Virus record (IMG/VR): IMGVR_UViG_3300032236_001304
Coordinates: 1 to 64,000 of that record
Length of the DNA stretch: 64,000 nucleotides
DNA from: a virus
Direction: 5' to 3' (one strand)
Notes under the pieces: generated by a model
Database searches by the model: none
Told to the model about the DNA's origin: nothing
Seen by the model: only the letters and a program-made list of their open reading frames with translations
Position numbers and translations under genes: made by a program
Shown: in pieces, positions 1 to 64,000 of the stretch
How the letters are laid out: every line of letters begins with the position of its first letter
Position numbering within the stretch: position 1 is the first letter of the stretch

Positions 1-44
1 AAAACGATATGATTGAAGGTCCTTTTGATGATTTTGAATTATAA
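1..44 (+). CDS. 3' end of a truncated gene
   Basis: An open frame enters from the left edge and ends at a TAA at 42-44. The visible C-terminal residues are NDMIEGPFDDFEL, which are acidic. Too little remains to assign a family. It runs in the same direction as every other gene in the window. Confidence 0.5.
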   Translation, partial: NDMIEGPFDDFEL

Positions 45-57
45 ACATAAATAGGAT

Positions 58-195
58 ATGACAATACAAACTGCAATAAAACTAATCAATAAAATGATTA
101 AGATAAGTAAAGTCAATATACACGTTAACCTACCTAATAAGGAAAAACAAAACTTTACTATCCATATAAACGAATTGAAACCGTCTAACGAATAA
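58..195 (+). CDS. Small protein of unknown function (45 aa)
   Basis: An ATG at 58 opens a 45-codon frame ending in TAA at 193-195, 13 bases after the previous stop. The product starts MTIQTAIKLINKMIKISKV and has alternating hydrophobic and basic residues, as in a small amphipathic helix, followed by a beta-like segment (FTIHINEL). I recognise no family. The close spacing to the preceding gene suggests one transcript. Codon use resembles that of neighbouring genes, but at this length the coding assignment is moderate only. Confidence 0.45.
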   Translation: MTIQTAIKLINKMIKISKVNIHVNLPNKEKQNFTIHINELKPSNE

Positions 196-510
196 CGGCG
201 TATCATTAAATAATTTCTAATAAAAGTGTTAATTATTAGACCGTATCAAATAACGGCTATAAGTGTATCATATATATAAATCCGTATATTGATATATAAA
301 GAGACAAAAATAAGGTAGTCCGTATAAGAATTAAACACTTTTACCCACTTTCCCCCACAATTCAACACACATAAGGGTTACAAAGAGAATAAAATAGATT
401 GAAAGCGTGTTAGAAAGCAGAATAGACCTTATCCATTCATTCAGTCGGACCGCAAAATTTTTTAGGGGATATTTTTACACACTTAGTTCACATAAAAAGA
501 TTCGATATAA
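196..510 (+). other. Non-coding gap upstream of the small RNA
   Basis: This stretch of about 315 bases has no supportable gene. It contains three CCGTAT hexamers (241, 282, 320) about 40 bases apart and a pyrimidine-rich tract near 341-359 (ACCCACTTTCCCCCAC). No long stem, tRNA or clear promoter is visible until the TTTG box at 511. It may hold control sites for the downstream promoter, but nothing specific can be shown. Confidence 0.4.
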
Positions 511-542
511 TTTGGCTGATAAATAATATTTTCGTATCTTTG
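511..542 (+). promoter_or_regulatory. Bacteroidetes-type promoter
   Basis: TTTG at 511-514, 20 bases, then TATCTTTG at 535-542 match the Bacteroidetes primary-sigma promoter (TTTG at -33, TAnnTTTG at -7). The predicted transcription start near 547-549 falls exactly at the first base of the long closing stem of the downstream RNA. Confidence 0.75.
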
Positions 543-548
543 TATAGT

Positions 549-649
549 AAACGGGTTAGGACAGAATAATACAATATTCTCAAATGGTTGCTTAGTTACT
601 CCTTTTACAACTCCCTCAAATAGTGACCTCCTAACCCGTTTCTTTTTTT
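549..649 (+). ncRNA. Probable ~100-nt small RNA with closing stem and terminator
   Basis: Bases 549-560 (AAACGGGTTAGG) pair perfectly with 630-641 (CCTAACCCGTTT), and a T-run follows at 643-649, so the 3' arm doubles as a rho-independent terminator. Inside are a hairpin with arms 563-568 and 575-580 (AGAATA/TATTCT, 6-base loop) and possible pairing of 587-590 with 608-611. No open frame is present. A promoter ends 6 bases upstream, so promoter, structured body and terminator define a self-contained transcript. I cannot match it to a known RNA family. It may act as a free small RNA or as an attenuated leader for the zincin gene at 661. Confidence 0.7.
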
Positions 650-660
650 AAACTAATCGA

Positions 661-1020
661 ATGAATATAAAACAATTCAATAGAAATCACGCACTTAGAG
701 TAATGACATGGTGCAAAGTGAATGTGGGCGTGAATTACAGAAGGTCCTATTTGCCGGTCTTAGAATGGCATAGTAAAGGTGAAGACTGTGGCGATTATGA
801 TTTCGAAGATAATATAATTTCAGTTTATAAAAATCAGCATAATTCAGTAGTGGAAATTATTTCTACAATTATACATGAATGGTGTCACTATAAACAAAGC
901 ACAAAAAAATACTACGAATACGATGAAATTTTTGATTACCATGAAAATCCCTTTGAAATTCAAGCAAACGAATTGGCGGATAAATTGAAGTGGAAATGCA
1001 AAAAGGACCTGTTTCGTTAG
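661..1020 (+). CDS. Small zinc metallopeptidase-like protein
   Basis: The 119-residue product has an HExxH zincin motif at residues 72-76 (HEWCH), preceded by a hydrophobic helix (VVEIISTII). A downstream helix at 97-107 (NPFEIQANELAD) offers a glutamate (E99 or E104) as likely third zinc ligand. This layout resembles SprT-like or ImmA/IrrE-like single-domain metallopeptidases found in phages. The substrate is unknown. There is no signal peptide or DNA-binding domain, so it should act in the cytoplasm. It starts 12 bases after the terminator of the small RNA, so its expression may depend on read-through or on an unseen promoter. Confidence 0.6.
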   Translation: MNIKQFNRNHALRVMTWCKVNVGVNYRRSYLPVLEWHSKGEDCGDYDFEDNIISVYKNQHNSVVEIISTIIHEWCHYKQSTKKYYEYDEIFDYHENPFEIQANELADKLKWKCKKDLFR

Positions 1021-1099
1021 AAATTATCTAATTAGTCCCCGGTGTGAAATGAAAAATATCTAATAAAAACGAATATATTTAGATTTTTTCTAATATGAT

Positions 1100-1176
1100 A
1101 GGGGAAAATGCATAAGTCGTTGATTTTCAATGATTTATGTAAGTAATTGAATGTCAATGAGTTATGCCGGTCCCCT
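1100..1176 (+). other. Branched inverted-repeat structure, possible RNA element
   Basis: The gap 1021-1326 (306 bases) has no gene, but bases 1100-1105 (AGGGGA) pair with 1171-1176 (TCCCCT), and 1110-1115 (GCATAA) pair with 1162-1167 (TTATGC). Two short hairpins lie inside, TTGA-TTT-TCAA near 1120-1130 and TTGA-ATG-TCAA near 1147-1157. Together they would form a three-way junction. The T-run at 1185-1191 is too far from the stem for a canonical terminator. The role is unknown. Confidence 0.45.
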
Positions 1177-1245
1177 TATATATGTTTTTTTATCATATGT
1201 AACTTGTTGATTATCTATAAAAAACTTTTAAAAATAGTTTACTTA

Positions 1246-1279
1246 TTTGCCTTTTGTATTGATATTTTTAGTATCTTTA
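1246..1279 (+). promoter_or_regulatory. Possible host-type promoter before the gene at 1327
   Basis: TATCTTTA at 1272-1279 resembles the TAnnTTTG -7 element. The TTTG at 1246-1249 is 22 bases upstream, slightly longer than the usual spacing. The gene start lies 47 bases downstream, and the leader contains a short GAGT/ACTC hairpin near 1285-1302. Confidence 0.45.
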
Positions 1280-1326
1280 TGTATTGAGTTGAGAGAGAGA
1301 CTCCTAATATTAAAAAAAATCTATAT

Positions 1327-1698
1327 ATGAATAACAAAATGACTAACCAATTTACCGACATCGCTTATAATACAGCTCGTAATGAGAGACCTGTATATAT
1401 TAATTTTTCAGCTACTAAATTAAGTTCGGCGGTTAAACCGAATACGATTGTAGAATTTACCGATTATATGGGTCGTAAGCATAAGGTAATATGTAGAAAC
1501 AAACCTGAAATGTTGAAAGCTATGCAGTTTTTTAGTATGTTGAAAAAAGAGTCCGCTTTTATTTCAATTGTATTAAATGATTATCCAATGTATCGTACTA
1601 ATAAAAAACACGCTACATTAGTTAAGCGTGAATTGAAGCAGTACTTGAAAATGAGTCCTAAGCAAATTGATAATATCCTTTTAATGAATTTGAAATAA
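1327..1698 (+). CDS. Protein of unknown function (123 aa)
   Basis: The 123-residue product has a basic C-terminal half (KHATLVKRELKQYLKMSPKQ) that looks like a small helical, perhaps nucleic-acid-binding, segment, and an N-terminal beta-rich part (PNTIVEFTDYMGRKHKVI). No family is recognised. A promoter-like TATCTTTA lies upstream, and a structured non-coding element follows directly after the stop. The position among short genes near an RNA gene suggests an early phage protein; this is inference. Confidence 0.6.
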   Translation: MNNKMTNQFTDIAYNTARNERPVYINFSATKLSSAVKPNTIVEFTDYMGRKHKVICRNKPEMLKAMQFFSMLKKESAFISIVLNDYPMYRTNKKHATLVKRELKQYLKMSPKQIDNILLMNLK

Positions 1699-1701
1699 TT
1701 T

Positions 1702-1784
1702 GCCGGTCTAAATAAGGCCGGCTGAGCTGGGACCGTAAGGTTAGGGGCTCGGTAACTATCCCAATAAGGTTATTCAAAGTAACC
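1702..1784 (+). other. Multi-hairpin intergenic element, possible structured RNA
   Basis: Three consecutive hairpins can be drawn: 1702-1706 with 1718-1722 (GCCGG/CCGGC); 1724-1727 with 1747-1750 (GAGC/GCTC), enclosing 1732-1734 with 1739-1741 capped by a GTAA (GNRA-type) tetraloop; and 1768-1772 with 1780-1784 (GGTTA/TAACC). The stretch is clearly richer in G+C than its surroundings, which is unusual in this A+T-rich genome. It sits between two genes of unknown function and could be a cis-regulatory leader or processed RNA. Confidence 0.5.
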
Positions 1785-1821
1785 GAAGCAAATTTCAAAA
1801 TAACAATAAAAATATTAATAT

Positions 1822-2205
1822 ATGAAAATTACAAATCAAACTAAGGTAACAAGAAAAGGTGCTAGTATTCAATCAACAATAGTAGGTAGAAACGCATTTC
1901 GTCGTAGTGAATCAATTGTAGTAAGTATTAAAAAAGAATGTGTATGTGCTACGTATGATGGCAAATTTACATTAGAGATTACCACTACTGAAAAACCGGG
2001 TAACGATATGGACTGGAATAAGAAAACAGGTCATTGGTCCGATTATCAAAAAAAGTTAATCGTTGAAGCTGGTGGTACTATTACTACTTGGGGACACGTA
2101 TACTTTAAGCGTATGTATAGCACGTATGGATTAGCCGCGGCACAATTTAATAGAATGATGAAGTTAGCGGTATTATTAACTAAAACACCAGAACATTTAA
2201 AATAA
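1822..2205 (+). CDS. Protein of unknown function (127 aa)
   Basis: The 127-residue product is basic and begins with a Lys/Arg/Thr-rich segment (MKITNQTKVTRKGASIQST), followed by a beta-rich middle (CVCATYDGKFTLEITTT) and a helical C-terminus (AAAQFNRMMKLAVLL). No motif identifies a family. The structured element at 1702-1784 lies directly upstream and could control it. A tiny membrane-protein frame begins immediately after the stop codon. Confidence 0.6.
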   Translation: MKITNQTKVTRKGASIQSTIVGRNAFRRSESIVVSIKKECVCATYDGKFTLEITTTEKPGNDMDWNKKTGHWSDYQKKLIVEAGGTITTWGHVYFKRMYSTYGLAAAQFNRMMKLAVLLTKTPEHLK

Positions 2206-2206
2206 T

Positions 2207-2314
2207 ATGATAACAATTTTTGAGGCATTAGTAATATCAGCCATTACAATTATTACCTACGCATTAGTATTAACAATCAAACAAATTAGAGATGAGAAAA
2301 AAGAGATCAGATAG
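2207..2314 (+). CDS. Tiny single-span membrane protein (35 aa)
   Basis: An ATG at 2207, one base after the preceding stop, opens a 35-codon frame ending in TAG at 2312-2314. Residues 4-24 are almost entirely hydrophobic (IFEALVISAITIITYALVLT) and are followed by a charged tail (KQIRDEKKEIR), which fits one transmembrane helix with a cytoplasmic basic/acidic end. Its last 23 bases overlap the start of the GIY-YIG gene in another frame, a typical phage arrangement. Function unknown. Confidence 0.55.
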   Translation: MITIFEALVISAITIITYALVLTIKQIRDEKKEIR

Positions 2315-2609
2315 AAATCATTTAATATACGAAATTATCAATGTAGAAAATGGTAAGCGTTATATAGGTGTTACGCAATGTATAGGTAGAGCGTTTAACT
2401 ATTCAGCATTACGCCGTTTCCAAAAACATATGAGCAGAGCTAAGCAAGAGAATAAAGACTGGGCTTTGTATAAAGATATGAAGAAGTGGGGTCCTGATGT
2501 TTATGATGTTTACGTCAAAGATGTAGTGAGAGGAAAGAAAGAAGCACATAAATTAGAGACCTTCTACTTACAAAATTTTAAATACGAATTAAATTCAACA
2601 CATAAATAA
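2292..2609 (+). CDS. GIY-YIG endonuclease-like protein
   Basis: The 105-residue product is essentially one GIY-YIG domain. It has the LIYEI strand at residues 11-15, the RYIG strand at 23-26, an Arg/His-rich helix around 41-50 (RRFQKHMSRAK) and a conserved-type glutamate in KLETFYLQ near residue 89. It lacks the extra DNA-binding domains of intron-encoded homing enzymes, so it resembles free-standing phage GIY-YIG proteins that nick DNA. No intron is evident nearby. Whether it acts as a mobile endonuclease, in host DNA breakdown or in repair cannot be decided. Confidence 0.65.
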   Translation: MRKKRSDRNHLIYEIINVENGKRYIGVTQCIGRAFNYSALRRFQKHMSRAKQENKDWALYKDMKKWGPDVYDVYVKDVVRGKKEAHKLETFYLQNFKYELNSTHK

Positions 2610-2625
2610 TAAACATATGAGTAAA
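2603..2625 (+). repeat. Translation-start repeat, copy 1
   Basis: A 23-base stretch covering the A-rich leader, the ATG (2617) and the next two codons is identical to 2945-2967 around the start of another gene. The core is AATAATAAACATATGAGTAA. It may be a shared translation-initiation context in a genome without Shine-Dalgarno sites, or a remnant of duplication. Confidence 0.6.
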
Positions 2626-2904
2626 GAACTAACAAACGAACAGGAAGCAATGAGCCAATTATTTTCGGTATTATGTGCGGTAGTACAAAGTGATAGGACA
2701 CCAAAGGTAACAGCAGAAGCAGTTGTATCAACATTACAAAAATTATTTGAAGCAGAAGATGGTCCCTTTCAAGCTAATGATAATATGATGGGCATGACTA
2801 TGGCAATGGTAGATGCAATGAATGGCATAGTAAAGAAACGAAACAAACAAATACAAAGGATAGCGGAAGGCAATAGTATATTGGGTGACATAAACTGGAA
2901 CTAA
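2617..2904 (+). CDS. Protein of unknown function (95 aa)
   Basis: The 95-residue product is acidic and helical with a Met-rich centre (MMGMTMAMVDAMNG) and a short basic patch (KKRNKQIQR) near the C-terminus. No family is recognised. It shares its start region (23 identical bases) with the gene at 2960, so the two are probably expressed in a similar manner. Confidence 0.55.
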   Translation: MSKELTNEQEAMSQLFSVLCAVVQSDRTPKVTAEAVVSTLQKLFEAEDGPFQANDNMMGMTMAMVDAMNGIVKKRNKQIQRIAEGNSILGDINWN

Positions 2905-2944
2905 TATAGCCGGTAACAAAAATAATTTCTTTAAACAATAAACA

Positions 2945-2967
2945 ATAAATAATAAACATATGAGTAA
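2945..2967 (+). repeat. Translation-start repeat, copy 2
   Basis: Identical over 23 bases to 2603-2625 and again straddling an ATG (2960) followed by AGTAA. The preceding AAACAATAAACAATAAAT stretch extends the A-rich leader. Confidence 0.6.
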
Positions 2968-3526
2968 CGCATTAACAACAAACATGAAAACCTTAGTGAA
3001 TAACAATAAAGCTATCTATGATATAGTATATAATGGTATTAACCACAATCATAAAAAGCAAATTGCTGAATTCGTAGCTAGCGAAGTAAATACAATTAAG
3101 CAATTCATTAAAACTGACTTCGGATTTTGTGGTGAATTAAGTTTAGCTAAGAGAATGGCAATTGATGAATTACAAATCAAATTAGATAAGTATATGAATA
3201 AAATTAAAGTAGCACCTAAAAAGGTAGCGAAGAAAGTAAAGGCTAAGAAAGTAAAGCCGGTAGCAAAAAAGAAAACTACAAAGCAAACTATATTAGATAA
3301 GTACACAAAGCAATATAGTATAGTGACACAATACAGCGATAGCTTACTACAAGACGTATATAGTGTAGTATATAAAGGACAAACAATAAAAAGATTTGTT
3401 AACGAGAATTTAGCTAATAAATACATAGGACAAGAGGTCTTAGTGAAAGTAGGTGAGCATAACATAAGAACTGCAAAAAAGACAAAAGCGTTAAATGCTG
3501 AGTTAAGTGCAGAATTTGAAGGATAA
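2960..3526 (+). CDS. Protein with lysine-rich linker, function unknown
   Basis: The 188-residue product has an N-terminal helical domain (about 1-75), a very Lys-rich linker (about 77-107, repeats of KKVAKKVKAKKVKPVAKKK) and a C-terminal domain of about 75 residues with beta-like segments (YSVVYKGQTIKRF, GQEVLVKV). The linker recalls histone-H1-like tails and suggests DNA or RNA contact, which is inference. A strong terminator follows 55 bases downstream, so this is the last gene of its operon. Confidence 0.6.
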   Translation: MSNALTTNMKTLVNNNKAIYDIVYNGINHNHKKQIAEFVASEVNTIKQFIKTDFGFCGELSLAKRMAIDELQIKLDKYMNKIKVAPKKVAKKVKAKKVKPVAKKKTTKQTILDKYTKQYSIVTQYSDSLLQDVYSVVYKGQTIKRFVNENLANKYIGQEVLVKVGEHNIRTAKKTKALNAELSAEFEG

Positions 3527-3580
3527 TATTTTTTCTCTTTATAGGTTTTTTATTTTTTCTTTTTCATTTTTTTAGATTTG

Positions 3581-3609
3581 CCGGAGTGTTTCTACACTCC
3601 GGTTTTTTT
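3581..3609 (+). terminator. Rho-independent terminator
   Basis: CCGGAGTG (3581-3588) pairs perfectly with CACTCCGG (3595-3602) across a 6-base loop and is followed by seven T at 3603-3609. It ends the operon whose last gene is at 2960-3526. Confidence 0.92.
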
Positions 3610-3644
3610 ATGCCCTGAATTTTTTAGGCTCATTTTCACGCCTC

Positions 3645-3712
3645 CTCTACAACATAGAGCCAGCAAGGGTCCTACATAATATACAATGCTCTACAATTCA
3701 ATGCCAGCAAGG
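3645..3712 (+). repeat. Two direct repeats with 44-base period in an intergenic gap
   Basis: Bases 3645-3668 and 3689-3712 match at 19 of 24 positions: both start CTCTACAA and end GCCAGCAAGG. They lie in the non-coding gap 3610-3866 between a terminator and a glycosyltransferase-like gene. Such spaced repeats may be operator or protein-binding sites. Confidence 0.55.
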
Positions 3713-3769
3713 CTTTCAACGGGGTGGAGCTTCTCCATTTCATGTAATTAGACATATCAAAAAAAATTT

Positions 3770-3794
3770 ATATATGTGCCTAGTACACATATAT
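3770..3794 (+). other. Inverted repeat (9-bp stem) upstream of the gene at 3867
   Basis: ATATATGTG (3770-3778) pairs with CACATATAT (3786-3794) across a 7-base loop. It has no T-run, so it is not a terminator. A weaker GTGT/ACAC hairpin follows near 3838-3848. The element may be an operator or a 5' mRNA structure of the gene at 3867. Confidence 0.45.
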
Positions 3795-3866
3795 TGTGGG
3801 GTAAAAATTTTCACTCTAGGAAAGTTATATACTTATATGTGTTACACACAAACTAACTATGTTATA

Positions 3867-5150
3867 ATGAAGAAAATATATGTTTACATACCAATAGAGA
3901 ATGGACTACTCCATAGTTTTGATGAATTGGATTCTTTGAACATTACAAACGATAATAGAAAATTTAATTATCAATATGGGGGGTATGATGTAATAGTAAG
4001 AAATGAAAACTATTGGTGGGACCAAAGTATAGAATTAGAAACTGATGGGGTGCATATTATTAAATCTATGGTATTTGATAATGATAAGCATATTATACAT
4101 AACCTTATTAAAAAGGTAGAATATAACGATGAACTAAAGATAATCATCATAGGGGGTAATTTAGAACATTTTATTTTTTGTAGTAATAGTTTAAACGATG
4201 AAAAATATCTAATCCATAAAATTTCAGAAAGTAAAAATATTAAGCTATTACATAACATCCCGTTATTAGATATACCCAATACCCAGTTCTATCCTAAAAT
4301 ATTCATAAACGATTATATCAATATACAGAGATACGCCGCAGACCAAAAATTTATAGAGGCCTATTACTCACTCCGTCATATCTTTCCTAAAATAAAAAAA
4401 GAAAAAAGAATTGGAGTACATATAGGAGGAATCAATACTCCCATATCCGATAGAATAAGTTTAGTAAGGGGATTGATAGAGAAGGGTATGATAGATAACC
4501 CTAAGTTGTTTTACACTACACCTATACACCATCAATACGATACTCATTTAGAGGTATGTAATGAATTAGGTTATCCGTTTGAAAAGTATAAGAGGTTTGA
4601 TACTACGGACCAGGAAGCCCGTCATTCACTTTGTTATATACGAAAGGTTAATTATAGACCAGTTCGTTATCTAGCCCAAGCCACTATGTTATCTATGGAT
4701 TCGGATATAGAGTTGGTATATGAAACTAATATACAAGAAAATTCGGTATATCTATCTAAACTTACGGAGAAATCCTTAAAGATGTTCGCCCTCGGTAAAC
4801 CTTCGATGAATATAGACCCGTTTTATTATTGGATTACAAAAAAGTATGGGTTTGAAACTTATGATGAATTATATGGAGGAGAGTTATTAGACCATTTTGA
4901 TTTGTATAAGAATTTAGCTTATCACGACAATCTATCCGCTCCTCAAGAAATAATAGTTCATAAGACACCTATTGGTTGGATGGGTTTATTCGTTAAGAGA
5001 ATTGGTGAGTTATTAGATATGAGTGATACGGAGTGGAGGGAGTTAATGGATAGAATGGCAATAATATCTCAAAGGAATAGAGAAAGATTTGATTTACTTT
5101 ATTTTGAAGGTGGAGTGATAGATGAGTGTATAAAGTTAGGATGGATATAG
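3867..5150 (+). CDS. Glycosyltransferase-like protein (T/SEK family, 427 aa)
   Basis: I place the start at the ATG at 3867 (MKKIYVYIPIENG); the frame stays open upstream to 3774, but that extension is Cys/Tyr-rich, overlaps the 3770-3794 inverted repeat and looks non-coding. The C-terminal part carries LTEKSLKMFALGKP near residues 297-310 and then GFETYDELYG. The same combination occurs in the proteins at 6072-8411 and, in weaker form, 15322-16581. The [TS]EK-x9-GxP arrangement recalls the nucleotide-sugar-binding C-terminal half of GT-B enzymes such as GT10 fucosyltransferases and a family common in marine T4-like phages. The donor and acceptor are unknown. Confidence 0.5.
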   Translation: MKKIYVYIPIENGLLHSFDELDSLNITNDNRKFNYQYGGYDVIVRNENYWWDQSIELETDGVHIIKSMVFDNDKHIIHNLIKKVEYNDELKIIIIGGNLEHFIFCSNSLNDEKYLIHKISESKNIKLLHNIPLLDIPNTQFYPKIFINDYINIQRYAADQKFIEAYYSLRHIFPKIKKEKRIGVHIGGINTPISDRISLVRGLIEKGMIDNPKLFYTTPIHHQYDTHLEVCNELGYPFEKYKRFDTTDQEARHSLCYIRKVNYRPVRYLAQATMLSMDSDIELVYETNIQENSVYLSKLTEKSLKMFALGKPSMNIDPFYYWITKKYGFETYDELYGGELLDHFDLYKNLAYHDNLSAPQEIIVHKTPIGWMGLFVKRIGELLDMSDTEWRELMDRMAIISQRNRERFDLLYFEGGVIDECIKLGWI

Positions 5151-5198
5151 TGCCGTTATTTACCCAACCCCTTAATTTCCCTTATATTATTTTTTTAT

Positions 5199-5228
5199 TT
5201 CAGTTTATTATTGTATATTTGAGTATAA
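5199..5228 (+). promoter_or_regulatory. Host-type promoter before the gene at 5241
   Basis: TATATTTG at 5214-5221 matches the Bacteroidetes -7 element. The -33 region is T-rich but has no exact TTTG. The 30-base block is nearly identical (two mismatches) to the promoter block at 8424-8453, which supports function. The gene starts 20 bases after the -7 box. Confidence 0.6.
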
Positions 5229-5240
5229 AACATTACTATT

Positions 5241-5975
5241 ATGAATACTATTGATTTCTCTCAACCCACAATCATTACAGCTAAACAATACGGTAAAACC
5301 ATTACAATCGAATTAGACCATAGTGACACTACTATTGACGAAGTGTTTGATGGTTTCTTAACGATACTGAATGGTTTAGGGTATTTACCTTCTACTATCA
5401 ATGATTACCTAAAAGATAAGGTAGTGGATATATATGATGATGAACATACCATTATTAAAAATGCTCTTTATACCGATGATGATAAGGATGAATGGTTTGA
5501 TGAAGAAGAGAAGTATTCCCGTATGGATATCATTGGTCAAAATGGTAATGAAGGTCTACATTATGATGAAGATGAAAATCCTTGGGGAGAAGATGAAGAA
5601 ACTTATTTAGCTACCGACGAGGATATTGAGGAGTGTGAGTATAACGAACTAAGCGAAGTGAGTGAGTTGAATGATAAGTTAGAATTACCGAAAGAGGAAT
5701 ATAAAGGTATCTATGTAGAGAAACCACATTTTGATTGGGATGATGAAGAATTGGATTGGCCCGTAGCTAATGATAAATTAAAAGCCGCCGTACAAAGATA
5801 TAGTGAAGAAGTAAAAAAGAGACATACACCAATTAGTGATTTCGATAGGGCAAATGGTTTTAATGGTAAATCTCTATTTGAACCATATAAAAAGAAACCA
5901 AATCAAAAAGTAACCGAAAAGAAAATGAATAAGAGTGTTGTAAAGAAAGGAAAGATAAAGGATTTAAAGAAATAA
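5241..5975 (+). CDS. Acidic protein of unknown function (244 aa)
   Basis: The 244-residue product is very rich in Asp/Glu through its middle (for example DDDKDEWFDEEEKY and ENPWGEDEETYLATDEDIEE) and ends in a basic tail (KKPNQKVTEKKMNKSVVKKGKIKDLKK, residues about 217-244). No motif identifies a family. An acidic body with a basic tail fits a DNA-mimic, scaffold-like or protein-binding role, but that is only a possibility. It has its own host-type promoter and lies between the two large glycosyltransferase-like genes. Confidence 0.6.
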   Translation: MNTIDFSQPTIITAKQYGKTITIELDHSDTTIDEVFDGFLTILNGLGYLPSTINDYLKDKVVDIYDDEHTIIKNALYTDDDKDEWFDEEEKYSRMDIIGQNGNEGLHYDEDENPWGEDEETYLATDEDIEECEYNELSEVSELNDKLELPKEEYKGIYVEKPHFDWDDEELDWPVANDKLKAAVQRYSEEVKKRHTPISDFDRANGFNGKSLFEPYKKKPNQKVTEKKMNKSVVKKGKIKDLKK

Positions 5976-6071
5976 TATATAGGGTTTACAAAATTTCGAA
6001 AAACGACTTAGACCCCACCCCATTTCCGCACCACCCCTCCCCTTAAATTATTTTAACCGATACTTATTGGT

Positions 6072-8411
6072 ATGGGTAGATTTGAAATTAAATTGGTTAA
6101 AAGATTAGACCCTCGTCCTAGAGTTAATATGTTTTTTACGGATGAGTTAGTAGAGTTATACGATACCTTATCATTTCAATCTGATAGTTACAATGTACGA
6201 AAATTTTTAGTTAGTAGAGAATACAATGGTAAATTAATTATACCCACCATACCTCCTGAAGTTTCTCCCTTAGTTATCTTTACTTATAATGGAAAAGGAA
6301 TACATGAGTGGTTAGTAGTAGAAGACTTAAATAAATTCAGTTCTATTACAATATTCATATTATCTACCGAAATGTATCCATTCACTTATGCTTCGAGTGA
6401 GGATGAAACTAAATATGAAAAGTGGTTTAAATCAAATAATATAAGAGTATTTTCATATTCACTACACAATAAAGATTTGTGGTATGATTATAGTTTATGG
6501 GAATTATCTTTTGATTGGCAATTAAAAACCTTAGTTAAGTTACATAAAGAGGATGAGGATAAAAAATTTAAATCAGCTAGTAAACGTATTGGTATTCACA
6601 TACATAGAAGAAATACTACACGAGATACAATTGTAAAAGGATGTATTTATCATAATGGTATAGATGATACATTACTAATAACTTTAAAAAATATTGGTGA
6701 ATTAGATATTACAGAGGATGATAGGTCTATAATAAATGAGTATTTAGATTTATATGATTTGCATACCGAAATGAAAATGCCGAAAAACATTGATAAATTT
6801 TATGAAGAATTATTTAGATTAACCCAATGTTCTCAATCAGAAATTGTAATGGAAACTTGGTTAGAAAATTGTGATCCATTATATGAAAAGTTTACAGAAA
6901 AAACTTTAAGATTATTAGTTGCCGGTAAACCCTTTATGTTTTCTGACCCGTATTCATATAGATTATGGAAAGATTATGGATTAGAAACTTACGATGAATT
7001 GTATGGTAAAGAATTAACTGATATATACAATACGTTCAGTTGTAGTGATAAAAAACTTAGACCCTATTTGTATGATTTAATTTATAGAATAAAACAATTA
7101 GCCGATTTACCTGAAGTAGAATGGAAATCTATATACACAAAAAGTTTAGAAAGGGCAGAACGTAATAGAATAAAACACAATACTATAATACCTATTTGGA
7201 AAAACATAGATAAATTAATAAATGATAGTCCACCCGTTAAACCAAATAAAAGAATATACACAACATATAATGAACAGGATAATATTTTTTCTACATCTTT
7301 ATTTGAACAAAATAAATATGAAGTAGTATACTTACAAAATTATTCAGTTAATGATGTAAATAACATATTAGATAGAGTTGATGATGGTGATATTTTTATT
7401 TTATTTGTAAATGAATTGTTTAATAAATTTAAAGGAAAAATAAATACTGCAAAAAATATAATTATAATAGCGGCAAATATGCAAGAGGTAATAGATTCAA
7501 ATGTTAAAAGAGATATTATTACTATGTATAATACAGAAAATTGTAAAGTTTATTTTTTAAATACTATTTTACAATCTTATTTTTCAGAATACGAATTATC
7601 ATTTCAATCCGGTGTTTCTACTTTTTCAAATTTATTTGGTGATATAAATTATATTGATAAAGATAGAACACAAAAATATAATTTTTTTAATCGTTCTATG
7701 AACATTAGAAGATTAAAAGTTTACGAGTTGTTAAAAAGAAATGGTTATGTTCCTGATACAGCCTATACATCGTTTGGTATGATATTATTATTATCAACGG
7801 CAAAAAGTGATATAAAATGTGCAAAAGATTATTTAGAATTAAGAAACGGAAATTTAGAGAAATATAAAGAATTGGGATTAGAAATAGATGTTGATTATAT
7901 TGATTCATTTGTAGATGAGTTTTCTTTATTAGACTACGATAGAGAATATATTAGAACTAACTTTAATGGTCCAGAATTAAGTCAATATCAATTTATAAAT
8001 AATTTAGCAAGTGAGTGTTATGCTGGATTTGCCATAGAAAGTAGTGAAGATACGTTTAGAAATCAACCAATTAAAGTTTCAGAAAAAACAATAAGATTTT
8101 GGTTTTATAGACAAATTTTCTTAACATTGCAAGAAAGAGGATTAACCTCAGAATTAAATAAAAATGGTATAGAAACATTTGAAGATGTATTTGGATTGAA
8201 TAAAAATTGGGATGAAACGGAAAACGAATTAGAAAGAATACATTTATTTGTAAAAGCAATATTATGGTTTAATTCATTATCATTAGATGAAATTAAAAAA
8301 ATATATAATACTCCACATATAAAATTAAGATTACAAAAAAATTATCAGTTTGTAGTTGGTGCATTTAATAAAGATAATCTATCATTGGAAATATTAAATA
8401 AAATAAGTTAA
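6072..8411 (+). CDS. Glycosyltransferase-like protein with two tandem family units (779 aa)
   Basis: The product appears to contain two units of the T/SEK glycosyltransferase-like family. The first (about 1-395) has FTEKTLRLLVAGKPF near residues 272-286, then GLETYDELYG, very close to the protein at 3867. The second (about 396-779) has VSEKTIRFWFYRQIF near 668-682, then GIETFEDVFG, and earlier a FFNRSMNIRRLKVYELL segment typical of this family in other phages. The second unit has lost the GxP of the first motif and may be structural or have changed specificity. The 96-base gap upstream is C-rich (CCCCACCCC region) and shows no clear promoter. Enzyme activity is inferred only. Confidence 0.5.
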   Translation: MGRFEIKLVKRLDPRPRVNMFFTDELVELYDTLSFQSDSYNVRKFLVSREYNGKLIIPTIPPEVSPLVIFTYNGKGIHEWLVVEDLNKFSSITIFILSTEMYPFTYASSEDETKYEKWFKSNNIRVFSYSLHNKDLWYDYSLWELSFDWQLKTLVKLHKEDEDKKFKSASKRIGIHIHRRNTTRDTIVKGCIYHNGIDDTLLITLKNIGELDITEDDRSIINEYLDLYDLHTEMKMPKNIDKFYEELFRLTQCSQSEIVMETWLENCDPLYEKFTEKTLRLLVAGKPFMFSDPYSYRLWKDYGLETYDELYGKELTDIYNTFSCSDKKLRPYLYDLIYRIKQLADLPEVEWKSIYTKSLERAERNRIKHNTIIPIWKNIDKLINDSPPVKPNKRIYTTYNEQDNIFSTSLFEQNKYEVVYLQNYSVNDVNNILDRVDDGDIFILFVNELFNKFKGKINTAKNIIIIAANMQEVIDSNVKRDIITMYNTENCKVYFLNTILQSYFSEYELSFQSGVSTFSNLFGDINYIDKDRTQKYNFFNRSMNIRRLKVYELLKRNGYVPDTAYTSFGMILLLSTAKSDIKCAKDYLELRNGNLEKYKELGLEIDVDYIDSFVDEFSLLDYDREYIRTNFNGPELSQYQFINNLASECYAGFAIESSEDTFRNQPIKVSEKTIRFWFYRQIFLTLQERGLTSELNKNGIETFEDVFGLNKNWDETENELERIHLFVKAILWFNSLSLDEIKKIYNTPHIKLRLQKNYQFVVGAFNKDNLSLEILNKIS

Positions 8412-8414
8412 TAA

Positions 8415-8446
8415 TTTGGTTAGTTCAGTTTATTGTTGTATATTAG
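8415..8446 (+). promoter_or_regulatory. Host-type promoter before the gene at 8462
   Basis: TTTG at 8415-8418, 20 bases, then TATATTAG at 8439-8446. Apart from one base in the -7 box this is the full Bacteroidetes consensus, and the block is nearly the same as that at 5199-5228. Confidence 0.65.
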
Positions 8447-8461
8447 AGTATAAGATATAGT

Positions 8462-8716
8462 ATGGCACATTTAATACCCGGTTCACAACTTATACCCATT
8501 CCACCTAAACCCATCTTTGTAATGCGGTTACACAATTCTATGGATGATATGACCTATAATAGAACAAGAGAGGATATACATAAGTCCGAATTAGTAAAGG
8601 AATACCACGTCATTGTAATTAGAAGTGATAAAGATAAAGATGAGTTTGAGATGTATAATGCAGATAAGATAGAAAGACAAGATTGGAATAAAATAGTTAA
8701 TCAAATATTAAAATAA
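8462..8716 (+). CDS. Protein of unknown function (84 aa)
   Basis: The 84-residue product starts with a Pro/Ile-rich segment (LIPGSQLIPIPPKPIF) and continues with mixed-charge helical and strand stretches. No family is recognised. It follows a host-type promoter and is separated from the next gene by a single base, so the two genes are probably translated together. Confidence 0.55.
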   Translation: MAHLIPGSQLIPIPPKPIFVMRLHNSMDDMTYNRTREDIHKSELVKEYHVIVIRSDKDKDEFEMYNADKIERQDWNKIVNQILK

Positions 8717-8717
8717 A

Positions 8718-8945
8718 ATGAGCGAACAAACACAACAACCACAAGAAGAAACACAAGTACAAGAACCACAATTAGAAATCCAACCAGTTAATTGGTATGA
8801 GTTTGATTGGGATAACAAAATTAAAACAATAGATGATATTAAAGTTATCTTTAAGAGTTTGAAAATGACAGTTAGTGATAAGGCAGAAGAATTTGATGTA
8901 TTAAAACAATATATCAAAGATGAAGTAGCTTACCAAACTAATTAG
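8718..8945 (+). CDS. Acidic, Gln-rich small protein of unknown function (75 aa)
   Basis: The 75-residue product starts MSEQTQQPQEETQVQEPQLE, a low-complexity Gln/Glu-rich segment, followed by a short folded-looking domain with EFDWDNKIKTIDDIKVIFKSL. No family is recognised. It is co-transcribed with the gene at 8462. Confidence 0.55.
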   Translation: MSEQTQQPQEETQVQEPQLEIQPVNWYEFDWDNKIKTIDDIKVIFKSLKMTVSDKAEEFDVLKQYIKDEVAYQTN

Positions 8946-8956
8946 TAAGTTTCCAT

Positions 8957-8965
8957 ATATTTATT
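8957..8965 (+). promoter_or_regulatory. Candidate late promoter element (one mismatch)
   Basis: ATATTTATT differs at one base from the ATATTTATA motif found before many virion genes. It ends 18 bases before the ATG at 8984. Confidence 0.45.
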
Positions 8966-8983
8966 CCTAAAAGGAGTAACATT

Positions 8984-9112
8984 ATGGCAAAAGCTAAATC
9001 AGCGGGTTCGAACAACAAGGTTTCATTCGGAAAAAGAAAAACAGGTTCCGCACAGAAATCTTACAACAAACACAGTCCAAAGCCAAAAACTTATCGTGGA
9101 CAAGGAAGATAG
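8984..9112 (+). CDS. Small basic protein (42 aa)
   Basis: The 42-codon frame encodes a Lys/Arg/Ser/Gly-rich peptide (it starts MAKAKSAGSNNKVSFGKRK and ends KTYRGQGR). AAAGGAG at 8970-8976, 7 bases before the ATG, is one of the very few good Shine-Dalgarno-like sites in the window. A small, highly basic, low-complexity phage protein could be a nucleic-acid-binding or virion-internal protein; no family is recognised. The next gene starts 2 bases after the stop. Confidence 0.6.
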   Translation: MAKAKSAGSNNKVSFGKRKTGSAQKSYNKHSPKPKTYRGQGR

Positions 9113-9114
9113 AA

Positions 9115-9858
9115 ATGTTTAGTAGAGAAGTAACAAATGATTATGGTTCTTATAGTAGAGAAAATGATACTACCATTTTATTTAAAGGAGTATTTGACAA
9201 AAACTTTATAGAACTAAAGACAGTTGACCCTAATACGGAAACTTACAAAGTATTCAATTGTCCTTCTCAATCTATTAATTTCGCAGTAAAGTTGGGGAGT
9301 AATACATATATTCCCCAACATTTATTTGATAGATTAGTAACAGCATATAAAGAAAATAATCCATACTATACCGTAAACGATTTACTTACAATAGAAATGG
9401 ATTTATCTAAAACAATTGCATACATAGAAGGAAAGTATGGTGCAAAGGTAGAAACAAATACAATTACATATGTAGGTTCAACGACATCATTTACATCATC
9501 CGCAGCTAGTGGATCACCATCAGTTACCGGTTCTACTACAAATGTTAATGCAACTACAAAAACAGGTGTAAGTAGTAAGTTAGGTTTAGCAGGAGTTACA
9601 TCATTATCGTTTCAATTTTACAATGATAACATTTCCACCTCTTTAAATGAAGAAGCTATTATACAACATATATTATTTTTATTTGATGAAACAAATGTAA
9701 GAATTAGTGGAAAATATACTAATACTCAGTATCAAAGGAACGATGATTCACAAAGTGTTATATTAGAAAATCTACCGGCATCAACCGATGTAGTTAAGCC
9801 AGTTACAACAAGGGTTACTAATTTAGATGATTATCTAAGAGATGTACAACGAACTTAA
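9115..9858 (+). CDS. Protein of unknown function, possible virion protein (247 aa)
   Basis: The 247-residue product has an N-terminal folded part (about 1-120), a Ser/Thr/Gly/Ala-rich linker (about 121-155, SSAASGSPSVTGSTTN) and a C-terminal part with FQFYNDNISTSLNEE and a terminal LDDYLRDVQRT. Low-complexity Ser/Thr linkers of this kind are common in phage structural proteins, and a late-promoter-like motif lies upstream of its operon. No specific homologue is recognised. Confidence 0.5.
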   Translation: MFSREVTNDYGSYSRENDTTILFKGVFDKNFIELKTVDPNTETYKVFNCPSQSINFAVKLGSNTYIPQHLFDRLVTAYKENNPYYTVNDLLTIEMDLSKTIAYIEGKYGAKVETNTITYVGSTTSFTSSAASGSPSVTGSTTNVNATTKTGVSSKLGLAGVTSLSFQFYNDNISTSLNEEAIIQHILFLFDETNVRISGKYTNTQYQRNDDSQSVILENLPASTDVVKPVTTRVTNLDDYLRDVQRT

Positions 9859-9866
9859 TATTTATA
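9858..9866 (+). promoter_or_regulatory. Candidate late promoter element
   Basis: An exact ATATTTATA begins at the last base of the preceding stop codon and ends 4 bases before the ATG at 9871. With that spacing the transcript would have little or no leader. Confidence 0.5.
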
Positions 9867-9870
9867 TTAT

Positions 9871-10281
9871 ATGGACATCAATAAGTTATTAAAAATTACA
9901 AATATGTACGCTAAAACTAATTGGAGAAAATATTTTGATGAAGGTGCCTCTCCGGCGGTTCATCAATATCTAACTGAAAATGGTGACAGATTATACCCTT
10001 GGATTCTAAAAATTATACAACAAGCAGTTGAAGATAATTTAGAAGAAGTGGCATTGATTAAGTTCACCGATTCTAAAATGTTTGCTACTATCGATAAGAG
10101 TGAGTATAAGGACCTCCTAAATAAAATGATGGAATACTTTATAGAAAAAGAGCAATACGAACAATGTGGAGCTATAAGGGATTTAATTGTATCTATCGAT
10201 AATCCACCTCAACCTAAACCTAAAAGGAAATATACAAAAAGAAAAAAAGTTACAGATGATTATACAAACACAAATATTTGA
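9871..10281 (+). CDS. Protein of unknown function with UvrB/C-like helix (136 aa)
   Basis: The product is mostly helical. Residues about 104-115 (EQYEQCGAIRDLI) resemble the UVR helix found in UvrB, UvrC and McsA (E-x-C-A-x-x-x-R-D), but one short match does not establish function. The C-terminus is Pro/Lys-rich (PPQPKPKRKYTKRKK). The stop overlaps the start region of the first oxygenase gene by 26 bases, which ties it to that operon. Confidence 0.5.
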   Translation: MDINKLLKITNMYAKTNWRKYFDEGASPAVHQYLTENGDRLYPWILKIIQQAVEDNLEEVALIKFTDSKMFATIDKSEYKDLLNKMMEYFIEKEQYEQCGAIRDLIVSIDNPPQPKPKRKYTKRKKVTDDYTNTNI

Positions 10282-10918
10282 TAATATACTTTCTGTTGAA
10301 GAACAAGATATTTTATTAGAGTTTATGGAATCCGATTATAAAAATTGGACATTTTTACCATATATTTCTTTGGATGAAAAAGATGCTAAGATTGCAATTG
10401 ATGAAGGAATACTAAAGCAATTCCCAGCATATACATTTGATATTACAAAATCAAATTCATTAAAATATGAAAATATATTTAATATTTTGAAAAAAATAGA
10501 ATCAAATGTATGTAAAAATATAGGGGTTAAATTTCAACAAAATTATAGATATAAACTAAATTGTCAACCACCAATAGATAATTATACGATTGATGAATTA
10601 TATAAAAATATTCATTATGATAGACAAACTCAACATATGGTAATACTCTATTATGTTAACGACAGTGATGGCGATACTTTACTTTTTAAAAATAAAAGAG
10701 GACATGATGCACCTGCAAATAATAAAACAAAAAAAGAATGTCAGGATGGTATATTTGACAACGTAGAAATAATACAATCAATTACACCAAAGAAAGGTAG
10801 GGCAGTGATATTTGATGGAACATCATTGCATACGGCAGGTTGGTCTAATACGCAAAATAGATACGCGGTAAATCTAAATATAATATTAGAAAATAATAAA
10901 AAAACAAATTTAATATAA
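10256..10918 (+). CDS. 2-oxoglutarate/Fe(II) oxygenase 1 (220 aa)
   Basis: The ATG at 10256 (MIIQTQIFDNILSVEEQ) is preferred over the in-frame upstream ATG at 10187, which lies well inside the preceding gene. The Fe(II) ligands of the prolyl-4-hydroxylase-type fold are visible as H120-x-D122 (HYD) and H192 (SLHTAG), followed by a 2-oxoglutarate-binding Arg in NRYAVN near residue 202. The family hydroxylates amino-acid, nucleotide or small-molecule substrates using O2 and 2-oxoglutarate. This is the first of four consecutive oxygenase genes. It ends in NNKKTNLI, part of a shared C-terminal tail. The substrate is unknown. Confidence 0.8.
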   Translation: MIIQTQIFDNILSVEEQDILLEFMESDYKNWTFLPYISLDEKDAKIAIDEGILKQFPAYTFDITKSNSLKYENIFNILKKIESNVCKNIGVKFQQNYRYKLNCQPPIDNYTIDELYKNIHYDRQTQHMVILYYVNDSDGDTLLFKNKRGHDAPANNKTKKECQDGIFDNVEIIQSITPKKGRAVIFDGTSLHTAGWSNTQNRYAVNLNIILENNKKTNLI

Positions 10919-10922
10919 AATT

Positions 10923-11459
10923 ATGACAACATATATACCGAATCTTTTAACAAAAGAAGAATGTGAACATTTAGTAAAAGAATTTGACAATGAAAAAAAT
11001 AAATATCCAAACGGAGATGATACAAGTGACTTAACAGGTAATTCACTTGGATATTCAAGTAAAAATAATGAATTTAACAAATATTTAAATAAATTAAAAC
11101 CAAAAATATTGGAATTTTATCCTGAAAATACTGACTTGGCCAATGTCAACACATATGTTAGAGAGTATTTGAATAATTCAAAATTGGGTAGACATATAGA
11201 TAGAATGGATATTGGTGCAACGCTTTCATTATGTTTGGAATTTAATATAAAAAATGAATGGCCATTGTGTGCTGAAATAGAGGGAGAGGCAAAATGTTTT
11301 AATTTAAATGTTGGAGATGGATTATTAATGACAACCGCATATAAAACACCACATTGGAGAGATACAATGTTTTGTGATGAAAATGAAAGAGTAGTTCAAC
11401 TTTTTATACATTGGAAAGAAACCGAATATGTAACTAAAAAAATAAAAACAATACTATAA
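10923..11459 (+). CDS. 2-oxoglutarate/Fe(II) oxygenase 2 (178 aa)
   Basis: Fe(II) ligands are H91-x-D93 (HID) and H144 (PHWRD), with R156 (ERVVQLF) as the likely 2-oxoglutarate ligand. The start TYIPNLLTKEECEHLV is typical of P4H-like phage oxygenases and is close to that of oxygenase 4 (IPNFLTKEECNKIL). It begins 4 bases after oxygenase 1 and ends one base before oxygenase 3. The C-terminal tail is KKIKTIL. Confidence 0.82.
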   Translation: MTTYIPNLLTKEECEHLVKEFDNEKNKYPNGDDTSDLTGNSLGYSSKNNEFNKYLNKLKPKILEFYPENTDLANVNTYVREYLNNSKLGRHIDRMDIGATLSLCLEFNIKNEWPLCAEIEGEAKCFNLNVGDGLLMTTAYKTPHWRDTMFCDENERVVQLFIHWKETEYVTKKIKTIL

Positions 11460-11460
11460 A

Positions 11461-11994
11461 ATGGTAACAAAATATGAAAATGTATTATCGGATGAGTTAT
11501 ATATTGAAGTAATCGAATATGTTAATAATATTATAAAAAATAAAAAAACAAAACTTACATCTTCTAATTTAGAATGGGATGATAAGCTTAAAGGAAATAG
11601 TGAAGCAGTTTTAAGATATGAATTTGATAATAGTGATTCATTAATTTTTAAAAAAATAAAAAAAGAACTAGAAAATAAAATTCCATATTTTATACAAAGA
11701 ATGGTTTTACATTTGTGGCCTAATTTAAGTTATATAACTTGGCACGATGATAGTCAATCTACTGCCGCATTAACTTTATATTTGAATAAAAATTGGGATG
11801 ATAATTGGGGTGGTTATTTAATGTACAAAGAAGATAATGAAATAAAGGCAATTAAACCGGAAAAGAATTTAGCAGTTTTACAAGAAAATAAAGTTGGACA
11901 TTGTGTAACAACAATTAATATGGGAGCAGATACTAGGATATCATTACAATTTTTTTTAAAGCAAAATTTAAAAAAAATAAAAACATTACTTTAA
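11461..11994 (+). CDS. 2-oxoglutarate/Fe(II) oxygenase 3 (177 aa)
   Basis: The Fe(II) triad reads H95-x-D97 (WHDD) and H147 (VGHCV), with R159 (TRISLQFF) as probable 2-oxoglutarate ligand. The strand TAALTLYLNKNWDDNWGG after the HxD is characteristic of the P4H/PiuC-like group, where WGGxL follows. Sequence outside the core differs strongly from oxygenases 1 and 2, so this is not a recent duplication. The C-terminus is KKIKTLL, nearly identical to that of oxygenase 2. Confidence 0.82.
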   Translation: MVTKYENVLSDELYIEVIEYVNNIIKNKKTKLTSSNLEWDDKLKGNSEAVLRYEFDNSDSLIFKKIKKELENKIPYFIQRMVLHLWPNLSYITWHDDSQSTAALTLYLNKNWDDNWGGYLMYKEDNEIKAIKPEKNLAVLQENKVGHCVTTINMGADTRISLQFFLKQNLKKIKTLL

Positions 11995-12021
11995 TCTATT
12001 TAAATTAATAAAAAATATAAT

Positions 12022-12600
12022 ATGGCATTTACACATATAGAAATACCAAATTTTTTAACAAAAGAAGAATGTAATAAAATATTAGATTTTTCTTTAAATA
12101 ATTTAGAATTAAAACCAGGAGTAACTGGTCCAACTGGGGAATTATCAAAATATAGAAAATCAAGTATTGAATTATATCCGTATTATAATAAATTTCCATT
12201 TTTATTAGAAAAAATAAGTAAAGTAGTTGATGAATATATAAATGTAAAAGGACATGATTTAGAATATAGAAAAGAAAAATTTCAATTCACACAATATAAA
12301 GTAGGTGAATATTATAATTGGCATGGGGATAGAGAACCCGGTGGTAAAAATGATATTTTAATTTCAGGTCGTTATTGTACTATTGTTATACAATTAAATG
12401 ATGAATATAATGATGGTAATTTAGAATTGGAATTATTTAATGGAGAGCATGTAATAGTTGAAAAAGGAATAGGTAATATGGTTATATTTTTAGCTGAACT
12501 TAAACATAGAGTAGTTCCAGTAAGTTATGGTGAACGATATACCTTAGTAAATTGGATAGGTATTAAACCAAAAGAAAACTATAAAAAAACATTAATATAG
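12022..12600 (+). CDS. 2-oxoglutarate/Fe(II) oxygenase 4 (192 aa)
   Basis: The ligands are H101-x-D103 (WHGD), H162 (LKHRV) and R172 (ERYTLVNW). The surrounding FQFTQYKVGEYYNWHGD and the DGNLELEL strand are typical of PiuC/P4H-type oxygenases. It is separated from oxygenase 3 by 27 bases. The C-terminus is YKKTLI. Four different oxygenases in a row suggest sequential or alternative hydroxylations of a phage- or host-derived substrate, perhaps a sugar, nucleotide or peptide; no substrate can be read from the sequence. Confidence 0.83.
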   Translation: MAFTHIEIPNFLTKEECNKILDFSLNNLELKPGVTGPTGELSKYRKSSIELYPYYNKFPFLLEKISKVVDEYINVKGHDLEYRKEKFQFTQYKVGEYYNWHGDREPGGKNDILISGRYCTIVIQLNDEYNDGNLELELFNGEHVIVEKGIGNMVIFLAELKHRVVPVSYGERYTLVNWIGIKPKENYKKTLI

Positions 12601-12622
12601 TTTAGGTAAAATTAAAAAGTAG

Positions 12623-12631
12623 ATATTTATA
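12623..12631 (+). promoter_or_regulatory. Candidate late promoter element
   Basis: An exact ATATTTATA lies 25 bases before the ATG at 12657, in a 56-base intergenic gap with no other feature. Confidence 0.5.
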
Positions 12632-12656
12632 TTAAAATAATAAAAAGAATAATAAT

Positions 12657-14156
12657 ATGAGAACAGTATTAATAGGTTCGGATTTTATGTATGATTCCAA
12701 TGGTAATTTAAAATTATTGGAAATAAATACAAATATAACTTGGGAAGGTTTGATGAAAGTTGAAGAAACCGCTGATATATTTGATTTAACAGGTTTAGAT
12801 ACTTTTGTTAAAACTAATAATTTTAGTCAAATACACTATGTTGGTGATATTGTAGATTTAAGTAATTTATTAAAATCATATTGTGATGAAAATTCATTAT
12901 TATATTCTTTTTATCATGTAGGTGGAGATGCTTTAACCGTTCCATATATTGAAGATGCGGAAGACATATTAATAATAAGAAGTGCATATGATACAACTGC
13001 ATTAGTAGATGATACATATTGTGCTGATAAGATTAATTTTATGAATCTTATTAAAAATGAATCATTTGGTTCTCAATTTGCTGTAATTAATGATAATAAT
13101 ATTTTACAAAACAATATAACAGAAATTATTGATAATGGAATTCATCCAAATTTTATTTTAAAAGCAAGTAGCCCTCATTATGATGTTGAGGTATATCCAA
13201 AAGTATTTAAAGTAACAAACCAAACTGAATTAGATACTTTAATTGCAAATAATGTTACAAATGAGTATTTCTTAATGCCATTTTATCTTAATACAAATAA
13301 AACATATAATGGACACCTTGAAATTATAAGAAGCTATAATTTATTAGTTCCACCAAATTTAGAATCAATTCAAATTGGACAATATACTAAATTAAACGAA
13401 AATATATTATTAGATAATGTTACATATAATGAAACAACATTTGAAATTGATGCAATGTATAGAGATAGTTATGTATCAGTTCAAAAAATGTCAGCATTAC
13501 CAAAGGTATTAGATACCGATTTAATTGAAATGGCAGATGGTACATTTAAAACTCCAGCTGAATTAGTAGTAGGTGATTTATTAAAAACAATAGATATTCC
13601 AAATCCTAATAATGAAGATACAGCAAATCCTACTATGAATTATGGTATTACATATGATACATTTATTGGTGGTACAAATTATTCATCAAAACCATTATTA
13701 GCTAAAAAACAAATTAATTCATTTGTAGTAATAAATACTATTACATTTGATGATGATACTAACTGGTATGATGCTGAGTTTTCTTCGTATTTAATAAACA
13801 GAAATGATAATATACAATTTGAAACTTTGATGGAATTAAAATCTGGTGATATTATGTTATTGATAGATAGTTCATCTGAAACATTAAATATTGTTGAAAA
13901 AACAATTAAATCAACACATACAACAAAACAAATTTTTAGTGGTTGGGAATTAACTGTTGAAATTCCTCACTTATTTTTAACTAAAAATCCAGAATCCACG
14001 GTTAATGCTAATTCATATGTTCAGTATGTTGCTGTTCAACACAACGCAGCTTGTCCATATGGTGCATGTTCACCTTGTAGTAATCCATGTGCAAGTTGTC
14101 TTAAACCAAATCCATATTGTGCACCTCAAAATGTATGTGTTTCAACGCATTGTTAA
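12657..14156 (+). CDS. Large protein with ATP-grasp-like and Hint-like segments and Cys-rich tail (499 aa)
   Basis: Residues 1-29 include SDFMYDSNGNLKLLEINTN, resembling the metal-binding end of ATP-grasp ligases (D...LEIN) but placed at the N-terminus. Residues about 100-200 (IIRSAYDTTALVDDTY, DKINFMNLI, FILKASSPHYDVEVYPKVF) are also ATP-grasp-like. Residues about 282-455 resemble a Hint/intein-type fold: T287-D-L-I-E-M-A-D-G, PAELVVGDLLKT and a later LKSGDIMLL. The usual catalytic Cys at the start of Hint is absent (VLDTDLI), so self-splicing is unlikely. The last 34 residues (466-499) hold eight cysteines in Pro/Cys-rich spacing. It lies in the oxygenase cluster but lacks the shared Lys-Leu tail. 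It may be a virion or modification protein; the assignment is tentative. Confidence 0.4.
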   Translation: MRTVLIGSDFMYDSNGNLKLLEINTNITWEGLMKVEETADIFDLTGLDTFVKTNNFSQIHYVGDIVDLSNLLKSYCDENSLLYSFYHVGGDALTVPYIEDAEDILIIRSAYDTTALVDDTYCADKINFMNLIKNESFGSQFAVINDNNILQNNITEIIDNGIHPNFILKASSPHYDVEVYPKVFKVTNQTELDTLIANNVTNEYFLMPFYLNTNKTYNGHLEIIRSYNLLVPPNLESIQIGQYTKLNENILLDNVTYNETTFEIDAMYRDSYVSVQKMSALPKVLDTDLIEMADGTFKTPAELVVGDLLKTIDIPNPNNEDTANPTMNYGITYDTFIGGTNYSSKPLLAKKQINSFVVINTITFDDDTNWYDAEFSSYLINRNDNIQFETLMELKSGDIMLLIDSSSETLNIVEKTIKSTHTTKQIFSGWELTVEIPHLFLTKNPESTVNANSYVQYVAVQHNAACPYGACSPCSNPCASCLKPNPYCAPQNVCVSTHC

Positions 14157-14188
14157 TATAATAAATTAATTTAATAAAAATACAAAAT

Positions 14189-14281
14189 ATGTCAAAAATA
14201 ATAACCGATTCAGATATCAATATAATGAATACAACATTAAACCAAGTGGGTGCATTAATTATTGCGGTTCATACTTCTTAA
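14189..14281 (+). CDS. Putative 30-residue peptide
   Basis: The ATG at 14189 opens a 30-codon frame (MSKIITDSDINIMNTTLN, then QVGALIIAVHTS) ending in TAA at 14279-14281. It fills most of the gap between the Cys-rich protein and the zinc-ribbon gene. The first half is polar and acidic, the second hydrophobic. It could be a small membrane-associated or substrate peptide. Coding capacity is not proven at this length. Confidence 0.35.
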   Translation: MSKIITDSDINIMNTTLNQVGALIIAVHTS

Positions 14282-14307
14282 TAAAATAATACTAAAAATA
14301 AGTTATA

Positions 14308-14634
14308 ATGGATTTAGATTTTAAAGAAATTACCAGTGCGTGGTATAATAAATTTGTACATACAAACGAAATGAAAGAATTGGCAGATAATAGATTAAAT
14401 ATCTGCTTAGATTGTCCATCTAAATTGGAGGGTATTACAGGATTTCCATTTAGATTAAGATGTGGTGAATGTGGTTGTCCATTAAAAGCAAAAGTATATA
14501 CGGATAAAACATATTTAGATGAAGGGGGTTCTTGTCCATTAAACAAATGGAAAGATATCGAAATAGAACACTTTAAAAAATATAATAAGGCAGAATTCAT
14601 AAAACCGGACAAAAACAAAAAAACATTATTGTAA
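14308..14634 (+). CDS. Zinc-ribbon protein (108 aa)
   Basis: Cysteines occur as C33-x2-C36, C52-x2-C55-x-C57-P and C76-P, with the pattern R..IC..C...C..CGCPLKAK...CPLNKW. This Cys pattern is known from a small phage/bacterial zinc-ribbon family usually found near glycosyltransferase and oxygenase genes, but its biochemical role is not established. The C-terminus is KNKKTLL, the tail shared with the neighbouring oxygenases. The stop is followed immediately by the next ATG. Confidence 0.65.
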   Translation: MDLDFKEITSAWYNKFVHTNEMKELADNRLNICLDCPSKLEGITGFPFRLRCGECGCPLKAKVYTDKTYLDEGGSCPLNKWKDIEIEHFKKYNKAEFIKPDKNKKTLL

Positions 14635-15321
14635 ATGTCATTATTAATTAATGATGAATTAATATGGGTTTCAACTCCCAAGTCTGCAAGTACTTCTATA
14701 TTTAATGCTTTTTTAAATTCTAAATTAAACTTAAAAAAAGTAAATGGCTGGGAGTGGAATCAAAATGCACATTTGAGTTTGAACATATTAAAAAATGAAT
14801 TTGGTGATAAAGAAAGTGTTTGCATTACAAGAGATTGGTTTCAAAAATGGATTAGTGCGTTAAATTATATTTGGGATGTTATTGAATATTCTACTCCATT
14901 TGAAACAATATGTAAATGGGAAGAATTAGATAATACTTTTATATATAAACTATTTGATGAATCTTTTTTAAATACATTACATTTTTGCAGTAATGAAGGT
15001 TTAATGGTTTGTTTTCGTAAAATATTATTAAATCCAAATAATTTTACAGATAAGGATTATGAACCTTGGTTTAGAATGATGGGGTTGTTAATTTCAGAAA
15101 AATATTACAAAAGTAATCAAAAATGCACTTACGAATTTGATATTAAAGATATTGATAAATTTATCAATTTTATTGAAAATAGATTTGGTGAAAAACTTGT
15201 ATTAGAAAATACAAATAAATCAACAAGAAGAGAAAATAAAATAATCTTAAATGATGAATTAAAACAATTTGTTTGGGATAATTTTGAAAAAAGATTTGAG
15301 AAAACAAATCATTTAATATAA
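14635..15321 (+). CDS. Sulfotransferase-like protein (228 aa)
   Basis: The N-terminus has WVSTPKSASTSI (residues 11-22), matching the 5'-phosphosulfate loop of PAPS-dependent sulfotransferases (PKxGSTS). CITRDWFQKWISAL (residues 63-76, R66 and S74) matches the 3'-phosphate-binding strand and helix. The family transfers sulfate from PAPS to sugars or other small molecules. The length fits a minimal sulfotransferase domain. It is joined without a gap to the zinc-ribbon gene before it and to the glycosyltransferase-like gene after it. The C-terminus is EKTNHLI. The substrate is unknown. Confidence 0.65.
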   Translation: MSLLINDELIWVSTPKSASTSIFNAFLNSKLNLKKVNGWEWNQNAHLSLNILKNEFGDKESVCITRDWFQKWISALNYIWDVIEYSTPFETICKWEELDNTFIYKLFDESFLNTLHFCSNEGLMVCFRKILLNPNNFTDKDYEPWFRMMGLLISEKYYKSNQKCTYEFDIKDIDKFINFIENRFGEKLVLENTNKSTRRENKIILNDELKQFVWDNFEKRFEKTNHLI

Positions 15322-16581
15322 ATGAAAAATACAAATATAATAATATATGTTCATCATTATTATTGTGATTCATTATTATATAAATTAATACATAATACTA
15401 GCGATAAACAAATTTATATAGATGATACTAAAATTGGATATGTAATTTGTAAATATAAAAATATTTCAATTAAATTAGTATTTAATCCAAATATACACGA
15501 TGCGAGTGATGGCTATCATTTAATTGATTTTTATACAACAAAAAAACAAAAATTTATAGATACAAAATACAATAATATTGAATTAGATTCTATAAACAAT
15601 TTAGATGATTCAATTTCGGTAGCAAATGTTATTTATAATAATATCAAAGATAAAAAAGATTGGATTGTACTTTTTTTAAGAACAGAAAAGTTATTTTATA
15701 AATACGAGAACAAATTAAATGATATAAATTTTCTTAAAATAGAAAATTCATTAGAACAATTAAAAAATCATAAAATAATATCGGATAATTGCTTTTTGAA
15801 TGATATCATTGAAGTTAGATATCCAAATTATTATTTTGCATTTACTAATACAATATATCAATGGAACGAAATGATTGGTATTAGATGGTATTATGAATTT
15901 AATCAAATTTATAATAATTTAAATTTTGAGTATAATATAGGGTATTCAGTAAGAAATTTAAAAGAACATAGAACAAAATTATTAATAGAATTATCAAAAC
16001 TAAAAATTAATAAATTATTTTTAACTAAAAGTGATACTGCACAATATGGTGAATACTTTAAAGAACTACCACTTTTAACAAATATAACTACAAATTCAAC
16101 AATAGGAAAAGAAGATTTTGATAATTTAAAATATATACAATTTTCATTTAATATTGGATTAGATTTATTTTTTAGAATTTTTTCAAAATCAAAAATGCAA
16201 ATATTAGATGAAAGTTGGGCATGGTCAACCGGAGATTTTACATCACAGTATTTATCAGAAAAAACAATTGGATTAATAATGGCAGGCATACCATTTATAT
16301 CAATACATCCATATCCATTAGAATTGTTAGAAAAAATTATAGGAATTAGAGAACATCCATTTAAAAAAGAATCAATTTATATAAAAGGAAATCCGGTTAA
16401 AACTGCCAATTTTATTAAAACTTTTATGGATGATTTTGAAAAAAATTATATATTGTGTAAAGATTGGTTAGATGAATGTAGAGAATTATTTTTAAATAAG
16501 ATAAACACAGAAAATTCTTTGTTAGATTTAATGCTTATTTCTTTTAAAAAGGAAAATAACGTAAGTATTAAATTATTATAA
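15322..16581 (+). CDS. Glycosyltransferase-like protein (T/SEK family, 419 aa)
   Basis: Near residues 310-325 it carries LSEKTIGLIMAGIPFIS, the same motif as the proteins at 3867-5150 and 6072-8411 (TEKS/TEKT...GKPxM). The rest is divergent, rich in Ile/Asn/Lys. The family has a GT-B-like look and may use nucleotide sugars; this is inference. It abuts the sulfotransferase gene, which suggests the two act on the same glycan. The C-terminus is VSIKLL. Confidence 0.5.
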   Translation: MKNTNIIIYVHHYYCDSLLYKLIHNTSDKQIYIDDTKIGYVICKYKNISIKLVFNPNIHDASDGYHLIDFYTTKKQKFIDTKYNNIELDSINNLDDSISVANVIYNNIKDKKDWIVLFLRTEKLFYKYENKLNDINFLKIENSLEQLKNHKIISDNCFLNDIIEVRYPNYYFAFTNTIYQWNEMIGIRWYYEFNQIYNNLNFEYNIGYSVRNLKEHRTKLLIELSKLKINKLFLTKSDTAQYGEYFKELPLLTNITTNSTIGKEDFDNLKYIQFSFNIGLDLFFRIFSKSKMQILDESWAWSTGDFTSQYLSEKTIGLIMAGIPFISIHPYPLELLEKIIGIREHPFKKESIYIKGNPVKTANFIKTFMDDFEKNYILCKDWLDECRELFLNKINTENSLLDLMLISFKKENNVSIKLL

Positions 16582-16623
16582 TTAATTGATTATCAATAAG
16601 TTATAAAAAATACCCTTATTTAG

Positions 16624-16654
16624 TTGGTAAAGTCATAAAAAAGTCGTATCTTTA
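16624..16654 (+). promoter_or_regulatory. Host-type promoter before the lipoprotein gene
   Basis: TTGG at 16624-16627, 19 bases, then TATCTTTA at 16647-16654. It is close to the Bacteroidetes consensus, and the start codon is 24 bases further on. It marks the start of a new transcription unit. Confidence 0.6.
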
Positions 16655-16678
16655 GGTATAAACCTTAAACACTAAAAT

Positions 16679-17287
16679 ATGAAGATTTTATCAATTATTG
16701 GTATTGTATTATTATGTGCATGTAATAAAGATGTTACACAACCAATACCAACACAACCCACAATTACATTTTCAATTGATTCGGCTTTAACCGCAAATGG
16801 TAAACAATCTTTATCTAAAGATAATAATGGGTTTTATCATTTAATATTATCTACAACATCAAATCAAACATTAAGTAGAATAACTGGTAAATTATTAGTA
16901 GATGGTAAACCCAATAAAACACCATCGGCAGTTGATTATGATATTGAATGGACAAGTTCACATTTTTGGGTAATAAAAGCAGGGGAAACCATTGGTAAAG
17001 TAGTTAAAACTTACTTTAATCCATATACAGGACAATTACAAACATCACAATTACCAAACTTAATTTCACAATCAGATGTTGTAGTTCCAATTGTAAATTC
17101 ATCATCTTATAGTGATGTAACTACCGGTGAAGTAAATACAATGTTTGCTCCGGTATATCAAATGAAAGGTGATACGATTACTGTCGTAGGTAAAGTTGTA
17201 TATAGTATTGAAATCCCTAAAGATAAATTATTTTCTACAATAAAGATGGATTCCATTCAAAAATCTATAAGAATTATTTGTGATTAG
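16679..17287 (+). CDS. Predicted lipoprotein (202 aa)
   Basis: The N-terminus MKILSIIGIVLLCACNKD is a short lipoprotein signal peptide: a Lys, a hydrophobic core and a lipobox (LCAC) with C15 as the lipidated residue. After a Pro/Thr linker (TQPIPTQPT) comes a beta-rich domain. Processing would place it in the cell envelope. Phage-encoded lipoproteins are known to block superinfecting phages at receptors or to alter the host surface, which is one possible role. It has its own host-type promoter, consistent with expression early or during a carrier state. Confidence 0.6.
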   Translation: MKILSIIGIVLLCACNKDVTQPIPTQPTITFSIDSALTANGKQSLSKDNNGFYHLILSTTSNQTLSRITGKLLVDGKPNKTPSAVDYDIEWTSSHFWVIKAGETIGKVVKTYFNPYTGQLQTSQLPNLISQSDVVVPIVNSSSYSDVTTGEVNTMFAPVYQMKGDTITVVGKVVYSIEIPKDKLFSTIKMDSIQKSIRIICD

Positions 17288-17307
17288 AAAAAAAAGTTGT
17301 ATATTTG
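17277..17307 (+). promoter_or_regulatory. Host-type promoter, consensus
   Basis: TTTG at 17277-17280, inside the end of the lipoprotein gene, 19 bases, then TATATTTG at 17300-17307. The -7 box ends 4 bases before the ATG at 17312, so transcription would start at or next to the start codon. Confidence 0.75.
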
Positions 17308-17311
17308 AGTT

Positions 17312-17614
17312 ATGATAACAATGCCACAAACACCGATTACTGACCATTCGTTTAAGAAGTGGGGAGCAATTAAAATAGAGGAAAATGATGGTGAATCCGA
17401 TTTTTATTATTGGATATTACCATTACCAAAAGAAGATGATGATTTTAGTGATAGACCTACACTTATATCGATAGCAAGTGATGAGTGGAAAAATATGGAT
17501 TTAAATGAGGGAGAATATTTGGTAACTTTATTTGATAATTTACCAATGTTAGAAACCGAGGAAGAAATTGAATTATTATATAAAATCTTAACTAAAGAAA
17601 ATTTAACAAAATGA
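17312..17614 (+). CDS. Protein of unknown function (100 aa)
   Basis: The product is acidic with a Trp/Tyr-containing beta-like centre (SDFYYWILPLPKEDDDF) and an acidic helical C-terminus. The ATG at 17312 would give an almost leaderless mRNA from the promoter at 17277-17307; the ATG at 17321 (MPQTPITDHSF) is an equally possible start. The stop overlaps the start of the methyltransferase gene by 4 bases, so the two are probably translationally coupled. No family is recognised. Confidence 0.55.
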   Translation: MITMPQTPITDHSFKKWGAIKIEENDGESDFYYWILPLPKEDDDFSDRPTLISIASDEWKNMDLNEGEYLVTLFDNLPMLETEEEIELLYKILTKENLTK

Positions 17615-18252
17615 TTTATAACGAAGATTGTTTAGATACACTTAATCGTAATTTAGAATACGATTATATTATCACCTCTCCACCGGATTTTGATGAGATT
17701 GGTGCAGATACTAAAGATATAAAACCTTATATTGAATTCTTAAAAGAACGTTTTGCAAAATTTAATCCTAAAAACGATGTAGTAACAATATTCGTTTCAG
17801 ATAGGAAAGCAGAAGGAACTGTCATTCAAAAGCATAATATTATTTCTAATATAATGATTGAGAATGGGTGGCAATTAAAGACTCAAAAAATTTGGGTTAA
17901 AAAAGAAGATACAATTGATATGTACCGACATGGTTATACTTTTATTCTTACATTTGGTAGAAACAATTCTAAACATCCATTATTACCGGATGTATTTAGT
18001 GAACGATTTGTACCAGCTACACCAGAATATACTTACAATTTTTCACCTAATATTGTAAAACAATTTGTTGAAAAATATACAACTAAAAATCAAATAGTTT
18101 TTGACCCATTTATGGGTAGTGGAACTACGGCAATTGTATGTGTAGAAAATGGTAGAAATTATGTAGGTAGTGAAATTATTGAAATAACCTGTAAAATTGC
18201 TGAGAATAGAATTAGTAAAATTATAAATGCAGATAAATTTTTTAAACTATAA
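17611..18252 (+). CDS. DNA methyltransferase-like protein with altered catalytic motif (213 aa)
   Basis: The domain order is that of beta-class N4/N6 amino-methyltransferases: a catalytic-motif region at the N-terminus (TSPPDF, residues 22-27) and the SAM-binding motif near the C-terminus (VFDPFMGSGTTAIV, about 162-176). The start IYNEDCLDTL is typical for the family. The catalytic motif is normally [DNS]PP[YFW]; here the fourth position is Asp (SPPD), so base methylation may be impaired or the enzyme may have changed. The SAM site looks intact. It lies between a small acidic protein and an HD hydrolase. Confidence 0.65.
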   Translation: MIYNEDCLDTLNRNLEYDYIITSPPDFDEIGADTKDIKPYIEFLKERFAKFNPKNDVVTIFVSDRKAEGTVIQKHNIISNIMIENGWQLKTQKIWVKKEDTIDMYRHGYTFILTFGRNNSKHPLLPDVFSERFVPATPEYTYNFSPNIVKQFVEKYTTKNQIVFDPFMGSGTTAIVCVENGRNYVGSEIIEITCKIAENRISKIINADKFFKL

Positions 18253-18255
18253 ATT

Positions 18256-18957
18256 ATGAAACAAAGAACAAAAACGGCTGAAGAAATAAAAGCAAACTAT
18301 GATAAGTTTATTGCTATTATTAAGAAGTATTTTACCGGTGAAAGATTAGACAAGTTATTGTTTATGTATTCCGAAGATGAATTGGGTATGAATTTAGCAA
18401 TGTCTCCTGCAAGTGGGAGATTACTTTATCACAATTGTTATGATGGGGGATATATTGACCATATCTTTAACGTATGCAAAAATGCATTAAAAGTAAAAGA
18501 ATTATTTGCATTGCAAGGTGGTAAGATTGATTTTACCGATGAAGAATTAATGTTTGCCGCATTACACCATGACTTAGGTAAATTAGGTACAAAAGGAAAT
18601 ATTCATTATGTAAAAAATACAAATAAGTGGGAAATTGAAAATAGAATGGATTTCTATAAAAGAAATGATGATATCCCATTTATGAGTTTAACGGATAGAA
18701 CTTTCTTTACATTGCAACACTATGGTATTAGTTATACTGAAAATGAATATTTTGGTATTAAACTTACCGATGGGTTATATGATGAAGATAATGAAAAATA
18801 TTTAAAAACATTTAATGTTAAAAACACATTACGTTCAACCATTCAGTACATATTACATTGGGCAGATTTTATGAGTACAATTATTGAACGTCAAGAAGAA
18901 TTATCAAAACAGTCAGAAAAAACTGACAACTTTACTTTTAATGTTGGAAAATTCTAA
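18256..18957 (+). CDS. HD-domain phosphohydrolase (233 aa)
   Basis: The metal-binding residues of the HD family are visible: H69 in YIDHIF, H105-D106 in LHHDLGKLG, and a late Asp in LHWADFMST near residue 208. The segment LQHYGI (about 154) may supply further ligands. Family members hydrolyse nucleotides, cyclic nucleotides or other phosphomonoesters/diesters. In phages they often serve nucleotide metabolism or anti-defence, but no specific substrate can be assigned here. It begins 3 bases after the methyltransferase gene. Confidence 0.72.
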   Translation: MKQRTKTAEEIKANYDKFIAIIKKYFTGERLDKLLFMYSEDELGMNLAMSPASGRLLYHNCYDGGYIDHIFNVCKNALKVKELFALQGGKIDFTDEELMFAALHHDLGKLGTKGNIHYVKNTNKWEIENRMDFYKRNDDIPFMSLTDRTFFTLQHYGISYTENEYFGIKLTDGLYDEDNEKYLKTFNVKNTLRSTIQYILHWADFMSTIIERQEELSKQSEKTDNFTFNVGKF

Positions 18958-18961
18958 CAAA

Positions 18962-18993
18962 TTGTCAGTTTATACCCAATGGTATGAGATTTG
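18962..18993 (+). promoter_or_regulatory. Possible host-type promoter before the Hsp20 gene
   Basis: TTG at 18962-18964, 21 bases, then GAGATTTG at 18986-18993, which matches the -7 element except for its first base. The Hsp20 start is 41 bases downstream. Confidence 0.35.
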
Positions 18994-19034
18994 TATTATA
19001 TAGAATATTATTAACAAAACAAAAACATTAAATT

Positions 19035-19442
19035 ATGTATTTAGTAGATTACAACAAATTGATTGAAGATTGGTTCACAAATGATTACAGCCAAAATTGG
19101 AAAACATCAGGTACAAAATCTTACAAAGTATCAGCACAAAGATTAGCAATTGATATTACCGATGAAACATTACAAATCGGATTATTAGTTCCTGGACATT
19201 CCGCAGAAACATTAACATTAGATTATGACTCTGATAAAATTAGGGTTAAATCTAAACCAAACGAAACAACTCCTTCTAAAATTGAAAATGAATTAGTATT
19301 ATCAATAGATGAAACATTAAGCATTGGAAAAGATTGGGATGGTGCACAGGCGGAAGCGACAATTACAAACGGTGTTCTTTATATATCTATTCCAAAGTTT
19401 GAGGAAAGAAAGCCAAAAAAATTATCCATTAAAGTTGGATAG
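19035..19442 (+). CDS. Small heat-shock protein (Hsp20 family)
   Basis: The 135-residue product has an alpha-crystallin-type domain: strands YKVSAQRLAIDITD and LQIGLLVPGHSAETLTL, and the family's terminal signature NGVLYISIPKFEE followed by KPKKLSIKVG, which matches the A-x-x-x-n-GvL motif and C-terminal tail. Hsp20 proteins are ATP-independent holdases that keep unfolded proteins soluble. Homologues are common in T4-like cyanophages, where they are thought to help virion protein folding. A terminator hairpin follows 23 bases after the stop. Confidence 0.78.
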   Translation: MYLVDYNKLIEDWFTNDYSQNWKTSGTKSYKVSAQRLAIDITDETLQIGLLVPGHSAETLTLDYDSDKIRVKSKPNETTPSKIENELVLSIDETLSIGKDWDGAQAEATITNGVLYISIPKFEERKPKKLSIKVG

Positions 19443-19465
19443 TTCAGTTATTTTTAGTATCTTTA
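19435..19465 (+). promoter_or_regulatory. Host-type promoter overlapping a terminator
   Basis: TTGG at 19435-19438, 19 bases, then TATCTTTA at 19458-19465. The last base of the -7 box is the first base of the terminator stem downstream. The predicted start (about 19470) lies inside the 5' arm of that stem, so transcripts begun here would lack most of the hairpin and escape termination. Confidence 0.55.
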
Positions 19466-19495
19466 AGGGTAGTCACAAAAGACTACCCTTTTTTT
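19465..19495 (+). terminator. Rho-independent terminator after the Hsp20 gene
   Basis: AAGGGTAGTC (19465-19474) pairs with GACTACCCTT (19481-19490) across a 6-base loop, followed by five T at 19491-19495. It stops transcripts coming from the Hsp20 gene, 5 bases before the next ATG. Confidence 0.88.
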
Positions 19496-19499
19496 ATTT

Positions 19500-20390
19500 A
19501 TGGCAGAATATTCACAAGTATTACCCTTACGAACCGATATAAAGGTGGTAGACCAATTTGGATTCTTACCCCTATCAATTAATAGACCTACCAAAGAATC
19601 GAAGCTAAAGTGGCACGATGCATATCTTAACGATGGTATGGATGAACAACGCCGTAGTGACACATCAGAGTTTTTACCAGGCTATACATTCTCCGAATTC
19701 CACGCAGGCTTAGCTGAGCAAGTATATAAGTTTTGGAGTATGAAAGGTAGTAAGGTAGTTGACCCATTTGCAGGTAGAGTAACAAGAGGATTTGTTGCAA
19801 CTAAGTTAGGTAGAGATTATACCGGATTTGAAATTTCACCAAGAACATATGAAAGAGTACAAACACATTTTGAAGCGCATGGGGTTAAACCACATGTAAT
19901 TAATAGTGATGGTACTTTAATGGAAGAAATTTCAGATAAGAGTGCAGATTTAATTTTTACTTGTCCACCTTACTTTAATTTAGAAAGATACGAATCAGTT
20001 CCTGGTCAATTAAGTGATGAGAATAGATACGAATCATTTATGAGCAAAATTGATGTTTGTATTTCTAATTGCTATAGAGTTTTAAAGAGTGGAGCATTTG
20101 CATGTTGGGTTGTAGGTGATTTAAGGACGGGTGGTGAGTTTCAAAACTTTCATGGAGATGTTATCAATTCTTTCAAAAAGCACGGATTTAATCAGCACGA
20201 TATAGTTATACTAGAAAATATTTCACCATTCGCAGCATTACAAATTGGAAAAACTGCGGCAAAACGTTACACATCGAAGGTACATGAATACCTTTTAGTT
20301 TTCAGAAAGCCAGGAGATTATGAGATTCCAAAATATTGCTCACCTGATGAATTAGAACAAGAAACAAAATTAGCAGAATTTTTTAAATAA
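19500..20390 (+). CDS. DNA methyltransferase (N4/N6 amino type, 296 aa)
   Basis: The SAM-binding motif VVDPFAGRVTRG lies at residues 86-97 and the catalytic motif TCPPYFN at 154-160, giving the order I then IV. GRDYTGFEISP (104-114) is the typical acidic-loop motif after motif I, and VLKSGAFACWVVGDLR is the usual later strand. The enzyme should methylate exocyclic amino groups of C or A in DNA, protecting phage DNA or altering regulation. No restriction partner is nearby. It starts 5 bases after a terminator, with a promoter overlapping that terminator. Confidence 0.75.
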   Translation: MAEYSQVLPLRTDIKVVDQFGFLPLSINRPTKESKLKWHDAYLNDGMDEQRRSDTSEFLPGYTFSEFHAGLAEQVYKFWSMKGSKVVDPFAGRVTRGFVATKLGRDYTGFEISPRTYERVQTHFEAHGVKPHVINSDGTLMEEISDKSADLIFTCPPYFNLERYESVPGQLSDENRYESFMSKIDVCISNCYRVLKSGAFACWVVGDLRTGGEFQNFHGDVINSFKKHGFNQHDIVILENISPFAALQIGKTAAKRYTSKVHEYLLVFRKPGDYEIPKYCSPDELEQETKLAEFFK

Positions 20391-20396
20391 ACAAAT

Positions 20397-20579
20397 ATGA
20401 GATACAAAGAACAAATCAGAAAACAATTAGAGAACATTGAAATTAGAGTTAATTATTTGAAACAAGCAACTGAGGGTAGTAAACCAATTACACCTACGGA
20501 TGCTATTAAAATGATTGATGAAGTTTTATATAGTTTAGGTAAAGTTAACGAATTAGTAGATTTAGAAAGAGAGGGATAA
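20397..20579 (+). CDS. Small helical protein of unknown function (60 aa)
   Basis: The 60-residue product is helical with a heptad-like pattern (IRKQLENIEIRVNYLKQA) and no recognisable motif. It lies between the methyltransferase and the membrane coiled-coil gene and shares one base with the latter (stop TAATG start overlap). Confidence 0.55.
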   Translation: MRYKEQIRKQLENIEIRVNYLKQATEGSKPITPTDAIKMIDEVLYSLGKVNELVDLEREG

Positions 20580-21667
20580 TGAACTGGCTAAAATGGTTGG
20601 TTGGTATTTCGGCAATAATCATAGCAGGTTGTGCCGCATTCTTTTCAGTAACAGGATTGGGTGTTCTATTTAGTGGAGCGGCCACTTCTGTTATGGTGAT
20701 GGCTGGAGCATTGGAGTTCGCTAAATTAGTGTCAGCAACTTATTTGAAGCAAGAATGGGACACTATTAAGGGATTTAACAAATGGTATCTAACATCGGCG
20801 GTCGCATTATTAATGTTAATCACATCAGCTGGTATTTTTGGTTATCTTTCTAACGCTTTTCAACAACAAAATCTTAAATTACAACAAGTAGATAGAGAAA
20901 TTGCAGTTTATACAACAAAAATAGAACAAAATCAGTCACAAATTACTCAACTAAACACTCAATTAACCAATTTATCCTCAACACAAGGTAAAATTTTGGA
21001 TAATGGTAAGGTAAATAATCGTTTATTAAAGAGTATTGATAGTAAAGATAAGCAAAGTGCACAAATTAATAAAAAAATTAGTGATTTGCAAGATGAAAAT
21101 TCTAAAAATAACGAAGAAATCAACAAAATTAAGATTTCTAACTTAGATTTGGAGAAAGAAGTGGGTGGATTCCGATTTGTAGCCGAAGCTTTTGGTGTAG
21201 AATTGAAAAAAGTAGTAAAATTCTTCATATTTTTGATTGTAATTGTGTTTGACCCGCTAGCGGTAGCACTTATTATCGCATTTAATGGATTAATTGCTAA
21301 AAAAGAAGAAGAAATTAAACATTTTCCTGGTCCAATCGCATTAGGTCAACAAGCTGAAGCAAAAGACTATGAAGCCGGTATGACTGATGATGAATTACGT
21401 GGTTTAGATGATTTAATGGAAGAAAACTATAAGAATTATGAGGTATATGGTGATAAAACCGAAGAAACCCCTATAATACAACAAAATCCAATACCATATT
21501 ACGAAGAACCTGATTTTAATTGGGATAACAAGAATTTGTGGATAAATAATCCAGCAGCAGTGAAATATTGGATGCAAAATGGTAATTCTATTCACAAATA
21601 CAATAAATTATATAGAGACCATCTAAAAGAGATAGATAATAACGATACAACAACAAAAACATATTAA
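20579..21667 (+). CDS. Integral membrane protein with coiled coil (362 aa)
   Basis: Hydrophobic segments at about 5-27, 30-50, 70-92 and 213-237 are likely transmembrane helices. Between the third and fourth lies a long Gln/Asn/Lys-rich coiled coil (about 95-200, [19 protein letters not shown] and on). The C-terminal 120 residues are acidic and cytoplasmic-looking. Similar membrane/coiled-coil proteins occur in other T4-like phages but have no established function. A role at the inner membrane, such as spacing or anchoring a phage complex, is speculation. Confidence 0.65.
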
Positions 21668-21671
21668 AATA

Positions 21672-22196
21672 ATGCAACTAGGACAATATTCATATAGTGA
21701 TGGTGGAATAAAAATAATAAGTGAACCATCTCATAATACCGAATTAATTATAGGTAAATTTTGTTCTATTGCAGCAAATGTTACGGTATTTTTAGGTAAT
21801 AATCATAGAACTGATTGGATTAGTACATATCCATTTGGACATGCACATCAAAATACTTTTAATAAATTTAATGGGGAAGGACACCCATCTACAAAAGGTA
21901 ATGTAATTATTGGTAATGATGTATACATCGGAACATCAGCTGTTATTATGAGTGGTGTTACAATTGGTGATGGGGCAGTTATTGGAGCAAGTAGTGTAGT
22001 TACTAAAGATGTACCACCATATACTATTTATGCAGGAAATCCAGCTGTATTTAAGAAAAAAAGATTTAGTGATGAAGATATTAACTTTTTATTAGATTTA
22101 AAATGGTGGGATTTGGAAAATAGTGTTATAAACGATATTTCACCCATATTATGTTCGGGTGATATGCAAAAATTAAAAGATTACTTTAAAAAATAA
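21672..22196 (+). CDS. Hexapeptide-repeat acyltransferase (174 aa)
   Basis: The protein shows left-handed beta-helix repeats ([19 protein letters not shown], then [21 protein letters not shown]) and the segment [15 protein letters not shown] found in CatB/xenobiotic and sugar O-acetyltransferases, where the His is catalytic. The [10 protein letters not shown] end is also typical. It likely transfers an acetyl group to a sugar or nucleotide sugar. It is followed directly by a GT2-like glycosyltransferase, which suggests glycan modification. Confidence 0.8.
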
Positions 22197-22199
22197 AAT

Positions 22200-22832
22200 A
22201 TGTATTCAGTTATTATACCTACAATGTGGAAATGTGATAGATTCCAACAAACACTTAGAGAATTAAGTGCACATGAGTTAGTTGGGGAAATTATTTTAAT
22301 AGATAACACCCAAAATGATTTAAAACTAGAATTGCCAAAATTAATTCATATTTTAGAAGGAAAAAATACTTATGTTACCGCACCTTGGAATAAAGGAGTT
22401 AAAATATCAAAGTATGATAAACTTTTAATTCTAAATGATGATATTTTTATGAATTGGAATATTTTAGATATACTATATCCACATATTACGGAACAGATTG
22501 GTTTAATTGGTTTGGATGAAATTGAGTATAATACTGAACCAAATAAGGAGTTTGGGTTAGAACCAATTGAAAGAAGAAATGGTGGGTGGGGGTGCGCAAT
22601 ATTTGTTCATAAAGAAAACTATTCACCAATACCTGAGGAAATGAAATTATGGGGACAAGATGATTGGTTATTTGTAAAAGCAAGAAATAGAAGAAAACAA
22701 AACTATAAATTGGTGGGATGCAGAATAAATGGCGAATTATCAGTAACAAATGATATTTTGGATACTGACCCAATCATTAGAAAAATAAGAGAAAACGATT
22801 TACGATTAAAACAACAATATAATTTATTTTAG
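22200..22832 (+). CDS. GT-A (family 2-like) glycosyltransferase (210 aa)
   Basis: The N-terminus MYSVIIPTMWKCDRFQQTL is the nucleotide-binding strand and helix of GT2 enzymes. LLILNDDIF near residues 79-87 supplies the metal-binding Asp pair, and LWGQDDWLFVKA the downstream acidic motif with the likely base. It follows the acyltransferase by 3 bases and precedes an oxygenase by 2 bases, so these three are co-expressed. Acceptor unknown; the cell surface or a virion protein are possibilities. Confidence 0.65.
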   Translation: MYSVIIPTMWKCDRFQQTLRELSAHELVGEIILIDNTQNDLKLELPKLIHILEGKNTYVTAPWNKGVKISKYDKLLILNDDIFMNWNILDILYPHITEQIGLIGLDEIEYNTEPNKEFGLEPIERRNGGWGCAIFVHKENYSPIPEEMKLWGQDDWLFVKARNRRKQNYKLVGCRINGELSVTNDILDTDPIIRKIRENDLRLKQQYNLF

Positions 22833-22834
22833 TT

Positions 22835-23491
22835 ATGTACTTACAAACACCTTACAAAATCAATTACGATACAACGAAATATGATTTTAGAAAAATAGTT
22901 TCAGAAATGTTAGAAGTATGGGAAGGTGATACTACCCCATTAGAAGATTTACATACATTGGAACATTATGATTTATTAGTTAGAGAAAAAGACCAATCTA
23001 CAATTTGGCATAAAAGATATTATGAAAAATATAAAACACAATTCTTACCAACCTATTTAGAATTAGTTAAAGAACTTAAAGAAAGGTTTGGGTATGATGA
23101 AATTATATATCAGGCTATCCCAACGTTCAGAGTTCAATTAGCGGAAGGTAATTTAGGAGTTGGTGAATGGCATAAAGATAGTACTTACAATCATGGAGTG
23201 ACAGAAGTAAACTTTTGGATGCCATTTGTAAATACCAACGAACAAAATACAATATGGATGGAGAGTGTAGAGGATAAAGGTGATTACAAACCATATACGG
23301 TTAATTACGGTGAAATATTGGTATTTAGTGGTGCTAATCTATTTCATGGTAATAAAAACAATGATAGTAACCAAACTAGAGTATCAGTTGATTTTCGTTT
23401 AGTAGATCCAGCTAAATTTATACCAAATGAGGCAGGTTCAATTAATATGAAGGCAAAATTTGATATTGGTGGATATTTTGAAAAAATTTAA
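22835..23491 (+). CDS. 2-oxoglutarate/Fe(II) oxygenase 5, phytanoyl-type (218 aa)
   Basis: Fe(II) ligands are H113-x-D115 (WHKD), H171 (LFHGN) and the 2-oxoglutarate Arg R182 (TRVSVDFR). The layout with WMPFVN after the HxD and a late GEILVFSGANLFHGN is that of the phytanoyl-CoA-hydroxylase/ectoine-hydroxylase-like group rather than the P4H-like group at 10256-12600. It sits between sugar-modification genes and the Fe-S assembly genes. Substrate unknown. Confidence 0.78.
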   Translation: MYLQTPYKINYDTTKYDFRKIVSEMLEVWEGDTTPLEDLHTLEHYDLLVREKDQSTIWHKRYYEKYKTQFLPTYLELVKELKERFGYDEIIYQAIPTFRVQLAEGNLGVGEWHKDSTYNHGVTEVNFWMPFVNTNEQNTIWMESVEDKGDYKPYTVNYGEILVFSGANLFHGNKNNDSNQTRVSVDFRLVDPAKFIPNEAGSINMKAKFDIGGYFEKI

Positions 23492-23500
23492 TTAAAAATT

Positions 23501-23911
23501 ATGGCATATAGTGATAAAGTATTGGACCATTATAGTAACCCTAAGAATGTAGGAACTCTGGATAAGAGTAAATCTAATGTGGGTACTGGTTTAGTAGGAG
23601 CACCTGAATGTGGTGATGTGATGAGATTACAAATCGAAGTGGAGAACAACATCATAACAGATGCTAAGTTCAAAACCTTTGGATGTGGTTCTGCAATTGC
23701 AGCTAGTTCCCTAGCAACTGAATGGTTGAAAGGAAAGAGTTTGGATGAGGCAGTAACAATTGATAATATGGATTTGGTAGAGGAATTGAATCTACCACCT
23801 GTTAAAATACATTGTTCGGTGTTGGCTGAGGATGCAATCAAATCGGCAATTAACGATTATAGAAAAAAACAAGGATTAGAAGAATTAATTTTTGAAGAAA
23901 CTCACATATAA
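23501..23911 (+). CDS. iscU: Fe-S cluster scaffold protein IscU
   Basis: The full-length product (136 aa) keeps all IscU ligands: C37 and D39 (APECGDVM), C62 (TFGCGSAIA), H104 and C105 (KIHCSVLAEDA), at nearly the same positions as in bacterial IscU. The HscA-binding motif LPPVK is present at 98-102. IscU accepts sulfur from IscS and iron to build [2Fe-2S] clusters, which HscA/HscB release to carriers. No IscS is seen here, so the phage protein would have to use the host desulfurase. It is followed by iscA with a 1-base overlap. A phage IscU points to high Fe-S demand during infection. Confidence 0.92.
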   Translation: MAYSDKVLDHYSNPKNVGTLDKSKSNVGTGLVGAPECGDVMRLQIEVENNIITDAKFKTFGCGSAIAASSLATEWLKGKSLDEAVTIDNMDLVEELNLPPVKIHCSVLAEDAIKSAINDYRKKQGLEELIFEETHI

Positions 23912-24243
23912 TGGTAACAATTTCAGAAAAAGCATTAAATCATGTAATCAATCTAATGGTGGAAGCCGGAATGACACCGGAAACACATAATTTAAGAGTT
24001 GGTGTTAAGGGTGGTGGATGTAGTGGATTATCTTATACAATGGATTTTGATGACATTATAACCGATATGGATGAAGTGGTAGAAGTAGATAGTGGATTGA
24101 AAGTAGTAATAGATAAAAAATCAGTTTTATACCTATTTGGAACACAACTTACTTATTCCGATGGTTTGAATGGTAAAGGATTTCAATGGGAAAATCCTAA
24201 CGCAAGTAGAACGTGTGGATGTGGAGAAAGTTTTGCATTATAA
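23911..24243 (+). CDS. iscA: A-type Fe-S carrier protein IscA
   Basis: The 110-residue product has the three A-type carrier cysteines, C37 (KGGGCSGLSY) and C102-x-C104 (TCGCGESF), at family spacing. A-type carriers hold Fe-S clusters or iron and deliver them to apo-proteins. The start codon overlaps the last base of the iscU stop (TAATG), so translation is probably coupled. The next gene has its own host-type promoter. Confidence 0.92.
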   Translation: MVTISEKALNHVINLMVEAGMTPETHNLRVGVKGGGCSGLSYTMDFDDIITDMDEVVEVDSGLKVVIDKKSVLYLFGTQLTYSDGLNGKGFQWENPNASRTCGCGESFAL

Positions 24244-24256
24244 ATGCTACTTATTA

Positions 24257-24288
24257 TTTGGAAATTAAATTAATTAAATGTATATTTG
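24257..24288 (+). promoter_or_regulatory. Host-type promoter before the deformylase gene
   Basis: TTTG at 24257-24260, 20 bases, then TATATTTG at 24281-24288, an exact Bacteroidetes consensus. The ATG is 17 bases after the -7 box. Confidence 0.8.
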
Positions 24289-24305
24289 TTTAATAAACAT
24301 TACAT

Positions 24306-24923
24306 ATGATAAAAATAGTAACAGAAACATCGGTATTAAGAAAACCAATTCCTAACACACCATTTACAAAAGAAGAACAAGATTTAGCAACAGCAGCATT
24401 ATTAACATCCGTAACCGAACAACAAGGTTTAGGTATGAGTGCAAATCAAATTGGATTAAATAAAAGAATTTGTGTAGTTAATGTAAGAGAAACTCCATTG
24501 GTATTAGTTAATCCAGAAATTGTTGAAGAAGGACAAGATAAGTTAATTTATTTTGAAGGTTGTTTATCTTTACCTAAAACTATGAAAAAACCTATTAAGA
24601 CAGTTCGTTCTTATAGTGTTAAAGTAAAAGCAGATAATTTTCCTGAAGTATTAGAATTTAAAACAGAAACTAGAAATCATAAAGATATTAATGAATTATT
24701 TAGTGATGTTGATTTATTAGAATCGGTTTGTGTTCAACATGAAATTGACCATTTAAACGGAATTACAATTAGAGATAGACAATATACTGAAACTGTCCGT
24801 TTAACTTCATTTGCTAAATTGGGTAGAAATGAAAAACTTTTATTAAAGAAGGGCGAAGAAACACTTTCAGTTAAGAAAAAGAATTTATCAACTTACTTAG
24901 AACAAGGATGGGAGGTAGCATAA
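24306..24923 (+). CDS. def: Peptide deformylase
   Basis: All three catalytic motifs are present: GLGMSANQIG (41-50), EGCLS (84-88) and HEIDH (145-149), with C86, H145 and H149 as metal ligands and E146 as catalytic base. The enzyme removes the formyl group from new proteins. At 205 residues it is somewhat longer than the usual ~170, because of an insertion around 115-140 and a C-terminal extension. Marine phages also carry deformylases, thought to help fast turnover of photosystem or virion proteins. It opens the operon that leads to the late sigma factor. Confidence 0.92.
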   Translation: MIKIVTETSVLRKPIPNTPFTKEEQDLATAALLTSVTEQQGLGMSANQIGLNKRICVVNVRETPLVLVNPEIVEEGQDKLIYFEGCLSLPKTMKKPIKTVRSYSVKVKADNFPEVLEFKTETRNHKDINELFSDVDLLESVCVQHEIDHLNGITIRDRQYTETVRLTSFAKLGRNEKLLLKKGEETLSVKKKNLSTYLEQGWEVA

Positions 24924-24924
24924 T

Positions 24925-25197
24925 ATGATAATAACAATATTAATATTACTTACACTTACATTGACCTACATCATTTGGAATCTTCTAAAGAAATTAGAAA
25001 AATTAGAAGAATTAGTAGAAGCACAGGATGTAAAATTACAATATAATGTAGATAAACTTATTGCTATGTATATGGCAATGAAAGAGATTGATACCAATGG
25101 TGCATTTGAAAGTGATGATGAAGTTGGAACTATATTCAACGATTTAAAAGAAACTATTGAAAAAAACTTAAAAGAAATAGAAGAAACTAATGGGTAG
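24925..25197 (+). CDS. Small membrane-anchored protein (90 aa)
   Basis: The N-terminal 22 residues (MIITILILLTLTLTYIIWNLL) form a clear transmembrane helix. The rest is a Lys/Glu-rich helix with coiled-coil character (KKLEKLEELVEAQDVKLQ) and an acidic end. It begins one base after the deformylase stop and overlaps the sigma-factor start by 8 bases. The topology resembles that of small phage spanin- or anchor-like proteins, but no lysis gene is nearby, so the role is unknown. Confidence 0.55.
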   Translation: MIITILILLTLTLTYIIWNLLKKLEKLEELVEAQDVKLQYNVDKLIAMYMAMKEIDTNGAFESDDEVGTIFNDLKETIEKNLKEIEETNG

Positions 25198-25918
25198 AAA
25201 GAAAAAAGACACCCGTTATTTTACGGAGCAAACAGAAGCAGCTATTATCGCATATAATAAATCCGATAATCAATTAGAAAGAAATAAATTATACGCTGAA
25301 CATATTCATTATTCATTTTATAAGTTAGCGGAGAACGTATTAAATACTTGGGGATTTACATACTTTGATGATGATAAAGAGGATATTAAACATGAAGTAA
25401 TATCATTCCTATTAGAAAAAATACATAAGTTTGAAGAGGGTAAGGGTAAAGCATTTAGTTATTTTACTATTGCAGCTCGTAACTATCTTATATTAAATAA
25501 TAATGCAAATTATAAAAGATTTAAAGCAACATCACAATTAAGTGTAATGCCAGATAGTTGGGATTTAGAAAATGATTTTAAACAAACGGCACACAATGAA
25601 GAATTTAAAACATTTAATGAACGAATGTTACAATATTGGGATTTAAATCTTAATAGAGAATTTACAAAGAAAAGAGATATTCAAATTGCAGATGCTGTTT
25701 TAGAATTATTTAGAAGAGCAGAGTATATTGAGTCATTTAATAAAAAATCGTTATACTTATTGGTGAGAGAAATGACAGGTTATAAAACACACTATATAAC
25801 TAAAGTTGTTTCTAAAATGAAAGAAACTCAAATGAAATTGTATTATCAATTTTTAGATGAGGGGGATATTACACAAGAATCTAAAGATCCATTTTGGAAA
25901 AGAGTAATTGTTAAATGA
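25190..25918 (+). CDS. 55: T4 gp55-like late sigma factor
   Basis: The segment YFTEQTEAAIIAYNKSDNQ...RNKLYAEHIHYSFYKLAENVLNT and DIKHEVISFLLEKIHKFEEGKGKAFSYF, followed by TIAARNYLI, corresponds to region 2 of sigma-70-type factors as found in the gp55 family of T4-like phages, which binds RNA polymerase core and recognises the late promoter. The 242-residue length is somewhat longer than T4 gp55. The C-terminal third is helical and lacks a full sigma region 4. This is the best candidate reader of the ATATTTATA motif found upstream of virion genes. The stop overlaps the carbamoyltransferase start. Confidence 0.82.
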   Translation: MGRKKKDTRYFTEQTEAAIIAYNKSDNQLERNKLYAEHIHYSFYKLAENVLNTWGFTYFDDDKEDIKHEVISFLLEKIHKFEEGKGKAFSYFTIAARNYLILNNNANYKRFKATSQLSVMPDSWDLENDFKQTAHNEEFKTFNERMLQYWDLNLNREFTKKRDIQIADAVLELFRRAEYIESFNKKSLYLLVREMTGYKTHYITKVVSKMKETQMKLYYQFLDEGDITQESKDPFWKRVIVK

Positions 25919-27609
25919 GAATATTAGGAATATCAGCTTTTTATCACGATTCAGCTGCAGCACTTATTGTTGATGGTAAAGTATTTTCAGCACAAGAAGA
26001 AGAAAGATTTACAGGTATAAAACACGACCAAAGATTTCCCATTAATTCTATTAAGTGGATTTTAAAACAAAATAAACTTAAGATTAATCAAATAGATAAG
26101 ATTGTTTGGTACGAAGATCCTAAAAAGAAATATGAAAGATTTAAGGAACAATACCATAAATATTTTCCTAAAACTTGGAGATTAACTAAAAAATTATTAA
26201 CTTGGAAATCTAATAATGATATTGATTCTATTATTAGAAATACTTTAGGTTATAAAGGTAATATAGAATATGTAGAACATCATCTTTCTCATTTAGCATA
26301 TTCATTTTATACATCACCATTTACCGATGCACATTTATTTTCCGTTGATGGAGTTGGTGAAAACGAAACAGCAGTATTAGGTTTAGGTTTAAAAGGTAAA
26401 TACATCCAACAATTAGAAAGAAACTTTTTCCCACATTCATTGGGTTTATTATACGCATCAGTTACGGCATTTTTAGGATTCAAACCTAATAGTGGTGAAT
26501 ACAAAGTAATGGGATTGGCAGCATGGGGAAATGATAAAGATGTTTATAGAGAACAATTTGAAAAGCTAGCAAAACTAAACGGAAACACATTAGAATTGGA
26601 TATGAAATATTTTTCATTCCATTATTCAGAAAGAGGTATGTTTACTTCTAAAATGGCTGAGTTATTTAATATTGCACCTAGAACACCCGAAAGTGAGATA
26701 GAGCCACAATATATGGACATTGCATTTTCCTTACAAGCGCATTACGAAAGATTATTCTTTGCAATGTTAAATAAATTTCATTCACACTACCCAATGGATA
26801 ATTTATGTTTAAGTGGTGGTTGTGCATATAATGGTTTAGCAAATGGTAAGATAACACTAAATACTCCTTATAAGAATGTTTATGTACCACCTGCTCCTTC
26901 TGATGCAGGTAGTGCTATTGGTTGTGCATTGTATGTTTGGAATAAAGATGTTACTAAAATCAATATGACAAACACAACACCCTATTTAGGACCACATTAT
27001 ACTCACGCTGATTATAGAAATGCAATTGAACAATTGGTCCCAAAGGATAAATGGGAAAACACTACTAATCCAATAACACTTACTAAAAAAGTTGCTAAAT
27101 TAATTAATGATGGTGCAATTATAGGTTGGTTCAAAGGTAATAGTGAATTTGGACAAAGAGCATTAGGACATCGTTCTATTTTAGCTAACCCAACTATTCC
27201 AGATATTAAACCTAAAGTAAATAGAGTTATCAAAAAAAGAGAAGGTTTCCGACCATTTGCACCTATGGTAATTGCAGATGAAGCTAATAACTACTTTGAA
27301 ATGTTAGGACAAGAAGTTCCTTATATGAATCAGGTATTTAAAGTTAAGGATGATTTTATTGCAGGTTTACCATCAATTACTCACGCCGATGGAACAGCAA
27401 GAGTTCAGACAGTAAAAAGAGAATTTAACACAGACATATATTTCTTACTTAAAGAATTTAAAAAATTAAGTGGATATCCTATTCTACTTAACACCTCATT
27501 TAATTTAAGAGGTCAAACAATGGTATTAGACCCTGTAACAGCTATTAAAACATTTTACGATTGTGAAATGGATTATTTGGTGTTGGGTAGTTATATCATT
27601 AGTAAGTAA
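25915..27609 (+). CDS. Carbamoyltransferase (NodU/CmcH family)
   Basis: The 564-residue product begins MRILGISAFYHDSAAALI, the actin/HSP70-like ATP-handling strand of the family, followed by HHLSHLAYSFYTSPF and FSVDGVGE. The C-terminal part contains GWFKGNSEFGQRALGHRSI and KREGFRPFAPMV, both diagnostic of the family. These enzymes transfer the carbamoyl group from carbamoyl phosphate, via carbamoyl-adenylate, to a sugar or other hydroxyl. Homologues occur in many T4-like marine phages, where the substrate is unknown. The 4-base overlap with the sigma factor suggests coupled translation. Confidence 0.88.
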   Translation: MRILGISAFYHDSAAALIVDGKVFSAQEEERFTGIKHDQRFPINSIKWILKQNKLKINQIDKIVWYEDPKKKYERFKEQYHKYFPKTWRLTKKLLTWKSNNDIDSIIRNTLGYKGNIEYVEHHLSHLAYSFYTSPFTDAHLFSVDGVGENETAVLGLGLKGKYIQQLERNFFPHSLGLLYASVTAFLGFKPNSGEYKVMGLAAWGNDKDVYREQFEKLAKLNGNTLELDMKYFSFHYSERGMFTSKMAELFNIAPRTPESEIEPQYMDIAFSLQAHYERLFFAMLNKFHSHYPMDNLCLSGGCAYNGLANGKITLNTPYKNVYVPPAPSDAGSAIGCALYVWNKDVTKINMTNTTPYLGPHYTHADYRNAIEQLVPKDKWENTTNPITLTKKVAKLINDGAIIGWFKGNSEFGQRALGHRSILANPTIPDIKPKVNRVIKKREGFRPFAPMVIADEANNYFEMLGQEVPYMNQVFKVKDDFIAGLPSITHADGTARVQTVKREFNTDIYFLLKEFKKLSGYPILLNTSFNLRGQTMVLDPVTAIKTFYDCEMDYLVLGSYIISK

Positions 27610-27624
27610 GTTTTTAATTACACA

Positions 27625-27633
27625 ATATTTATA
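27625..27633 (+). promoter_or_regulatory. Candidate late promoter element
   Basis: An exact ATATTTATA lies 10 bases before the ATG at 27644 and immediately precedes the first gene of the baseplate module. Confidence 0.6.
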
Positions 27634-27643
27634 AAAAAGATTT

Positions 27644-28066
27644 ATGGCAAATGTAGACATGAATTTTCCTTTATTTAAGGGAAAAACATTTAGTGATTTG
27701 TTGGGAGATATTTATGAGAACCAACAAAGTAAAAAGAAAAACATTTCAGGTCTTATCGAAGAAATGAGAAAGTTGGTAACTAAACCATCCGATGTAATTA
27801 CTATTGGTCCTATTATTACTCAATTGATAGAAGCTAGTATTAGTAATGATGACCACCTTATTAAAATTGCAAACATAGCACAAAAATTGGTATTAGCAAA
27901 CACTAAGAAGGCAGGTGATGAAGGGTGGTTAAGTGAAGATGATAAAAAAGCATTGTTAGAAGAAATGGACACGGTTGCAAAAGAAATCACACAAAATACC
28001 GAAGATAAGATTGAAGATTTAGAATTTGAGATTGAAAACTTAAAAGAAACATTAGGAAATAAATAA
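27644..28066 (+). CDS. Helical protein heading the baseplate operon (140 aa)
   Basis: The product is largely helical, with a C-terminal coiled coil (ITQNTEDKIEDLEFEIENL). No motif is recognised. It starts the structural operon, and its stop overlaps the ATG of the spike-like gene, so it may be a virion part or an assembly chaperone; that is inference. Confidence 0.55.
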   Translation: MANVDMNFPLFKGKTFSDLLGDIYENQQSKKKNISGLIEEMRKLVTKPSDVITIGPIITQLIEASISNDDHLIKIANIAQKLVLANTKKAGDEGWLSEDDKKALLEEMDTVAKEITQNTEDKIEDLEFEIENLKETLGNK

Positions 28067-29373
28067 TGGCAACTAGTAATTTTTTATCATCACAGATTAT
28101 AAAAGGAGTAGGTGCAGCAAACACACCATTTGAGCAATTTGATATTGGTGTAGTTCATACCGTTATATTAAAAGTTGATGATATTAAAAAAGATATATCC
28201 GATAATGATATAAATTATAAAGGATATTCTATTAGTGATTTTATTACCAAAGATGGTTTATATTATGGTGCAATTTATTATAGATTAATTGGTGGTGGAG
28301 GAACGGAAGTTAATGAAAGTGATTTACCCCATGCTTTTCCACTTAAAAGAGAATTTTTAGCATTACCCGTTAAGGATGAATTGGTAAAAATATATAAATC
28401 GGGAGGTAAAGATTATTATGAAAAAATTACACCCGAAAATTCACCAAATTTTAATACGGCACCTGATTTGGTTATTTCAACTACAAAATTGACAAAAGAA
28501 GGCAGTGGTTCGGATAATACTTCAAAGGCAGATACATATGCGGAATCAAATGCTACAAATATACCAAATTCCGCAGCAAAGGGTGAAACAGAAACTATAA
28601 GAGCAGGTTTTAGTGGTAAGTACTTTAAAAAAAATATGAATATTCACCAATTAGCAATGAATGAGGGTGATACCTTATTGCAGGGTAGATTTGGTAATAG
28701 TATTCGTTTTAGTGGTTATATACATGATGATAAAGATAATGGAACACAATATCCAGCTATATTAATTCGTAATGGTGAAAATTCGGATAATCAACAGAAA
28801 AAAATATATGATGTAGTAACCGAAGATATTAACAAAGATGGTACATCAATTCAAATAACATCTGGAAAATATAAAACATTATTATCACCAACAGTTAAAG
28901 TTGCAAAACAAGCAAATGATCAATATCCATCATCGGACCAATTAATAGGTGACCAATTAGTAGTTAATAGTGGTAGAGTAATTGTTTCATCAAAAACAGC
29001 TGAGACTTTTTTGTTCAGTAAGAAAAAATTTAGTATCTTTACGGATGATGTTGTTACCATAGATACAGAAAAAGGTTATAAACTAATTTCTCAAAATGGA
29101 AATATTGAAATAAGTGCAAGACACAATAAAAATATTATATTTGGTGTTGCAACTGGTGGTAAGATTTTTCACGGTAGAGATGGTGCAGACCAACAAGCTA
29201 TCTTAGGTAACAAATTGGTAGATTTATTAGGACAATTAATTGATGCTATAAACGTAATGCAATTTCAAACTTTCTTTGGACCAACTTTTCCAGGACCTAT
29301 GGATAAAGCAACTTTAAATACAATAAAAGCTCAATTAAAAACTACATTATCTAAAAATAATTATTTGATATAA
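28066..29373 (+). CDS. Baseplate spike/OB-fold protein (gp5-like, 435 aa)
   Basis: The segment NEGDTLLQGRFGNSIRFSGY (about residues 204-223) is a signature of the spike/OB-type baseplate proteins of T4-like marine phages. It is followed by repeated short beta strands (VVNSGRVIVSS, EISARHNKNIIFGV) and a helical C-terminus. These proteins form the central needle that contacts or pierces the host envelope. There is no sign of the lysozyme domain found in T4 gp5. The gene overlaps its neighbours by one base on both sides. The C-terminus is KNNYLI. Confidence 0.65.
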   Translation: MATSNFLSSQIIKGVGAANTPFEQFDIGVVHTVILKVDDIKKDISDNDINYKGYSISDFITKDGLYYGAIYYRLIGGGGTEVNESDLPHAFPLKREFLALPVKDELVKIYKSGGKDYYEKITPENSPNFNTAPDLVISTTKLTKEGSGSDNTSKADTYAESNATNIPNSAAKGETETIRAGFSGKYFKKNMNIHQLAMNEGDTLLQGRFGNSIRFSGYIHDDKDNGTQYPAILIRNGENSDNQQKKIYDVVTEDINKDGTSIQITSGKYKTLLSPTVKVAKQANDQYPSSDQLIGDQLVVNSGRVIVSSKTAETFLFSKKKFSIFTDDVVTIDTEKGYKLISQNGNIEISARHNKNIIFGVATGGKIFHGRDGADQQAILGNKLVDLLGQLIDAINVMQFQTFFGPTFPGPMDKATLNTIKAQLKTTLSKNNYLI

Positions 29374-30488
29374 TGAGTTGGAGCCAGTTTAAAAAAGAAG
29401 TTGGAACAAAAATGAATTCGTATACATTTAAAGATGCTACGGAATTTGCGAAATACTTTACAAAAAAATATGATGAGGCGGTAAAACGAGGAACGGATAA
29501 TATAACAAAAAATCCGGTTAAGAAAGGTAATATAGAAATGATGGAAGCATCTATCATAAGTGGGATGTTACAAGGAATTGCAAGTACTAATCCGGCTATT
29601 TCAAAACAATCATATACTACGTTAGGTAATGGAGTTAAAGCATATTGGACAGGTGCAGAATTACAAATTATTGCAACACCATTAATACCTGCACCAGGAA
29701 CTATTGCAAATATAAAAACAACTAAGAATATTGTAACAAATCCAGGTAAGTTTTCAAAAGATGATATGGGGCCTGCAAAAAATACCGAAGTTTTTTTAAA
29801 TACTTTTATTTCTTTGGCAGATGCACATTTAGCTACAATAAGTGGTATGGCAGAAACGATTTCACAATACCCACCACCTGCACCGCCAGGAAAAGGAATT
29901 GTAATGTGGGCAGGTTACAAAGTTCCAAAAGGTAATAGTGATGAGGTAGAATTACCTTGGGATAGAATATTTAACGCAGGAAAAAATGCTCTTATTGCAT
30001 ATTTAAAAAAACAAAATGTTTCCGATGATGTTATTAAACAAGGATTTGGTGCGGGTTCAGGACTAATTAATGTAATTTACAATTTAAAAGATTATGTACA
30101 CAATGATGTGGTAAATAGAGAAAATATTAATTATTTTGTAAGTAGAGAAACAAAACTATATTTTGATGGAATACTTATCAACACGTTTTTATCGGTAATA
30201 GATACGGGATTCAAAACATTATCGTTTAAAGATAGAATATTATTCAAAGCAGGTAGAAACATACCATCAGTTAAAGTAAGAATTAAGTCCGCCGTTGGGT
30301 TTGCATTAGAAAATGTTTTTGATGGTATGTATGAGGAAGTTATTATCATTCGTAAGGAAACTAATATAAAATATCCACCAGGGTATATAGCTGATTATCT
30401 TGATGCTTTAACTGGAATGAGTAATTATATAACATCACAAGAAACTCCATTACGTGAAGCAATATTTAATAAAATTATGTCGTTATAA
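29373..30488 (+). CDS. Putative virion structural protein (371 aa)
   Basis: The product has an N-terminal helical region, a Pro/Gly-rich stretch (YPPPAPPGKGIVMWAGY, about 170-186) and a mixed C-terminal domain. I recognise no specific family. Its location between the spike-like gene and the gp25-like gene suggests a baseplate or tail-associated role. Start ATG overlaps the preceding stop (TAATG). Confidence 0.5.
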   Translation: MSWSQFKKEVGTKMNSYTFKDATEFAKYFTKKYDEAVKRGTDNITKNPVKKGNIEMMEASIISGMLQGIASTNPAISKQSYTTLGNGVKAYWTGAELQIIATPLIPAPGTIANIKTTKNIVTNPGKFSKDDMGPAKNTEVFLNTFISLADAHLATISGMAETISQYPPPAPPGKGIVMWAGYKVPKGNSDEVELPWDRIFNAGKNALIAYLKKQNVSDDVIKQGFGAGSGLINVIYNLKDYVHNDVVNRENINYFVSRETKLYFDGILINTFLSVIDTGFKTLSFKDRILFKAGRNIPSVKVRIKSAVGFALENVFDGMYEEVIIIRKETNIKYPPGYIADYLDALTGMSNYITSQETPLREAIFNKIMSL

Positions 30489-30506
30489 TAAAATTATTTA
30501 AAACAA

Positions 30507-30515
30507 ATACTTATA
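30507..30515 (+). promoter_or_regulatory. Candidate late promoter element (one mismatch)
   Basis: ATACTTATA differs at one base from ATATTTATA and lies 18 bases before the ATG at 30534. Confidence 0.4.
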
Positions 30516-30533
30516 TAAAGAAAACAAACAATT

Positions 30534-31010
30534 ATGGATCAAAAAGACTTAATTAAGGCATTAGTGAAAGTATTAAGAGAAGATATCAAAAAAACTCTTA
30601 AAGAAGAAATTCGTAAAGCCGTACATGAAGTGTTAAACGAACAAGTTGAAACACCAAAACAAAAGGTGAATGAAGGTTACCAAATGAAATCAAAAGATGA
30701 TGGTAGTTGGGGTACAATAGATTATTCACAAAGAGCAGCAGCTCCGGTTAGACCTATGATATCTCCAGCGGATTTAGGATATGGTGATGGGTTTGATAAT
30801 TATATGCAGCCAGAAGTAACACCAGCTAGTAGTTGGGGTGGAAACGAAGAATATGGTTCATATATGCAAGGTCAACAAGAAGAACAAGGTATTCCGTTGC
30901 ATGTTAAAGCACAAATGGCAGCACAAAGAAATCCACAGGCAGCAGCACCTGTGTTAAAAGCATTAAATAGAGATTATTCGGCATTAGTAAAAAAATTCAA
31001 TAAGGGGTAA
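30534..31010 (+). CDS. Protein of unknown function in the baseplate operon (158 aa)
   Basis: The N-terminal 45 residues form an amphipathic, charged helix (IKALVKVLREDIKKTLKEEIRKAVHEVLNE). The middle is Gly/Tyr/Gln-rich and disordered-looking (GDGFDNYMQPEVTPASSWGG). The C-terminus is a short helix ending NRDYSALVKKFNKG. This layout fits a virion or assembly protein; no family is recognised. The stop lies 5 bases before the GTG start of the gp25-like gene. Confidence 0.5.
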   Translation: MDQKDLIKALVKVLREDIKKTLKEEIRKAVHEVLNEQVETPKQKVNEGYQMKSKDDGSWGTIDYSQRAAAPVRPMISPADLGYGDGFDNYMQPEVTPASSWGGNEEYGSYMQGQQEEQGIPLHVKAQMAAQRNPQAAAPVLKALNRDYSALVKKFNKG

Positions 31011-31015
31011 TGTAA

Positions 31016-31441
31016 GTGGCAATTCAATTAGAAAAAAAATTTGTAATTGATACACAAGATAAAAGTGTAGGATTAGCATTACCATTACGTGGAGCTGATA
31101 CTGGGTATTTTGCTGTAAACTATACTACAAAAGACCAAGTTAAAACTAATATTAAAAATCTTATATTAACTGAACCTGGTGAAAGATTGGGTAATCCTAA
31201 CTTTGGAACACCATTGAGAAAATATATTTTTGAACCTTATATGGAGGGTGAATTTGAAATGCATATAGAAGATGCAATTACAACTGCAATTTCTACTTAT
31301 ATGCCATACGTTAATATTCAATCCATCATATTTGATAATAATACAACAAACAAAGATAAACATTTGGTTAATTTAGAATTAAAATATTCAATAAATTTTT
31401 CAGCAGTTCCGACTGTTGATACATTAACGGTAACACTATAA
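31016..31441 (+). CDS. 25: Baseplate wedge protein, gp25/GPW family
   Basis: The 141-residue product has the family hallmarks: DQVKTNIKNLILTEPGERLGNPNFGTPL (about 41-68), where the EPGERL..P.FG core is the lysozyme-like gp25/GpW fold, and a C-terminal strand pair ending VDTLTVTL. gp25 sits at the inner baseplate and initiates sheath assembly. The start codon is GTG, the only clear non-ATG start among the structural genes. The next gene begins one base after the stop. Confidence 0.88.
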   Translation: MAIQLEKKFVIDTQDKSVGLALPLRGADTGYFAVNYTTKDQVKTNIKNLILTEPGERLGNPNFGTPLRKYIFEPYMEGEFEMHIEDAITTAISTYMPYVNIQSIIFDNNTTNKDKHLVNLELKYSINFSAVPTVDTLTVTL

Positions 31442-31442
31442 T

Positions 31443-33473
31443 ATGGCACTACAACCGATAGATAAAAGTTGGTCTTCAAATAAAAAAGACATTAAATATG
31501 TAAACAGAGATTTTGCATCTTTAAAGCAAGCATTAGTTGAATTTACTAAAACATATTTCGCTAATACAAATAGTGATTTTACAGATGCATCTCCTGGTAT
31601 GATGTTTATAGAGCAAGCTGCGTATGTAGGTGATGTTTTATCATATTATACCGATGCTCAATTAAAAGAATCATTTATTAATGCAGCATCTAACTATAAA
31701 AACATTTTAAGCCACGCACAAAATTTTGGATATGTTCCTAAGATTAGTAGACCGGCAACAACTACATTAACGGTGTATCAACAAGTTCCATCTATAAATG
31801 TAGCGGGTAATTATGAACCGGATTTTACATATTGTGTTAAGATTAAAGAGGGAATGCAAGTTAAATCAAAATCAAATAACAATATTACATTTACAACAAC
31901 AGATGTAGTAGATTTTGGAAATTCAATAAATAGAACAGTATCGGTACTTTCATTTGACCAATCTAATAATCCTAATTTTTATTTATTAACAAAGACTGTT
32001 CCAGCTATTAGTGCAACACTTGTAACTGAAACATTCCCATTAGGTTCATTTACACCAAACCCTACTTTTAATATTGTAGATTCAAACTTTATAAAAGTAG
32101 TTTCAATTTCAGATAATTCAAACAATTATTATGAAGTTCCATATTTGGCACAAGAAATGGTGTATATTAAAGAACCAAATGCGGCATTATACGATAGTAC
32201 TTTAGTATCAGATTCGGATGTTACTCCTTACAATTTAAAGTTAATTAAAACTAATAGAAGATTTACTACAAGAGTAACCGATGTTGATACGATTCAATTA
32301 AGATTTGGAGCAGCAAGTGAAACTACGGCAGATGAAATGATTATACCTAATACTAAAAATGTAGGATTAGGATTAAACAATTCAATTAGTAGATTAGAAC
32401 AATCATTTGACCCTTCTAACTTTTTAAAGACATCCACATATGGTATTGCACCGTCTGGAACTAATAATCAATTGACGGTAAAATATTATAGTGGTGGTGG
32501 TATATCATCTAACGTAGCATCAAATGAATTACGAACAATATCTTTATTAGAATTTGATGAAGATTTATTAGCATTTAATACAATTACATCACCAACATAT
32601 CAAACAGCAAAAGCATCAATAGCAGTGGATAATTTAGTTCCTGCAACTGGTGGTAGAGGTATTGAAACATTGGATGAAATTAGAGAAAATGCAATTGCAA
32701 ATTTTGCATCACAAAATAGAGCAGTAACTAAACAAGATTACGAAGTTAGAGCATTATCGATGGATGCTGCCTTTGGTAGTATCGCTAAAGTATATGTAGA
32801 ACAAGATTCTGCGGCAGATATCAATCCAACACAAAATGTATTGAGAGATCCACAAAGTAGATCTGAGTTTCTTAATATGACAAAATCTTTGGTAGGAAAG
32901 AGTGATACTGAAATACAAACTGCAATAGATTCTTTCTTAAAATCCAAACATACTTTTAATGCAGATAATAACCCATTTGCAATCAATATGTACACATTGG
33001 GGTATAATTCTAACGGAAACCTTACAACGTTGAATAGCGCAACTAAAAACAACCTTAAAACGTATTTAAACGATTATAGATTGATTACGGATGCTGTTAA
33101 TATATTAGATGGATTTATTATTAATATAGGAGTAGAATTTGAAATAACAGTTTATTCTAATTATAATAAAAGAGAAGTAGTATTAAGTTGTTTACAATCG
33201 GTAACAAATTATTTTAATATTAATAATAGAAAAATAAATCAACCTATAAACATTAGTGAATTAGAATTAGAAATTGCTAATGTAGATGGTGTAGCATCCG
33301 TACCTAAAGTAAATATTACAAATATATGTGGGGATGGAACGGATAGTAGTTATTCTAAATATGTTTATGATATTACAGCAGCAACTAAGAATAAAATTGT
33401 ATATCCTTCATTAGACCCTTCTATTTTTGAATTGAAGTTTCCATCAACGGATATTAAAGGGAGAGCATTATAA
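31443..33473 (+). CDS. 6: Baseplate wedge protein, gp6/J-like
   Basis: The N-terminus (KYVNRDFASLKQALVEF, then DASPGMMFIEQAAYVGDVLSYYTD) is the typical start of gp6/baseplate-J-like proteins, and GRGIETLDEIRENAIANFASQNRAVTKQDYE (about 401-431) is the family's conserved central segment. The length of 676 residues is close to that of T4 gp6. The protein forms the wedge ring joining hub and tail fibres. It directly follows gp25, the usual order in T4-like phages, and the stop overlaps the next ATG. Confidence 0.85.
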   Translation: MALQPIDKSWSSNKKDIKYVNRDFASLKQALVEFTKTYFANTNSDFTDASPGMMFIEQAAYVGDVLSYYTDAQLKESFINAASNYKNILSHAQNFGYVPKISRPATTTLTVYQQVPSINVAGNYEPDFTYCVKIKEGMQVKSKSNNNITFTTTDVVDFGNSINRTVSVLSFDQSNNPNFYLLTKTVPAISATLVTETFPLGSFTPNPTFNIVDSNFIKVVSISDNSNNYYEVPYLAQEMVYIKEPNAALYDSTLVSDSDVTPYNLKLIKTNRRFTTRVTDVDTIQLRFGAASETTADEMIIPNTKNVGLGLNNSISRLEQSFDPSNFLKTSTYGIAPSGTNNQLTVKYYSGGGISSNVASNELRTISLLEFDEDLLAFNTITSPTYQTAKASIAVDNLVPATGGRGIETLDEIRENAIANFASQNRAVTKQDYEVRALSMDAAFGSIAKVYVEQDSAADINPTQNVLRDPQSRSEFLNMTKSLVGKSDTEIQTAIDSFLKSKHTFNADNNPFAINMYTLGYNSNGNLTTLNSATKNNLKTYLNDYRLITDAVNILDGFIINIGVEFEITVYSNYNKREVVLSCLQSVTNYFNINNRKINQPINISELELEIANVDGVASVPKVNITNICGDGTDSSYSKYVYDITAATKNKIVYPSLDPSIFELKFPSTDIKGRAL

Positions 33474-34558
33474 TGGTATTATTTTATACAGCATCACAAG
33501 ATGCAACTATATATTTACAACAACCTTATCAAAACACTGGTATTGATGAAATGTTGGAAATATCTAAACAATATTACGGTGATACATCTGATATGAGTAG
33601 AGTATTAATTCAATTTGATAATATTGAATTACCAAATGTTCCATTTAGTGCATCATTACAATTAAAGATAACAAAGGCAGATGAAATTCCTGCTAGATTT
33701 AGTATTGAAGCATATCCAATTAGTGGTAGTTGGGAAATGGGTACTGGTACTCGTTTTGATAATTTAACTACTAATGGTGCAACTTGGATGTATAGAAATG
33801 GAGATGATACAAATTCTAATTGGTATACACATATGGATGGTATTACGGCATCATATGATCTGTATGTAGATGGTGATGCAAGTGGATGGGGTGGTAGTTG
33901 GTATACATCATCAGTAGTATCTCAATCTTTTAATTATAGATTAGATGATATTAATTTAGATGTTACTCAATTCTTTGAAAGATGGGCAGATAATGAATTA
34001 ATTAATAATGGTATTATACTTAAATTTCCAAAAAGTGCAGAAACTGATAATGTTGATTATGGTAGTATTAAAATATTCTCAAAAGAAACTAATACAATAT
34101 ATCAACCTAAATTAGTTATTACTTATTTAGAAGATGATGTGGTTAGTGGAAGTTTAACTACAATTACAGATTATGTAAATGCTAGTCAATATGATGTTCA
34201 ATATAGAGTGTATTCTCCTAATTTAAAAACAACATATCACAAAGGACAAAAGATAACAATAAAAATAGATGCAAGAGAATTATATCCAATCAAACAATTT
34301 AATTCTACATTTGCATACCAAGTTAAATATTACTTACCATCAACCGCATATTATAGTGTGATTGACACGGTAACAAAAGAAACCCTAATACCATACTCCG
34401 ATGCAAGTAGAGTGGTACAAGGTGAATATAACAACTTAATTAAATTAAACTTTAGTAACTGGCCTATTGGTAGAAATTATACATTATTAATCAAATCAAT
34501 CGATAGTGATGATAATGAACAAATTTTTGAAGTAGGTTCATTTGACATATACGAATAA
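33473..34558 (+). CDS. Tail/baseplate protein with DNRLRE-like beta domain (361 aa)
   Basis: Residues 1-220 resemble the DNRLRE/CBM-like beta-sandwich seen in some surface and phage proteins: a start with TASQDATIYLQQPYQNTG, then RVLIQFDNIELP, ITKADEIPARFSIEAYPI and GIILKFPKSAE. The C-terminal part is a further beta domain (KTTYHKGQKITIKIDARELYP). It is likely a virion protein attached to the wedge, possibly carbohydrate binding. It overlaps both neighbours by one base. Confidence 0.55.
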   Translation: MVLFYTASQDATIYLQQPYQNTGIDEMLEISKQYYGDTSDMSRVLIQFDNIELPNVPFSASLQLKITKADEIPARFSIEAYPISGSWEMGTGTRFDNLTTNGATWMYRNGDDTNSNWYTHMDGITASYDLYVDGDASGWGGSWYTSSVVSQSFNYRLDDINLDVTQFFERWADNELINNGIILKFPKSAETDNVDYGSIKIFSKETNTIYQPKLVITYLEDDVVSGSLTTITDYVNASQYDVQYRVYSPNLKTTYHKGQKITIKIDARELYPIKQFNSTFAYQVKYYLPSTAYYSVIDTVTKETLIPYSDASRVVQGEYNNLIKLNFSNWPIGRNYTLLIKSIDSDDNEQIFEVGSFDIYE

Positions 34559-35622
34559 TGGCAATAGAAAAAAAATATATCAATCTTTCGGATACATCTA
34601 ATGAAACTAATGTCGTTACTAAATTATATGTTGACCAATACAATACATCTGAATTAATTAAATCGGTAGATACGAAAGTTACGGAATTAATTCAACCATT
34701 ACCAAACGCAAATTTAGATTTAGTACCAAAGCCGGTTTATGATGCAGAATTATCGCATAGTGCAGATTTACAAAAACAAGTTAATAATTTACAAAATGAA
34801 GTAACTGATTTAACTACACAGGTTCAATCATTAACAGCCGATAGTAGTTCATTATATACATCAAATGATAATTTTAGGCTTATAAATGCAAAGTTAGAAA
34901 ATTCCGTAGCATCAATTCAACAAACGGTATTAGAATTAAGAACTAACTTAACTACATCATTAACTAAAGCGATTAATGAAGCAACAGAAAGAACTGCATT
35001 AGAAGCTGAAAATAATGGTTTGACTGCTCAAAAGAATGCATTAATTAAACAAATCGATACTTTAAATAATTTATTAGCACAAGCAAACGCAACAATACAA
35101 GTAGCACAACAACAATTAAGTGCAAAACAGCAAGCAATTGCGGCTGGTGGTGTTTCTACCGGTGAATTAGCTACTATTATATTTGATGCGGGTGATATTA
35201 CTAAATCTAAATTAACCGCAATGATAAACCAAGATTATAATGGTGGACCTAACGGTGTTCAAAATAAGTTTACTAAACCTGGTGATAATAATGGAGAAGG
35301 GTATGTTACTTATTTTGATGTAGTTGCAGGACCTAAAGATATTATAGTTGATACAAATGCAACGGGTGGATATACTATTGTTCCATGGAATTTTGGTGTT
35401 TCTTTACCGGTTACATTAAAAGCAAATGAAACAAAAAGATTTAATATGGTAGACCCTAACCAACAATGGTTAAATACATATCCTGGTAATGATGGTGGAA
35501 GTTTTTGGAAAGCATCTAAACCAACAGTATCTATGTTTACATTTTCAGTTGTAGTTAAAGATATAGACCCTAATGGAAAAACCGAAAATAAAAACTTTAC
35601 TGGTAAAATTTGGAAACACTAA
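34558..35622 (+). CDS. Coiled-coil virion protein (354 aa)
   Basis: A long coiled coil spans about residues 60-205 (LQKQVNNLQNEVTDLTTQV; QIDTLNNLLAQANATIQVAQQ). The C-terminal 140 residues form a beta-rich domain (DIIVDTNATGGYTIVPWNFG, WLNTYPGNDGGSFWKASK). This architecture is typical of trimeric phage fibre or baseplate-connector proteins. No closer family is recognised. Confidence 0.55.
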   Translation: MAIEKKYINLSDTSNETNVVTKLYVDQYNTSELIKSVDTKVTELIQPLPNANLDLVPKPVYDAELSHSADLQKQVNNLQNEVTDLTTQVQSLTADSSSLYTSNDNFRLINAKLENSVASIQQTVLELRTNLTTSLTKAINEATERTALEAENNGLTAQKNALIKQIDTLNNLLAQANATIQVAQQQLSAKQQAIAAGGVSTGELATIIFDAGDITKSKLTAMINQDYNGGPNGVQNKFTKPGDNNGEGYVTYFDVVAGPKDIIVDTNATGGYTIVPWNFGVSLPVTLKANETKRFNMVDPNQQWLNTYPGNDGGSFWKASKPTVSMFTFSVVVKDIDPNGKTENKNFTGKIWKH

Positions 35623-35625
35623 TAT

Positions 35626-36888
35626 ATGGCAATAAACGATTTTAAAAATATTGAAAACATTAATCTTAATTTAGATTCAACTGCTCAGTTAATCAATTCT
35701 AAAGATTTAAAGATATTCAAAACAAGTGCTAAAAACATTACTGATTTTGGAATGTCAAAGAATGATGTTATTGAGTTTAGAGTATATGATATTTCAAATA
35801 ATTTATTAGAACAAACCGGTGGAATAAAAGTAAGATATATCCATAAAAATGATTTATCAAAATATCTTAAAAGTGATGTTGATTCAAAAACACAAGAATT
35901 AATTTATGATATTGATGTTGAAAAATTAATTAGAGAAGCTGGATATGGTAATGGTGAATTTAAAGTATCTTTTAATTTTTTAAAGAACTATGTAGGAAAT
36001 GAGGATAAAAAACAAAGAGTTTGGATACATGAAGTTTCACCAAGTAGAACTGAAATAAGAATAATGCCTTTATTGAGCACAGATGATAGTTTAAATTCAA
36101 AAGTTATTCATAGATACAATTCTTTATTAGAAAAGGGAAATGAATTAAGAGAAAATATTTCTATTATAAAGAATGCAATAGATTCAATTCAAAATCAAAT
36201 AAGTGATTTAATAGATAACTATTTTGTATCAAAACATGGTAAAGTTTGGTTAGATGTTGTATTAAGAGATTATAAATTTAATGATTTAAATTATACGGCA
36301 TTTAAAGAAAAGATTTTTAATGATTTTAAAAATTCTGTGTATTATCAATTAGATGGAAAAGAATATAATATTAATTCTGCAAATTATGGTAAAAACTCAA
36401 TTAACCCATTTGATATAGATGAATTTTTATCTACATCAGATGTATTAGTATTATTACAAAATAGATTATTTGAATCAATTGAATATAGTGCATCTAAAAT
36501 TGCACAATACGATATTCCACAAATAATAAAAGATTATACACAAACTAAAGTAGATTCACAATTGTTACAATCATTGTTAGATACAAATTACACAACTAAA
36601 AGTAATTTAACACAAAACAATAAATTAGGAACAATTAAACAATCAACAGTTACTATTGATACTACACCTCCTGTTGAAAAGAAAAAAGAAGATGTGATTA
36701 TACCAACACCACCAGCAGAACCTCCAACACCACCGCCACCTACAAAGGGTGGAGTAAGTAGTGGAGCAGGTGCAGCTGGTAGTGGTAATGCTAGATATAT
36801 ACAAGATTACACAGCTGCCGATATTCATCAATTAGGTAGTACTGGAGAAAGAGTTAATAAAGCTTTAGTACAAGATGTATATCAATAA
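35626..36888 (+). CDS. Virion protein with proline-rich linker (420 aa)
   Basis: The N-terminal 160 residues are beta-rich (VIEFRVYDISNNLLEQTGGIKVRYI; GEFKVSFNFLKNYVGNE). A helical centre follows. A Pro-rich linker (about 342-370, PPVEKKKEDVIIPTPPAEPP) leads to a short C-terminal segment with GAGAAGSGNARYIQDYTAAD. The linker suggests a flexible join to another virion part. It precedes a late-promoter-like motif and the giant 1594-residue gene. Confidence 0.5.
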   Translation: MAINDFKNIENINLNLDSTAQLINSKDLKIFKTSAKNITDFGMSKNDVIEFRVYDISNNLLEQTGGIKVRYIHKNDLSKYLKSDVDSKTQELIYDIDVEKLIREAGYGNGEFKVSFNFLKNYVGNEDKKQRVWIHEVSPSRTEIRIMPLLSTDDSLNSKVIHRYNSLLEKGNELRENISIIKNAIDSIQNQISDLIDNYFVSKHGKVWLDVVLRDYKFNDLNYTAFKEKIFNDFKNSVYYQLDGKEYNINSANYGKNSINPFDIDEFLSTSDVLVLLQNRLFESIEYSASKIAQYDIPQIIKDYTQTKVDSQLLQSLLDTNYTTKSNLTQNNKLGTIKQSTVTIDTTPPVEKKKEDVIIPTPPAEPPTPPPPTKGGVSSGAGAAGSGNARYIQDYTAADIHQLGSTGERVNKALVQDVYQ

Positions 36889-36901
36889 AAATTAAATAAA
36901 A

Positions 36902-36910
36902 ATATTTATA
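36902..36910 (+). promoter_or_regulatory. Candidate late promoter element
   Basis: An exact ATATTTATA ends 4 bases before the ATG of the 1594-residue gene. Confidence 0.55.
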
Positions 36911-36914
36911 CTCA

Positions 36915-39900
36915 ATGGGATATTTAGAAAATTTGTATTCAAAAAATATGACGGGTGGTAACTACATTCCGTTTAATTCATTAGATATTTTTAATGAAAC
37001 TATTAGTAGTGGAACTAGTGGTAATAGTGGTGGATATACACCTGCAGTCAAATCACCCGGAAACGATTTAAAAATATTTCTTACAAATACAAGTCAGTAT
37101 AAAGGACAAATGACCTTTAATGTTCAAAATCAGAACTATAATGAAGGTACATCGATTGCAATTGATTCAAACACAATTAATGATAGTTTATTAATTAAAC
37201 CAATTGTAAATGATGGATATACATTAAAAAATTATTTTCAATTTGTAAAAGGTTCTAATGGTAAGATTCTGTTTAATACTTACAATGGTAGAAATGAATT
37301 ACAAGGAACTAAGCAATTAGAGTTACCCGATACACTTGATTTGGGATTTGATTTGGATGTAACACCTAAAATAGTTACAAAAACAACAGCTACTAAAATA
37401 CAATCTGTTTTTTTAACTACTAATTATAATAATTCTACATTAAATAATGAATTAGAAGTAACTATTGGTTCAAATGATTTATCATCACCAAAAAAATTAA
37501 AAATAGGTGATTCGGTAGATATTTCAAATATTAACAATACATCATCCGATTTAAATATTTCGGTTAGTGGATTATCATCGTTTAATTTAAAAAATATTAG
37601 ATGGCAATATGCTAATAAATTTAGTAGTAATAGTGTATTTGATATAAATGATTTTAATATATTAACAGGTGATACAACCGCGGTAATAAAAAATACAATA
37701 TTCAATTCTAATATTGTATTATTAATAGAAGTAGTTCCTAATACTGCAAATTATCCTACACTAACATTAGATAAAAATACAATAACTACTAATATTGCGG
37801 AAAGTGTTTTTGCTAATAAGAGTGATTATTCAATTAATGTTGATTGTAAAATAACAAAAGCTGATTCGGTAAAAATTAAAACGCCATATAGAGAATTTAC
37901 ACAAACTGTAAGTAATGGTATTTTTTTAGATTTACAAAATGACTTTAAAAATAATGAAGGACAGTTTAAAGTATTATTGACACCATATTCAAATTTATAT
38001 GGTGATGGAATTACACAATCAATATTAATAACAATTGGTAAAGTATTTGATACTCCAATTATAGATAAAATAGATTATCCAACAAATGTAACAATACCTG
38101 TTTATAGTTTTGGTGATACTAATTTTACAATACTTTTTGAAAGTACGTTAGCTAATAAAGTATTAATATATCATACAAAAGAAGATGATGTAAATTTATT
38201 TGGCAAATTTAACGCAAATGATAAAATAATATTAAACTATAATTCTATTAAAGCATTTAATACAAATGCAACCTTAGATTTATTAATAGTTCCATATAAT
38301 GGAAACATTAAAGGTGAAATAGAAAGAATTAGTATTTCATTTGATGATCCTGGATTTTATGTTTCTACACAAAATTTAAAAGATGAATTATTTAATGCAA
38401 TTGCATCACAATTAAAACTTAATTTAAATAAATCAAGTTATTTAAATCATTTAACATCATTTGATGTAGATGATAAGCAAATTATTATTTCAAATTGGGA
38501 TACTGATACTAATACCTTTACTAAATTTAAAACCGATGAATTAGGTAATCAAATTCCCGATGGTCAAATAAGTAAAACTATTGTATTAAAATTATATGAA
38601 CCATTACCAACGAATATTAATAAAAATGATACTCTTTGGATTTCTGAATTAATGGCATTACCAATATTACAATCGGTTGTAATTAGTGGTAATAATGAAG
38701 ATAATTGTATTCCATTAAGAGCTGCTAATTTTAATATTGAAGTTGATTTTGTTAAAGGACAATCTACCGGATTTGAGTCATATGATAGTTTAATATTAAG
38801 TGGTTCTACTACATCTCAACAATTAATAGACAAATATTTAACTGAAAATTTTATTGATGTTAAAGGTATTAATATTAAGTATGCAAGTGGTTCTACTCCT
38901 ACATTTGAAAATTTTGTAAAGTATAGTAGTGCAGTTGAAAGATTAGCAAACTTTAGATATAAAAAAGAATTGGCTGAATGGTATGATGATAAAATCAATA
39001 CATTATCAGATGTAGCTACATCAACTACTACTGCATTAAATTTAGATATTCAAAATTATATTACTAAAAAAACAAATTTAGTAACTGGATTTGATGGTTG
39101 GGAAACATATCTAACACAAAGTGTATTTACGGGTTCTTTTAATAATAATATAGATGTATATAATAATTACTATACATTGGCAAGTGAATATGATAGAACT
39201 AACAATAATGCTTTAAAAAACAATTTACCATTACATATTATTGATGATAATAATAATTTAGATTATGTATTATTCTTAGATATGGTTGGTAATTATTTTG
39301 ATATCTTGTGGGCATATATTAAAGGTATAAGTGACCAACGTAAAATATCAGAACAAAAGAGTGATGGTATAAGTGATGATTTGTTATATCAATATTTAAA
39401 ATCATTTGGATGGGATGCTAAAAATTTAAATTCTAATAAACAACTTTGGGATTATACATTTGGTTATAATAATGAAGGTGTTACTGGTTCATTTACATCT
39501 GATGTTCATTTGGGTGAAAATAATACATTAATTACACCTGAAGCAGCTAATTCACAAATTTGGAGAAGAATTGCAAATAACTTACCTTATTTATTAAAAC
39601 ATAAAGGTAGTATTAGAGGTATTAATGCATTACTTACTTGTTATGGTATACCGGCATCTAATATTTCTATTATGGAGTTCGGTGGCCCTAATATACAAAC
39701 CGTAGAAGATTCACCTAAATTTATATACGATAGTTTAACACATAATTTAGTATTTGATAATGTAAGTGCTAGTTTAAATATTCCATTCAACGGAACACCT
39801 AAACCACAATCAATTGAGTTTAAATTTAAACCAAATGATTTTGAATCATATACATTTATAACAGGTAGTAATTTTAAAATAGGAATTGTAGCGAATAATT

Positions 39901-41699
39901 CAGGCGATGTAATTGGTAAAAAATATGGTTATTTAAAAATAAACAATCAATTATTTGATAATATATCATATCCGTTTTACGATGGTAATTATCATAGTAT
40001 ATTAATTAACAAAAGTGGTAGTTCAATTACTACATATGTTAAAACAAATGATAAAGACAGAATTATACATAGTGCTGAGTGGAATGCTACTATTGTAGAA
40101 AGTGATTACGAAAATACAACTACATTATCATTCACAGGATTTAAAGGTCATTTAGAAGAGTTTAGATTATGGAATACTAACTTAAGTGAGAGTGTATTTG
40201 ATAATCACGTAATAATGCCTGAGGCGATAAATGGTAATGATATTTATGGTTCTACAAATGATTTATTATTAAGATTAGATTTTGAAAGACCACAGAGTTT
40301 ATTTACTACTAGTTCAATTAATAATGTAGCACCTAATTTAAACTATATAGATTCAGTAGAAACTATTGGTTTTGCAAGTGCATCTAATTATCCATGGAAT
40401 TATGAAGTATTAGAAAGACAAGTATCTTTAACAATTCCTAATAGTGGAGCAAGTAGATATTACACTAATAAAGTAAGATTAGAATCACAACAATTAGTAG
40501 GTAATTTATCTCCAACAAAAAGAGCAACTAAAAAAGCATTTGAAACATCTACAAAAGATTCTAATAGAGTAGGTTTATTTTTCTCACCTAATAAAGATTT
40601 GGATTTAGATATTGCAAAATCATTGGGTGGTGAATCATTTGATGATTTTATCGGTGACCCTCAATATGAATATGGATATACAACTTATCCTGAATTAGAT
40701 ACTATACGAAACTATTATTTTGAAAGAGTAGGTGAACGAAACTTATATGAGTTTATTCGTTTAATTAAATTCTATGATAAATCATTATTTGTTAATTTAA
40801 AAGAAATGTTGCCAGTTAGAGCAAATGCTACAACAGGTCTTTTAATAGCACCACATTTATTAGAAAGAAATAAAGTTAAAATAAATAGACCCAAAGTTGA
40901 AGCAGAGAGTTTAGAGGGTATTGTAAAAGAAACTCAAATTACAGATTTAGTTGGTAATTATAATGTATTAGATAGTGAATTAGATTTAAGAGATACATTA
41001 AATAATATAAGTGCAATTAATGAAGATTTAGATGCGGAAATAAATGCAACTGATACCTACAATTTTGCTGCAGAAGATTTAACATATGAAGTTACAATTG
41101 ATAATGATTTGGGAAATGTAGCTAGTGCAGAATGGGAAACGTATGATGGAACAATTGATTATAATAGATATGCTGGAACGTTAACAACTGAATTTGAATT
41201 ACTTGGTTCTGGGCAAGTTGTTGGTATGGGATTATATGATGATTATGGATTTAATACTTATTTTACAAACGGATATGGAAAATATCATTATGAAGAAAAT
41301 GGTTCATTTAAATCTAAAGGTGTAAGAGGATTTTTAGTAACTAGAAAACATACTTATTTATATCCAAGTGCAAGTATTAATGGTATTGTATCTACGGTGG
41401 CGACTTCATCTTTTTCACAAGATTTAATTATACAAGATTTTAGTTCTAGTTTAGGATTACAAGGAGATCCTAATATAATTAGTATCGTTACAGCAAGTGG
41501 ATATTTACCATCTCATCATATTTATAAAGGTGAAAAACACACTGGTATGCAGAATTTGTTTTACAATGGTTCTAAACAAACAAAATATACTACAATAGAC
41601 GGTAAAGATGCAGTTGAAACATTTGTAACTAATCCAACTACATTACGAGTTACTAAACAAGGTAGAAGTAATAACGAACCAATCTTAGAAGTTGATTAA
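36915..41699 (+). CDS. Giant baseplate/tail protein with LamG-like domain (1594 aa)
   Basis: The largest protein in the window. The N-terminal ~580 residues consist of repeated beta-rich segments. NLPYLLKHKGSIRGINALL and CYGIPASNISIMEFGG (about 888-925) form a motif conserved in large tail/baseplate proteins of T4-like phages (YLLKxKGTxRxxxALxxxYGIP). Residues about 953-1092 are LamG/concanavalin-like (QSIEFKFKPNDF, GNYHSILINKSGSSITTYV, GHLEEFRLWNTNLSE), a fold that binds carbohydrates. The C-terminus (about 1250-1420) is helical with YFERVGERNLYEFIRLIKF. It probably corresponds in position to the T4 gp7-gp10 baseplate periphery, which is inference. Confidence 0.6.
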   Translation: MGYLENLYSKNMTGGNYIPFNSLDIFNETISSGTSGNSGGYTPAVKSPGNDLKIFLTNTSQYKGQMTFNVQNQNYNEGTSIAIDSNTINDSLLIKPIVNDGYTLKNYFQFVKGSNGKILFNTYNGRNELQGTKQLELPDTLDLGFDLDVTPKIVTKTTATKIQSVFLTTNYNNSTLNNELEVTIGSNDLSSPKKLKIGDSVDISNINNTSSDLNISVSGLSSFNLKNIRWQYANKFSSNSVFDINDFNILTGDTTAVIKNTIFNSNIVLLIEVVPNTANYPTLTLDKNTITTNIAESVFANKSDYSINVDCKITKADSVKIKTPYREFTQTVSNGIFLDLQNDFKNNEGQFKVLLTPYSNLYGDGITQSILITIGKVFDTPIIDKIDYPTNVTIPVYSFGDTNFTILFESTLANKVLIYHTKEDDVNLFGKFNANDKIILNYNSIKAFNTNATLDLLIVPYNGNIKGEIERISISFDDPGFYVSTQNLKDELFNAIASQLKLNLNKSSYLNHLTSFDVDDKQIIISNWDTDTNTFTKFKTDELGNQIPDGQISKTIVLKLYEPLPTNINKNDTLWISELMALPILQSVVISGNNEDNCIPLRAANFNIEVDFVKGQSTGFESYDSLILSGSTTSQQLIDKYLTENFIDVKGINIKYASGSTPTFENFVKYSSAVERLANFRYKKELAEWYDDKINTLSDVATSTTTALNLDIQNYITKKTNLVTGFDGWETYLTQSVFTGSFNNNIDVYNNYYTLASEYDRTNNNALKNNLPLHIIDDNNNLDYVLFLDMVGNYFDILWAYIKGISDQRKISEQKSDGISDDLLYQYLKSFGWDAKNLNSNKQLWDYTFGYNNEGVTGSFTSDVHLGENNTLITPEAANSQIWRRIANNLPYLLKHKGSIRGINALLTCYGIPASNISIMEFGGPNIQTVEDSPKFIYDSLTHNLVFDNVSASLNIPFNGTPKPQSIEFKFKPNDFESYTFITGSNFKIGIVANNSGDVIGKKYGYLKINNQLFDNISYPFYDGNYHSILINKSGSSITTYVKTNDKDRIIHSAEWNATIVESDYENTTTLSFTGFKGHLEEFRLWNTNLSESVFDNHVIMPEAINGNDIYGSTNDLLLRLDFERPQSLFTTSSINNVAPNLNYIDSVETIGFASASNYPWNYEVLERQVSLTIPNSGASRYYTNKVRLESQQLVGNLSPTKRATKKAFETSTKDSNRVGLFFSPNKDLDLDIAKSLGGESFDDFIGDPQYEYGYTTYPELDTIRNYYFERVGERNLYEFIRLIKFYDKSLFVNLKEMLPVRANATTGLLIAPHLLERNKVKINRPKVEAESLEGIVKETQITDLVGNYNVLDSELDLRDTLNNISAINEDLDAEINATDTYNFAAEDLTYEVTIDNDLGNVASAEWETYDGTIDYNRYAGTLTTEFELLGSGQVVGMGLYDDYGFNTYFTNGYGKYHYEENGSFKSKGVRGFLVTRKHTYLYPSASINGIVSTVATSSFSQDLIIQDFSSSLGLQGDPNIISIVTASGYLPSHHIYKGEKHTGMQNLFYNGSKQTKYTTIDGKDAVETFVTNPTTLRVTKQGRSNNEPILEVD

Positions 41700-41726
41700 A
41701 AATAATGTAAAGAAAAAATATTTTAT

Positions 41727-41735
41727 ATATTTATA
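41727..41735 (+). promoter_or_regulatory. Candidate late promoter element
   Basis: An exact ATATTTATA within the 56-base gap between the giant gene and the next virion gene, 20 bases before the ATG. Confidence 0.55.
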
Positions 41736-41755
41736 AAAAGAAATAACAAACTATT

Positions 41756-42379
41756 ATGGCATATTTAGATAACACAACGATTACAGTAGATGCTATCCTT
41801 ACAAAAAAAGGAAGAGAAAAATTAGCAGCTGGTCAACCTTTAAACATTACACAATTTGCATTAGGTGATGATGAAATTGATTATAATTTATATGATGCAG
41901 CACATCCAAAAGGAAGTGCTTTTTATGATTATGCAATTTTAAAAACACCAATTTTAGAAGCATCTCCGGATGAAACACAAGCATTAAAATACAAATTAGT
42001 AACTTTACCAAAAGGTACAGTAAAAATACCTGTGGTTTCAATTAATGTTGCATCTATTGCAGCAAAAACTACCGGTGGTAAATTCCCTATCACTCCTTCA
42101 ACTTCACCAGCGGGTAATTTGAATGGTGGTTATACAGCAGTATTAGGAAATAAAAATGCTGGTACTATTGTTGGTGAAGGTTTAGCAAATGTAACAACAA
42201 CTTCAACTACATTTACAAATAGTGTAACTGCAACTGCTGAAGTAGTTAAAGGTATGACATTTACTTTCATTCCTAATAGTTCATTAACTTCTACATTAAC
42301 AACAACATTAACTATATTTGGTAACGAAACTGGTGGTAGTATTACTATTCCTGTAACCGTTACTTATGTAGCTGCATAA
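41756..42379 (+). CDS. Virion protein, tail-fibre/collar-type N-terminus (207 aa)
   Basis: The start NTTITVDAILTKKGREKLAAGQPLNITQFALGDDEIDYNLYD is a conserved N-terminal module of structural proteins in marine T4-like phages (TVDAxLTxxGRxxLA...FALxDDEIDY). The rest is Thr/Gly-rich beta sequence (ITPSTSPAGNLNGGYTAVL; TTTLTIFGNETGGSITIPV), like a fibre tip or decoration domain. It likely forms part of the tail tip. Confidence 0.6.
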   Translation: MAYLDNTTITVDAILTKKGREKLAAGQPLNITQFALGDDEIDYNLYDAAHPKGSAFYDYAILKTPILEASPDETQALKYKLVTLPKGTVKIPVVSINVASIAAKTTGGKFPITPSTSPAGNLNGGYTAVLGNKNAGTIVGEGLANVTTTSTTFTNSVTATAEVVKGMTFTFIPNSSLTSTLTTTLTIFGNETGGSITIPVTVTYVAA

Positions 42380-42396
42380 AATAATAAAAAACGAAT

Positions 42397-43629
42397 ATGG
42401 CAACTTTAGGTACAAATACCGGAACACAATTAACCAATGATTTAGCAACGTATCTTAACCAACAGAAACAAAATGCTAATGGTACATTAGATACAACTCA
42501 ATTGGCGGCAATCATTAACAACTATCTTACAACAGGTGAGAAGTTAGTAATGGAAACAGGTACAACTACAAATTCAGTATATAAAGCATTTAACACAACT
42601 GATGTAGTACCTGCTAAAAATGAAATCGTAACAACTGGTATATTTAGTAATGGTAGTGGTAGCTTAAGCCAATTTTTTACAAGTTCTACATCAAATGTAG
42701 CTGGTAATGGTTTAAAATTTTATTCTGGTTCAGTTACTTCACCTTATTATTATAATGTATATGCATCATCTGCATCTACTGCTCCAGTTGAATTTTCAGT
42801 AGGATATGGTCATATTAGTGGTGCAGGTGTGCCAAATACAGCAGCAGATCCTAATTCAACTTTAGCTACTAAAGCTACTTATTTTCAATATAGAGCGTTA
42901 TTAACTGATACTGGTGAAAATTATTTTACATTTTATTCTGGTAGTACATTAGATGGATATTCATCAAACGATATTTATTTTATTAATTTAAGTAGAGCAA
43001 ATTACAGAGAAAGAATGGATGCAGGTAACTGGGAAATTCATTTGAGTGGCTCTAAAGGTATTTATACATTCATAGACAATAGTGGTGAAAAATTCAACAC
43101 AGTAAATAGTGGTACAAACGAATTTAATATCGTAAGTGGTACATTGAATTTAGGAACTACAAATCCAGCAACAATTGCTTCAGTTACAGCATCTAATGGA
43201 CAAGGATTTGGTAAATTCTATCCTGATTATGGTATTTTAGTATTCAACCCAACTGCATTAAGTGCTAGTGTTGGTGGTGAATTAGGTGGTTCTACTCAAT
43301 CTTCTTCATATGATTATTCACAAAACGATTTCTTAAATGCAATTAGTGGTGGTGCATATTTTGAAGCAAGAAGAATTGAAAACGTATCAACTGCACACTA
43401 TTTTGTAAGAGTTAATAACAGAGAATTCAATTTTTCAAATAACCCTACTTATACTGATGCTACTGGTTCATTTATTGAGCCTACTTTTACAACAGATCCT
43501 TTAACTTATATTACAACCGTTGGATTGTTTAACGATGCAAACGAAATGATTGCAGTTGCTAAAACATCTCAACCAATAGCTAAATCTTTCAGTAAAGAAT
43601 TATTATTGAAAGTTAAATTAGATTTCTAA
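42397..43629 (+). CDS. Virion protein (410 aa), paralogue of the next gene at its C-terminus
   Basis: The product is Ser/Thr/Gly/Asn-rich and beta-predicted, as in fibre or decoration proteins. Its C-terminus (YITTVGLFNDANEMIAVAKTSQPI) matches that of the next protein (YITTIGLYDENMDMVAIAKLATPV), so both share a terminal domain. It is followed by a strong terminator, marking the end of this structural transcript. Confidence 0.55.
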   Translation: MATLGTNTGTQLTNDLATYLNQQKQNANGTLDTTQLAAIINNYLTTGEKLVMETGTTTNSVYKAFNTTDVVPAKNEIVTTGIFSNGSGSLSQFFTSSTSNVAGNGLKFYSGSVTSPYYYNVYASSASTAPVEFSVGYGHISGAGVPNTAADPNSTLATKATYFQYRALLTDTGENYFTFYSGSTLDGYSSNDIYFINLSRANYRERMDAGNWEIHLSGSKGIYTFIDNSGEKFNTVNSGTNEFNIVSGTLNLGTTNPATIASVTASNGQGFGKFYPDYGILVFNPTALSASVGGELGGSTQSSSYDYSQNDFLNAISGGAYFEARRIENVSTAHYFVRVNNREFNFSNNPTYTDATGSFIEPTFTTDPLTYITTVGLFNDANEMIAVAKTSQPIAKSFSKELLLKVKLDF

Positions 43630-43676
43630 AATATTGTTTGAAAGTATCGTAGAACAAAAATCAAACAACATAAACT

Positions 43677-43708
43677 AACCCAACCTTAAAAAAGTTGGGT
43701 TTTTGTTT
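43677..43708 (+). terminator. Rho-independent terminator in the tail module
   Basis: AACCCAAC (43677-43684) pairs with GTTGGGTT (43694-43701) across a 9-base loop and is followed by TTTGTTT. A candidate late promoter lies 7 bases downstream, so transcription is stopped and restarted here. Confidence 0.85.
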
Positions 43709-43714
43709 AATAAG

Positions 43715-43723
43715 ATATTTATA
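43715..43723 (+). promoter_or_regulatory. Candidate late promoter element directly after a terminator
   Basis: An exact ATATTTATA lies between the terminator and the ATG at 43731 (7 bases away). A gene directly downstream of a strong terminator needs its own promoter, which makes this the best-supported example of the motif. Confidence 0.65.
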
Positions 43724-43730
43724 ATAGATT

Positions 43731-44783
43731 ATGTTAAAACACATTCAAAAATCCGATATTAATTTACGACCATTTAAGGTTTATAAATCGTTTGGTGCAA
43801 ATGAAACGGATTATCCAGTAGCAATTGCAGAAGAATCTAGTGATTTAGGATATACTGATGATACTATTTTAGAAAGAAAGACATTATATCATAGAATAAA
43901 AACTATGTATTATAATGGTGATAATGCATTAAATCCATTTTTATCATACGGAACATTTAAACCAACTTATAGTAATTTAGAATCTGCAAAACAACGTTCT
44001 TTAAAAGATAGAGCATTGGTTTTAAAAATTCCACAAATTAAATTTGGTGAAGAAATAAAACCAGGTTCGATTAATTTATTAAATAATGATTTAAATGAAA
44101 TAATATATGATGATTCATATGGTAATTTAAGTTCAAATTATAATTCATATGAATTATTAAAGTTTGATATAGAAAATGCAGATTTTTGGTTTTACGATGC
44201 TGATTCACAGATTGTTAAAACTAAAATAATATATTGTGATGTTGAAGTGGGAGAATTATTAATAGCAACTTTAAATTCTATACAAGAAACTGTTTTTATA
44301 TTATTAAGAGTAGATGTAGAACTTGCAAAAATTTCATTTTTAGGAACATTTAAACATACTGATTTAAATTTATCTATTATTGGAAATGTTATTTATTCAC
44401 ATGGTGTTATTATATTAACAAGAGACACCGGTATAAATGAAGCAAGAGAAAATTCATTACAACAATATACGTTAGAATATAAATCTACGAATACTATTTA
44501 TGAAAATGAAATATTATTAGTAGTAGGTGAGGATGAATTTAATGTATCTACAAATAAAAGTTCACAAATAGAAATAGATGGTTCAATGTTCCAATCTCCA
44601 TTATTTGCAGAATATGAGTATAGTTCATCCGTAGATCCAATTGGTTCTTATTTAGCACCTTATATAACCACCATTGGTTTATATGATGAGAATATGGATA
44701 TGGTAGCAATTGCTAAGTTGGCAACACCTGTAAAATCGACACCAGACCTACCTGTAAATTTCTTAGTAAGATTTGATACTTAA
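43731..44783 (+). CDS. Virion protein, paralogue of the gene at 42397 (350 aa)
   Basis: The C-terminal ~50 residues match those of the preceding protein (PYITTIGLYDENMDMVAIAKLA versus TYITTVGLFNDANEMIAVAKTS). The N-terminal part differs and is rich in Tyr/Asn. Homologous proteins in T4-like marine phages are annotated only as virion structural. A terminator/promoter pair separates the two paralogues, so their levels may differ. Confidence 0.55.
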   Translation: MLKHIQKSDINLRPFKVYKSFGANETDYPVAIAEESSDLGYTDDTILERKTLYHRIKTMYYNGDNALNPFLSYGTFKPTYSNLESAKQRSLKDRALVLKIPQIKFGEEIKPGSINLLNNDLNEIIYDDSYGNLSSNYNSYELLKFDIENADFWFYDADSQIVKTKIIYCDVEVGELLIATLNSIQETVFILLRVDVELAKISFLGTFKHTDLNLSIIGNVIYSHGVIILTRDTGINEARENSLQQYTLEYKSTNTIYENEILLVVGEDEFNVSTNKSSQIEIDGSMFQSPLFAEYEYSSSVDPIGSYLAPYITTIGLYDENMDMVAIAKLATPVKSTPDLPVNFLVRFDT

Positions 44784-44786
44784 TAT

Positions 44787-45488
44787 ATGATTAAAATTTA
44801 TTATCATGTTTTTGCAAAAAATGGTGTTATTGATATTTTAAATGAACACTTTGAATTAATTGAAAAATATTTTAATTTTGAATACGAATTAAACATTGGA
44901 ATTTGTTACGATACTGAAAATAATTTACCAGAAGTTACTGAGTATTTAAATAATAAAAAATGTATAATAAGAAATACAGCGTCTGCAAAGGATTTGACTT
45001 CTGAATGGGTTACTTTAAATTTAATAGAGGGTGATAAACCTACATTTGCAGATGATGATATTATTTTATATTTACATACAAAAGGAATTACAAGAATTAA
45101 TGATGACTTGTATGATAATGTTTGTTCTTGGAGACAAATGTTAAATTATTTTTTATTAGAAAGGATTAATGATATATTAGTAATTTTTAATAATACAGAT
45201 TATAATATGTATTGTATTAGTAAACATAGTTATAATTCCGAATTAGAACCTGAACATTTTCATATGAATGGTAATTTTTGTGCATTAAAAGGTAAATATG
45301 TTAAAACCATAGATACCACATTAGGTAACAGATCTGCAAAAAATGATGTTGAAAATAGATTTTGGCAAATGGGGTTGGATAGAAATCTATATGAAGCATA
45401 TCCATTAAGAGGTAATATTGATTTTTATCATAGTTACTTTAAAAGAAAAGATTATGAAATAAAAGGAAAAACTATTATATTTATATAA
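44787..45488 (+). CDS. Glycosyltransferase-like protein (233 aa)
   Basis: The segment DDIILYLHTKGITR (about 91-104), then SWRQMLNYFLLERI and HFHMNGNFCALKGKYV, matches a family of bacterial/phage glycosyltransferases with a conserved LHTKG...W...ML.YFL...NG.F pattern, often in polysaccharide or virion-glycan loci. It follows a virion gene by 3 bases, so the product may modify a tail protein. The very end of the gene contains an ATATTTATA motif. Confidence 0.55.
   Translation: MIKIYYHVFAKNGVIDILNEHFELIEKYFNFEYELNIGICYDTENNLPEVTEYLNNKKCIIRNTASAKDLTSEWVTLNLIEGDKPTFADDDIILYLHTKGITRINDDLYDNVCSWRQMLNYFLLERINDILVIFNNTDYNMYCISKHSYNSELEPEHFHMNGNFCALKGKYVKTIDTTLGNRSAKNDVENRFWQMGLDRNLYEAYPLRGNIDFYHSYFKRKDYEIKGKTIIFI
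45477..45485 (+). promoter_or_regulatory. Candidate late promoter element inside a gene end
   Basis: An exact ATATTTATA lies in the last codons of the glycosyltransferase gene, 14 bases before the ATG at 45500. Confidence 0.45.
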
Positions 45489-45499
45489 AACAAAACACA

Positions 45500-45712
45500 A
45501 TGGCAATTATAGACACATACAATAAAAGTGGAATAGCAGCAAAAATTGATAATAATGCTAAAACAGCAGGATTTAAGGCTAACGAACAACAAGGTGATCC
45601 TTCACAATTTGATTTAAGTGCAACTACTTTAGATAAAAAAGATTTAAACGGAAATGCAACCGCTCCTTATACTCCTAAGAAGACGTATGAAGATGTTACT
45701 CCTAGAAAATAA
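45500..45712 (+). CDS. Small protein of unknown function (70 aa)
   Basis: The 70-residue product is Ala/Asn/Thr/Lys-rich with no hydrophobic core (KIDNNAKTAGFKANEQQGD, PYTPKKTYEDVTPRK), so it is probably extended or disordered. It follows a late-promoter-like motif and precedes the endonuclease gene by 2 bases. It could be a minor virion or DNA-associated protein. Confidence 0.5.
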   Translation: MAIIDTYNKSGIAAKIDNNAKTAGFKANEQQGDPSQFDLSATTLDKKDLNGNATAPYTPKKTYEDVTPRK

Positions 45713-45714
45713 TA

Positions 45715-46119
45715 ATGGCAAAAAAAGTTACAAAAAAAGGTTGGGTAGCAAAAAAGAATGGTTTTAAAAGTGGTTTAGAAGATACCGTTTCCCAACAAAT
45801 AGAAAGTAAAGGAATTAAAGTAGAATATGAAACAGAGGAAGTTAAATATATCATCCCTGCTTCACCTCACACTTATCATCCTGATTTTAAGTTACCTAAT
45901 GGTATCAGGGTAGAAACGAAAGGTAGATTTGTATTAGCTGATAGAAAGAAACATATATTAGTTAAAGAACAAAATCCTCAATTAGATATTCGTTTCGTAT
46001 TTACCAATTCAAAGAACAAAATCAACAAAAAATCCAAAACTACCTATGCAGATTGGTGTGAAAAGAATGGATTTAAGTATGCCGATAAGGTAATACCAGA
46101 CGAATGGTTTACCGAATAA
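45715..46119 (+). CDS. Endonuclease I, T7 gp3-like Holliday-junction resolvase
   Basis: E22, D57, E67 and K69 (LEDT, HPDF, VETKG) have exactly the spacing of the T7 endonuclease I catalytic residues E20, D55, E65, K67. Other family landmarks are YIIPASPHTYHPDFKLPNG and TTYADWCEKNGF, and the length (134) is close to that of T7 gp3. The enzyme cuts four-way junctions and branched DNA. T4 itself uses the unrelated gp49, so this is a replacement of function. Gene order (endonuclease, primase, recombination nuclease) suggests a DNA replication/recombination unit. Confidence 0.85.
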   Translation: MAKKVTKKGWVAKKNGFKSGLEDTVSQQIESKGIKVEYETEEVKYIIPASPHTYHPDFKLPNGIRVETKGRFVLADRKKHILVKEQNPQLDIRFVFTNSKNKINKKSKTTYADWCEKNGFKYADKVIPDEWFTE

Positions 46120-46151
46120 TTTGGTAAATTCAACTATTTTCCGTATATTTG
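46120..46151 (+). promoter_or_regulatory. Host-type promoter before the primase gene
   Basis: TTTG at 46120-46123, 20 bases, then TATATTTG at 46144-46151 is an exact Bacteroidetes consensus. The -7 box ends 4 bases before the ATG, so the transcript would be leaderless or nearly so. Confidence 0.8.
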
Positions 46152-46155
46152 ATAT

Positions 46156-47157
46156 ATGGAGATAATACAACTATTTGATAAATACATTGGACCAAGCAAA
46201 GCTCTTAAGAAAAATGAGCATGCATATCATTGTCCTTTCTGTCATCATCACAAACCAAAACTACAAATAAACGATAAAACCCATAAGTTCCATTGTTGGA
46301 CTTGTAATGCGGGTGGTAATCTTATGTATTTGGGTAAAAAAATTGGAATGGGTGAATTAGACCTAACTGATTTATATGCTAGATGTGGAATGAGTGAAGA
46401 GGTTAGACAGAAATTAAAAGAAGATTGGGGTGGTTCTATTAAAGAATTATTAGATAAAATTACAGCAGAACAAGAAGAAGAACAAGCTGAAAACACATCA
46501 CAATTATTTTTACCACCTGAATTTAAATCAGCATTAGAACTAAAAATAGATAAGAAAAATCCAATTGAAGGACATGCAATAAAATATCTTAAAGAAAGAG
46601 GTATAACTAAAAAACATATCATTAGATATAACATTGGATTTTGTCAAAAAGGATTATATGCAGGTAGAGTTATTATTCCATCATATGATAGTAGAAATCA
46701 ATTAAATTATTTTATAGCAAGAAGTATATTTCCTGATGAGAAACAAAAATACAAAAATCCTCCTGTTTCTAAAGATGTTATAGTATTTTCTAATCAAATT
46801 GACTGGAAACAACCTATCACTTTATGTGAGGGAGTATTTGATGCAATTGCTTTGAAAAGAAATGCTATTCCATTATTAGGTAAATTTGTTCAAAAAACCT
46901 TAATGGGTGCTATTAAAAATACTAACCCAGATGTGTATATTTGTTTAGATTCGGATGCACAAGAAGATGCAATGGTATTATATAACAAAATAAAACCATA
47001 TGTAAAGTCGGTGAAAAACATTAAGTTAGATGGTAAGGATGCGGGTGAAAATAGTTTCCAAAATATTTTGAAATATCAGAAAAATTCCGTAACTTTAAGT
47101 TGGGAAAGCGTATTAAGAGAAAAACTATATAATATAAGTTCTTCTATATTAAAATAA
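46156..47157 (+). CDS. DNA primase (CHC2 zinc finger and TOPRIM)
   Basis: The N-terminus carries a zinc finger C26-x2-C29...C47-x2-C50 (HCPFCHHH, HCWTCNAGG). A TOPRIM domain has E225 in LCEGVFDA and D265-x-D267 in CLDSDAQ, with KLDGKDAGE as the third motif. It therefore makes RNA primers for lagging-strand synthesis. At 333 residues it is about the size of phage T4 gp61 rather than of DnaG (~600). No helicase is fused to it. It has its own consensus host-type promoter and precedes the recombination nuclease by 7 bases. Confidence 0.88.
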   Translation: MEIIQLFDKYIGPSKALKKNEHAYHCPFCHHHKPKLQINDKTHKFHCWTCNAGGNLMYLGKKIGMGELDLTDLYARCGMSEEVRQKLKEDWGGSIKELLDKITAEQEEEQAENTSQLFLPPEFKSALELKIDKKNPIEGHAIKYLKERGITKKHIIRYNIGFCQKGLYAGRVIIPSYDSRNQLNYFIARSIFPDEKQKYKNPPVSKDVIVFSNQIDWKQPITLCEGVFDAIALKRNAIPLLGKFVQKTLMGAIKNTNPDVYICLDSDAQEDAMVLYNKIKPYVKSVKNIKLDGKDAGENSFQNILKYQKNSVTLSWESVLREKLYNISSSILK

Positions 47158-47164
47158 ACAATAA

Positions 47165-50100
47165 ATGAATAAATTAAAAAGAATTTATCACATTGCAGAC
47201 ATTCACATTAGAAATCTAAAAAGACACCAGGAATATAGAGAGGTATTTGATAGATTATTTAATGACATAAAAAACAGGGGAACTGAAGATTCCCTTATTT
47301 ATTTAGCGGGGGATTTGGCTCACGCAAAATTAGAAATGTCACCGGAGCTTCTTAACGAAATAAATTATTTTCTTAAGAAATGTTGTGAATTATGTCCTAC
47401 CATATTAATCGCTGGTAATCATGATTGTAATTTGAATAATGCTGGTAGATTAGATGTATTGAGTCCAATTGTAGAAGCATTAGATTTACCTAATTTAACT
47501 TATTTAAGAAATACTCAAAGTTATACCTATGGGGGTGTAAGATTTGATACTTTCTCTATTTTTGATGAGAAAGAAAATTGGGTATTTGAACCATTAACAT
47601 CTGATACTAAAAATATTGCATTGTTTCATGGACCTGTATTAGATGCAACTACTGATGTTGGTTATACAATTTCATCTCGTCATTTTACATCAGAAATGTT
47701 TGATGGATATGATTTAGCCCTATTAGGTGATATCCATAAAAGACAAACTATGATTTCACCTAAAGGTTGTAAAGTAGTTTATCCAGGTTCTTTGATTCAA
47801 CAAAATCATGGTGAAGCATTAGATAAACATGGTTATGCTATTTGGAATATGGATGATTTATCAGTTGAATATGTAGATGTTCAAAATGATTATGGTTATT
47901 ATACTTTACATGTTGAGAATGGTATAGTACCTGATGTAACTGATATGCCTCAGAAACCTCGTCTTAGAGTGTTTGTATCTAAAACCGATGCAGCAGATAT
48001 TAAGAGAGTTACTACTGAAATTAAAAAGAAATATAAAGTAGATGAGTTTACTATTACTCGTACCGACACTTTAGCTCGTTTAAGGACGGGTAATAAGGAT
48101 GGTAAGTTGAATGTAGGTAATGTGAACGATCCTCAATACCAAGCTGGTCTTATTAAAGATTACTTAGGTAGAAACTATATGTTGGATGATGAAACATTGG
48201 GTAAGATTGAGGACTTGAACAATAAACTAAACAAAAGATTAAATGATGATGATTTAGTTAAGAACATAGCTTGGAAACCAATTCGTTTTGAGTTTGATAA
48301 TATGTTCAGTTATGGAGAAGATAATATCGTTAACTTTGAAAATATGAAAGGGTTAATGGGTGTGTTCGCTCCAAACGCAAGTGGTAAATCTTCTTTGTTT
48401 GATGCATTATCATTTTGTATATTTGATAAGAGTAGTAGAGCTTTCAAAGCAGCTAACATTCTAAACAATCGTAAAACATCATTTAATTGTAAGTTAGAGT
48501 TCGATATCAATGATGAAAGATTTTTTATTGAAAGAACCGCTAAAACAAGTAAGAAAGGTGATTCAGTTAAATGTGATGTAAACTTTTGGAAAATAGAAGG
48601 TGATGAAATTGTAAACCTAAATGGTGATGAACGTAGAGGAACTGATAAAGTAATTGAATCTTATTTAGGTAAATATGAAGATTTTGTTTTAACTGCATTA
48701 TCTTTACAAGGAAACAATTCTCTATTCATTGATAAATCTCAATCAGAAAGAAAGGATTTATTAGCTCAATTTATGGGTATTAATGTCTTTGATAAGTTAT
48801 ATGACTTAGCAAGTGAAGATATTAAAGAAGTTCAGGTTTTATTAAGAAATTTTAAGAGAACAGATTTTACATCAGAGTTGGCAACAGCAGAAAGTAAATT
48901 AGAATTATTAAAAGATGATTACGAAGAATTTGAAATTGAGAAAGAACGTTATGAAGATAGACAAGATGAATTAAATGAACAAATAACTAATTTATCAGCT
49001 CAATTAGTTCCTATGGATGGTAATTTAGATATTAATGATTTGAATACCAAAAAACAACAATTACAAAATAGTTTAGAGGAATTAAAAGAATTAAGTATTA
49101 CCAAAGCTACAACTCTTAGTGATATTGTTGCTAAGGTAGTAGAACTAAAAAAATTATTAGCTGAAAAAGAAAATCCTAATGGTGTTAATATAGAAGTTGT
49201 ATATTCTAATTATCAAAAAGAACAAAAAGCATTAGTTGAAGCAACTAAAGTATATGATAATGCAAAATTACATTTAAGTTTAGCAAAAGAAAAGATTAAA
49301 CATTTGGATAATCATGAATATGACCCTAATTGTAAATTTTGTTGTGATAATACTTTTGTAAAAGATGCAATGAATGCAAAAAACACATTACCTCAAATAC
49401 AAGAGATAGTAAATCAAGCTATAATAGATTGTACTGGTATTCAACAAACATTGGATACTATGGAAGGTATAGAGGAACAATACAAAGAAGTAACGGAATT
49501 AAAAGCTAAAATACACAAAGGAGTACAAGCACATACAAATAAAACTTTAGAATTTAGTGGTATGGTTACTCAAAAAGAGTTATACGAAGCACAATTAACA
49601 GCAGTTGATTTAGATATTGAAAGATACTATGCCAACGAAGCAAACATTCAAAACAATGATTCTTTAGAGGAACAAATTGATATTAAGAAACAAGAATTAG
49701 CTGGAGTTAGTAAAGACCTAAGAGAGATAGCAACTAGATTATTAGAGTTAAATGGGCAGATAGTTCAAACACAATCTTACATTACATCAGTTACCGATAA
49801 GATGGCTGAAGCAAAAGATTTAGAAGAAAAGTTCCAAATCTACGAATACTATTTAGATGCAGTTAAAAGAGATGGTGTTTCATATGAATTGATTGCAAAG
49901 GCTCTACCAGTGATAGAAGGTGAGGTAAATAACATCTTACAACAAATTGTAGAGTTCGGTATCGTTTTTGATATGAGTGGTAAGAATGTGAACGCTAGGA
50001 TTGTTTATGAGGATCAGCATTGGCCATTAGAAATGTGTAGTGGTATGGAAAAGTTCGTTAGTGGATTGGCAATTAGAGTTGCACTTATTAATGTATGTAA

Positions 50101-50311
50101 CTTACCTCGTCCAAACTTTTTAGTAATTGATGAAGGATTTGGAACATTAGATAGTGATAACTTACAATCTATCTTTATGATGTTTGATTATCTTAAAACA
50201 CAATTTGATTTCATTAATATCATTTCTCACTTGGATGCAATGCGAGATGTAGTAGATACATTAGTTGAAATTAAAAAAATAGATGGGTTCTCACAAATAC
50301 AATATAAATAA
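47165..50311 (+). CDS. Fused Mre11-Rad50-type nuclease/ATPase (gp47-gp46 in one protein)
   Basis: Residues 1-~330 are a calcineurin-like phosphoesterase with D12-x-H14, G49-D50, G84-N-H-D87, H155 and G188-D-I-H191, the Mre11/SbcD/gp47 metal site. Residues ~370-1048 are a Rad50/SbcC/gp46-type ATPase: Walker A APNASGKS (402-409), long coiled coils on both sides of a zinc-hook CxxC (C723-x-x-C726), the signature CSGMEKFVSG and Walker B NFLVIDEGFGTLD (about 984-997). Bacterial SbcC/SbcD and T4 gp46/gp47 are separate polypeptides; here a single open frame joins them with the nuclease first. The complex processes DNA ends for recombination-dependent replication. Confidence 0.9.
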   Translation: MNKLKRIYHIADIHIRNLKRHQEYREVFDRLFNDIKNRGTEDSLIYLAGDLAHAKLEMSPELLNEINYFLKKCCELCPTILIAGNHDCNLNNAGRLDVLSPIVEALDLPNLTYLRNTQSYTYGGVRFDTFSIFDEKENWVFEPLTSDTKNIALFHGPVLDATTDVGYTISSRHFTSEMFDGYDLALLGDIHKRQTMISPKGCKVVYPGSLIQQNHGEALDKHGYAIWNMDDLSVEYVDVQNDYGYYTLHVENGIVPDVTDMPQKPRLRVFVSKTDAADIKRVTTEIKKKYKVDEFTITRTDTLARLRTGNKDGKLNVGNVNDPQYQAGLIKDYLGRNYMLDDETLGKIEDLNNKLNKRLNDDDLVKNIAWKPIRFEFDNMFSYGEDNIVNFENMKGLMGVFAPNASGKSSLFDALSFCIFDKSSRAFKAANILNNRKTSFNCKLEFDINDERFFIERTAKTSKKGDSVKCDVNFWKIEGDEIVNLNGDERRGTDKVIESYLGKYEDFVLTALSLQGNNSLFIDKSQSERKDLLAQFMGINVFDKLYDLASEDIKEVQVLLRNFKRTDFTSELATAESKLELLKDDYEEFEIEKERYEDRQDELNEQITNLSAQLVPMDGNLDINDLNTKKQQLQNSLEELKELSITKATTLSDIVAKVVELKKLLAEKENPNGVNIEVVYSNYQKEQKALVEATKVYDNAKLHLSLAKEKIKHLDNHEYDPNCKFCCDNTFVKDAMNAKNTLPQIQEIVNQAIIDCTGIQQTLDTMEGIEEQYKEVTELKAKIHKGVQAHTNKTLEFSGMVTQKELYEAQLTAVDLDIERYYANEANIQNNDSLEEQIDIKKQELAGVSKDLREIATRLLELNGQIVQTQSYITSVTDKMAEAKDLEEKFQIYEYYLDAVKRDGVSYELIAKALPVIEGEVNNILQQIVEFGIVFDMSGKNVNARIVYEDQHWPLEMCSGMEKFVSGLAIRVALINVCNLPRPNFLVIDEGFGTLDSDNLQSIFMMFDYLKTQFDFINIISHLDAMRDVVDTLVEIKKIDGFSQIQYK

Positions 50312-50319
50312 TATTTATA
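50311..50319 (+). promoter_or_regulatory. Candidate late promoter element
   Basis: An exact ATATTTATA starts at the last base of the fused-nuclease gene and lies 12 bases before the ATG at 50332. Confidence 0.5.
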
Positions 50320-50331
50320 TTAAATACTACT

Positions 50332-50991
50332 ATGTTTAATCAAAACTTATTTGATGAATTAAAAACCAAAGGGTTTTTAGAACTTAAATTAGAAAATTTA
50401 TTTCCAGATAGATTTGCAAAATTTGTAGAAATTTCTACAAAATTAAAAAAAACAAATTTTATTAATGCATGTCATACTGGGATAGATAATAATTGGTCAC
50501 ATAATGTACCATTTAATGAATTAGAAAAAATTAAAGAAAGAGGATTGAATAGTAATTCAATTTGGCAATTTTGGTTTTTTGATGGAAATTTAAATTTATA
50601 CATTTCACATGAAGATATTATATTTTTAAAAAAATTAATTACTGATATTCGTGATATTATTTATCCATTAGATGTTTTAAACGCCGATGGTAGAAACGAT
50701 GGTAATATAGAATTAACACTATATAATAAAGGTTGTTTTGTAGGTCCACATGAGGATGGTAATGGTGGAGATAAATTATGTAATCTTTTAATTTATTTAA
50801 ATGAAGATTATGAAGAAGGATTTGGTGGAGAAATTGTAATAAATGATAATATAATAAAACCATTATTAGGAAATATAGTAGTATTAGATTTCTTATATGT
50901 AAATCCAACACATTCTGTTAACACAATAGTAAAAGATGGGTTTAATAGATTTGCATTAATCACACCATTCTTTAAAAATGAATATTTATAA
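50332..50991 (+). CDS. 2-oxoglutarate/Fe(II) oxygenase 6 (219 aa)
   Basis: The Fe(II) ligands H140-x-D142 (PHED) and H194 (THSVN) and the 2-oxoglutarate Arg R206 (NRFAL) are visible, with CNLLIYLNEDYEEGFGGEI and NIVVLDFLYVNPTHSV giving the double-stranded beta-helix strands. It is a P4H-like oxygenase located between the recombination gene and the tail fibre, with a late-promoter motif on each side. It might hydroxylate a virion protein such as the adjacent fibre; this is speculation. Confidence 0.75.
   Translation: MFNQNLFDELKTKGFLELKLENLFPDRFAKFVEISTKLKKTNFINACHTGIDNNWSHNVPFNELEKIKERGLNSNSIWQFWFFDGNLNLYISHEDIIFLKKLITDIRDIIYPLDVLNADGRNDGNIELTLYNKGCFVGPHEDGNGGDKLCNLLIYLNEDYEEGFGGEIVINDNIIKPLLGNIVVLDFLYVNPTHSVNTIVKDGFNRFALITPFFKNEYL
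50982..50990 (+). promoter_or_regulatory. Candidate late promoter element
   Basis: An exact ATATTTATA overlaps the end of the oxygenase gene, 19 bases before the tail-fibre ATG at 51010. Confidence 0.5.
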
Positions 50992-51009
50992 AAAAGAATA
51001 TTCAATAAA

Positions 51010-54000
51010 ATGGCCGTTGATATAAAAGTTGCTCCGGATGAGAAATTAGAATTAGTACAAACATACGTTACAGATACTAATCCAAATTCAGATTACTTTG
51101 TTATAAGTGAACTACCTGATACATTTTCAGGTGGTAAAAATGCATTCTTAATAGCAGGTTCAGATAAATTATTAAGCAACACAGAAATAAAAATTCAAGT
51201 TAGAGATGCAGCAGGTAACGTTTGTTATATAGAGTTTTCAAATGGTTTACCAACTGAGTATTATGAAGGAAATTCTAAAGTAGTAGCAGTATATGTATAC
51301 CCTACTTTAACTGCATTTGGTCCAGCAACAATTACAATATTAGGTCAATTAAAAGATACGCCTCCTGAATGGAATGGGTTATATAGTGTAAAATGGCAAA
51401 GACAGGTTAATATAAATCCTGCATTAGCTAACACAACAAGAGTAAGATTATACAAAAGACCTGCGGTTTCAATTAAAGAATTATTACAACCACTTTATTC
51501 AATTGTAAGTGGAAGTAAAGTAGCATCATTAGTTACTCAATCATTTGCATCAATTACGGTAAATCAATTAGAAACATTTGCTGGTGATGTAAAAAGAGTA
51601 AAGGTATATAGAACATCGGCGGGTGATATATCTGATTATGAATTAATACAAGATATTTCAATAGAAGCTAAAAATCTTTTAACTACATATGCGTTGAGTG
51701 GTAGTGTAGTAGGAAATGCGGGTTTATTTGGTCCTGATAGTTTAAGTAAAGTTTGGAATACCGGTTCTTTATATGCAACATTAAATTCGACATATGTAAC
51801 AGATGGGTTAGAATTAACAGGTAGTGGATATTTTAAATATACATCATCATTAAATTTATTAAGTTCAAATACATATGAATTAGAATTAGATACATTTTAT
51901 ACAGGTTCAACTGCTACAAATTTAGTAGCATATATTAGTGGTACTCAAAATGGAGTAATTCCAATTACTACATTTAGTGGTTCAACTCCAACTAAAAACT
52001 TTGGAACAACTACAATACCATTTACAATTCCAAATGATGAACCAACGGCAAGTTTATATCTTTCACAATCAAGTGGAATTAACCAATGGCATGTTGGAAA
52101 CATATCATTAAACCTTTCACAAGATACAGCATTTTCACCAAACGAAGTTAGTTTTATTACATCAATGCCGACAGTATTGGGTAACGAAACATTTAATTTT
52201 AAATTTGAATTATATGATGTAAACAATAATTATGTACCAGTTGCAGTGACAGCAAGTGCATTATTTAACGGTGGTAATAACAATATTGGTGGAACATTAT
52301 TAATAGTTAGTTCATCAACATCAGCATCAAATGCATATACATCAGCATCTATATTAGCATTATCACAATCGGTAAGTGGAACAATTGGTATAGTAACTGG
52401 TAGTGTATCATTTGTAAGTACATCGGTTTCATCATCATTATCACAATCGTTTGGTGCAACTGCAGCAGCTAGTGCAAGTTTACAAAGTTCATCTTTATAT
52501 ATTAGTGCATCGGTTAGCGGCACTATTTCAAATGTTTCTCAAAGTGCAAGTTCATCATTATCATTAGTTTCTCAAAGTGTTAGTAAAAGTATTGCATCTA
52601 TAAGTGCATCGGCTGCAAGTGCATCTAATTTTAACTATGCATATACAACGTATTTAGATGGAAATATTTTTACAGATTCAACCGGTAAATTAATTAAAAC
52701 GCCGGCGACATCATCTACTCAAAATGGATTATATACAGGACAACAATACTTAGGATTTTATAGTGGAAGTAGTTGGAAAACCTATATGGCTAACAATGGT
52801 AATTTCTATTTAACATCATCGGTAGCAGGTGGTGGTTTTATGGCATGGAATGCAGCTGCAGCAAATTTGGCAATAGCAGGAAATATAACAATATTAGGTG
52901 GAGATGCAGCAACAACTGCATCAGTAACTACTGCTGTAAATAATGGTACTGCCTCATTAAGTCAATCATTAGCACCAAATATATTTACAGATTCAAATGG
53001 TAAAATTGTAAGACCTCCAACAAATCCTGCTTCAAATTATGGTTTATTTTTAGCGAGTGATCATTTAGGATTTTATAGTGCAAGTGCAACCGATGGTGGG
53101 ACTTGGAAAACTTATATGGATAATAGCGGAAAATTTTATTTGACAGGTTCTGCTTCAAACTATCTTAAATGGGATGGCAGTGTATTAACAATAGCTGGTG
53201 CAATTAATATTGTTGGTGGACAAGCAGCAACTGATATTGCAAACGCAGCATCATCTGGTTCAAATGCATTATCATATGCAGTTGCAAATAATGCAACTGC
53301 ATCTGCAGCAGCCGCATCACAAGCAGCAACTGCAGCATCAACGGCAGCAAACTACGCACTTATAAATGCAAATACATCATCGATATCTGCAGCAGCTACA
53401 GCAGCTGGTTTTGCACTTATAAATGCAAATACTGCATCTATATTTACAGACTCAACCGGAAAAATAAATAAAACACCTGCAACCGGTTCACAAACTGGAT
53501 TATTTTTAGGTGATTCATATTTGGGTTATTACAATGGTAGTAATTGGAAAACCTATATGCAAAATAATGGTAATTTTTATTTAAGTGGAACAAATGGATA
53601 TTTAAGTTGGAATGCAGGAGCAGATACATTAGGAATTAAAGGTGATATTATTGCAACAAATATTACCGCAACAACAACGGGAAATATAGCGGGTTGGAAT
53701 ATAGATGGTAGTAGATTTTACAAATCAGTAACTAACGTTGGATTACTTGAAATTAAATCTTCTGATAATACAATTTCAATGTATGATACTGCTAATAATT
53801 TAAAATTACAAATAAATCCGACTAATACTCAACCTACTATAACAATACCAAGTAATACAACAACAATTGGTGCAGTTCAAGGAACATTCAAAATTCCACC
53901 TGGCGTATATACAAATAGTCAATATTATTCTGAAACAGTTGCATCATTTACATTAACGGGTGCATTAAATGAAGTATTCGTAGATGATATAGGTCCTAAA

Positions 54001-54999
54001 TTTTATGATAGTGCACTTAGTGCAGCAGATAATGCAATGAATTACTTTGGTAACTATTGGAGATACTTAAAAGTACAAGGTGTTAAATATTATTTGTATT
54101 TACAATTAATAAATCAATCAACAGGACAAGCAAGACAATATACTATTGCATATATTCAATGTGATTTACCATATAATCCAGCAGATGGTGCATCAAATTA
54201 TAAAAATGGTTCTTTAACTACATCACCTGCACTATTTTCAAATTTAGCAGCTGGAAATTATACATTAGGATTAATACATTATGCGGAAGCTACTCAAATA
54301 GCTAATCCATATGTACCATCTTCTCCAGGTGATGGTATAACAGTTTATCCATGGACATCTACTCAAAATGGTGTTCTTAATGTAACGTATGGTTCATCAA
54401 ACGCATATTCTGTATTAAACGCGGGTGGATTATCTTTGTATCAAGGTTCTCAGAATTATGTAAAAGCAGTTTCACCGGGAAGTGGTACGGATGCATATTT
54501 TACAGTTAAAGGAAGAACTAGTTTTATAAATTCAGTAACCATCGGTGGTACATTGAATGCAAACTTTAAACAATTCCAAATTACACATCCATTAGATAAA
54601 AATAAATGGTTATTTCACTCAGCAATAGAAGCACCAAGAGCGGATTTGATTTATAGAGGAACAATTGAATTATTAAATGGAAGTGGTAGTGTTAATATAG
54701 ATAGTCAATCTAAAATGATGGATGGTACTTTTGTTGCATTAACAAAAAATAGACAATTATTTTTACAAAACAATGTTAGTTTTGATAAAGTAATTGGAAC
54801 AATAGATGGTGCAATTGTAAATGTAATTTGTGAAAATAAAAATTCAAATGATAAAATTGGTTGGATGGTAGTAGCAGAAAGAAATGATACTGAAATTTTA
54901 GCATCTAAATTATATAATACAAGTGGTAGCTATATACCAGAACGATATAAAGATTCTGTTTTTACAGAAAATTATACAATTGATAGTGGTTCAATTTAA
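51010..54999 (+). CDS. Long tail fibre with triplicated module (1329 aa)
   Basis: The N-terminus (about 1-165) looks like a baseplate-attachment domain. Residues about 440-545 are Ser/Ala-rich with repeated SQSVSGTIG-type units, as in fibre shafts. Three copies of a ~75-85-residue module start near residues 553, 657 and 811, each with IFTDS[TN]GK, then LGFYS or LGYYN, WKTYM, G[NK]FYL and a following W(N/D) and I.G..I/L. An Ala-rich helical spacer (about 740-808, TASAAAASQAATAASTAAN) separates copies two and three. The C-terminus is a distinct beta domain that may bind the receptor or act as a chaperone. Stacked repeats fit a fibre that binds host surface glycans. Confidence 0.78.
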   Translation: MAVDIKVAPDEKLELVQTYVTDTNPNSDYFVISELPDTFSGGKNAFLIAGSDKLLSNTEIKIQVRDAAGNVCYIEFSNGLPTEYYEGNSKVVAVYVYPTLTAFGPATITILGQLKDTPPEWNGLYSVKWQRQVNINPALANTTRVRLYKRPAVSIKELLQPLYSIVSGSKVASLVTQSFASITVNQLETFAGDVKRVKVYRTSAGDISDYELIQDISIEAKNLLTTYALSGSVVGNAGLFGPDSLSKVWNTGSLYATLNSTYVTDGLELTGSGYFKYTSSLNLLSSNTYELELDTFYTGSTATNLVAYISGTQNGVIPITTFSGSTPTKNFGTTTIPFTIPNDEPTASLYLSQSSGINQWHVGNISLNLSQDTAFSPNEVSFITSMPTVLGNETFNFKFELYDVNNNYVPVAVTASALFNGGNNNIGGTLLIVSSSTSASNAYTSASILALSQSVSGTIGIVTGSVSFVSTSVSSSLSQSFGATAAASASLQSSSLYISASVSGTISNVSQSASSSLSLVSQSVSKSIASISASAASASNFNYAYTTYLDGNIFTDSTGKLIKTPATSSTQNGLYTGQQYLGFYSGSSWKTYMANNGNFYLTSSVAGGGFMAWNAAAANLAIAGNITILGGDAATTASVTTAVNNGTASLSQSLAPNIFTDSNGKIVRPPTNPASNYGLFLASDHLGFYSASATDGGTWKTYMDNSGKFYLTGSASNYLKWDGSVLTIAGAINIVGGQAATDIANAASSGSNALSYAVANNATASAAAASQAATAASTAANYALINANTSSISAAATAAGFALINANTASIFTDSTGKINKTPATGSQTGLFLGDSYLGYYNGSNWKTYMQNNGNFYLSGTNGYLSWNAGADTLGIKGDIIATNITATTTGNIAGWNIDGSRFYKSVTNVGLLEIKSSDNTISMYDTANNLKLQINPTNTQPTITIPSNTTTIGAVQGTFKIPPGVYTNSQYYSETVASFTLTGALNEVFVDDIGPKFYDSALSAADNAMNYFGNYWRYLKVQGVKYYLYLQLINQSTGQARQYTIAYIQCDLPYNPADGASNYKNGSLTTSPALFSNLAAGNYTLGLIHYAEATQIANPYVPSSPGDGITVYPWTSTQNGVLNVTYGSSNAYSVLNAGGLSLYQGSQNYVKAVSPGSGTDAYFTVKGRTSFINSVTIGGTLNANFKQFQITHPLDKNKWLFHSAIEAPRADLIYRGTIELLNGSGSVNIDSQSKMMDGTFVALTKNRQLFLQNNVSFDKVIGTIDGAIVNVICENKNSNDKIGWMVVAERNDTEILASKLYNTSGSYIPERYKDSVFTENYTIDSGSI

Positions 55000-55009
55000 A
55001 ATAAAATAA

Positions 55010-56023
55010 ATGTTTGATTTATTAGTTACAACCGGAGCAGGTAATGTTCCGATGGGTGGAAGTGATATATGGGTAAATAATTTTTTAGAAAATGTAGTAC
55101 CATTTTTAAATTACGATACTGTATTATTAATTGATGGTAGAATGCCTAATGGATTTGATCCTGATTCTATTCCGTGTCAATTTTGTTTTTCAAAAGAACA
55201 ACCTCTATTAGTAGAACCGCTTTTAAGAAATTGTAGAAGAATACATTTTTTACATAACAATTATTATCGTAGAGATGAATTATGGGAATATAAACATAAA
55301 TTTCATACAATATTTTGTCACGCTTACATCAAAGAAATTATAAACACTAATGTAGATTTAGGATTAGATAGAGTATACTTACCTACTACAATGGATTTAC
55401 AATGGGAACAGGATGTAATGAATCAATGTAAACAAATTGTTTGGATTGGGTGTAATGATGGTTTGGTACAAAAAGATTTTAAAAATAAAACAATACAAAT
55501 ACCAAATTATTATGAGTTTCAAATCCGTAATGAATATAATTGGAATACAGATAAAATAGGATATGCAGCACGTAGTGAGACAAGAAAGTGTTTTCATTTT
55601 TTAGATAAACATAAAGGATACGTTTGTACAGACTGGATGGGATATGAAAATTTAAAAGAAGGATTAAATTTAGATTTGAAAAAGGTAAGATTTTATCCAT
55701 ATAATTTGGATAATCACAAAAATTTCTTTAACTTAGACTTTACGATATTTCACGGTTGTTATGTAAACGAACCTTTTGGTTATTCTATATTTAACGCAGT
55801 AGATTATGGTAAGCTTCCAATACTAAACAAATATTGGATGCCAAGAATACCATACAAATATAGAGCATCAACAAAAGAAGAATTTAATAAAATGTATGAA
55901 ATAATGTGTAATGATTTTGAAGTTGAAAGACAATATCAATTCAAACTATTAAAAGAAGCATTATCTATATATGATAATAAAAATGAATGGATAATGAAAA
56001 TAGTTAATCTGTTAAATAAATGA
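55010..56023 (+). CDS. GT-B glycosyltransferase-like protein (337 aa)
   Basis: The start MFDLLVTTGAGNVPMGGSDIWV is the N-terminal Rossmann glycine loop of GT-B enzymes. EPFGYSIFNAVDYGKLPIL (about 262-280) carries the E-x-F-G/E-x-x-x-x-G type donor-sugar motif of GT4-like enzymes. Acceptor and donor are unknown. It follows the fibre gene by 10 bases and starts a run of glycan- and methyl-modification genes, so the fibre or the host surface may be its target. Confidence 0.6.
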   Translation: MFDLLVTTGAGNVPMGGSDIWVNNFLENVVPFLNYDTVLLIDGRMPNGFDPDSIPCQFCFSKEQPLLVEPLLRNCRRIHFLHNNYYRRDELWEYKHKFHTIFCHAYIKEIINTNVDLGLDRVYLPTTMDLQWEQDVMNQCKQIVWIGCNDGLVQKDFKNKTIQIPNYYEFQIRNEYNWNTDKIGYAARSETRKCFHFLDKHKGYVCTDWMGYENLKEGLNLDLKKVRFYPYNLDNHKNFFNLDFTIFHGCYVNEPFGYSIFNAVDYGKLPILNKYWMPRIPYKYRASTKEEFNKMYEIMCNDFEVERQYQFKLLKEALSIYDNKNEWIMKIVNLLNK

Positions 56024-56757
56024 AAAAAAAATTATTAGTTGTAGGATGTTCATATTCCGCAAAAGCAAAACATAATGAATATATTGTATGGTCGGATTTT
56101 TTAGAACAGGATTTAGATATAGAAATAGATAATTTTGCAGAACATGGAGCTAGTAATATTTTAATACGAAGAATATTACAAACAAAATTAGCAGAAAAAA
56201 AATATGATTATGTAATTGTTCAATGGAGTACAATTGATAGATGGGATTATCCTAAAACAACATATCCAACGTACCACCCATTTGGTTCAGATACATCGGC
56301 ATCAGGATATAAAGATGCTTTTTATATGCACTATTATAATAGTTATGGAGCAATTATGGATACATTAGATAATATTATTTTAGCACAATATATGTTAGAA
56401 AAATACAATACACCATATACAATGATTTCAATGGGTAATTTATTTGAAATGGAAGCTTCAATAGAAGCAATTAAAATATTATTAACCAATAAAGGAGATT
56501 ATACTACAATTAAAACTAATAATATTTTAAATAATACACCCAATAATTCAGATTATGATAATATTAGTTCAGTATTAAAACTTATAGATTTTTCTAAATT
56601 TAATTTTACAACAATTCCAAATAATTATTTTGGTGGAGGAATGATTGAATTTTTATTAGAAAAAGGAGATGCACCACAATTTAAATTTCATTATAATACT
56701 GAACAACATAAAATTTTTTCGGATGAATTTATAAAACCAATTTTACAAAAAATATAA
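56020..56757 (+). CDS. SGNH-hydrolase-like protein 1 (245 aa)
   Basis: The N-terminus LLVVGCSYS (5-13) matches block I (GxSxS) with the nucleophile Ser. EHGASNILIRR (about 41-51) gives the Gly/Asn block, and VIVQWSTIDRW follows. FHYNTEQHKIFSDEF near the C-terminus may hold the catalytic His. SGNH enzymes remove acyl groups from sugars or lipids. The gene overlaps the GT-B gene by 4 bases and is followed by a second, divergent SGNH-like gene, so the pair may act on one acylated glycan. Confidence 0.55.
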   Translation: MKKKLLVVGCSYSAKAKHNEYIVWSDFLEQDLDIEIDNFAEHGASNILIRRILQTKLAEKKYDYVIVQWSTIDRWDYPKTTYPTYHPFGSDTSASGYKDAFYMHYYNSYGAIMDTLDNIILAQYMLEKYNTPYTMISMGNLFEMEASIEAIKILLTNKGDYTTIKTNNILNNTPNNSDYDNISSVLKLIDFSKFNFTTIPNNYFGGGMIEFLLEKGDAPQFKFHYNTEQHKIFSDEFIKPILQKI

Positions 56758-56764
56758 TATAAAA

Positions 56765-57601
56765 ATGGAAGAAAATAAATTATATATAATAACCGGTGGG
56801 GATTCGTTTAGTACGAATACACAAAATATGGATAATATGCATTCATTGAGAGCATTATTAACATCAACAAATATAAACTATTTTAATCATTTAGAATATG
56901 ATTATAGATCAAATGGAATTAATGCAGAATTTTTTAATTTAGGTTACCCATCGGCAGGAAATCATTATATTTTAGATACCGTAAAAGATAAAGTTAATGA
57001 ATTATTATCAAATGGAATTGAAGCAAAGAATATTATAGTTTTTACTCAATTTACATATTTTATGAGAAATTTAGAATCATTAGATACTGAAAAAATTATA
57101 AAAAAAGAACATATTGCAGATTATTATCAATTACACCAAATAAATTATTCAAAAGATGAAATATATAATATTGTATATAAACATTTAACTGATATACTTG
57201 ATTTTGGTAAATGGTTAGATGAGAAAAAAGATATTAAATTCAAATTCTTTTTTCCACATGATGTATTTAATGTTAAAAATAATATATTACAATTATTATT
57301 AAATAGAAATGAAAAAATAAAACAAAAAATATTAGAATTAAAACCATATTTTTTGTATAATGATCCAAATACATTAGCGGGAATATACGAAAATTATATC
57401 AAAAGTAATCATGATAATATATGGTCAGCATATGTATCTAATACCGATTTACATTATAATTCAATTGTATATTATTATTGGTATATAGAAAAAATAAAAC
57501 CATTTATATTTCCACAAGAAAATGTTAAACATATAATAGAAGAAGAAGAATTAGAACAACAAAAAGAAGAACTTAAAAGAATTTTTTTAAAAAAATTATA
57601 A
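56765..57601 (+). CDS. SGNH-hydrolase-like protein 2 (278 aa)
   Basis: ITGGDSFS (9-16) is a good block I with S14, NLGYPSAGNHYI (about 58-69) supplies block II/III Gly and Asn, and DLHYNSIVYYYWY near residue 228 fits block V DxxH-like catalytic residues. A C-terminal acidic helix (EEEELEQQKEELKRIF) is extra. It is related in outline, but not closely in sequence, to the preceding protein. The enzyme activity is predicted. Confidence 0.55.
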   Translation: MEENKLYIITGGDSFSTNTQNMDNMHSLRALLTSTNINYFNHLEYDYRSNGINAEFFNLGYPSAGNHYILDTVKDKVNELLSNGIEAKNIIVFTQFTYFMRNLESLDTEKIIKKEHIADYYQLHQINYSKDEIYNIVYKHLTDILDFGKWLDEKKDIKFKFFFPHDVFNVKNNILQLLLNRNEKIKQKILELKPYFLYNDPNTLAGIYENYIKSNHDNIWSAYVSNTDLHYNSIVYYYWYIEKIKPFIFPQENVKHIIEEEELEQQKEELKRIFLKKL

Positions 57602-58357
57602 ATGATAACAAATAAAGATTACATTAAAGAATTTATTTCTAATAATCAAGAAATAGATGATTACGGAGACCAGGTTTTATTAAGTGTTCCATATCGATGG
57701 TCACACGGTGCTACAGATGACCATTTAGGTGACGGTTTAATTATATATTCACTTATTCAATATATGAGAGCAAAGGTATGTGTTTGTTTAGGAAGTGGTG
57801 GCGGATTTATACCAAGAATTATGACACAGGCTAGATATGATTTATGGAATCAAAATATATTTGAAGGTAATGGTGATTTTAATCATGGTGATATTGGATG
57901 TACTTATATTGTAGATGCTGCAAATGGAATCGGTGGTAATGTAAATTGGTTAAAAGAAGAATCATTCTTTAGAAGAACATTTTGGCCTAGAATTATAAAC
58001 GATACAACCGCAAATGCATTTCATAATTACTTTGTATTGAATGATATTAAGATAGATTATTTACATATTGATGCAGGGCATAGTTATGAAAATGTAAAAG
58101 AAGATTTTGATTTATACTCTCAATTGATGAGTGAAAATGGAATCATTTCTATACATGATACTGACCCTAATTATGCAGATAAATACATAGTGACAAATGA
58201 AGTTAAAGATAGGGGTGATTTTGATGATTGGAATGGACCAATTCAATTAGCAAAAGAAATAGATACTACAAAATGGGAGGTATTTAATTTATTTAATTTT
58301 GGTATATTAAAAAATAAACCAGCATCAACTGGATTAACATTGGTAAGAAAAAAATGA
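57602..58357 (+). CDS. Class I SAM methyltransferase (Methyltransf_24-like, 251 aa)
   Basis: VCVCLGSGGGFIPRIM (about 59-74) is the SAM-binding glycine loop. IDYLHIDAGHSYENVKEDFDLY (about 154-175) with NGIISIHDTD is a pattern typical of the Methyltransf_24 family, which includes O-methyltransferases acting on sugars. It sits among glycan-modifying genes, starting directly after the SGNH gene and overlapping the next glycosyltransferase by 4 bases, and may methylate a glycan. Acceptor unknown. Confidence 0.68.
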   Translation: MITNKDYIKEFISNNQEIDDYGDQVLLSVPYRWSHGATDDHLGDGLIIYSLIQYMRAKVCVCLGSGGGFIPRIMTQARYDLWNQNIFEGNGDFNHGDIGCTYIVDAANGIGGNVNWLKEESFFRRTFWPRIINDTTANAFHNYFVLNDIKIDYLHIDAGHSYENVKEDFDLYSQLMSENGIISIHDTDPNYADKYIVTNEVKDRGDFDDWNGPIQLAKEIDTTKWEVFNLFNFGILKNKPASTGLTLVRKK

Positions 58358-59202
58358 TAAGATTAGTTACAGTAACAGGTAGTAGAACAAACACATTAAA
58401 ACATATGTTAAATCACTATAAAAATATGGTGGATGAAATGTATGTTGTTGTATATGAATGGGATGGATTTAGTACATATGATGAAGTAGAAAAAATTGTA
58501 AAAGAATTTCCAACTGCACAAATTATAAAAAGAACAACTAAAGAAAAGTTTAATTGGGAATATGTAACTTACTTATATAATCAAACTAAAATGTTATTTC
58601 CTAACGATTGGTGGATTATTTCGGATGATGATGAATTTCAAGTGTATTCAAAAGTAATTTCAGATATTATAAAAATATGTGATGAAAGTGGATATGAATT
58701 TGTAACCGGCGGATTTGTAGATAGAATAGGTAAGAACGGTACATTTGCTGAAATAAAAGAAGATTCTAATCTATGGGAGTTATTTCCAATGGTGGGATTT
58801 TTTAGATATCCTTTAAGTGGAGCATGTCCTAATAAAGTAACGATGTGTAAAGGATATATAGAACTTACTCCTGGTCAACATTATGCAAAAATAGATGGAC
58901 AAACCACTTGGAAATGGCAAGGATGGAATCATCCACTAAGATTTCCAACAACTCAAAACTTTACACAAGTACATCATTTTAAATGGGATAGTACAGTCTT
59001 AGATAGATTACAGGATGTTGCAAATGTTGGGCAAGTATATTCTTACTCAAAAGAATATCAAGAAATGTACGATGCTATAAAACTAAATAATTTTAAAATT
59101 GATATTTATGATGAGAGATTTTTAATGGAAGAAGTTAAAACACCAACATATTGGTCATACAAAAATTGGAACAAACTTTCTAAAATAATACTCTCCATTT
59201 AA
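58354..59202 (+). CDS. GT-A glycosyltransferase-like protein (282 aa)
   Basis: The start LVTVTGSRTNTLKHMLNHYKNMVDEMYVVVYEW is a GT-A type fold strand and helix. WWIISDDDEFQVYS (about 87-100) is the metal-binding DxD region. HHFKWDSTVLDRL (about 208-220) is a typical late motif of GT2/GT92-like enzymes with a metal-binding His. The C-terminal residues are SKIILSI. It closes the operon that begins at 55010; a host-type promoter follows one base after its stop. Confidence 0.62.
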   Translation: MIRLVTVTGSRTNTLKHMLNHYKNMVDEMYVVVYEWDGFSTYDEVEKIVKEFPTAQIIKRTTKEKFNWEYVTYLYNQTKMLFPNDWWIISDDDEFQVYSKVISDIIKICDESGYEFVTGGFVDRIGKNGTFAEIKEDSNLWELFPMVGFFRYPLSGACPNKVTMCKGYIELTPGQHYAKIDGQTTWKWQGWNHPLRFPTTQNFTQVHHFKWDSTVLDRLQDVANVGQVYSYSKEYQEMYDAIKLNNFKIDIYDERFLMEEVKTPTYWSYKNWNKLSKIILSI

Positions 59203-59234
59203 TTTGGTTTTTTAAATAAAATTTGTTACATTTA
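59203..59234 (+). promoter_or_regulatory. Host-type promoter before the first GT7-LamG gene
   Basis: TTTG at 59203-59206, 20 bases, then TACATTTA at 59227-59234. The -7 box ends 3 bases before the ATG at 59238, so an RNA from here would be leaderless. Confidence 0.6.
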
Positions 59235-59237
59235 AGT

Positions 59238-60719
59238 ATGGTTAATCATAAATTAGCAATCATTGTACCATATAGAGATAGACGTGATCATTTAGATACG
59301 TTTATTCCACATATGAAGGAATTTCTTAAAGATAAAGGAATTGCTTACAAAATATTTGTCATTGAACAATCTGATGATAAACCTTTTAATTATGGAAAAC
59401 TTTGTAATGCAGCATTTAGTTTAATAAAAGATGATTTTGATTATTTTTGTTTTCATGATGTAGACCAATTACCAATTAATGATAGTTGTGATTATTCATA
59501 TAAAGAATATCCAGTACATTTAGCAACTAGAGCTTCTGCACATAATGATAGATTACCTTACTTACAATATTTTGGTGGTGCAGTTATTTTTACTAAAGAA
59601 GATTTTGAAAAAATTAATGGTTATTCAAATGAATACTATGGATGGGGATATGGTGATATAGATTTAATATTTAGATGTTCTCAAAAAGAATTAGATGTAG
59701 ATTATGTGTATGCATATCCAAAAGTAAATAGTGAATATGAAATTGGTGAAATGGAAGAAACGGATTCATTAAAATCAGAAAAAATACATTCAATAAAATT
59801 TGATGGAGAAACATTTTTAGAAATTAAACCAAACAAATTTTTAAAAAGTTTAACATCAGATAGTTTTACCGTTTCAATGTGGATTAAACCAGAAGATAAT
59901 TTATTGAAACAACAATACATTTTAAGTTGGCCGGGATTTAATTCAGGTGTATCATTAAATTTAGATAATCAATTAATTTTCAATTTTTGGAACTCACAAA
60001 AAATTTATTATTACAATTATAAAAAAATTAAACCAAACGAATGGAATCATTTAATTGTTAATGTAAACTTCGATGATAATAAATTAAAAATGTGGTTAAA
60101 TGGAATTGAATTACAACCAAACAAAGATGCATCGGTTAATTTTAAAACACCATTATTTGATTATTCGGAATCAAACATTTATATAGGATGTGGTTCAATT
60201 AATAAAGAATTTTATACAGGTGAATTAAGTAATCTTTATATGTTTGATTATACTTTAACACCAGGTGAAATAGAAAAATTATATTTGAATGGATTATATT
60301 TAAACAAATTTTTACAAACAAAATTTGAACCTGTGGTAAGATATGAATTTGATAACTTTTATAAACAATATTTTATAGATAAAAGCAAAACCCATAATCA
60401 CGCTAAAGTATTTGGAAAAGCAGGAACAGATTATTTAAAATTAGTATCAGAAGTAACAATAGAAAAAGTATCAGAAATTCCAATACCACATAGAGTAGCA
60501 GGTGAATATCAATCATTAGAGCACGATGGTGATTTAGATATCAAAGATAAGTTTAATGGATTTGATCCTGATACATTAGAAAATAAAAAGATTTTCTTTG
60601 ATGATATATTTTCAAAAAGATTTTCTACGGATAAAATAGGATTGAGTTCTCTTAAATTTAAATTAATTGAAAATGAAGAATTTGATAATAAAACAAATTG
60701 GATTAAAGTAATATTATAA
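59238..60719 (+). CDS. GT7 galactosyltransferase interrupted by LamG domain, copy 1 (493 aa)
   Basis: I use the ATG at 59238 (MVNHKLAIIVPYRDRR), since the frame upstream of it lies over the promoter. Residues 1-~165 are the N-terminal half of a beta-1,4-galactosyltransferase (GT7): VPYRDR (10-15), FHDVDQLP (D74, D76, metal) and NGYSNEYYGWGYGDID (127-142, degenerate acceptor/metal motif). About 178-345 is a LamG-like beta-sandwich (TVSMWIKPED, GVSLNLDNQLIF, NEWNHLIVNVNF, LKMWLNGIEL, FYTGELSNLYMFDYTLTPGEI). About 413-493 resembles the C-terminal end of GT7, with RVAGEYQSLEHDG and a degenerate GLSSLKFKL. First of three such proteins. Confidence 0.7.
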   Translation: MVNHKLAIIVPYRDRRDHLDTFIPHMKEFLKDKGIAYKIFVIEQSDDKPFNYGKLCNAAFSLIKDDFDYFCFHDVDQLPINDSCDYSYKEYPVHLATRASAHNDRLPYLQYFGGAVIFTKEDFEKINGYSNEYYGWGYGDIDLIFRCSQKELDVDYVYAYPKVNSEYEIGEMEETDSLKSEKIHSIKFDGETFLEIKPNKFLKSLTSDSFTVSMWIKPEDNLLKQQYILSWPGFNSGVSLNLDNQLIFNFWNSQKIYYYNYKKIKPNEWNHLIVNVNFDDNKLKMWLNGIELQPNKDASVNFKTPLFDYSESNIYIGCGSINKEFYTGELSNLYMFDYTLTPGEIEKLYLNGLYLNKFLQTKFEPVVRYEFDNFYKQYFIDKSKTHNHAKVFGKAGTDYLKLVSEVTIEKVSEIPIPHRVAGEYQSLEHDGDLDIKDKFNGFDPDTLENKKIFFDDIFSKRFSTDKIGLSSLKFKLIENEEFDNKTNWIKVIL

Positions 60720-60729
60720 AATAAAGTAT

Positions 60730-60996
60730 ATGGCAAAAGAAGTAAAAACCGATAACTTAAGTATCGAAGAAAGAACAGTTTTGGCTTTAGAAAGACAAGC
60801 AAAAGCATATGAAAGAATGGCTGGTGCACAAGAAGACTTAGCTGATTGGTTTCATGGATTCGATAGAAAGACTTGGACTGAAAAGTTAGAGTGGTACTTA
60901 CATGAGTTCTATCAAATTATGAAAACTAAGCAAGTAGGTGGTTCTATATCTAGACCTGATAGAGGTTATGAGAGAGAAGCAGATGAGCAAAAATAA
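60730..60996 (+). CDS. Small helical protein of unknown function (88 aa)
   Basis: The product is charged and helical (SIEERTVLALERQAKAYERMAG) with a Trp-containing centre (ADWFHGFDRKTWTEKLEWYL). No family is recognised. It lies between copies 1 and 2 of the GT7-LamG genes, and its last 14 bases overlap the start of copy 2. It could be a partner of these enzymes. Confidence 0.55.
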   Translation: MAKEVKTDNLSIEERTVLALERQAKAYERMAGAQEDLADWFHGFDRKTWTEKLEWYLHEFYQIMKTKQVGGSISRPDRGYEREADEQK

Positions 60997-62404
60997 AAAA
61001 CTAGCAGTTGTAGTTCCTTATAGAGATAGGAAATCACATTTAGATATTTTCATAGAATATATGGAAACCTATTTAAATGAATATGATTATTCTATTTACA
61101 TCATCGAACAAAATGATGACAGACCTTTTAATAGAGGTAAACTTCTTAACATTGGTGCAAAGGTAGCAATGAAAGAGGGATGTGATTATTTTGCGTTTCA
61201 TGATGTTGATATGTTACCACAACCTGGTGTTGATTATTCCTTTGCAGATGTTCCTACACATTTATCTACCGAATTAGATGGTGATGTTCCATTTTTAGAT
61301 TACTTTGGTGGAGTTACATTATTTAACGTACAGGATTTTAAAATCATTAACGGATATTCAAATGAGTATTGGGGTTGGGGATTTGAAGATGATGACCTAT
61401 TATATAGATGTATTGGTAAAGGATTATCATTAGAAACTAAAAAGATAGGATTACCAGAAAAAGAATTTTTAATTAACTATTTTAAATTTAATGGTTCATC
61501 ATCTTACATTAGAATACCATACAAAAATATGAGTTCGGTATTTAGTGGTGATTTTACTATTTCAATGAAAATAAAACCGGAAGATTGTAAAATAAATCAA
61601 AACGTAGAGTTTGATGAATATTATGCAGTATCAATTCCAGGTAGAAATACAGGTATATCATACACATCATTTAAAAGATATAAATCAGAAATTTGGGATA
61701 AGGAAGGCAATTCAAACTCAATTCAATCAGATATATTAGGAGAAGTTTGGTCACATTTAGTTATGGTTAAAGTTGATGATAAATTATCATTTTACCTTAA
61801 TGGTGAATTAATTGAAGAAAAGGAAATTGGATTGGAAATATTTAATTACACTACCGATTATTTTTATATTGGTGTAGGTAATCCAAATGAAGAAATAAAT
61901 AAATTTTATTTTAAAGGATTAATTTCAGAATTTGCAGTTTGGAACATTGGATTAGATGATAACAATGTAAAGGAAATATATGAAAACTCGTATTATAAAT
62001 CAATTCTAAATGATTATAGAAGATATAATAAATCTAAATATTTAAAATGTTATTATGATTTTAAAAACTTTAGAGATAATGTAATTCAGGATTTGAGTGG
62101 TAATAAAAATAATGGTTTTATTTATAACTGTGAAGATGGTTATTTGATTAATAAATTTGAAACTGAAATTGTAGTTCCAACAAGAAGAGATGGAAAATTC
62201 AAAACACTTAAACATAAATCAAATTCAACAATTGGTAATAGTTGGGTTCATTATGAAACAAGAAAAAACCAAAAGAGATTTTATAATGAAATGAAAGGAA
62301 ACATTGTAGATTTGAATATAGATGGGTTAAATAGTTGTAGATATAAATTAATAGATGAAGAACAACTTACTAACAAAACTAAATTAATTAAAGTAGAATT
62401 ATAA
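60983..62404 (+). CDS. GT7 galactosyltransferase interrupted by LamG domain, copy 2 (473 aa)
   Basis: The ATG at 60983 (MSKNKKLAVVVPYRDRK) is preferred over an in-frame start at 60938, which lies inside the previous gene. GT7 N-terminal part: VPYRDR (11-16), AFHDVDMLP (D74, D76) and NGYSNEYWGWGFEDDD (123-138), a complete motif. LamG-like part about 165-345: FTISMKIKPEDCK, TGISY, EVWSHLVMVKV, LSFYLNGELI, YFKGLISEFAVWN. GT7 C-terminal part about 396-473: VPTRRDGKFKTLKHKS and DGLNSCRYKLI (447-457), matching the DGLNSL.Y of the canonical enzyme. This copy has the best-conserved catalytic residues and is probably active. Target glycan unknown. Confidence 0.75.
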   Translation: MSKNKKLAVVVPYRDRKSHLDIFIEYMETYLNEYDYSIYIIEQNDDRPFNRGKLLNIGAKVAMKEGCDYFAFHDVDMLPQPGVDYSFADVPTHLSTELDGDVPFLDYFGGVTLFNVQDFKIINGYSNEYWGWGFEDDDLLYRCIGKGLSLETKKIGLPEKEFLINYFKFNGSSSYIRIPYKNMSSVFSGDFTISMKIKPEDCKINQNVEFDEYYAVSIPGRNTGISYTSFKRYKSEIWDKEGNSNSIQSDILGEVWSHLVMVKVDDKLSFYLNGELIEEKEIGLEIFNYTTDYFYIGVGNPNEEINKFYFKGLISEFAVWNIGLDDNNVKEIYENSYYKSILNDYRRYNKSKYLKCYYDFKNFRDNVIQDLSGNKNNGFIYNCEDGYLINKFETEIVVPTRRDGKFKTLKHKSNSTIGNSWVHYETRKNQKRFYNEMKGNIVDLNIDGLNSCRYKLIDEEQLTNKTKLIKVEL

Positions 62405-63852
62405 TGCACAAATTAGGAGTATGTGTACCATATAGAAATAGAGAAGCTCATTTAAAAGAGTTTTCACCAAGAGTTCATAAATTCTTAAAGGAGCAAGGTA
62501 TTGAACATAAAATTTATTTTGCACATCAATGTGATGATAAATTGTTCAATAGAGGTAAAATGAAAAACATTGCAGCAAAACACGCATTTGATGATGGGTG
62601 TGATTATATTGTATGGCACGATATAGATATGGTACCAGAAGATGAGTCTTGTGATTATAGCTTCAATCCTGAGAACCCTAAACATTTAGCTGTAAGAATA
62701 TCTCAAACAGATTATAACCTCAAATATGAGGAGTATTTTGGTGGTGCAGTACTATTCACAAAAGAACAAGTTGAAGCAACTAATGGTTATTCAAATGATT
62801 ATTGGGATTGGGGTATGGAAGATGATGATTTATTTTGGAGATGTGTATTGACAGGAAACGCAGAACAACATTATTTATCAGAACAATTTAAAAATCAAAA
62901 ATATGGTTATTTCAATGGTAAAGATAGTTTTGTAAAAATTGAACCTAGTAGGAGTATTAGAAATCTTTGTTCACGTTCTCATTCAGTTTCAATGTTAGTT
63001 AGAGCACATCAACAAGAAGAAAAAGTTCCTATTTATTTAATTGGTGATGAAGATAGAAGATTTTGTGAATATCCAATACTTCGTAGACCAGGACATGATT
63101 GGGGTATATCTTATAACAATAGTAGAGCATTTACTACAATGTTATGGAACAACGAAAGAAACTTTTTATACCTTTGGGCAAAAAGATACGAACAACAATG
63201 GACATGGGTTACATTGACGGTAGATGATGATAATAAAGAAATTTCACTTTATATCAATGGAAAAAAGAGCGATGCCAGATTTGGTACAGGATTATCCTCT
63301 CCGTTGATTTACGAGGGGTTTTTAAAGAGGTATGGTACTGAAGCTTACTATTTAGGTACAACAACTTCGGTAGGTGAAAATGAGGTTAATAAGTGGTTTA
63401 AAGGTGATATTGCAAAAGTAATGATGTGGGATAGATGTTTAGACGAAGATGAAATTTTGGATTTTCCTAACGATGCAGTATTAGAATATGATTTTGAAAA
63501 CATAACGGATAATATTTTAGAAGATTTGAGTGGTAATGAAAATAATGGTATAATTCATAATGTTGAAATTAAAGAAGAAGATATTTTGAAAGTTCACAAT
63601 ACTATCTTACCTTTCCGTAGAGATGGTAAGTTTGAATGTTTACCACATCAAACGGAAGGATTGATTAGTGTAGGTGGTGTAGATAAATGGGCAAAGGGTG
63701 AAACAACTGCAAGAAATGAAAGAAGATATATTTTAGAAATGCAGCAGGGTAAGTATAATTGGAAAAATGATGGAATGAATAGTTTAGAATATGAACTAAT
63801 ATCAGTAGATGATATTGGTAACAATTCTGTAATAATAAATTGTAAAGCATAA
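62404..63852 (+). CDS. GT7 galactosyltransferase interrupted by LamG domain, copy 3 (482 aa)
   Basis: The start overlaps the copy 2 stop by one base (TAATG). GT7 N-terminal part: VPYRNR (8-13), WHDIDMVP (D73, D75), NGYSNDYWDWGMEDDD (128-143). LamG-like part about 167-385: HSVSMLVRAHQQ, WTWVTLTVDDDNKEISLYINGKKSD, WFKGDIAKVMMWDRCLDEDEI, NDAVLEYDFEN, DLSGNENNGIIHNV. GT7 C-terminal part about 400-482: LPFRRDGKFECLPHQ, NERRYILEM and DGMNSLEYELI (456-466). It differs from copies 1 and 2 throughout, so the triplication is old. It may differ in donor or acceptor specificity. Confidence 0.73.
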   Translation: MHKLGVCVPYRNREAHLKEFSPRVHKFLKEQGIEHKIYFAHQCDDKLFNRGKMKNIAAKHAFDDGCDYIVWHDIDMVPEDESCDYSFNPENPKHLAVRISQTDYNLKYEEYFGGAVLFTKEQVEATNGYSNDYWDWGMEDDDLFWRCVLTGNAEQHYLSEQFKNQKYGYFNGKDSFVKIEPSRSIRNLCSRSHSVSMLVRAHQQEEKVPIYLIGDEDRRFCEYPILRRPGHDWGISYNNSRAFTTMLWNNERNFLYLWAKRYEQQWTWVTLTVDDDNKEISLYINGKKSDARFGTGLSSPLIYEGFLKRYGTEAYYLGTTTSVGENEVNKWFKGDIAKVMMWDRCLDEDEILDFPNDAVLEYDFENITDNILEDLSGNENNGIIHNVEIKEEDILKVHNTILPFRRDGKFECLPHQTEGLISVGGVDKWAKGETTARNERRYILEMQQGKYNWKNDGMNSLEYELISVDDIGNNSVIINCKA

Positions 63853-64000
63853 TGGGACAGTACGAAAAATTTGAAAAGGTAAGAAGACAACTAAATGATG
63901 TAGGTGCAGGATTTTGTTTAGCAAAATGGATGCAGGTAACATTACATTTACATATTGGACATAACCATAGTTGTCACCATCCACAAACACATAAAATATC
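63852..64000 (+). CDS. Probable radical-SAM (twitch-domain) protein, truncated at window end
   Basis: Only the first ~49 residues are in the window. FCLAKWMQVTLHLHIGHNH followed by SCHHPQTHKI matches, from memory, the start of a phage/bacterial radical-SAM family with a twitch-type extra domain, in which CHHP.pHKIP precedes the CxxxCxxC cluster. The cluster itself would lie beyond the window, so the assignment needs the next bases. The ATG overlaps the preceding stop (TAATGG), so it belongs to the same operon. A radical-SAM enzyme would be one possible client of the phage IscU/IscA. Confidence 0.5.
   Translation, partial: MGQYEKFEKVRRQLNDVGAGFCLAKWMQVTLHLHIGHNHSCHHPQTHKI

What the first reader, a model, noticed from the sequence alone, without database searches (positions are those of the whole stretch)
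10256..12600. Four consecutive, divergent 2-oxoglutarate/Fe(II) oxygenases (six in the window)
Genes at 10256, 10923, 11461 and 12022 each have an intact HxD...H...R site but little similarity outside the core, and two more (22835, 50332) lie elsewhere. Isolated phage oxygenases are known; a tandem array of four different ones beside zinc-ribbon, sulfotransferase-like and glycosyltransferase-like genes suggests a multi-step modification pathway. The substrate (nucleotide, sugar or peptide) is not evident.
Basis: partly seen in the sequence, partly recalled or inferred. Interest (0 to 1): 0.7.

Follow-up and report, generated by a model that had tools for sequence, protein, structure and literature searches.

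The report
Tagged phage enzymes around cysteine-rich protein
Four side-by-side oxygen-using enzymes in an uncultured phage turn out to belong to a widespread, undescribed set of protein-modifying enzymes that all end in the same short tail and sit beside a protein carrying a fast-changing, cysteine-rich tip, which suggests a virus-encoded assembly line for making modified mini-proteins.

Summary
The four genes are intact, mutually unrelated 2OG/Fe(II) oxygenases, each with a 65-69% ortholog in a sister contig that has six in a row. Tandem phage oxygenase arrays are not new (PMC9599517).

All four, plus the zinc-ribbon, sulfotransferase-like and GT-like neighbours, end in the same tail, roughly K-x-[TSKN]-[LI]-[LI]-COOH. 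In related uncultured phage contigs 40% of proteins carry it, against 2-3% at other offsets. It marks at least 15 families (oxygenases, radical SAM, sulfotransferase-like, SGNH-like and others) and spares other genes. Homologs from contigs without the module lack it. Tail frequency peaks at 68-73% just downstream of one untailed gene, P12657.

P12657 combines a glutathione-synthetase-like ATP-grasp, an intein-type Hint domain ending in invariant His-Asn, and a hypervariable cysteine-rich peptide: 67 unique sequences, all with even Cys counts.

Best reading: a phage protein-modification assembly line whose enzymes dock by the tail, probably on P12657, and modify its cysteine-rich tip. The tail and the association are shown. 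Docking, cleavage and substrate are inferred. The other oxygenases (22835, 50332, and a seventh outside the window) are untailed bystanders.

The parts
10256..10918 (+). 2OG/Fe(II) oxygenase A (PHROG 274 group, mislabelled 'DNA endonuclease V'); HYD120, distal His and Arg; C-terminal tail ...KKTNLI
10923..11459 (+). 2OG/Fe(II) oxygenase B (PHROG 2954 group, mislabelled 'ferrochelatase'); prolyl-4-hydroxylase-like fold; tail ...KKIKTIL, disordered in the model
11461..11994 (+). 2OG/Fe(II) oxygenase C; tail ...KKIKTLL
12022..12600 (+). 2OG/Fe(II) oxygenase D (PHROG 61 group); tail ...NYKKTLI
12657..13481 (+). Hub protein, residues 1-275: circularly permuted, glutathione-synthetase-like ATP-grasp domain (EINT motif near the N-terminus)
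13500..14045 (+). Hub protein, residues 282-463: Hint/intein-fold domain without an N-terminal Cys nucleophile, ending in invariant His462-Asn463
14046..14153 (+). Hub protein, residues 464-499: hypervariable peptide with 8 Cys (AACPYGACSPCSNPCASCLKPNPYCAPQNVCVSTHC)
14308..14634 (+). Small zinc-ribbon protein; tail ...KNKKTLL
14635..15321 (+). Sulfotransferase-like protein (TPKSAST P-loop-like motif; no significant Pfam or PDB hit); tail ...KTNHLI
15322..16581 (+).
10898..10915 (+). C-terminal tail of oxygenase A
11436..11456 (+). C-terminal tail of oxygenase B
11971..11991 (+). C-terminal tail of oxygenase C
12580..12597 (+). C-terminal tail of oxygenase D
14614..14631 (+). C-terminal tail of the zinc-ribbon protein
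15301..15318 (+). C-terminal tail of the sulfotransferase-like protein
16561..16578 (+). C-terminal tail of the GT-like protein

Best explanation
The four oxygenases are part of a phage-encoded protein-modification module. Its enzymes (2OG hydroxylases; in relatives also radical SAM, sulfotransferase-like, SGNH-like, SET-like, SDR-like, methyltransferase-like and Trp-halogenase proteins) carry one common C-terminal tail, K-x-[TSKN]-[LI]-[LI]-COOH. The tail works as a docking signal that gathers them on a shared partner. The best candidate partner is the untailed hub protein encoded in their midst (P12657): a glutathione-synthetase-like ATP-grasp domain (a fold that in relatives handles peptide C-termini), then a Hint domain, then a hypervariable Cys-rich peptide. 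Proposed sequence: (1) tailed enzymes bind the hub; (2) they hydroxylate, sulfate or otherwise modify the Cys-rich peptide (Pro, Trp and Tyr are enriched there); (3) disulfides form; (4) the Hint domain may release the peptide by Asn463 cyclisation, as an RiPP-like mini-protein, or keep it displayed. Shown: the oxygenase identities; the tail, its protein-level conservation and its concentration beside the hub; the hub's architecture; the invariant His-Asn; hypervariability with even Cys counts. Inferred: docking, the identity of the docking partner, substrate, cleavage and purpose.
For: Tail: 442 of 1106 unique proteins from the related loci end in [LI][LI], against 0.9-3.7% at offsets 1-15, with K at -4 in 51% and T/S at -3 in 50%. 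Families are bimodal: 16 of 51 are at least 60% tailed and 29 are under 20%. This repeats in 851 new proteins, 27% against about 2.5%, from loci fetched with the untailed hub as bait. Tail rate by gene distance from the hub: 69, 73, 68 and 73% at +1 to +4, 18% at +12, 9% at +16; control loci 4/108. Homologs of P10923 in contigs without the module end at the domain edge without a tail. Bacterial radical SAM relatives also lack it. Synonymous codons vary, and the distance from stop to next start ranges from overlap to over 100 bases, so the signal is in the protein. The tail is disordered in the P10923 model. Hub: intein/BIL/Hedgehog fold (E to 1e-7) and yeast glutathione synthetase (E=1.4e-4); long relatives carry three intein-like domains by Pfam, supported by NCBIfam; H462-N463 invariant in 34/34. 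Peptide: 67 unique sequences, all with even Cys counts (8x33, 6x31, 10x2, 4x1); Cys 33x, Trp 3.6x, Pro 3.5x, Tyr 1.5x enriched; identity 15.5% against 46% and 38% upstream. The tailed set includes Trp halogenase (314 bits), SET (borderline) and an oxygenase nearest prolyl hydroxylases. APS kinase is a common neighbour.
Against: No interaction, cleavage or modification has been measured, and no complex could be modelled here. Tailed enzymes also occur scattered far from the hub in the 335-kb and 176-kb contigs, so the partner may be something else or there may be more than one. Some hub relatives lack the Cys peptide and end at ...ILVHNK although tailed enzymes are present, so the peptide cannot be the only purpose. 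Peptide Cys number needs only about 6 changes on the tree (all even), so the 67 are not independent. The hub's Hint lacks the N-terminal Cys and the residue after His-Asn varies, so cleavage is unproven. Carbamoyltransferase, GT and SGNH-like genes also fit a glycan product.
Confidence: 0.42

Rival explanations
1. The tail is a sorting or packaging signal: it sends enzymes to the virion (capsid or tail appendage), comparable in role to a capsid-targeting sequence or an encapsulin cargo-loading peptide. The hub is a virion appendage protein whose Cys-rich tip contacts the host surface.
For: One tail on many unrelated enzymes; a flexible C-terminal extension; hypervariable tips are typical of host-recognition proteins (general knowledge); one hub relative (L250) ends in a sequence that by eye resembles an S74 tail-fibre chaperone.
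Against: The S74 resemblance has no Pfam or PDB support. Oxygenases, radical SAM and sulfotransferases need cytosolic cofactors. Tail frequency centres on the hub gene, not on structural genes.
Confidence: 0.2
2. A surface-glycan modification set: oxygenases, sulfotransferases, carbamoyltransferase, SGNH-like proteins and GTs decorate host or phage glycans, and the tail gathers them on a glycan-synthesis complex.
For: Carbamoyltransferase, APS kinase, epimerases, GTs and SGNH-like genes lie in the same phages, and several scattered tailed genes are SGNH-like or sulfotransferase-like by motif.
Against: The carbamoyltransferase is mostly untailed (6 of 29), as are the epimerases and most GTs of the sugar cluster at 58-82 kb. 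A SET-like protein and a Trp halogenase are hard to place on a glycan. A glycan does not explain the Cys-rich hub.
Confidence: 0.17
3. The tail is a degron: a hydrophobic C-terminus read by a host or phage protease to limit enzyme lifetime.
For: C-terminal hydrophobic residues can serve as degrons (general knowledge).
Against: Does not explain why the tail is limited to modification enzymes next to the hub, or the conserved K-x-T/S-L-I pattern.
Confidence: 0.06
4. The tail is a by-product of a DNA element at gene ends (translation start, promoter, terminator or recombination site).
For: Gene order is mosaic, with oxygenases inserted between neighbours, as expected of cassettes.
Against: Codons are shuffled synonymously, amino-acid identity exceeds codon identity at -1 to -3, and the distance to the next start varies from overlap to over 100 bases.
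Confidence: 0.02
5. Ordinary auxiliary oxygenases with no common task (2OG drawdown, DNA repair or DNA hypermodification), as proposed for cyanophages.
For: Published for cyanophage oxygenases (PMC3037559).
Against: A tail shared with non-oxygenase enzymes and the hub-centred layout; P10923 is nearest to prolyl hydroxylases. Nucleoside chemistry was not tested.
Confidence: 0.1

Closest known systems
2OG-Fe(II) oxygenase sets of T4-like cyanophages and pelagiphages (PMC3037559, PMC9599517; Synechococcus phages Sf-FP1, ACG-2014b)
   Same: Several non-orthologous oxygenases of PHROG groups 61, 274 and 2954 near each other; Sf-FP1 also has a tryptophan halogenase in the array.
   Different: No shared C-terminal tail and no hub found there.
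RiPP biosynthetic clusters (e.g. proteusins; YhhC-type cyclophane peptides)
   Same: A variable Cys-rich peptide at the C-terminus of a large leader-like protein, beside radical SAM, 2OG oxygenase, halogenase and methyltransferase-like genes. Weak NCBIfam match of oxygenase C to YhhC (E=4e-4, far below cut-off).
   Different: The putative leader is a folded ATP-grasp plus Hint protein. A shared C-terminal tail on the enzymes is not a RiPP hallmark I know of. No product has been shown.
Inteins, bacterial intein-like (BIL) domains and Hedgehog Hint
   Same: Fold (TM to 0.75) and invariant His-Asn at the C-terminal junction; long hub relatives carry three intein-like domains.
   Different: The window's Hint lacks the N-terminal Cys, so splicing is not expected; fused to ATP-grasp and a Cys-rich peptide.
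Eukaryotic glutathione synthetase / LysX-ArgX ATP-grasp ligases
   Same: Circularly permuted ATP-grasp-like fold, EINT motif and an invariant Lys.
   Different: Fused to Hint; substrate unknown; not tested for activity.
Encapsulin cargo-loading peptides and T4 capsid-targeting sequences
   Same: One short signal on several unrelated proteins.
   Different: Sequence unlike those I know; no compartment identified (from memory, not tested).

Membership tests
2OG/Fe(II) oxygenase (PF13640-like) | HxD...H triad and distal Arg | tested here: met
   All four; in family B the distal Arg is nearly, not fully, conserved.
2OG/Fe(II) oxygenase (PF13640-like) | Double-stranded beta-helix fold | tested here: met
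   P10923 model matches P4H/PHD2. The others by profile: two pass the Pfam cut-off, 10256 is below it but matches PHROG 274 at 7.5e-23.
DNA endonuclease V / ferrochelatase (PHROG labels) | Endonuclease V or ferrochelatase family match | tested here: not met
   No Pfam match to either; 2OG oxygenase signatures instead.
Intein / Hint domain | HINT fold | tested here: met
   PDB matches to E=1.3e-7.
Self-splicing intein | N-terminal Cys/Ser/Thr nucleophile | tested here: not met
   No Cys at the start of the Hint in the window and its close relatives; present in the extra Hint domains of long relatives.
Self-splicing intein | Terminal His-Asn | tested here: met
   34/34 in A5; 74/75 by pattern and the 75th by eye.
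ATP-grasp (glutathione-synthetase type) | Fold and Mg/ATP residues | tested here: inconclusive
   Fold match E=1.4e-4 with low TM; E22, N24, K169 and R225 invariant; no activity test.
RiPP cluster | Precursor with conserved leader and variable core | tested here: met
   Conserved 463-aa region, hypervariable 25-48 aa peptide in the aligned set.
RiPP cluster | Core peptide is modified and released | not testable with these tools
   Needs mass spectrometry.
Known defence system (PADLOC) | Match of hub or modifying enzymes to a defence-system core model | tested here: not met
   Only a generic 'CAS-associated 2OG' model for the oxygenases and intein-like homing-endonuclease models for the long hub.
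DNA hypermodification pathway | Modified nucleosides in phage DNA | not testable with these tools
   No nucleoside data; no TET/JBP-type match among the Pfam hits.

The most novel reading that the evidence does not exclude
Uncultured phages of a widespread aquatic lineage make hypervariable, disulfide-rich mini-proteins on a self-cleaving ATP-grasp/Hint carrier. They modify these with a swappable set of oxygenases, radical SAM, sulfotransferases and halogenase, recruited by one universal C-terminal docking tail: a viral assembly line comparable to RiPP or conotoxin maturation, with a plug-in tag that lets new enzymes join by gene shuffling.
Probability: 0.3. Interest if true: 0.96.

Novelty: categorically new. 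Interest (0 to 1): 0.85.

Why it matters
A single short tail on more than a dozen unrelated enzyme families, concentrated around one hub gene and absent from homologs outside the module, would be a new organising principle for viral enzymes: modular recruitment by a C-terminal tag. It offers a directly testable answer to an old puzzle, namely what phage 2OG oxygenases act on, at least in this lineage. If the Cys-rich tips are the substrate, these phages hold a large unexplored library of modified mini-proteins and a portable tag for directing modifying enzymes. It also corrects misleading labels ('DNA endonuclease V', 'ferrochelatase') on common phage oxygenases.

Tried and rejected
DNA-level explanation of the tail: rejected by variable spacing and synonymous codon change (one search was conditioned on both proteins being tailed, so conservation was re-measured unconditioned). 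Sampling artefact from radical SAM-seeded loci: repeated with the untailed hub as bait and again with oxygenase B. Composition artefact: AT-rich control contigs show background levels. Recent duplication of the four oxygenases: rejected. S74 tail-fibre chaperone at the end of the L250 hub: suggestive by eye, unsupported by Pfam and PDB search. Sulfotransferase identity of the two ST families: only weak profile support. SGNH identity of family f2: no PDB match, motif only. Hub in cellular genomes or named phages: none found. DNA search for relatives of 8500-16400 in named phages: none. Single-sequence viral-contig scans with 11461 and 10923 found nothing. Literature searches for a shared phage C-terminal tag or an ATP-grasp/Hint/Cys-rich phage protein returned nothing relevant.
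Full report
Setting. The window is bases 1-64000 of an 88,442-base virus record. Its structural genes resemble those of Flavobacterium phage immuto and an uncultured huge phage. Shine-Dalgarno-like motifs are rare upstream of genes in this lineage (70/1339), as in immuto (1/37), which weakly suggests a Bacteroidota host.

The observation. Four + strand genes at 10256, 10923, 11461 and 12022 encode 177-220 aa proteins with HxD, a distal His and a distal Arg. Profiles support 2OG/Fe(II) oxygenase identity for three. The fourth, 10923, has no Pfam oxygenase hit and carries a PHROG label 'ferrochelatase'; its AlphaFold model (pLDDT 88.8) matches prolyl-4-hydroxylases. The four have almost no mutual similarity, but each has a 65-69% ortholog in contig L008, where two further oxygenases are inserted between orthologs C and D, making six in a row. 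Recent duplication and decay are excluded.

Arrays as such are known. Cyanophage Sf-FP1 has at least four 2OG oxygenases in the array next to a tryptophan halogenase. ACG-2014b has four together, two labelled 'DNA endonuclease V' and one 'ferrochelatase'. Contigs L009 and L010 have about six each. Co-located non-orthologous sets are published for pelagiphages with 'ferrochelatase' partners (PMC9599517), and cyanophages carry up to five (PMC3037559). The pelagiphage 'ferrochelatases' may be family B oxygenases; I did not test those records.

A shared tail. The four end in KKTNLI, KKIKTIL, KKIKTLL and YKKTLI. The zinc-ribbon, sulfotransferase-like and GT-like genes next door end in KKTLL, KTNHLI and VSIKLL. 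In G000, 7 of 8 genes of this block end in [LI][LI] against 6 of 82 elsewhere (p=1.7e-6). A scan with a radical SAM gene from the sister module gave 80 contigs; across the related loci 442 of 1106 unique proteins end in [LI][LI], against 0.9-3.7% at any other offset, with K at -4 in 51% and T/S at -3 in half. Families are bimodal: radical SAM 54/59, sulfotransferase-like 39/40, f4 34/36 and family B oxygenases 12/12 within the lineage, against 0/46 for the hub and 0 for many flanking families. Other tailed families by Pfam include SET (borderline) and SDR (below cut-off) and, in L250, a Trp halogenase; SGNH-like and methyltransferase calls rest on sequence motifs read by eye.

The tail is a protein feature. 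Distance to the next start varies from overlap to over 100 bases, all Leu/Ile codons are used, and conservation at -1 and -2 (0.69, 0.74) exceeds positions -5 to -20 without conditioning on the tail. In P10923 the tail (residues 170-178) is the only stretch of very low confidence in the model. Family B homologs in contigs without the module (L257, L259-L261) stop at the domain edge, and bacterial radical SAM relatives lack the tail.

The hub. In most contigs the tailed genes surround P12657-like genes. With this untailed hub as bait, a further 851 unseen proteins show 27% tails. Tail rate is 69, 73, 68 and 73% at +1 to +4 from the hub and falls to 9% at +16; control loci 4/108. The AlphaFold model (pLDDT 83.7, 34 sequences) shows an N-terminal domain matching yeast glutathione synthetase and, weakly, LysX/ArgX, and residues of about 280-464 matching inteins, BIL and Hedgehog Hint domains. 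Long relatives contain up to three intein-like domains. H462-N463 is invariant. After it comes a peptide with 15.5% mean identity (Cys excluded), against 46% and 38% for the two domains. Among 67 unique peptides every Cys count is even. The tree needs at least 6 changes of Cys number, all by even steps, so parity is kept through change, although the 67 are not independent. Hubs were not found in the GTDB genome scan or in 50,697 named phage records.

Mechanism. The simplest reading of one tail on many modification enzymes, concentrated around one untailed gene, is recruitment to a common partner. The hub is the best candidate: it is in the module, it has a fold whose relatives handle peptide C-termini (established for glutathione synthetase and LysX/ArgX), and it carries the most plausible substrate. 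The peptide is rich in Cys, Trp, Pro, Gly and Tyr. Halogenase, prolyl-hydroxylase-like, sulfotransferase-like and SET-like proteins fit a peptide better than a nucleoside. Asn cyclisation at N463 could release the peptide. None of docking, modification or cleavage is shown. Hub relatives ending at ...ILVHNK without a Cys peptide, and tailed enzymes far from the hub, warn that the partner or purpose may be broader.

Verdict. Oxygenases: confirmed, new members of a known kind. Module: not described in any library or paper searched here. Defining features of inteins are only partly met, of RiPPs only partly testable, and of defence systems not met, so I rate the system as categorically new, with its function unproven.

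Noticed in passing
window 22835-23491, 23501-23911, 23911-24243: An untailed PhyH-like oxygenase lies directly before IscU-like and IscA/SufA-like iron-sulfur assembly genes (identified by eye), which could supply iron-sulfur clusters; no link to the module was tested.
   Followed up: no
window 59223-63852: Three consecutive genes look like galactosyltransferase-type GT domains fused to LamG-like C-terminal parts, paralogous to each other.
   Followed up: no
window 15322-16581 versus L008:9946-11001: The window phage lacks the tailed radical SAM gene that nearly all related modules have; a tailed GT-like gene follows the sulfotransferase instead.
   Followed up: partly
L250:1841-3844: A hub relative with HN, a Cys-containing stretch and a C-terminus resembling by eye the S74 intramolecular chaperone of tail fibres; not supported by Pfam or PDB search.
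   Followed up: partly
L165 and L179 (same 211-kb contig): Two hub genes about 38 kb apart in one contig, one with 11 tailed genes nearby and one with a single tailed gene.
   Followed up: no
L076:3191-5929: 912-aa hub with three tandem intein-like domains, each beginning with Cys and ending in His-Asn.
   Followed up: partly
PHROG 274, 2954 and 3531: Common phage oxygenases are labelled 'DNA endonuclease V' and 'ferrochelatase'; the sequence motifs and the P10923 model indicate 2OG oxygenases.
   Followed up: yes
L008:2592-3407: APS kinase and a nucleotidyltransferase-like gene recur beside the module and could supply PAPS for the sulfotransferase-like proteins.
   Followed up: partly
window 17611-18252 and 19500-20390: Two DNA methyltransferase-like genes lie close downstream of the module.
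   Followed up: no

What the first reader, a model, noticed from the sequence alone, without database searches (positions are those of the whole stretch)
59238..63852. Three GT7 galactosyltransferases each split by an inserted LamG-like domain
In all three proteins the N-terminal half has the GT7 motifs (VPYRxR, D-x-D, NGYSN.Y..WG..D.D) and the C-terminal ~80 residues have the remaining GT7 signature (RRDGKF..L.H ... DG[LM]NS..Y.L, clear in copies 2 and 3, degenerate in copy 1). A 150-200-residue LamG-like beta-sandwich lies between the two. In canonical beta-1,4-galactosyltransferases these halves are contiguous. This looks like a nested insertion that places a glycan-binding domain inside a glycosyltransferase, kept in three divergent tandem copies. 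The system may read and extend a specific glycan on the host surface or the virion.
Basis: partly seen in the sequence, partly recalled or inferred. Interest (0 to 1): 0.78.

Follow-up and report, generated by a model that had tools for sequence, protein, structure and literature searches.

The report
Phage sugar-transferases with a nested lectin-like domain
A family of aquatic bacterial viruses carries tandem galactosyltransferase-like enzymes whose catalytic fold is interrupted by a lectin-like domain, apparently inserted once and kept ever since in a conserved gene cluster.

Summary
All three proteins have GT7N, GT7C and Laminin_G_3 domains above Pfam cut-offs, followed by the missing C-terminal GT7 piece. 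AlphaFold models of copies 3 and 1 (pLDDT 93.6, 93.5) superpose on beta4GalT1 from first to last residue, skipping the insert (Z about 28). A tail profile built from phage proteins finds the tail directly after the GT7 core in uninterrupted bacterial and viral GT7s. The architecture recurs in 297 distinct viral ORFs but gave no tblastn match in 50,697 phage records. A tree built without the insert gives one origin (94/90).

The nested GT7s sit in a conserved module: methyltransferase, GT2-like, two or three GT7-LamG genes in fixed order, radical SAM, solo LamG. Copies 2 and 3 belong to groups with intact active sites, copy 1 to a degenerate one.

Best guess: the LamG domain holds the acceptor glycan beside the active site of UDP-Gal-using transferases, with copy 1 an altered or non-catalytic partner. 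Glycan binding and activity are untested.

The parts
59238..60719 (+). copy 1: GT7-LamG protein, 493 aa; group with degenerate active site (beta4GalT1-equivalent R228->Y, E317->G, D319->I, tail D->I)
59238..59687 (+). copy 1 GT7 core, aa 1-150
59688..60479 (+). copy 1 insert with Laminin_G_3 fold, aa 151-414
60480..60716 (+). copy 1 C-terminal GT7 piece, aa 415-493
60968..62404 (+). copy 2: GT7-LamG protein, 478 aa; intact active-site set; not modelled
60968..61420 (+). copy 2 GT7 core, aa 1-151
61421..62170 (+). copy 2 insert with Laminin_G_3 match, aa 152-401
62171..62401 (+). copy 2 C-terminal GT7 piece (RRDGKFKTLKH ... DGLNS), aa 402-478
62404..63852 (+). copy 3: GT7-LamG protein, 482 aa; intact active-site set
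62404..62853 (+). copy 3 GT7 core, aa 1-150
62854..63603 (+). copy 3 insert with Laminin_G_3 fold, aa 151-400
63604..63849 (+). copy 3 C-terminal GT7 piece (RRDGKFECLPH ... DGMNS), aa 401-482
57602..58357 (+). Methyltransf_24 gene, conserved upstream member of the module
58354..59202 (+). GT2-like gene (Glyco_tranf_2_4, E 2.6e-4, under cut-off), conserved upstream member of the module
63852..64000 (+). start of the N_Twi radical SAM gene (continues to record base 65249; a solo LamG gene, under Pfam's cut-off, follows at record 65249-66052; both run beyond the window)

Best explanation
Shown (by sequence and predicted structure): each protein is one GT-A fold of family GT7 whose chain leaves the fold just after the W-G-x-E-D-D-D helix, forms a LamG/pentraxin-type beta-sandwich, and returns to supply the last part of GT7 with the presumed metal-ligand histidine and the C-terminal helix and strands (copy 2 by sequence only). 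The tree favours a single insertion followed by duplication into paralogues 1, 2 and 3, kept in that order in a conserved phage gene module. Inferred: copies 2 and 3 are inverting, metal-dependent transferases using UDP-Gal. The LamG domain, threaded in at the entry to the loop that closes over the acceptor in beta4GalT1, binds the acceptor glycan (or glycoprotein) and presents it to the active site, giving specificity or processivity. Copy 1 is a non-catalytic or altered partner. The module builds and decorates a phage-specified surface glycan (host O-antigen or virion) in the infected cell.
For: Structure: models of copy 3 (pLDDT 93.6, pTM 0.88) and copy 1 (93.5, 0.87) align over 1..482 and 1..493 to beta4GalT1 (Z 28.5, 215 residues, 1.9 A; Z 28.4, 213 residues, 1.8 A). 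The inserts align to PAPP-A LG, 4dqa (a putative carbohydrate-binding protein) and pentraxins (listed Z 17-22). Tail: the phage-trained tail model follows the core at -9 to +13 aa in the 78 uninterrupted ORFs classed as contiguous (51 bacterial, 27 viral; lenient E<=0.5; class defined as within 60 aa; 18 further uninterrupted ORFs had a 60-120-aa tail it did not recognise). The tail-only profile's first PDB matches are beta4GalT1, but weakly (best E 0.07; 12 of 17 matches at E<=10). One origin: support 94/90, 95% of 200 bootstrap trees. Active site: E317-equivalent E in 128 of 129 (group 2) and 128 of 128 (group 3); H347-equivalent H in 128 of 129 and 128 of 128; Y289-equivalent Y in 128 of 129 and 126 of 128. 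LamG is inherited with its GT7 (Mantel r 0.77, 0 of 999 permutations as high) and diverges faster (mean identity 0.235 against 0.44, 101 sequences), as a specificity part might. Module: MT24 then GT2 upstream in 96 of 121, rSAM then solo LamG downstream in 93 of 113. Precedent: the DUF1975 domain inserted in the GT-B enzyme SdgB binds the acceptor before and after glycosylation and dimerises (PMC8561734, passages).
Against: No ligand or activity evidence exists; LamG/pentraxin folds also mediate protein-protein contacts (recalled). Faster LamG divergence could be relaxed constraint. The acceptor-side position is argued from beta4GalT1 numbering, partly recalled; no distance was measured on the models. 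The tail-only PDB search by itself is not significant, and five unrelated viral-glycoprotein entries score in the same range. A cassette with sugar-nucleotide genes fits host-surface or virion modification equally.
Confidence: 0.5

Rival explanations
1. The LamG insert is an assembly or docking domain, not a lectin: the tandem GT7s, and the solo LamG protein, form a hetero-oligomeric complex through LamG-LamG contacts; acceptor choice lies in the GT7 pocket alone.
For: Pentraxins, among the best structural matches, oligomerise (recalled). DUF1975 inserts form dimers, trimers or heterodimers in SdgB, TarM and GtfA/B (PMC8561734, passages). A solo LamG gene follows the radical SAM gene in 93 of 113 cases. 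Copy 1's group is degenerate yet kept.
Against: Nothing excludes both roles; the fast divergence of LamG among copies would be unusual for a shared interface.
Confidence: 0.25
2. The LamG insert is a passenger: a neutral domain tolerated at a permissive surface loop, with no role in catalysis.
For: The insert diverges faster than the GT7 part; GT7 proteins without it are found in bacteria and other phages.
Against: The nested form is one side of a single branch, so the tree shows no loss of the insert (15 nested rows). It is tied to a module with its own solo LamG.
Confidence: 0.1
3. The module glycosylates virion proteins (fibres, capsid) in the cytoplasm rather than the host's O-antigen; LamG domains recognise LamG-bearing or glycosylated phage proteins. 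(This concerns the target and can be true together with the best explanation.)
For: The record carries a baseplate wedge gene at 31443 and, at 36915, a 1594-aa protein with a homologue in Immutovirus a few genes before its annotated tail fibre genes; that protein has a weak LamG match at 39804-40190 (E 0.0048, under cut-off). No signal peptide was seen by eye in the GT7 or solo LamG frames (no predictor run).
Against: Epimerases, a dTDP-sugar isomerase, DegT and TPP enzymes downstream resemble O-antigen clusters; pelagimyophage authors read similar islands as host O-chain modification (PMC7029224, passages).
Confidence: 0.35

Closest known systems
Vertebrate beta-1,4-galactosyltransferase 1 (and beta4GalT7; CAZy GT7)
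   Same: GT-A fold, core motifs and C-terminal DGLNS region; best superpositions cover 213-216 residues of beta4GalT1 at 1.7-2.0 A
   Different: No domain between the two halves; in lactose synthase the acceptor modifier alpha-lactalbumin is a separate protein (entry titles; its function recalled)
Uninterrupted GT7 proteins of bacteria (incl. Pelagibacteraceae) and of other uncultured phages
   Same: Same core and same tail; the highest identity of copy 2's GT7 part to any tree row, 51%, is to an uninterrupted viral protein
   Different: Core and tail contiguous; homologues of the MT24, GT2 and radical SAM genes were seen in 0 of 32 of their viral loci (up to 6 kb flanks)
SdgB/SdgA, TarM, GtfA/B (GT-B enzymes with inserted DUF1975)
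   Same: A beta-stranded domain inserted into the acceptor-binding half of a glycosyltransferase; paralogues interact; acceptor platform and oligomerisation (PMC8561734, passages)
   Different: GT-B, not GT-A/GT7; DUF1975 is not LamG; bacterial, not phage
Polypeptide GalNAc-transferases with ricin-type lectin domain
   Same: GT-A enzyme with a lectin domain in the same chain (recalled)
   Different: Lectin is appended at the C-terminus, not nested (recalled)
Pelagimyophage/cyanophage hypervariable regions with LPS-type glycosyltransferases
   Same: Large T4-like aquatic phages with sugar genes beside tail-fibre genes; concanavalin A domains in structural proteins (PMC7029224, passages)
   Different: GT8 named as commonest there; 'galactosyl' and 'laminin' do not occur in that main text

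Membership tests
GT7 (Glyco_transf_7N/7C) | PF13733 and PF02709 above gathering score | tested here: met
   all three copies
GT7 (Glyco_transf_7N/7C) | beta4GalT GT-A fold including C-terminal part | tested here: met
   copies 3 and 1 by predicted model; copy 2 not modelled, by sequence only
GT7 (Glyco_transf_7N/7C) | DxD metal motif and metal-ligand His (D252/D254/H347 equivalents; roles recalled) | tested here: met
   present in all three window copies; in copy 1's group at large H in only 29 of 49, D254 equivalent in 43 of 49
GT7 (Glyco_transf_7N/7C) | acidic cluster E317-D318-D319 (role recalled) | tested here: inconclusive
   met in copies 2 and 3; not met in copy 1 (G-D-I)
GT7 (Glyco_transf_7N/7C) | galactosyl transfer from UDP-Gal | not testable with these tools
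   Y289 equivalent is Y in 192 of 205 nested representatives, suggestive only
LamG / concanavalin A-like (PF13385) | profile match above cut-off and LamG/pentraxin sandwich | tested here: met
   three copies by profile; copies 3 and 1 by model (listed Z 17-22)
LamG / concanavalin A-like (PF13385) | glycan or calcium binding | not testable with these tools
   no ligand data
DUF1975-inserted GTs (SdgB/TarM/GtfA) | GT-B fold | tested here: not met
   best matches of the catalytic part are GT-A beta4GalT structures; a works-like comparison only
T4-like (Gp23) myophage genome | Gp23 major capsid protein | tested here: inconclusive
   22 of 30 chosen records with GT7 have it; the window's own 88-kb record (possibly a fragment) does not, but is partly syntenic with Immutovirus, whose record annotates Gp20 and Gp23

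The most novel reading that the evidence does not exclude
A viral read-and-extend glycosylation machine: LamG domains nested at the acceptor loop act as built-in specificity switches (the job alpha-lactalbumin does in trans for beta4GalT1), copy 1 is a pseudo-glycosyltransferase that holds substrate or partners, and the solo LamG protein is a matching free modifier or the acceptor itself, so that the module writes a phage-defined glycan one recognised step at a time.
Probability: 0.25. Interest if true: 0.8.

Novelty: new variant of a known kind. Interest (0 to 1): 0.62.

Why it matters
Lectin domains in glycosyltransferases are better known as terminal add-ons (recalled). Here one is threaded into the catalytic fold just before the presumed metal-ligand histidine and the acceptor loop, apparently once, and then kept through duplication. 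Uninterrupted relatives in other phages give a natural before/after pair, so what an inserted lectin does to acceptor choice becomes testable. The family recurs in uncultured aquatic phage contigs yet had no match in the 50,697 phage records searched, so it would be missed by work on cultured phages.

Tried and rejected
Artefact, frameshift or gene fusion: rejected, since continuous ORFs of the same order recur. A complete GT7 ending before the LamG part: rejected. Independent repeated insertions: not favoured (one change, 94/90; one change, support 83, in the quick tree with 16 nested rows). Solo LamG genes as recent donors of the insert: in the LamG tree nested and solo forms separate (support 82, many long branches), so direction is unresolved. 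Pairwise alignment with near-free gaps, to place the junction against single uninterrupted proteins, scattered the gap and was not used. A scan with the window record's solo LamG as single query found one related locus; the LamG profile found 102 distinct solo ORFs in loci already held. GT2-like and SGNH-like neighbours remain weakly assigned. In the viral predicted-structure library the 50 listed matches cover at most 0.38 of the model by TM-score, and I recognised none as the whole nested architecture.

Literature: searches found no paper with a LamG-split GT7 (one search's single hit concerns an algal virus; listing and abstract start only); this covers only the held open-access library and those terms. 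Searches gave listings, from which PMC7029224, PMC7955280 and PMC8561734 were searched for passages, not read whole. One search listed nothing; one search listed one paper, not opened; two searches were seen as listings only.

Loci overlap on some contigs, so locus counts are not independent; distinct-sequence counts are. In one search, ORFs whose core match stopped short of model position 135 were dropped; 8 viral and 1 bacterial ORFs running off their locus were not classed; 3 viral ORFs had core and LamG but no detected tail; 13 bacterial and 5 viral ORFs had a 60-120-aa tail the profile did not recognise; 1 viral ORF ended within 60 aa. The classes 'nested' and 'contiguous' were defined by the core-tail distance. 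One long-branch nested row was left out of the careful tree. The 30 records were chosen, mostly long contigs.
Full report
What is in the sequence. The window is bases 1-64000 of an 88,442-base virus record, 23-34% G+C in 2-kb steps, with 60 of 67 ORFs of 100 aa or more on the + strand. The three ORFs are as described. Each has Glyco_transf_7N, Glyco_transf_7C and Laminin_G_3 above Pfam cut-offs in that order; the C-terminal 77-82 residues have no Pfam match of their own at E<=1.

Is the tail really the rest of GT7? (1) phmmer of copies 2 and 3 against the PDB aligns the core to beta4GalT1 and, far below significance, the phage D-G-[LM]-N-S segment to DGLNSLTYQVLDV at its C-terminus. (2) A profile of 49 phage tails alone gives 17 PDB sequences at E<=10: 12 are beta4GalT1, all at the same C-terminal place, and they take the first four ranks, best E 0.07; the other five are viral glycoprotein entries from E 0.11 on, interleaved with the lower beta4GalT1 rows. 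This is suggestive, not significant. (3) The tail HMM, trained only on phage sequences, recognises the tail directly after the core in uninterrupted GT7 proteins: 51 bacterial and 27 viral distinct ORFs, offset -9 to +13 residues (E<=0.5 allowed; class defined as within 60 aa); 13 bacterial and 5 viral ORFs had a tail of fitting length that it did not recognise (single bacterial E-values down to 1e-7). (4) AlphaFold models of copy 3 (69-sequence alignment) and copy 1 (67 sequences) superpose on beta4GalT1 from first to last residue: Z 28.5, 215 residues, 1.9 A and Z 28.4, 213 residues, 1.8 A. Copy 2 was not modelled. I rest the claim on (3) and (4).

Where the insert sits. Copy 3 residue n corresponds to bovine beta4GalT1 residue n+178 around the UDP and acid-cluster motifs (from the alignment; literature numbering and residue roles recalled; entry titles mention Arg228, Trp314, Cys342 and Met344 mutants). 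The core ends after the E-D-D-D helix and the chain returns just before the conserved H415, taken as H347. So the LamG domain is threaded in immediately before the metal-ligand and long-loop region. Nearness to the acceptor is inferred; no distance was measured.

How widespread, and how often it arose. Viral scans matched 227 stretches (80 loci kept), 74 loci and 9 loci for copies 3, 2 and 1. Among distinct ORFs with a complete core, 297 viral and 10 from genome contigs were nested; 27 viral and 51 bacterial were contiguous (other classes and biases under Tried and rejected). The 10 lie in seven MAG loci (L169-L174, L192); three (L169, L172, L174) carry MT24 and GT2 homologues and two of these also radical SAM and solo LamG, as on phage contigs. 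A tree on GT7 columns alone puts all nested rows on one side of one branch, support 94/90, in 95% of 200 bootstrap trees (15 nested, 19 viral and 29 bacterial uninterrupted rows). If the root lies among the uninterrupted rows, as their presence across bacterial phyla suggests, that is one insertion, then duplication.

Three paralogues. Assigned by best BLAST score, 306 nested sequences split 49/129/128 between copies 1, 2 and 3, window copies included. On 199 overlapping loci the order read 1-2-3 in 78 and 2-3 in 95; the rest were partial or variant. Each of 30 chosen records had 2-4 GT7C matches, and 22 of 30 had the T4-like Gp23 capsid protein. In groups 2 and 3 the core active-site positions are nearly constant; an exact 16-letter signature is kept by 70 of 129 and 105 of 128, with most differences at the R359 equivalent and a few other sites. 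In group 1 the R228 equivalent is Y in 43 of 49, D319 is L or I in 36 of 49, R359 is I in 48 of 49, the tail D is I in 27 and D in 10 of 49, E317 is E in 20 of 49 and H347 is H in 29 of 49. Copy 1's own E-to-G change is rare (1 of 205 representatives). All seven group-1 rows of the tree form one supported set (98/89; members listed in the rerun, 99/88). It is therefore a conserved, divergent partner whose activity is doubtful.

The donor. The residue matching Y289, whose Tyr-to-Leu change in beta4GalT1 admits UDP-GalNAc derivatives (PMC7955280, passage, printed there as Tyr298), is Y in 192 of 205 nested representatives. That predicts UDP-Gal.

The LamG part. Pairwise LamG identities track GT7 identities (Mantel r 0.77, 0 of 999 permutations as high), but LamG diverges faster (0.235 against 0.44 mean identity over 101 sequences). 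The best structural neighbours are PAPP-A LG, 4dqa and pentraxins; by sequence, sialidase N-terminal parts and pentraxins.

A module. Upstream of the first GT7, 96 of 121 distinct cases read Methyltransf_24 then GT2-like; downstream of copy 3, 93 of 113 read radical SAM then a solo LamG gene. The record's three radical SAM proteins match NF033640, twitch-domain radical SAM. Its own solo LamG scores under Pfam's cut-off (E 0.002). The 102 distinct solo LamG ORFs found with the nested-LamG profile are all under 330 aa and separate from the nested LamGs in a tree (support 82). Of 32 viral loci with uninterrupted GT7, none had the methyltransferase, GT2 or radical SAM homologue and one had a solo LamG, within flanks of up to 6 kb; of 162 nested viral loci 144, 146 and 152 had them. 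Further downstream lie epimerases, a dTDP-sugar isomerase, DegT, TPP enzymes and a 2OG oxygenase.

The phage. None of the three GT7 copies, nor one uninterrupted viral GT7, nor the first radical SAM protein had a tblastn match in 50,697 phage records (E limits 1e-5 for, 0.01), while the primase matched 522 records, so the search works. The record is partly syntenic with Flavobacterium phage immuto (genus Immutovirus): five window proteins and one beyond it match in order, a sixth window protein weakly. Between the primase and the gene matching at 87.5 kb there are about 40 kb here and about 5 kb in immuto. So the sugar cassette is extra relative to immuto. The Gp23 of one related record is nearest immuto, 72% DNA identity over 51% of the query. 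A Bacteroidota host is a lead, not shown.

Mechanism. The best precedent is SdgB, a GT-B enzyme with a domain inserted in its acceptor-binding half that holds the acceptor before and after reaction and also dimerises; GtfA/B and TarM use the same inserted domain to assemble (PMC8561734, passages). By analogy the nested LamG most likely presents the acceptor, possibly also assembling copies 1-3. This is inference. The docking rival is the main alternative.

Verdict. Function is open.

Noticed in passing
window 60730-60996: An 88-aa ORF between copies 1 and 2 has homologues in 42 of 162 nested viral loci; only a weak Pfam match (LcrR, E 0.0097, under cut-off).
   Followed up: partly
window 25915-27609: NodU/Nol-like carbamoyltransferase (PF02543, PF16861; phrog_1601), a further possible sugar-modifying gene well upstream of the cassette.
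   Followed up: no
window 47165-50311: One 1048-aa ORF matches both an SbcD-like (aa 2-340) and an SbcC-like (aa 349-1047) PHROG: an apparent SbcD-SbcC fusion.
   Followed up: no
L167:15928-17612, L168:459-1367 (record 78.9-83.4 kb): Three ORFs with closely similar starts (MKGI[IL]F[AIS]G[CD]SFTWG[QE]G), SGNH-hydrolase-like by eye, two of them adjacent; the one submitted had no Pfam match.
   Followed up: no
L168:1541-5503 (record 83.5-87.5 kb): 1320-aa protein with a cytidylyltransferase-like domain in its C-terminal part; an immuto protein in the like position is annotated NadR, but the two did not match by blastp at 1e-4.
   Followed up: partly
G013:C1:11594-11710, G011:C1:138656-138775: Divergent further GT7C matches in 384- and 410-aa frames far from the tandem cluster (the second under the cut-off).
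   Followed up: no
copy 3 residue 412 and equivalents: The position taken as the beta4GalT1 metal ligand Met344 is Cys in 121 of 128 copy-3-group sequences, against L 42 and S 31 of 129 in group 2 and S 30 of 49 in group 1.
   Followed up: no
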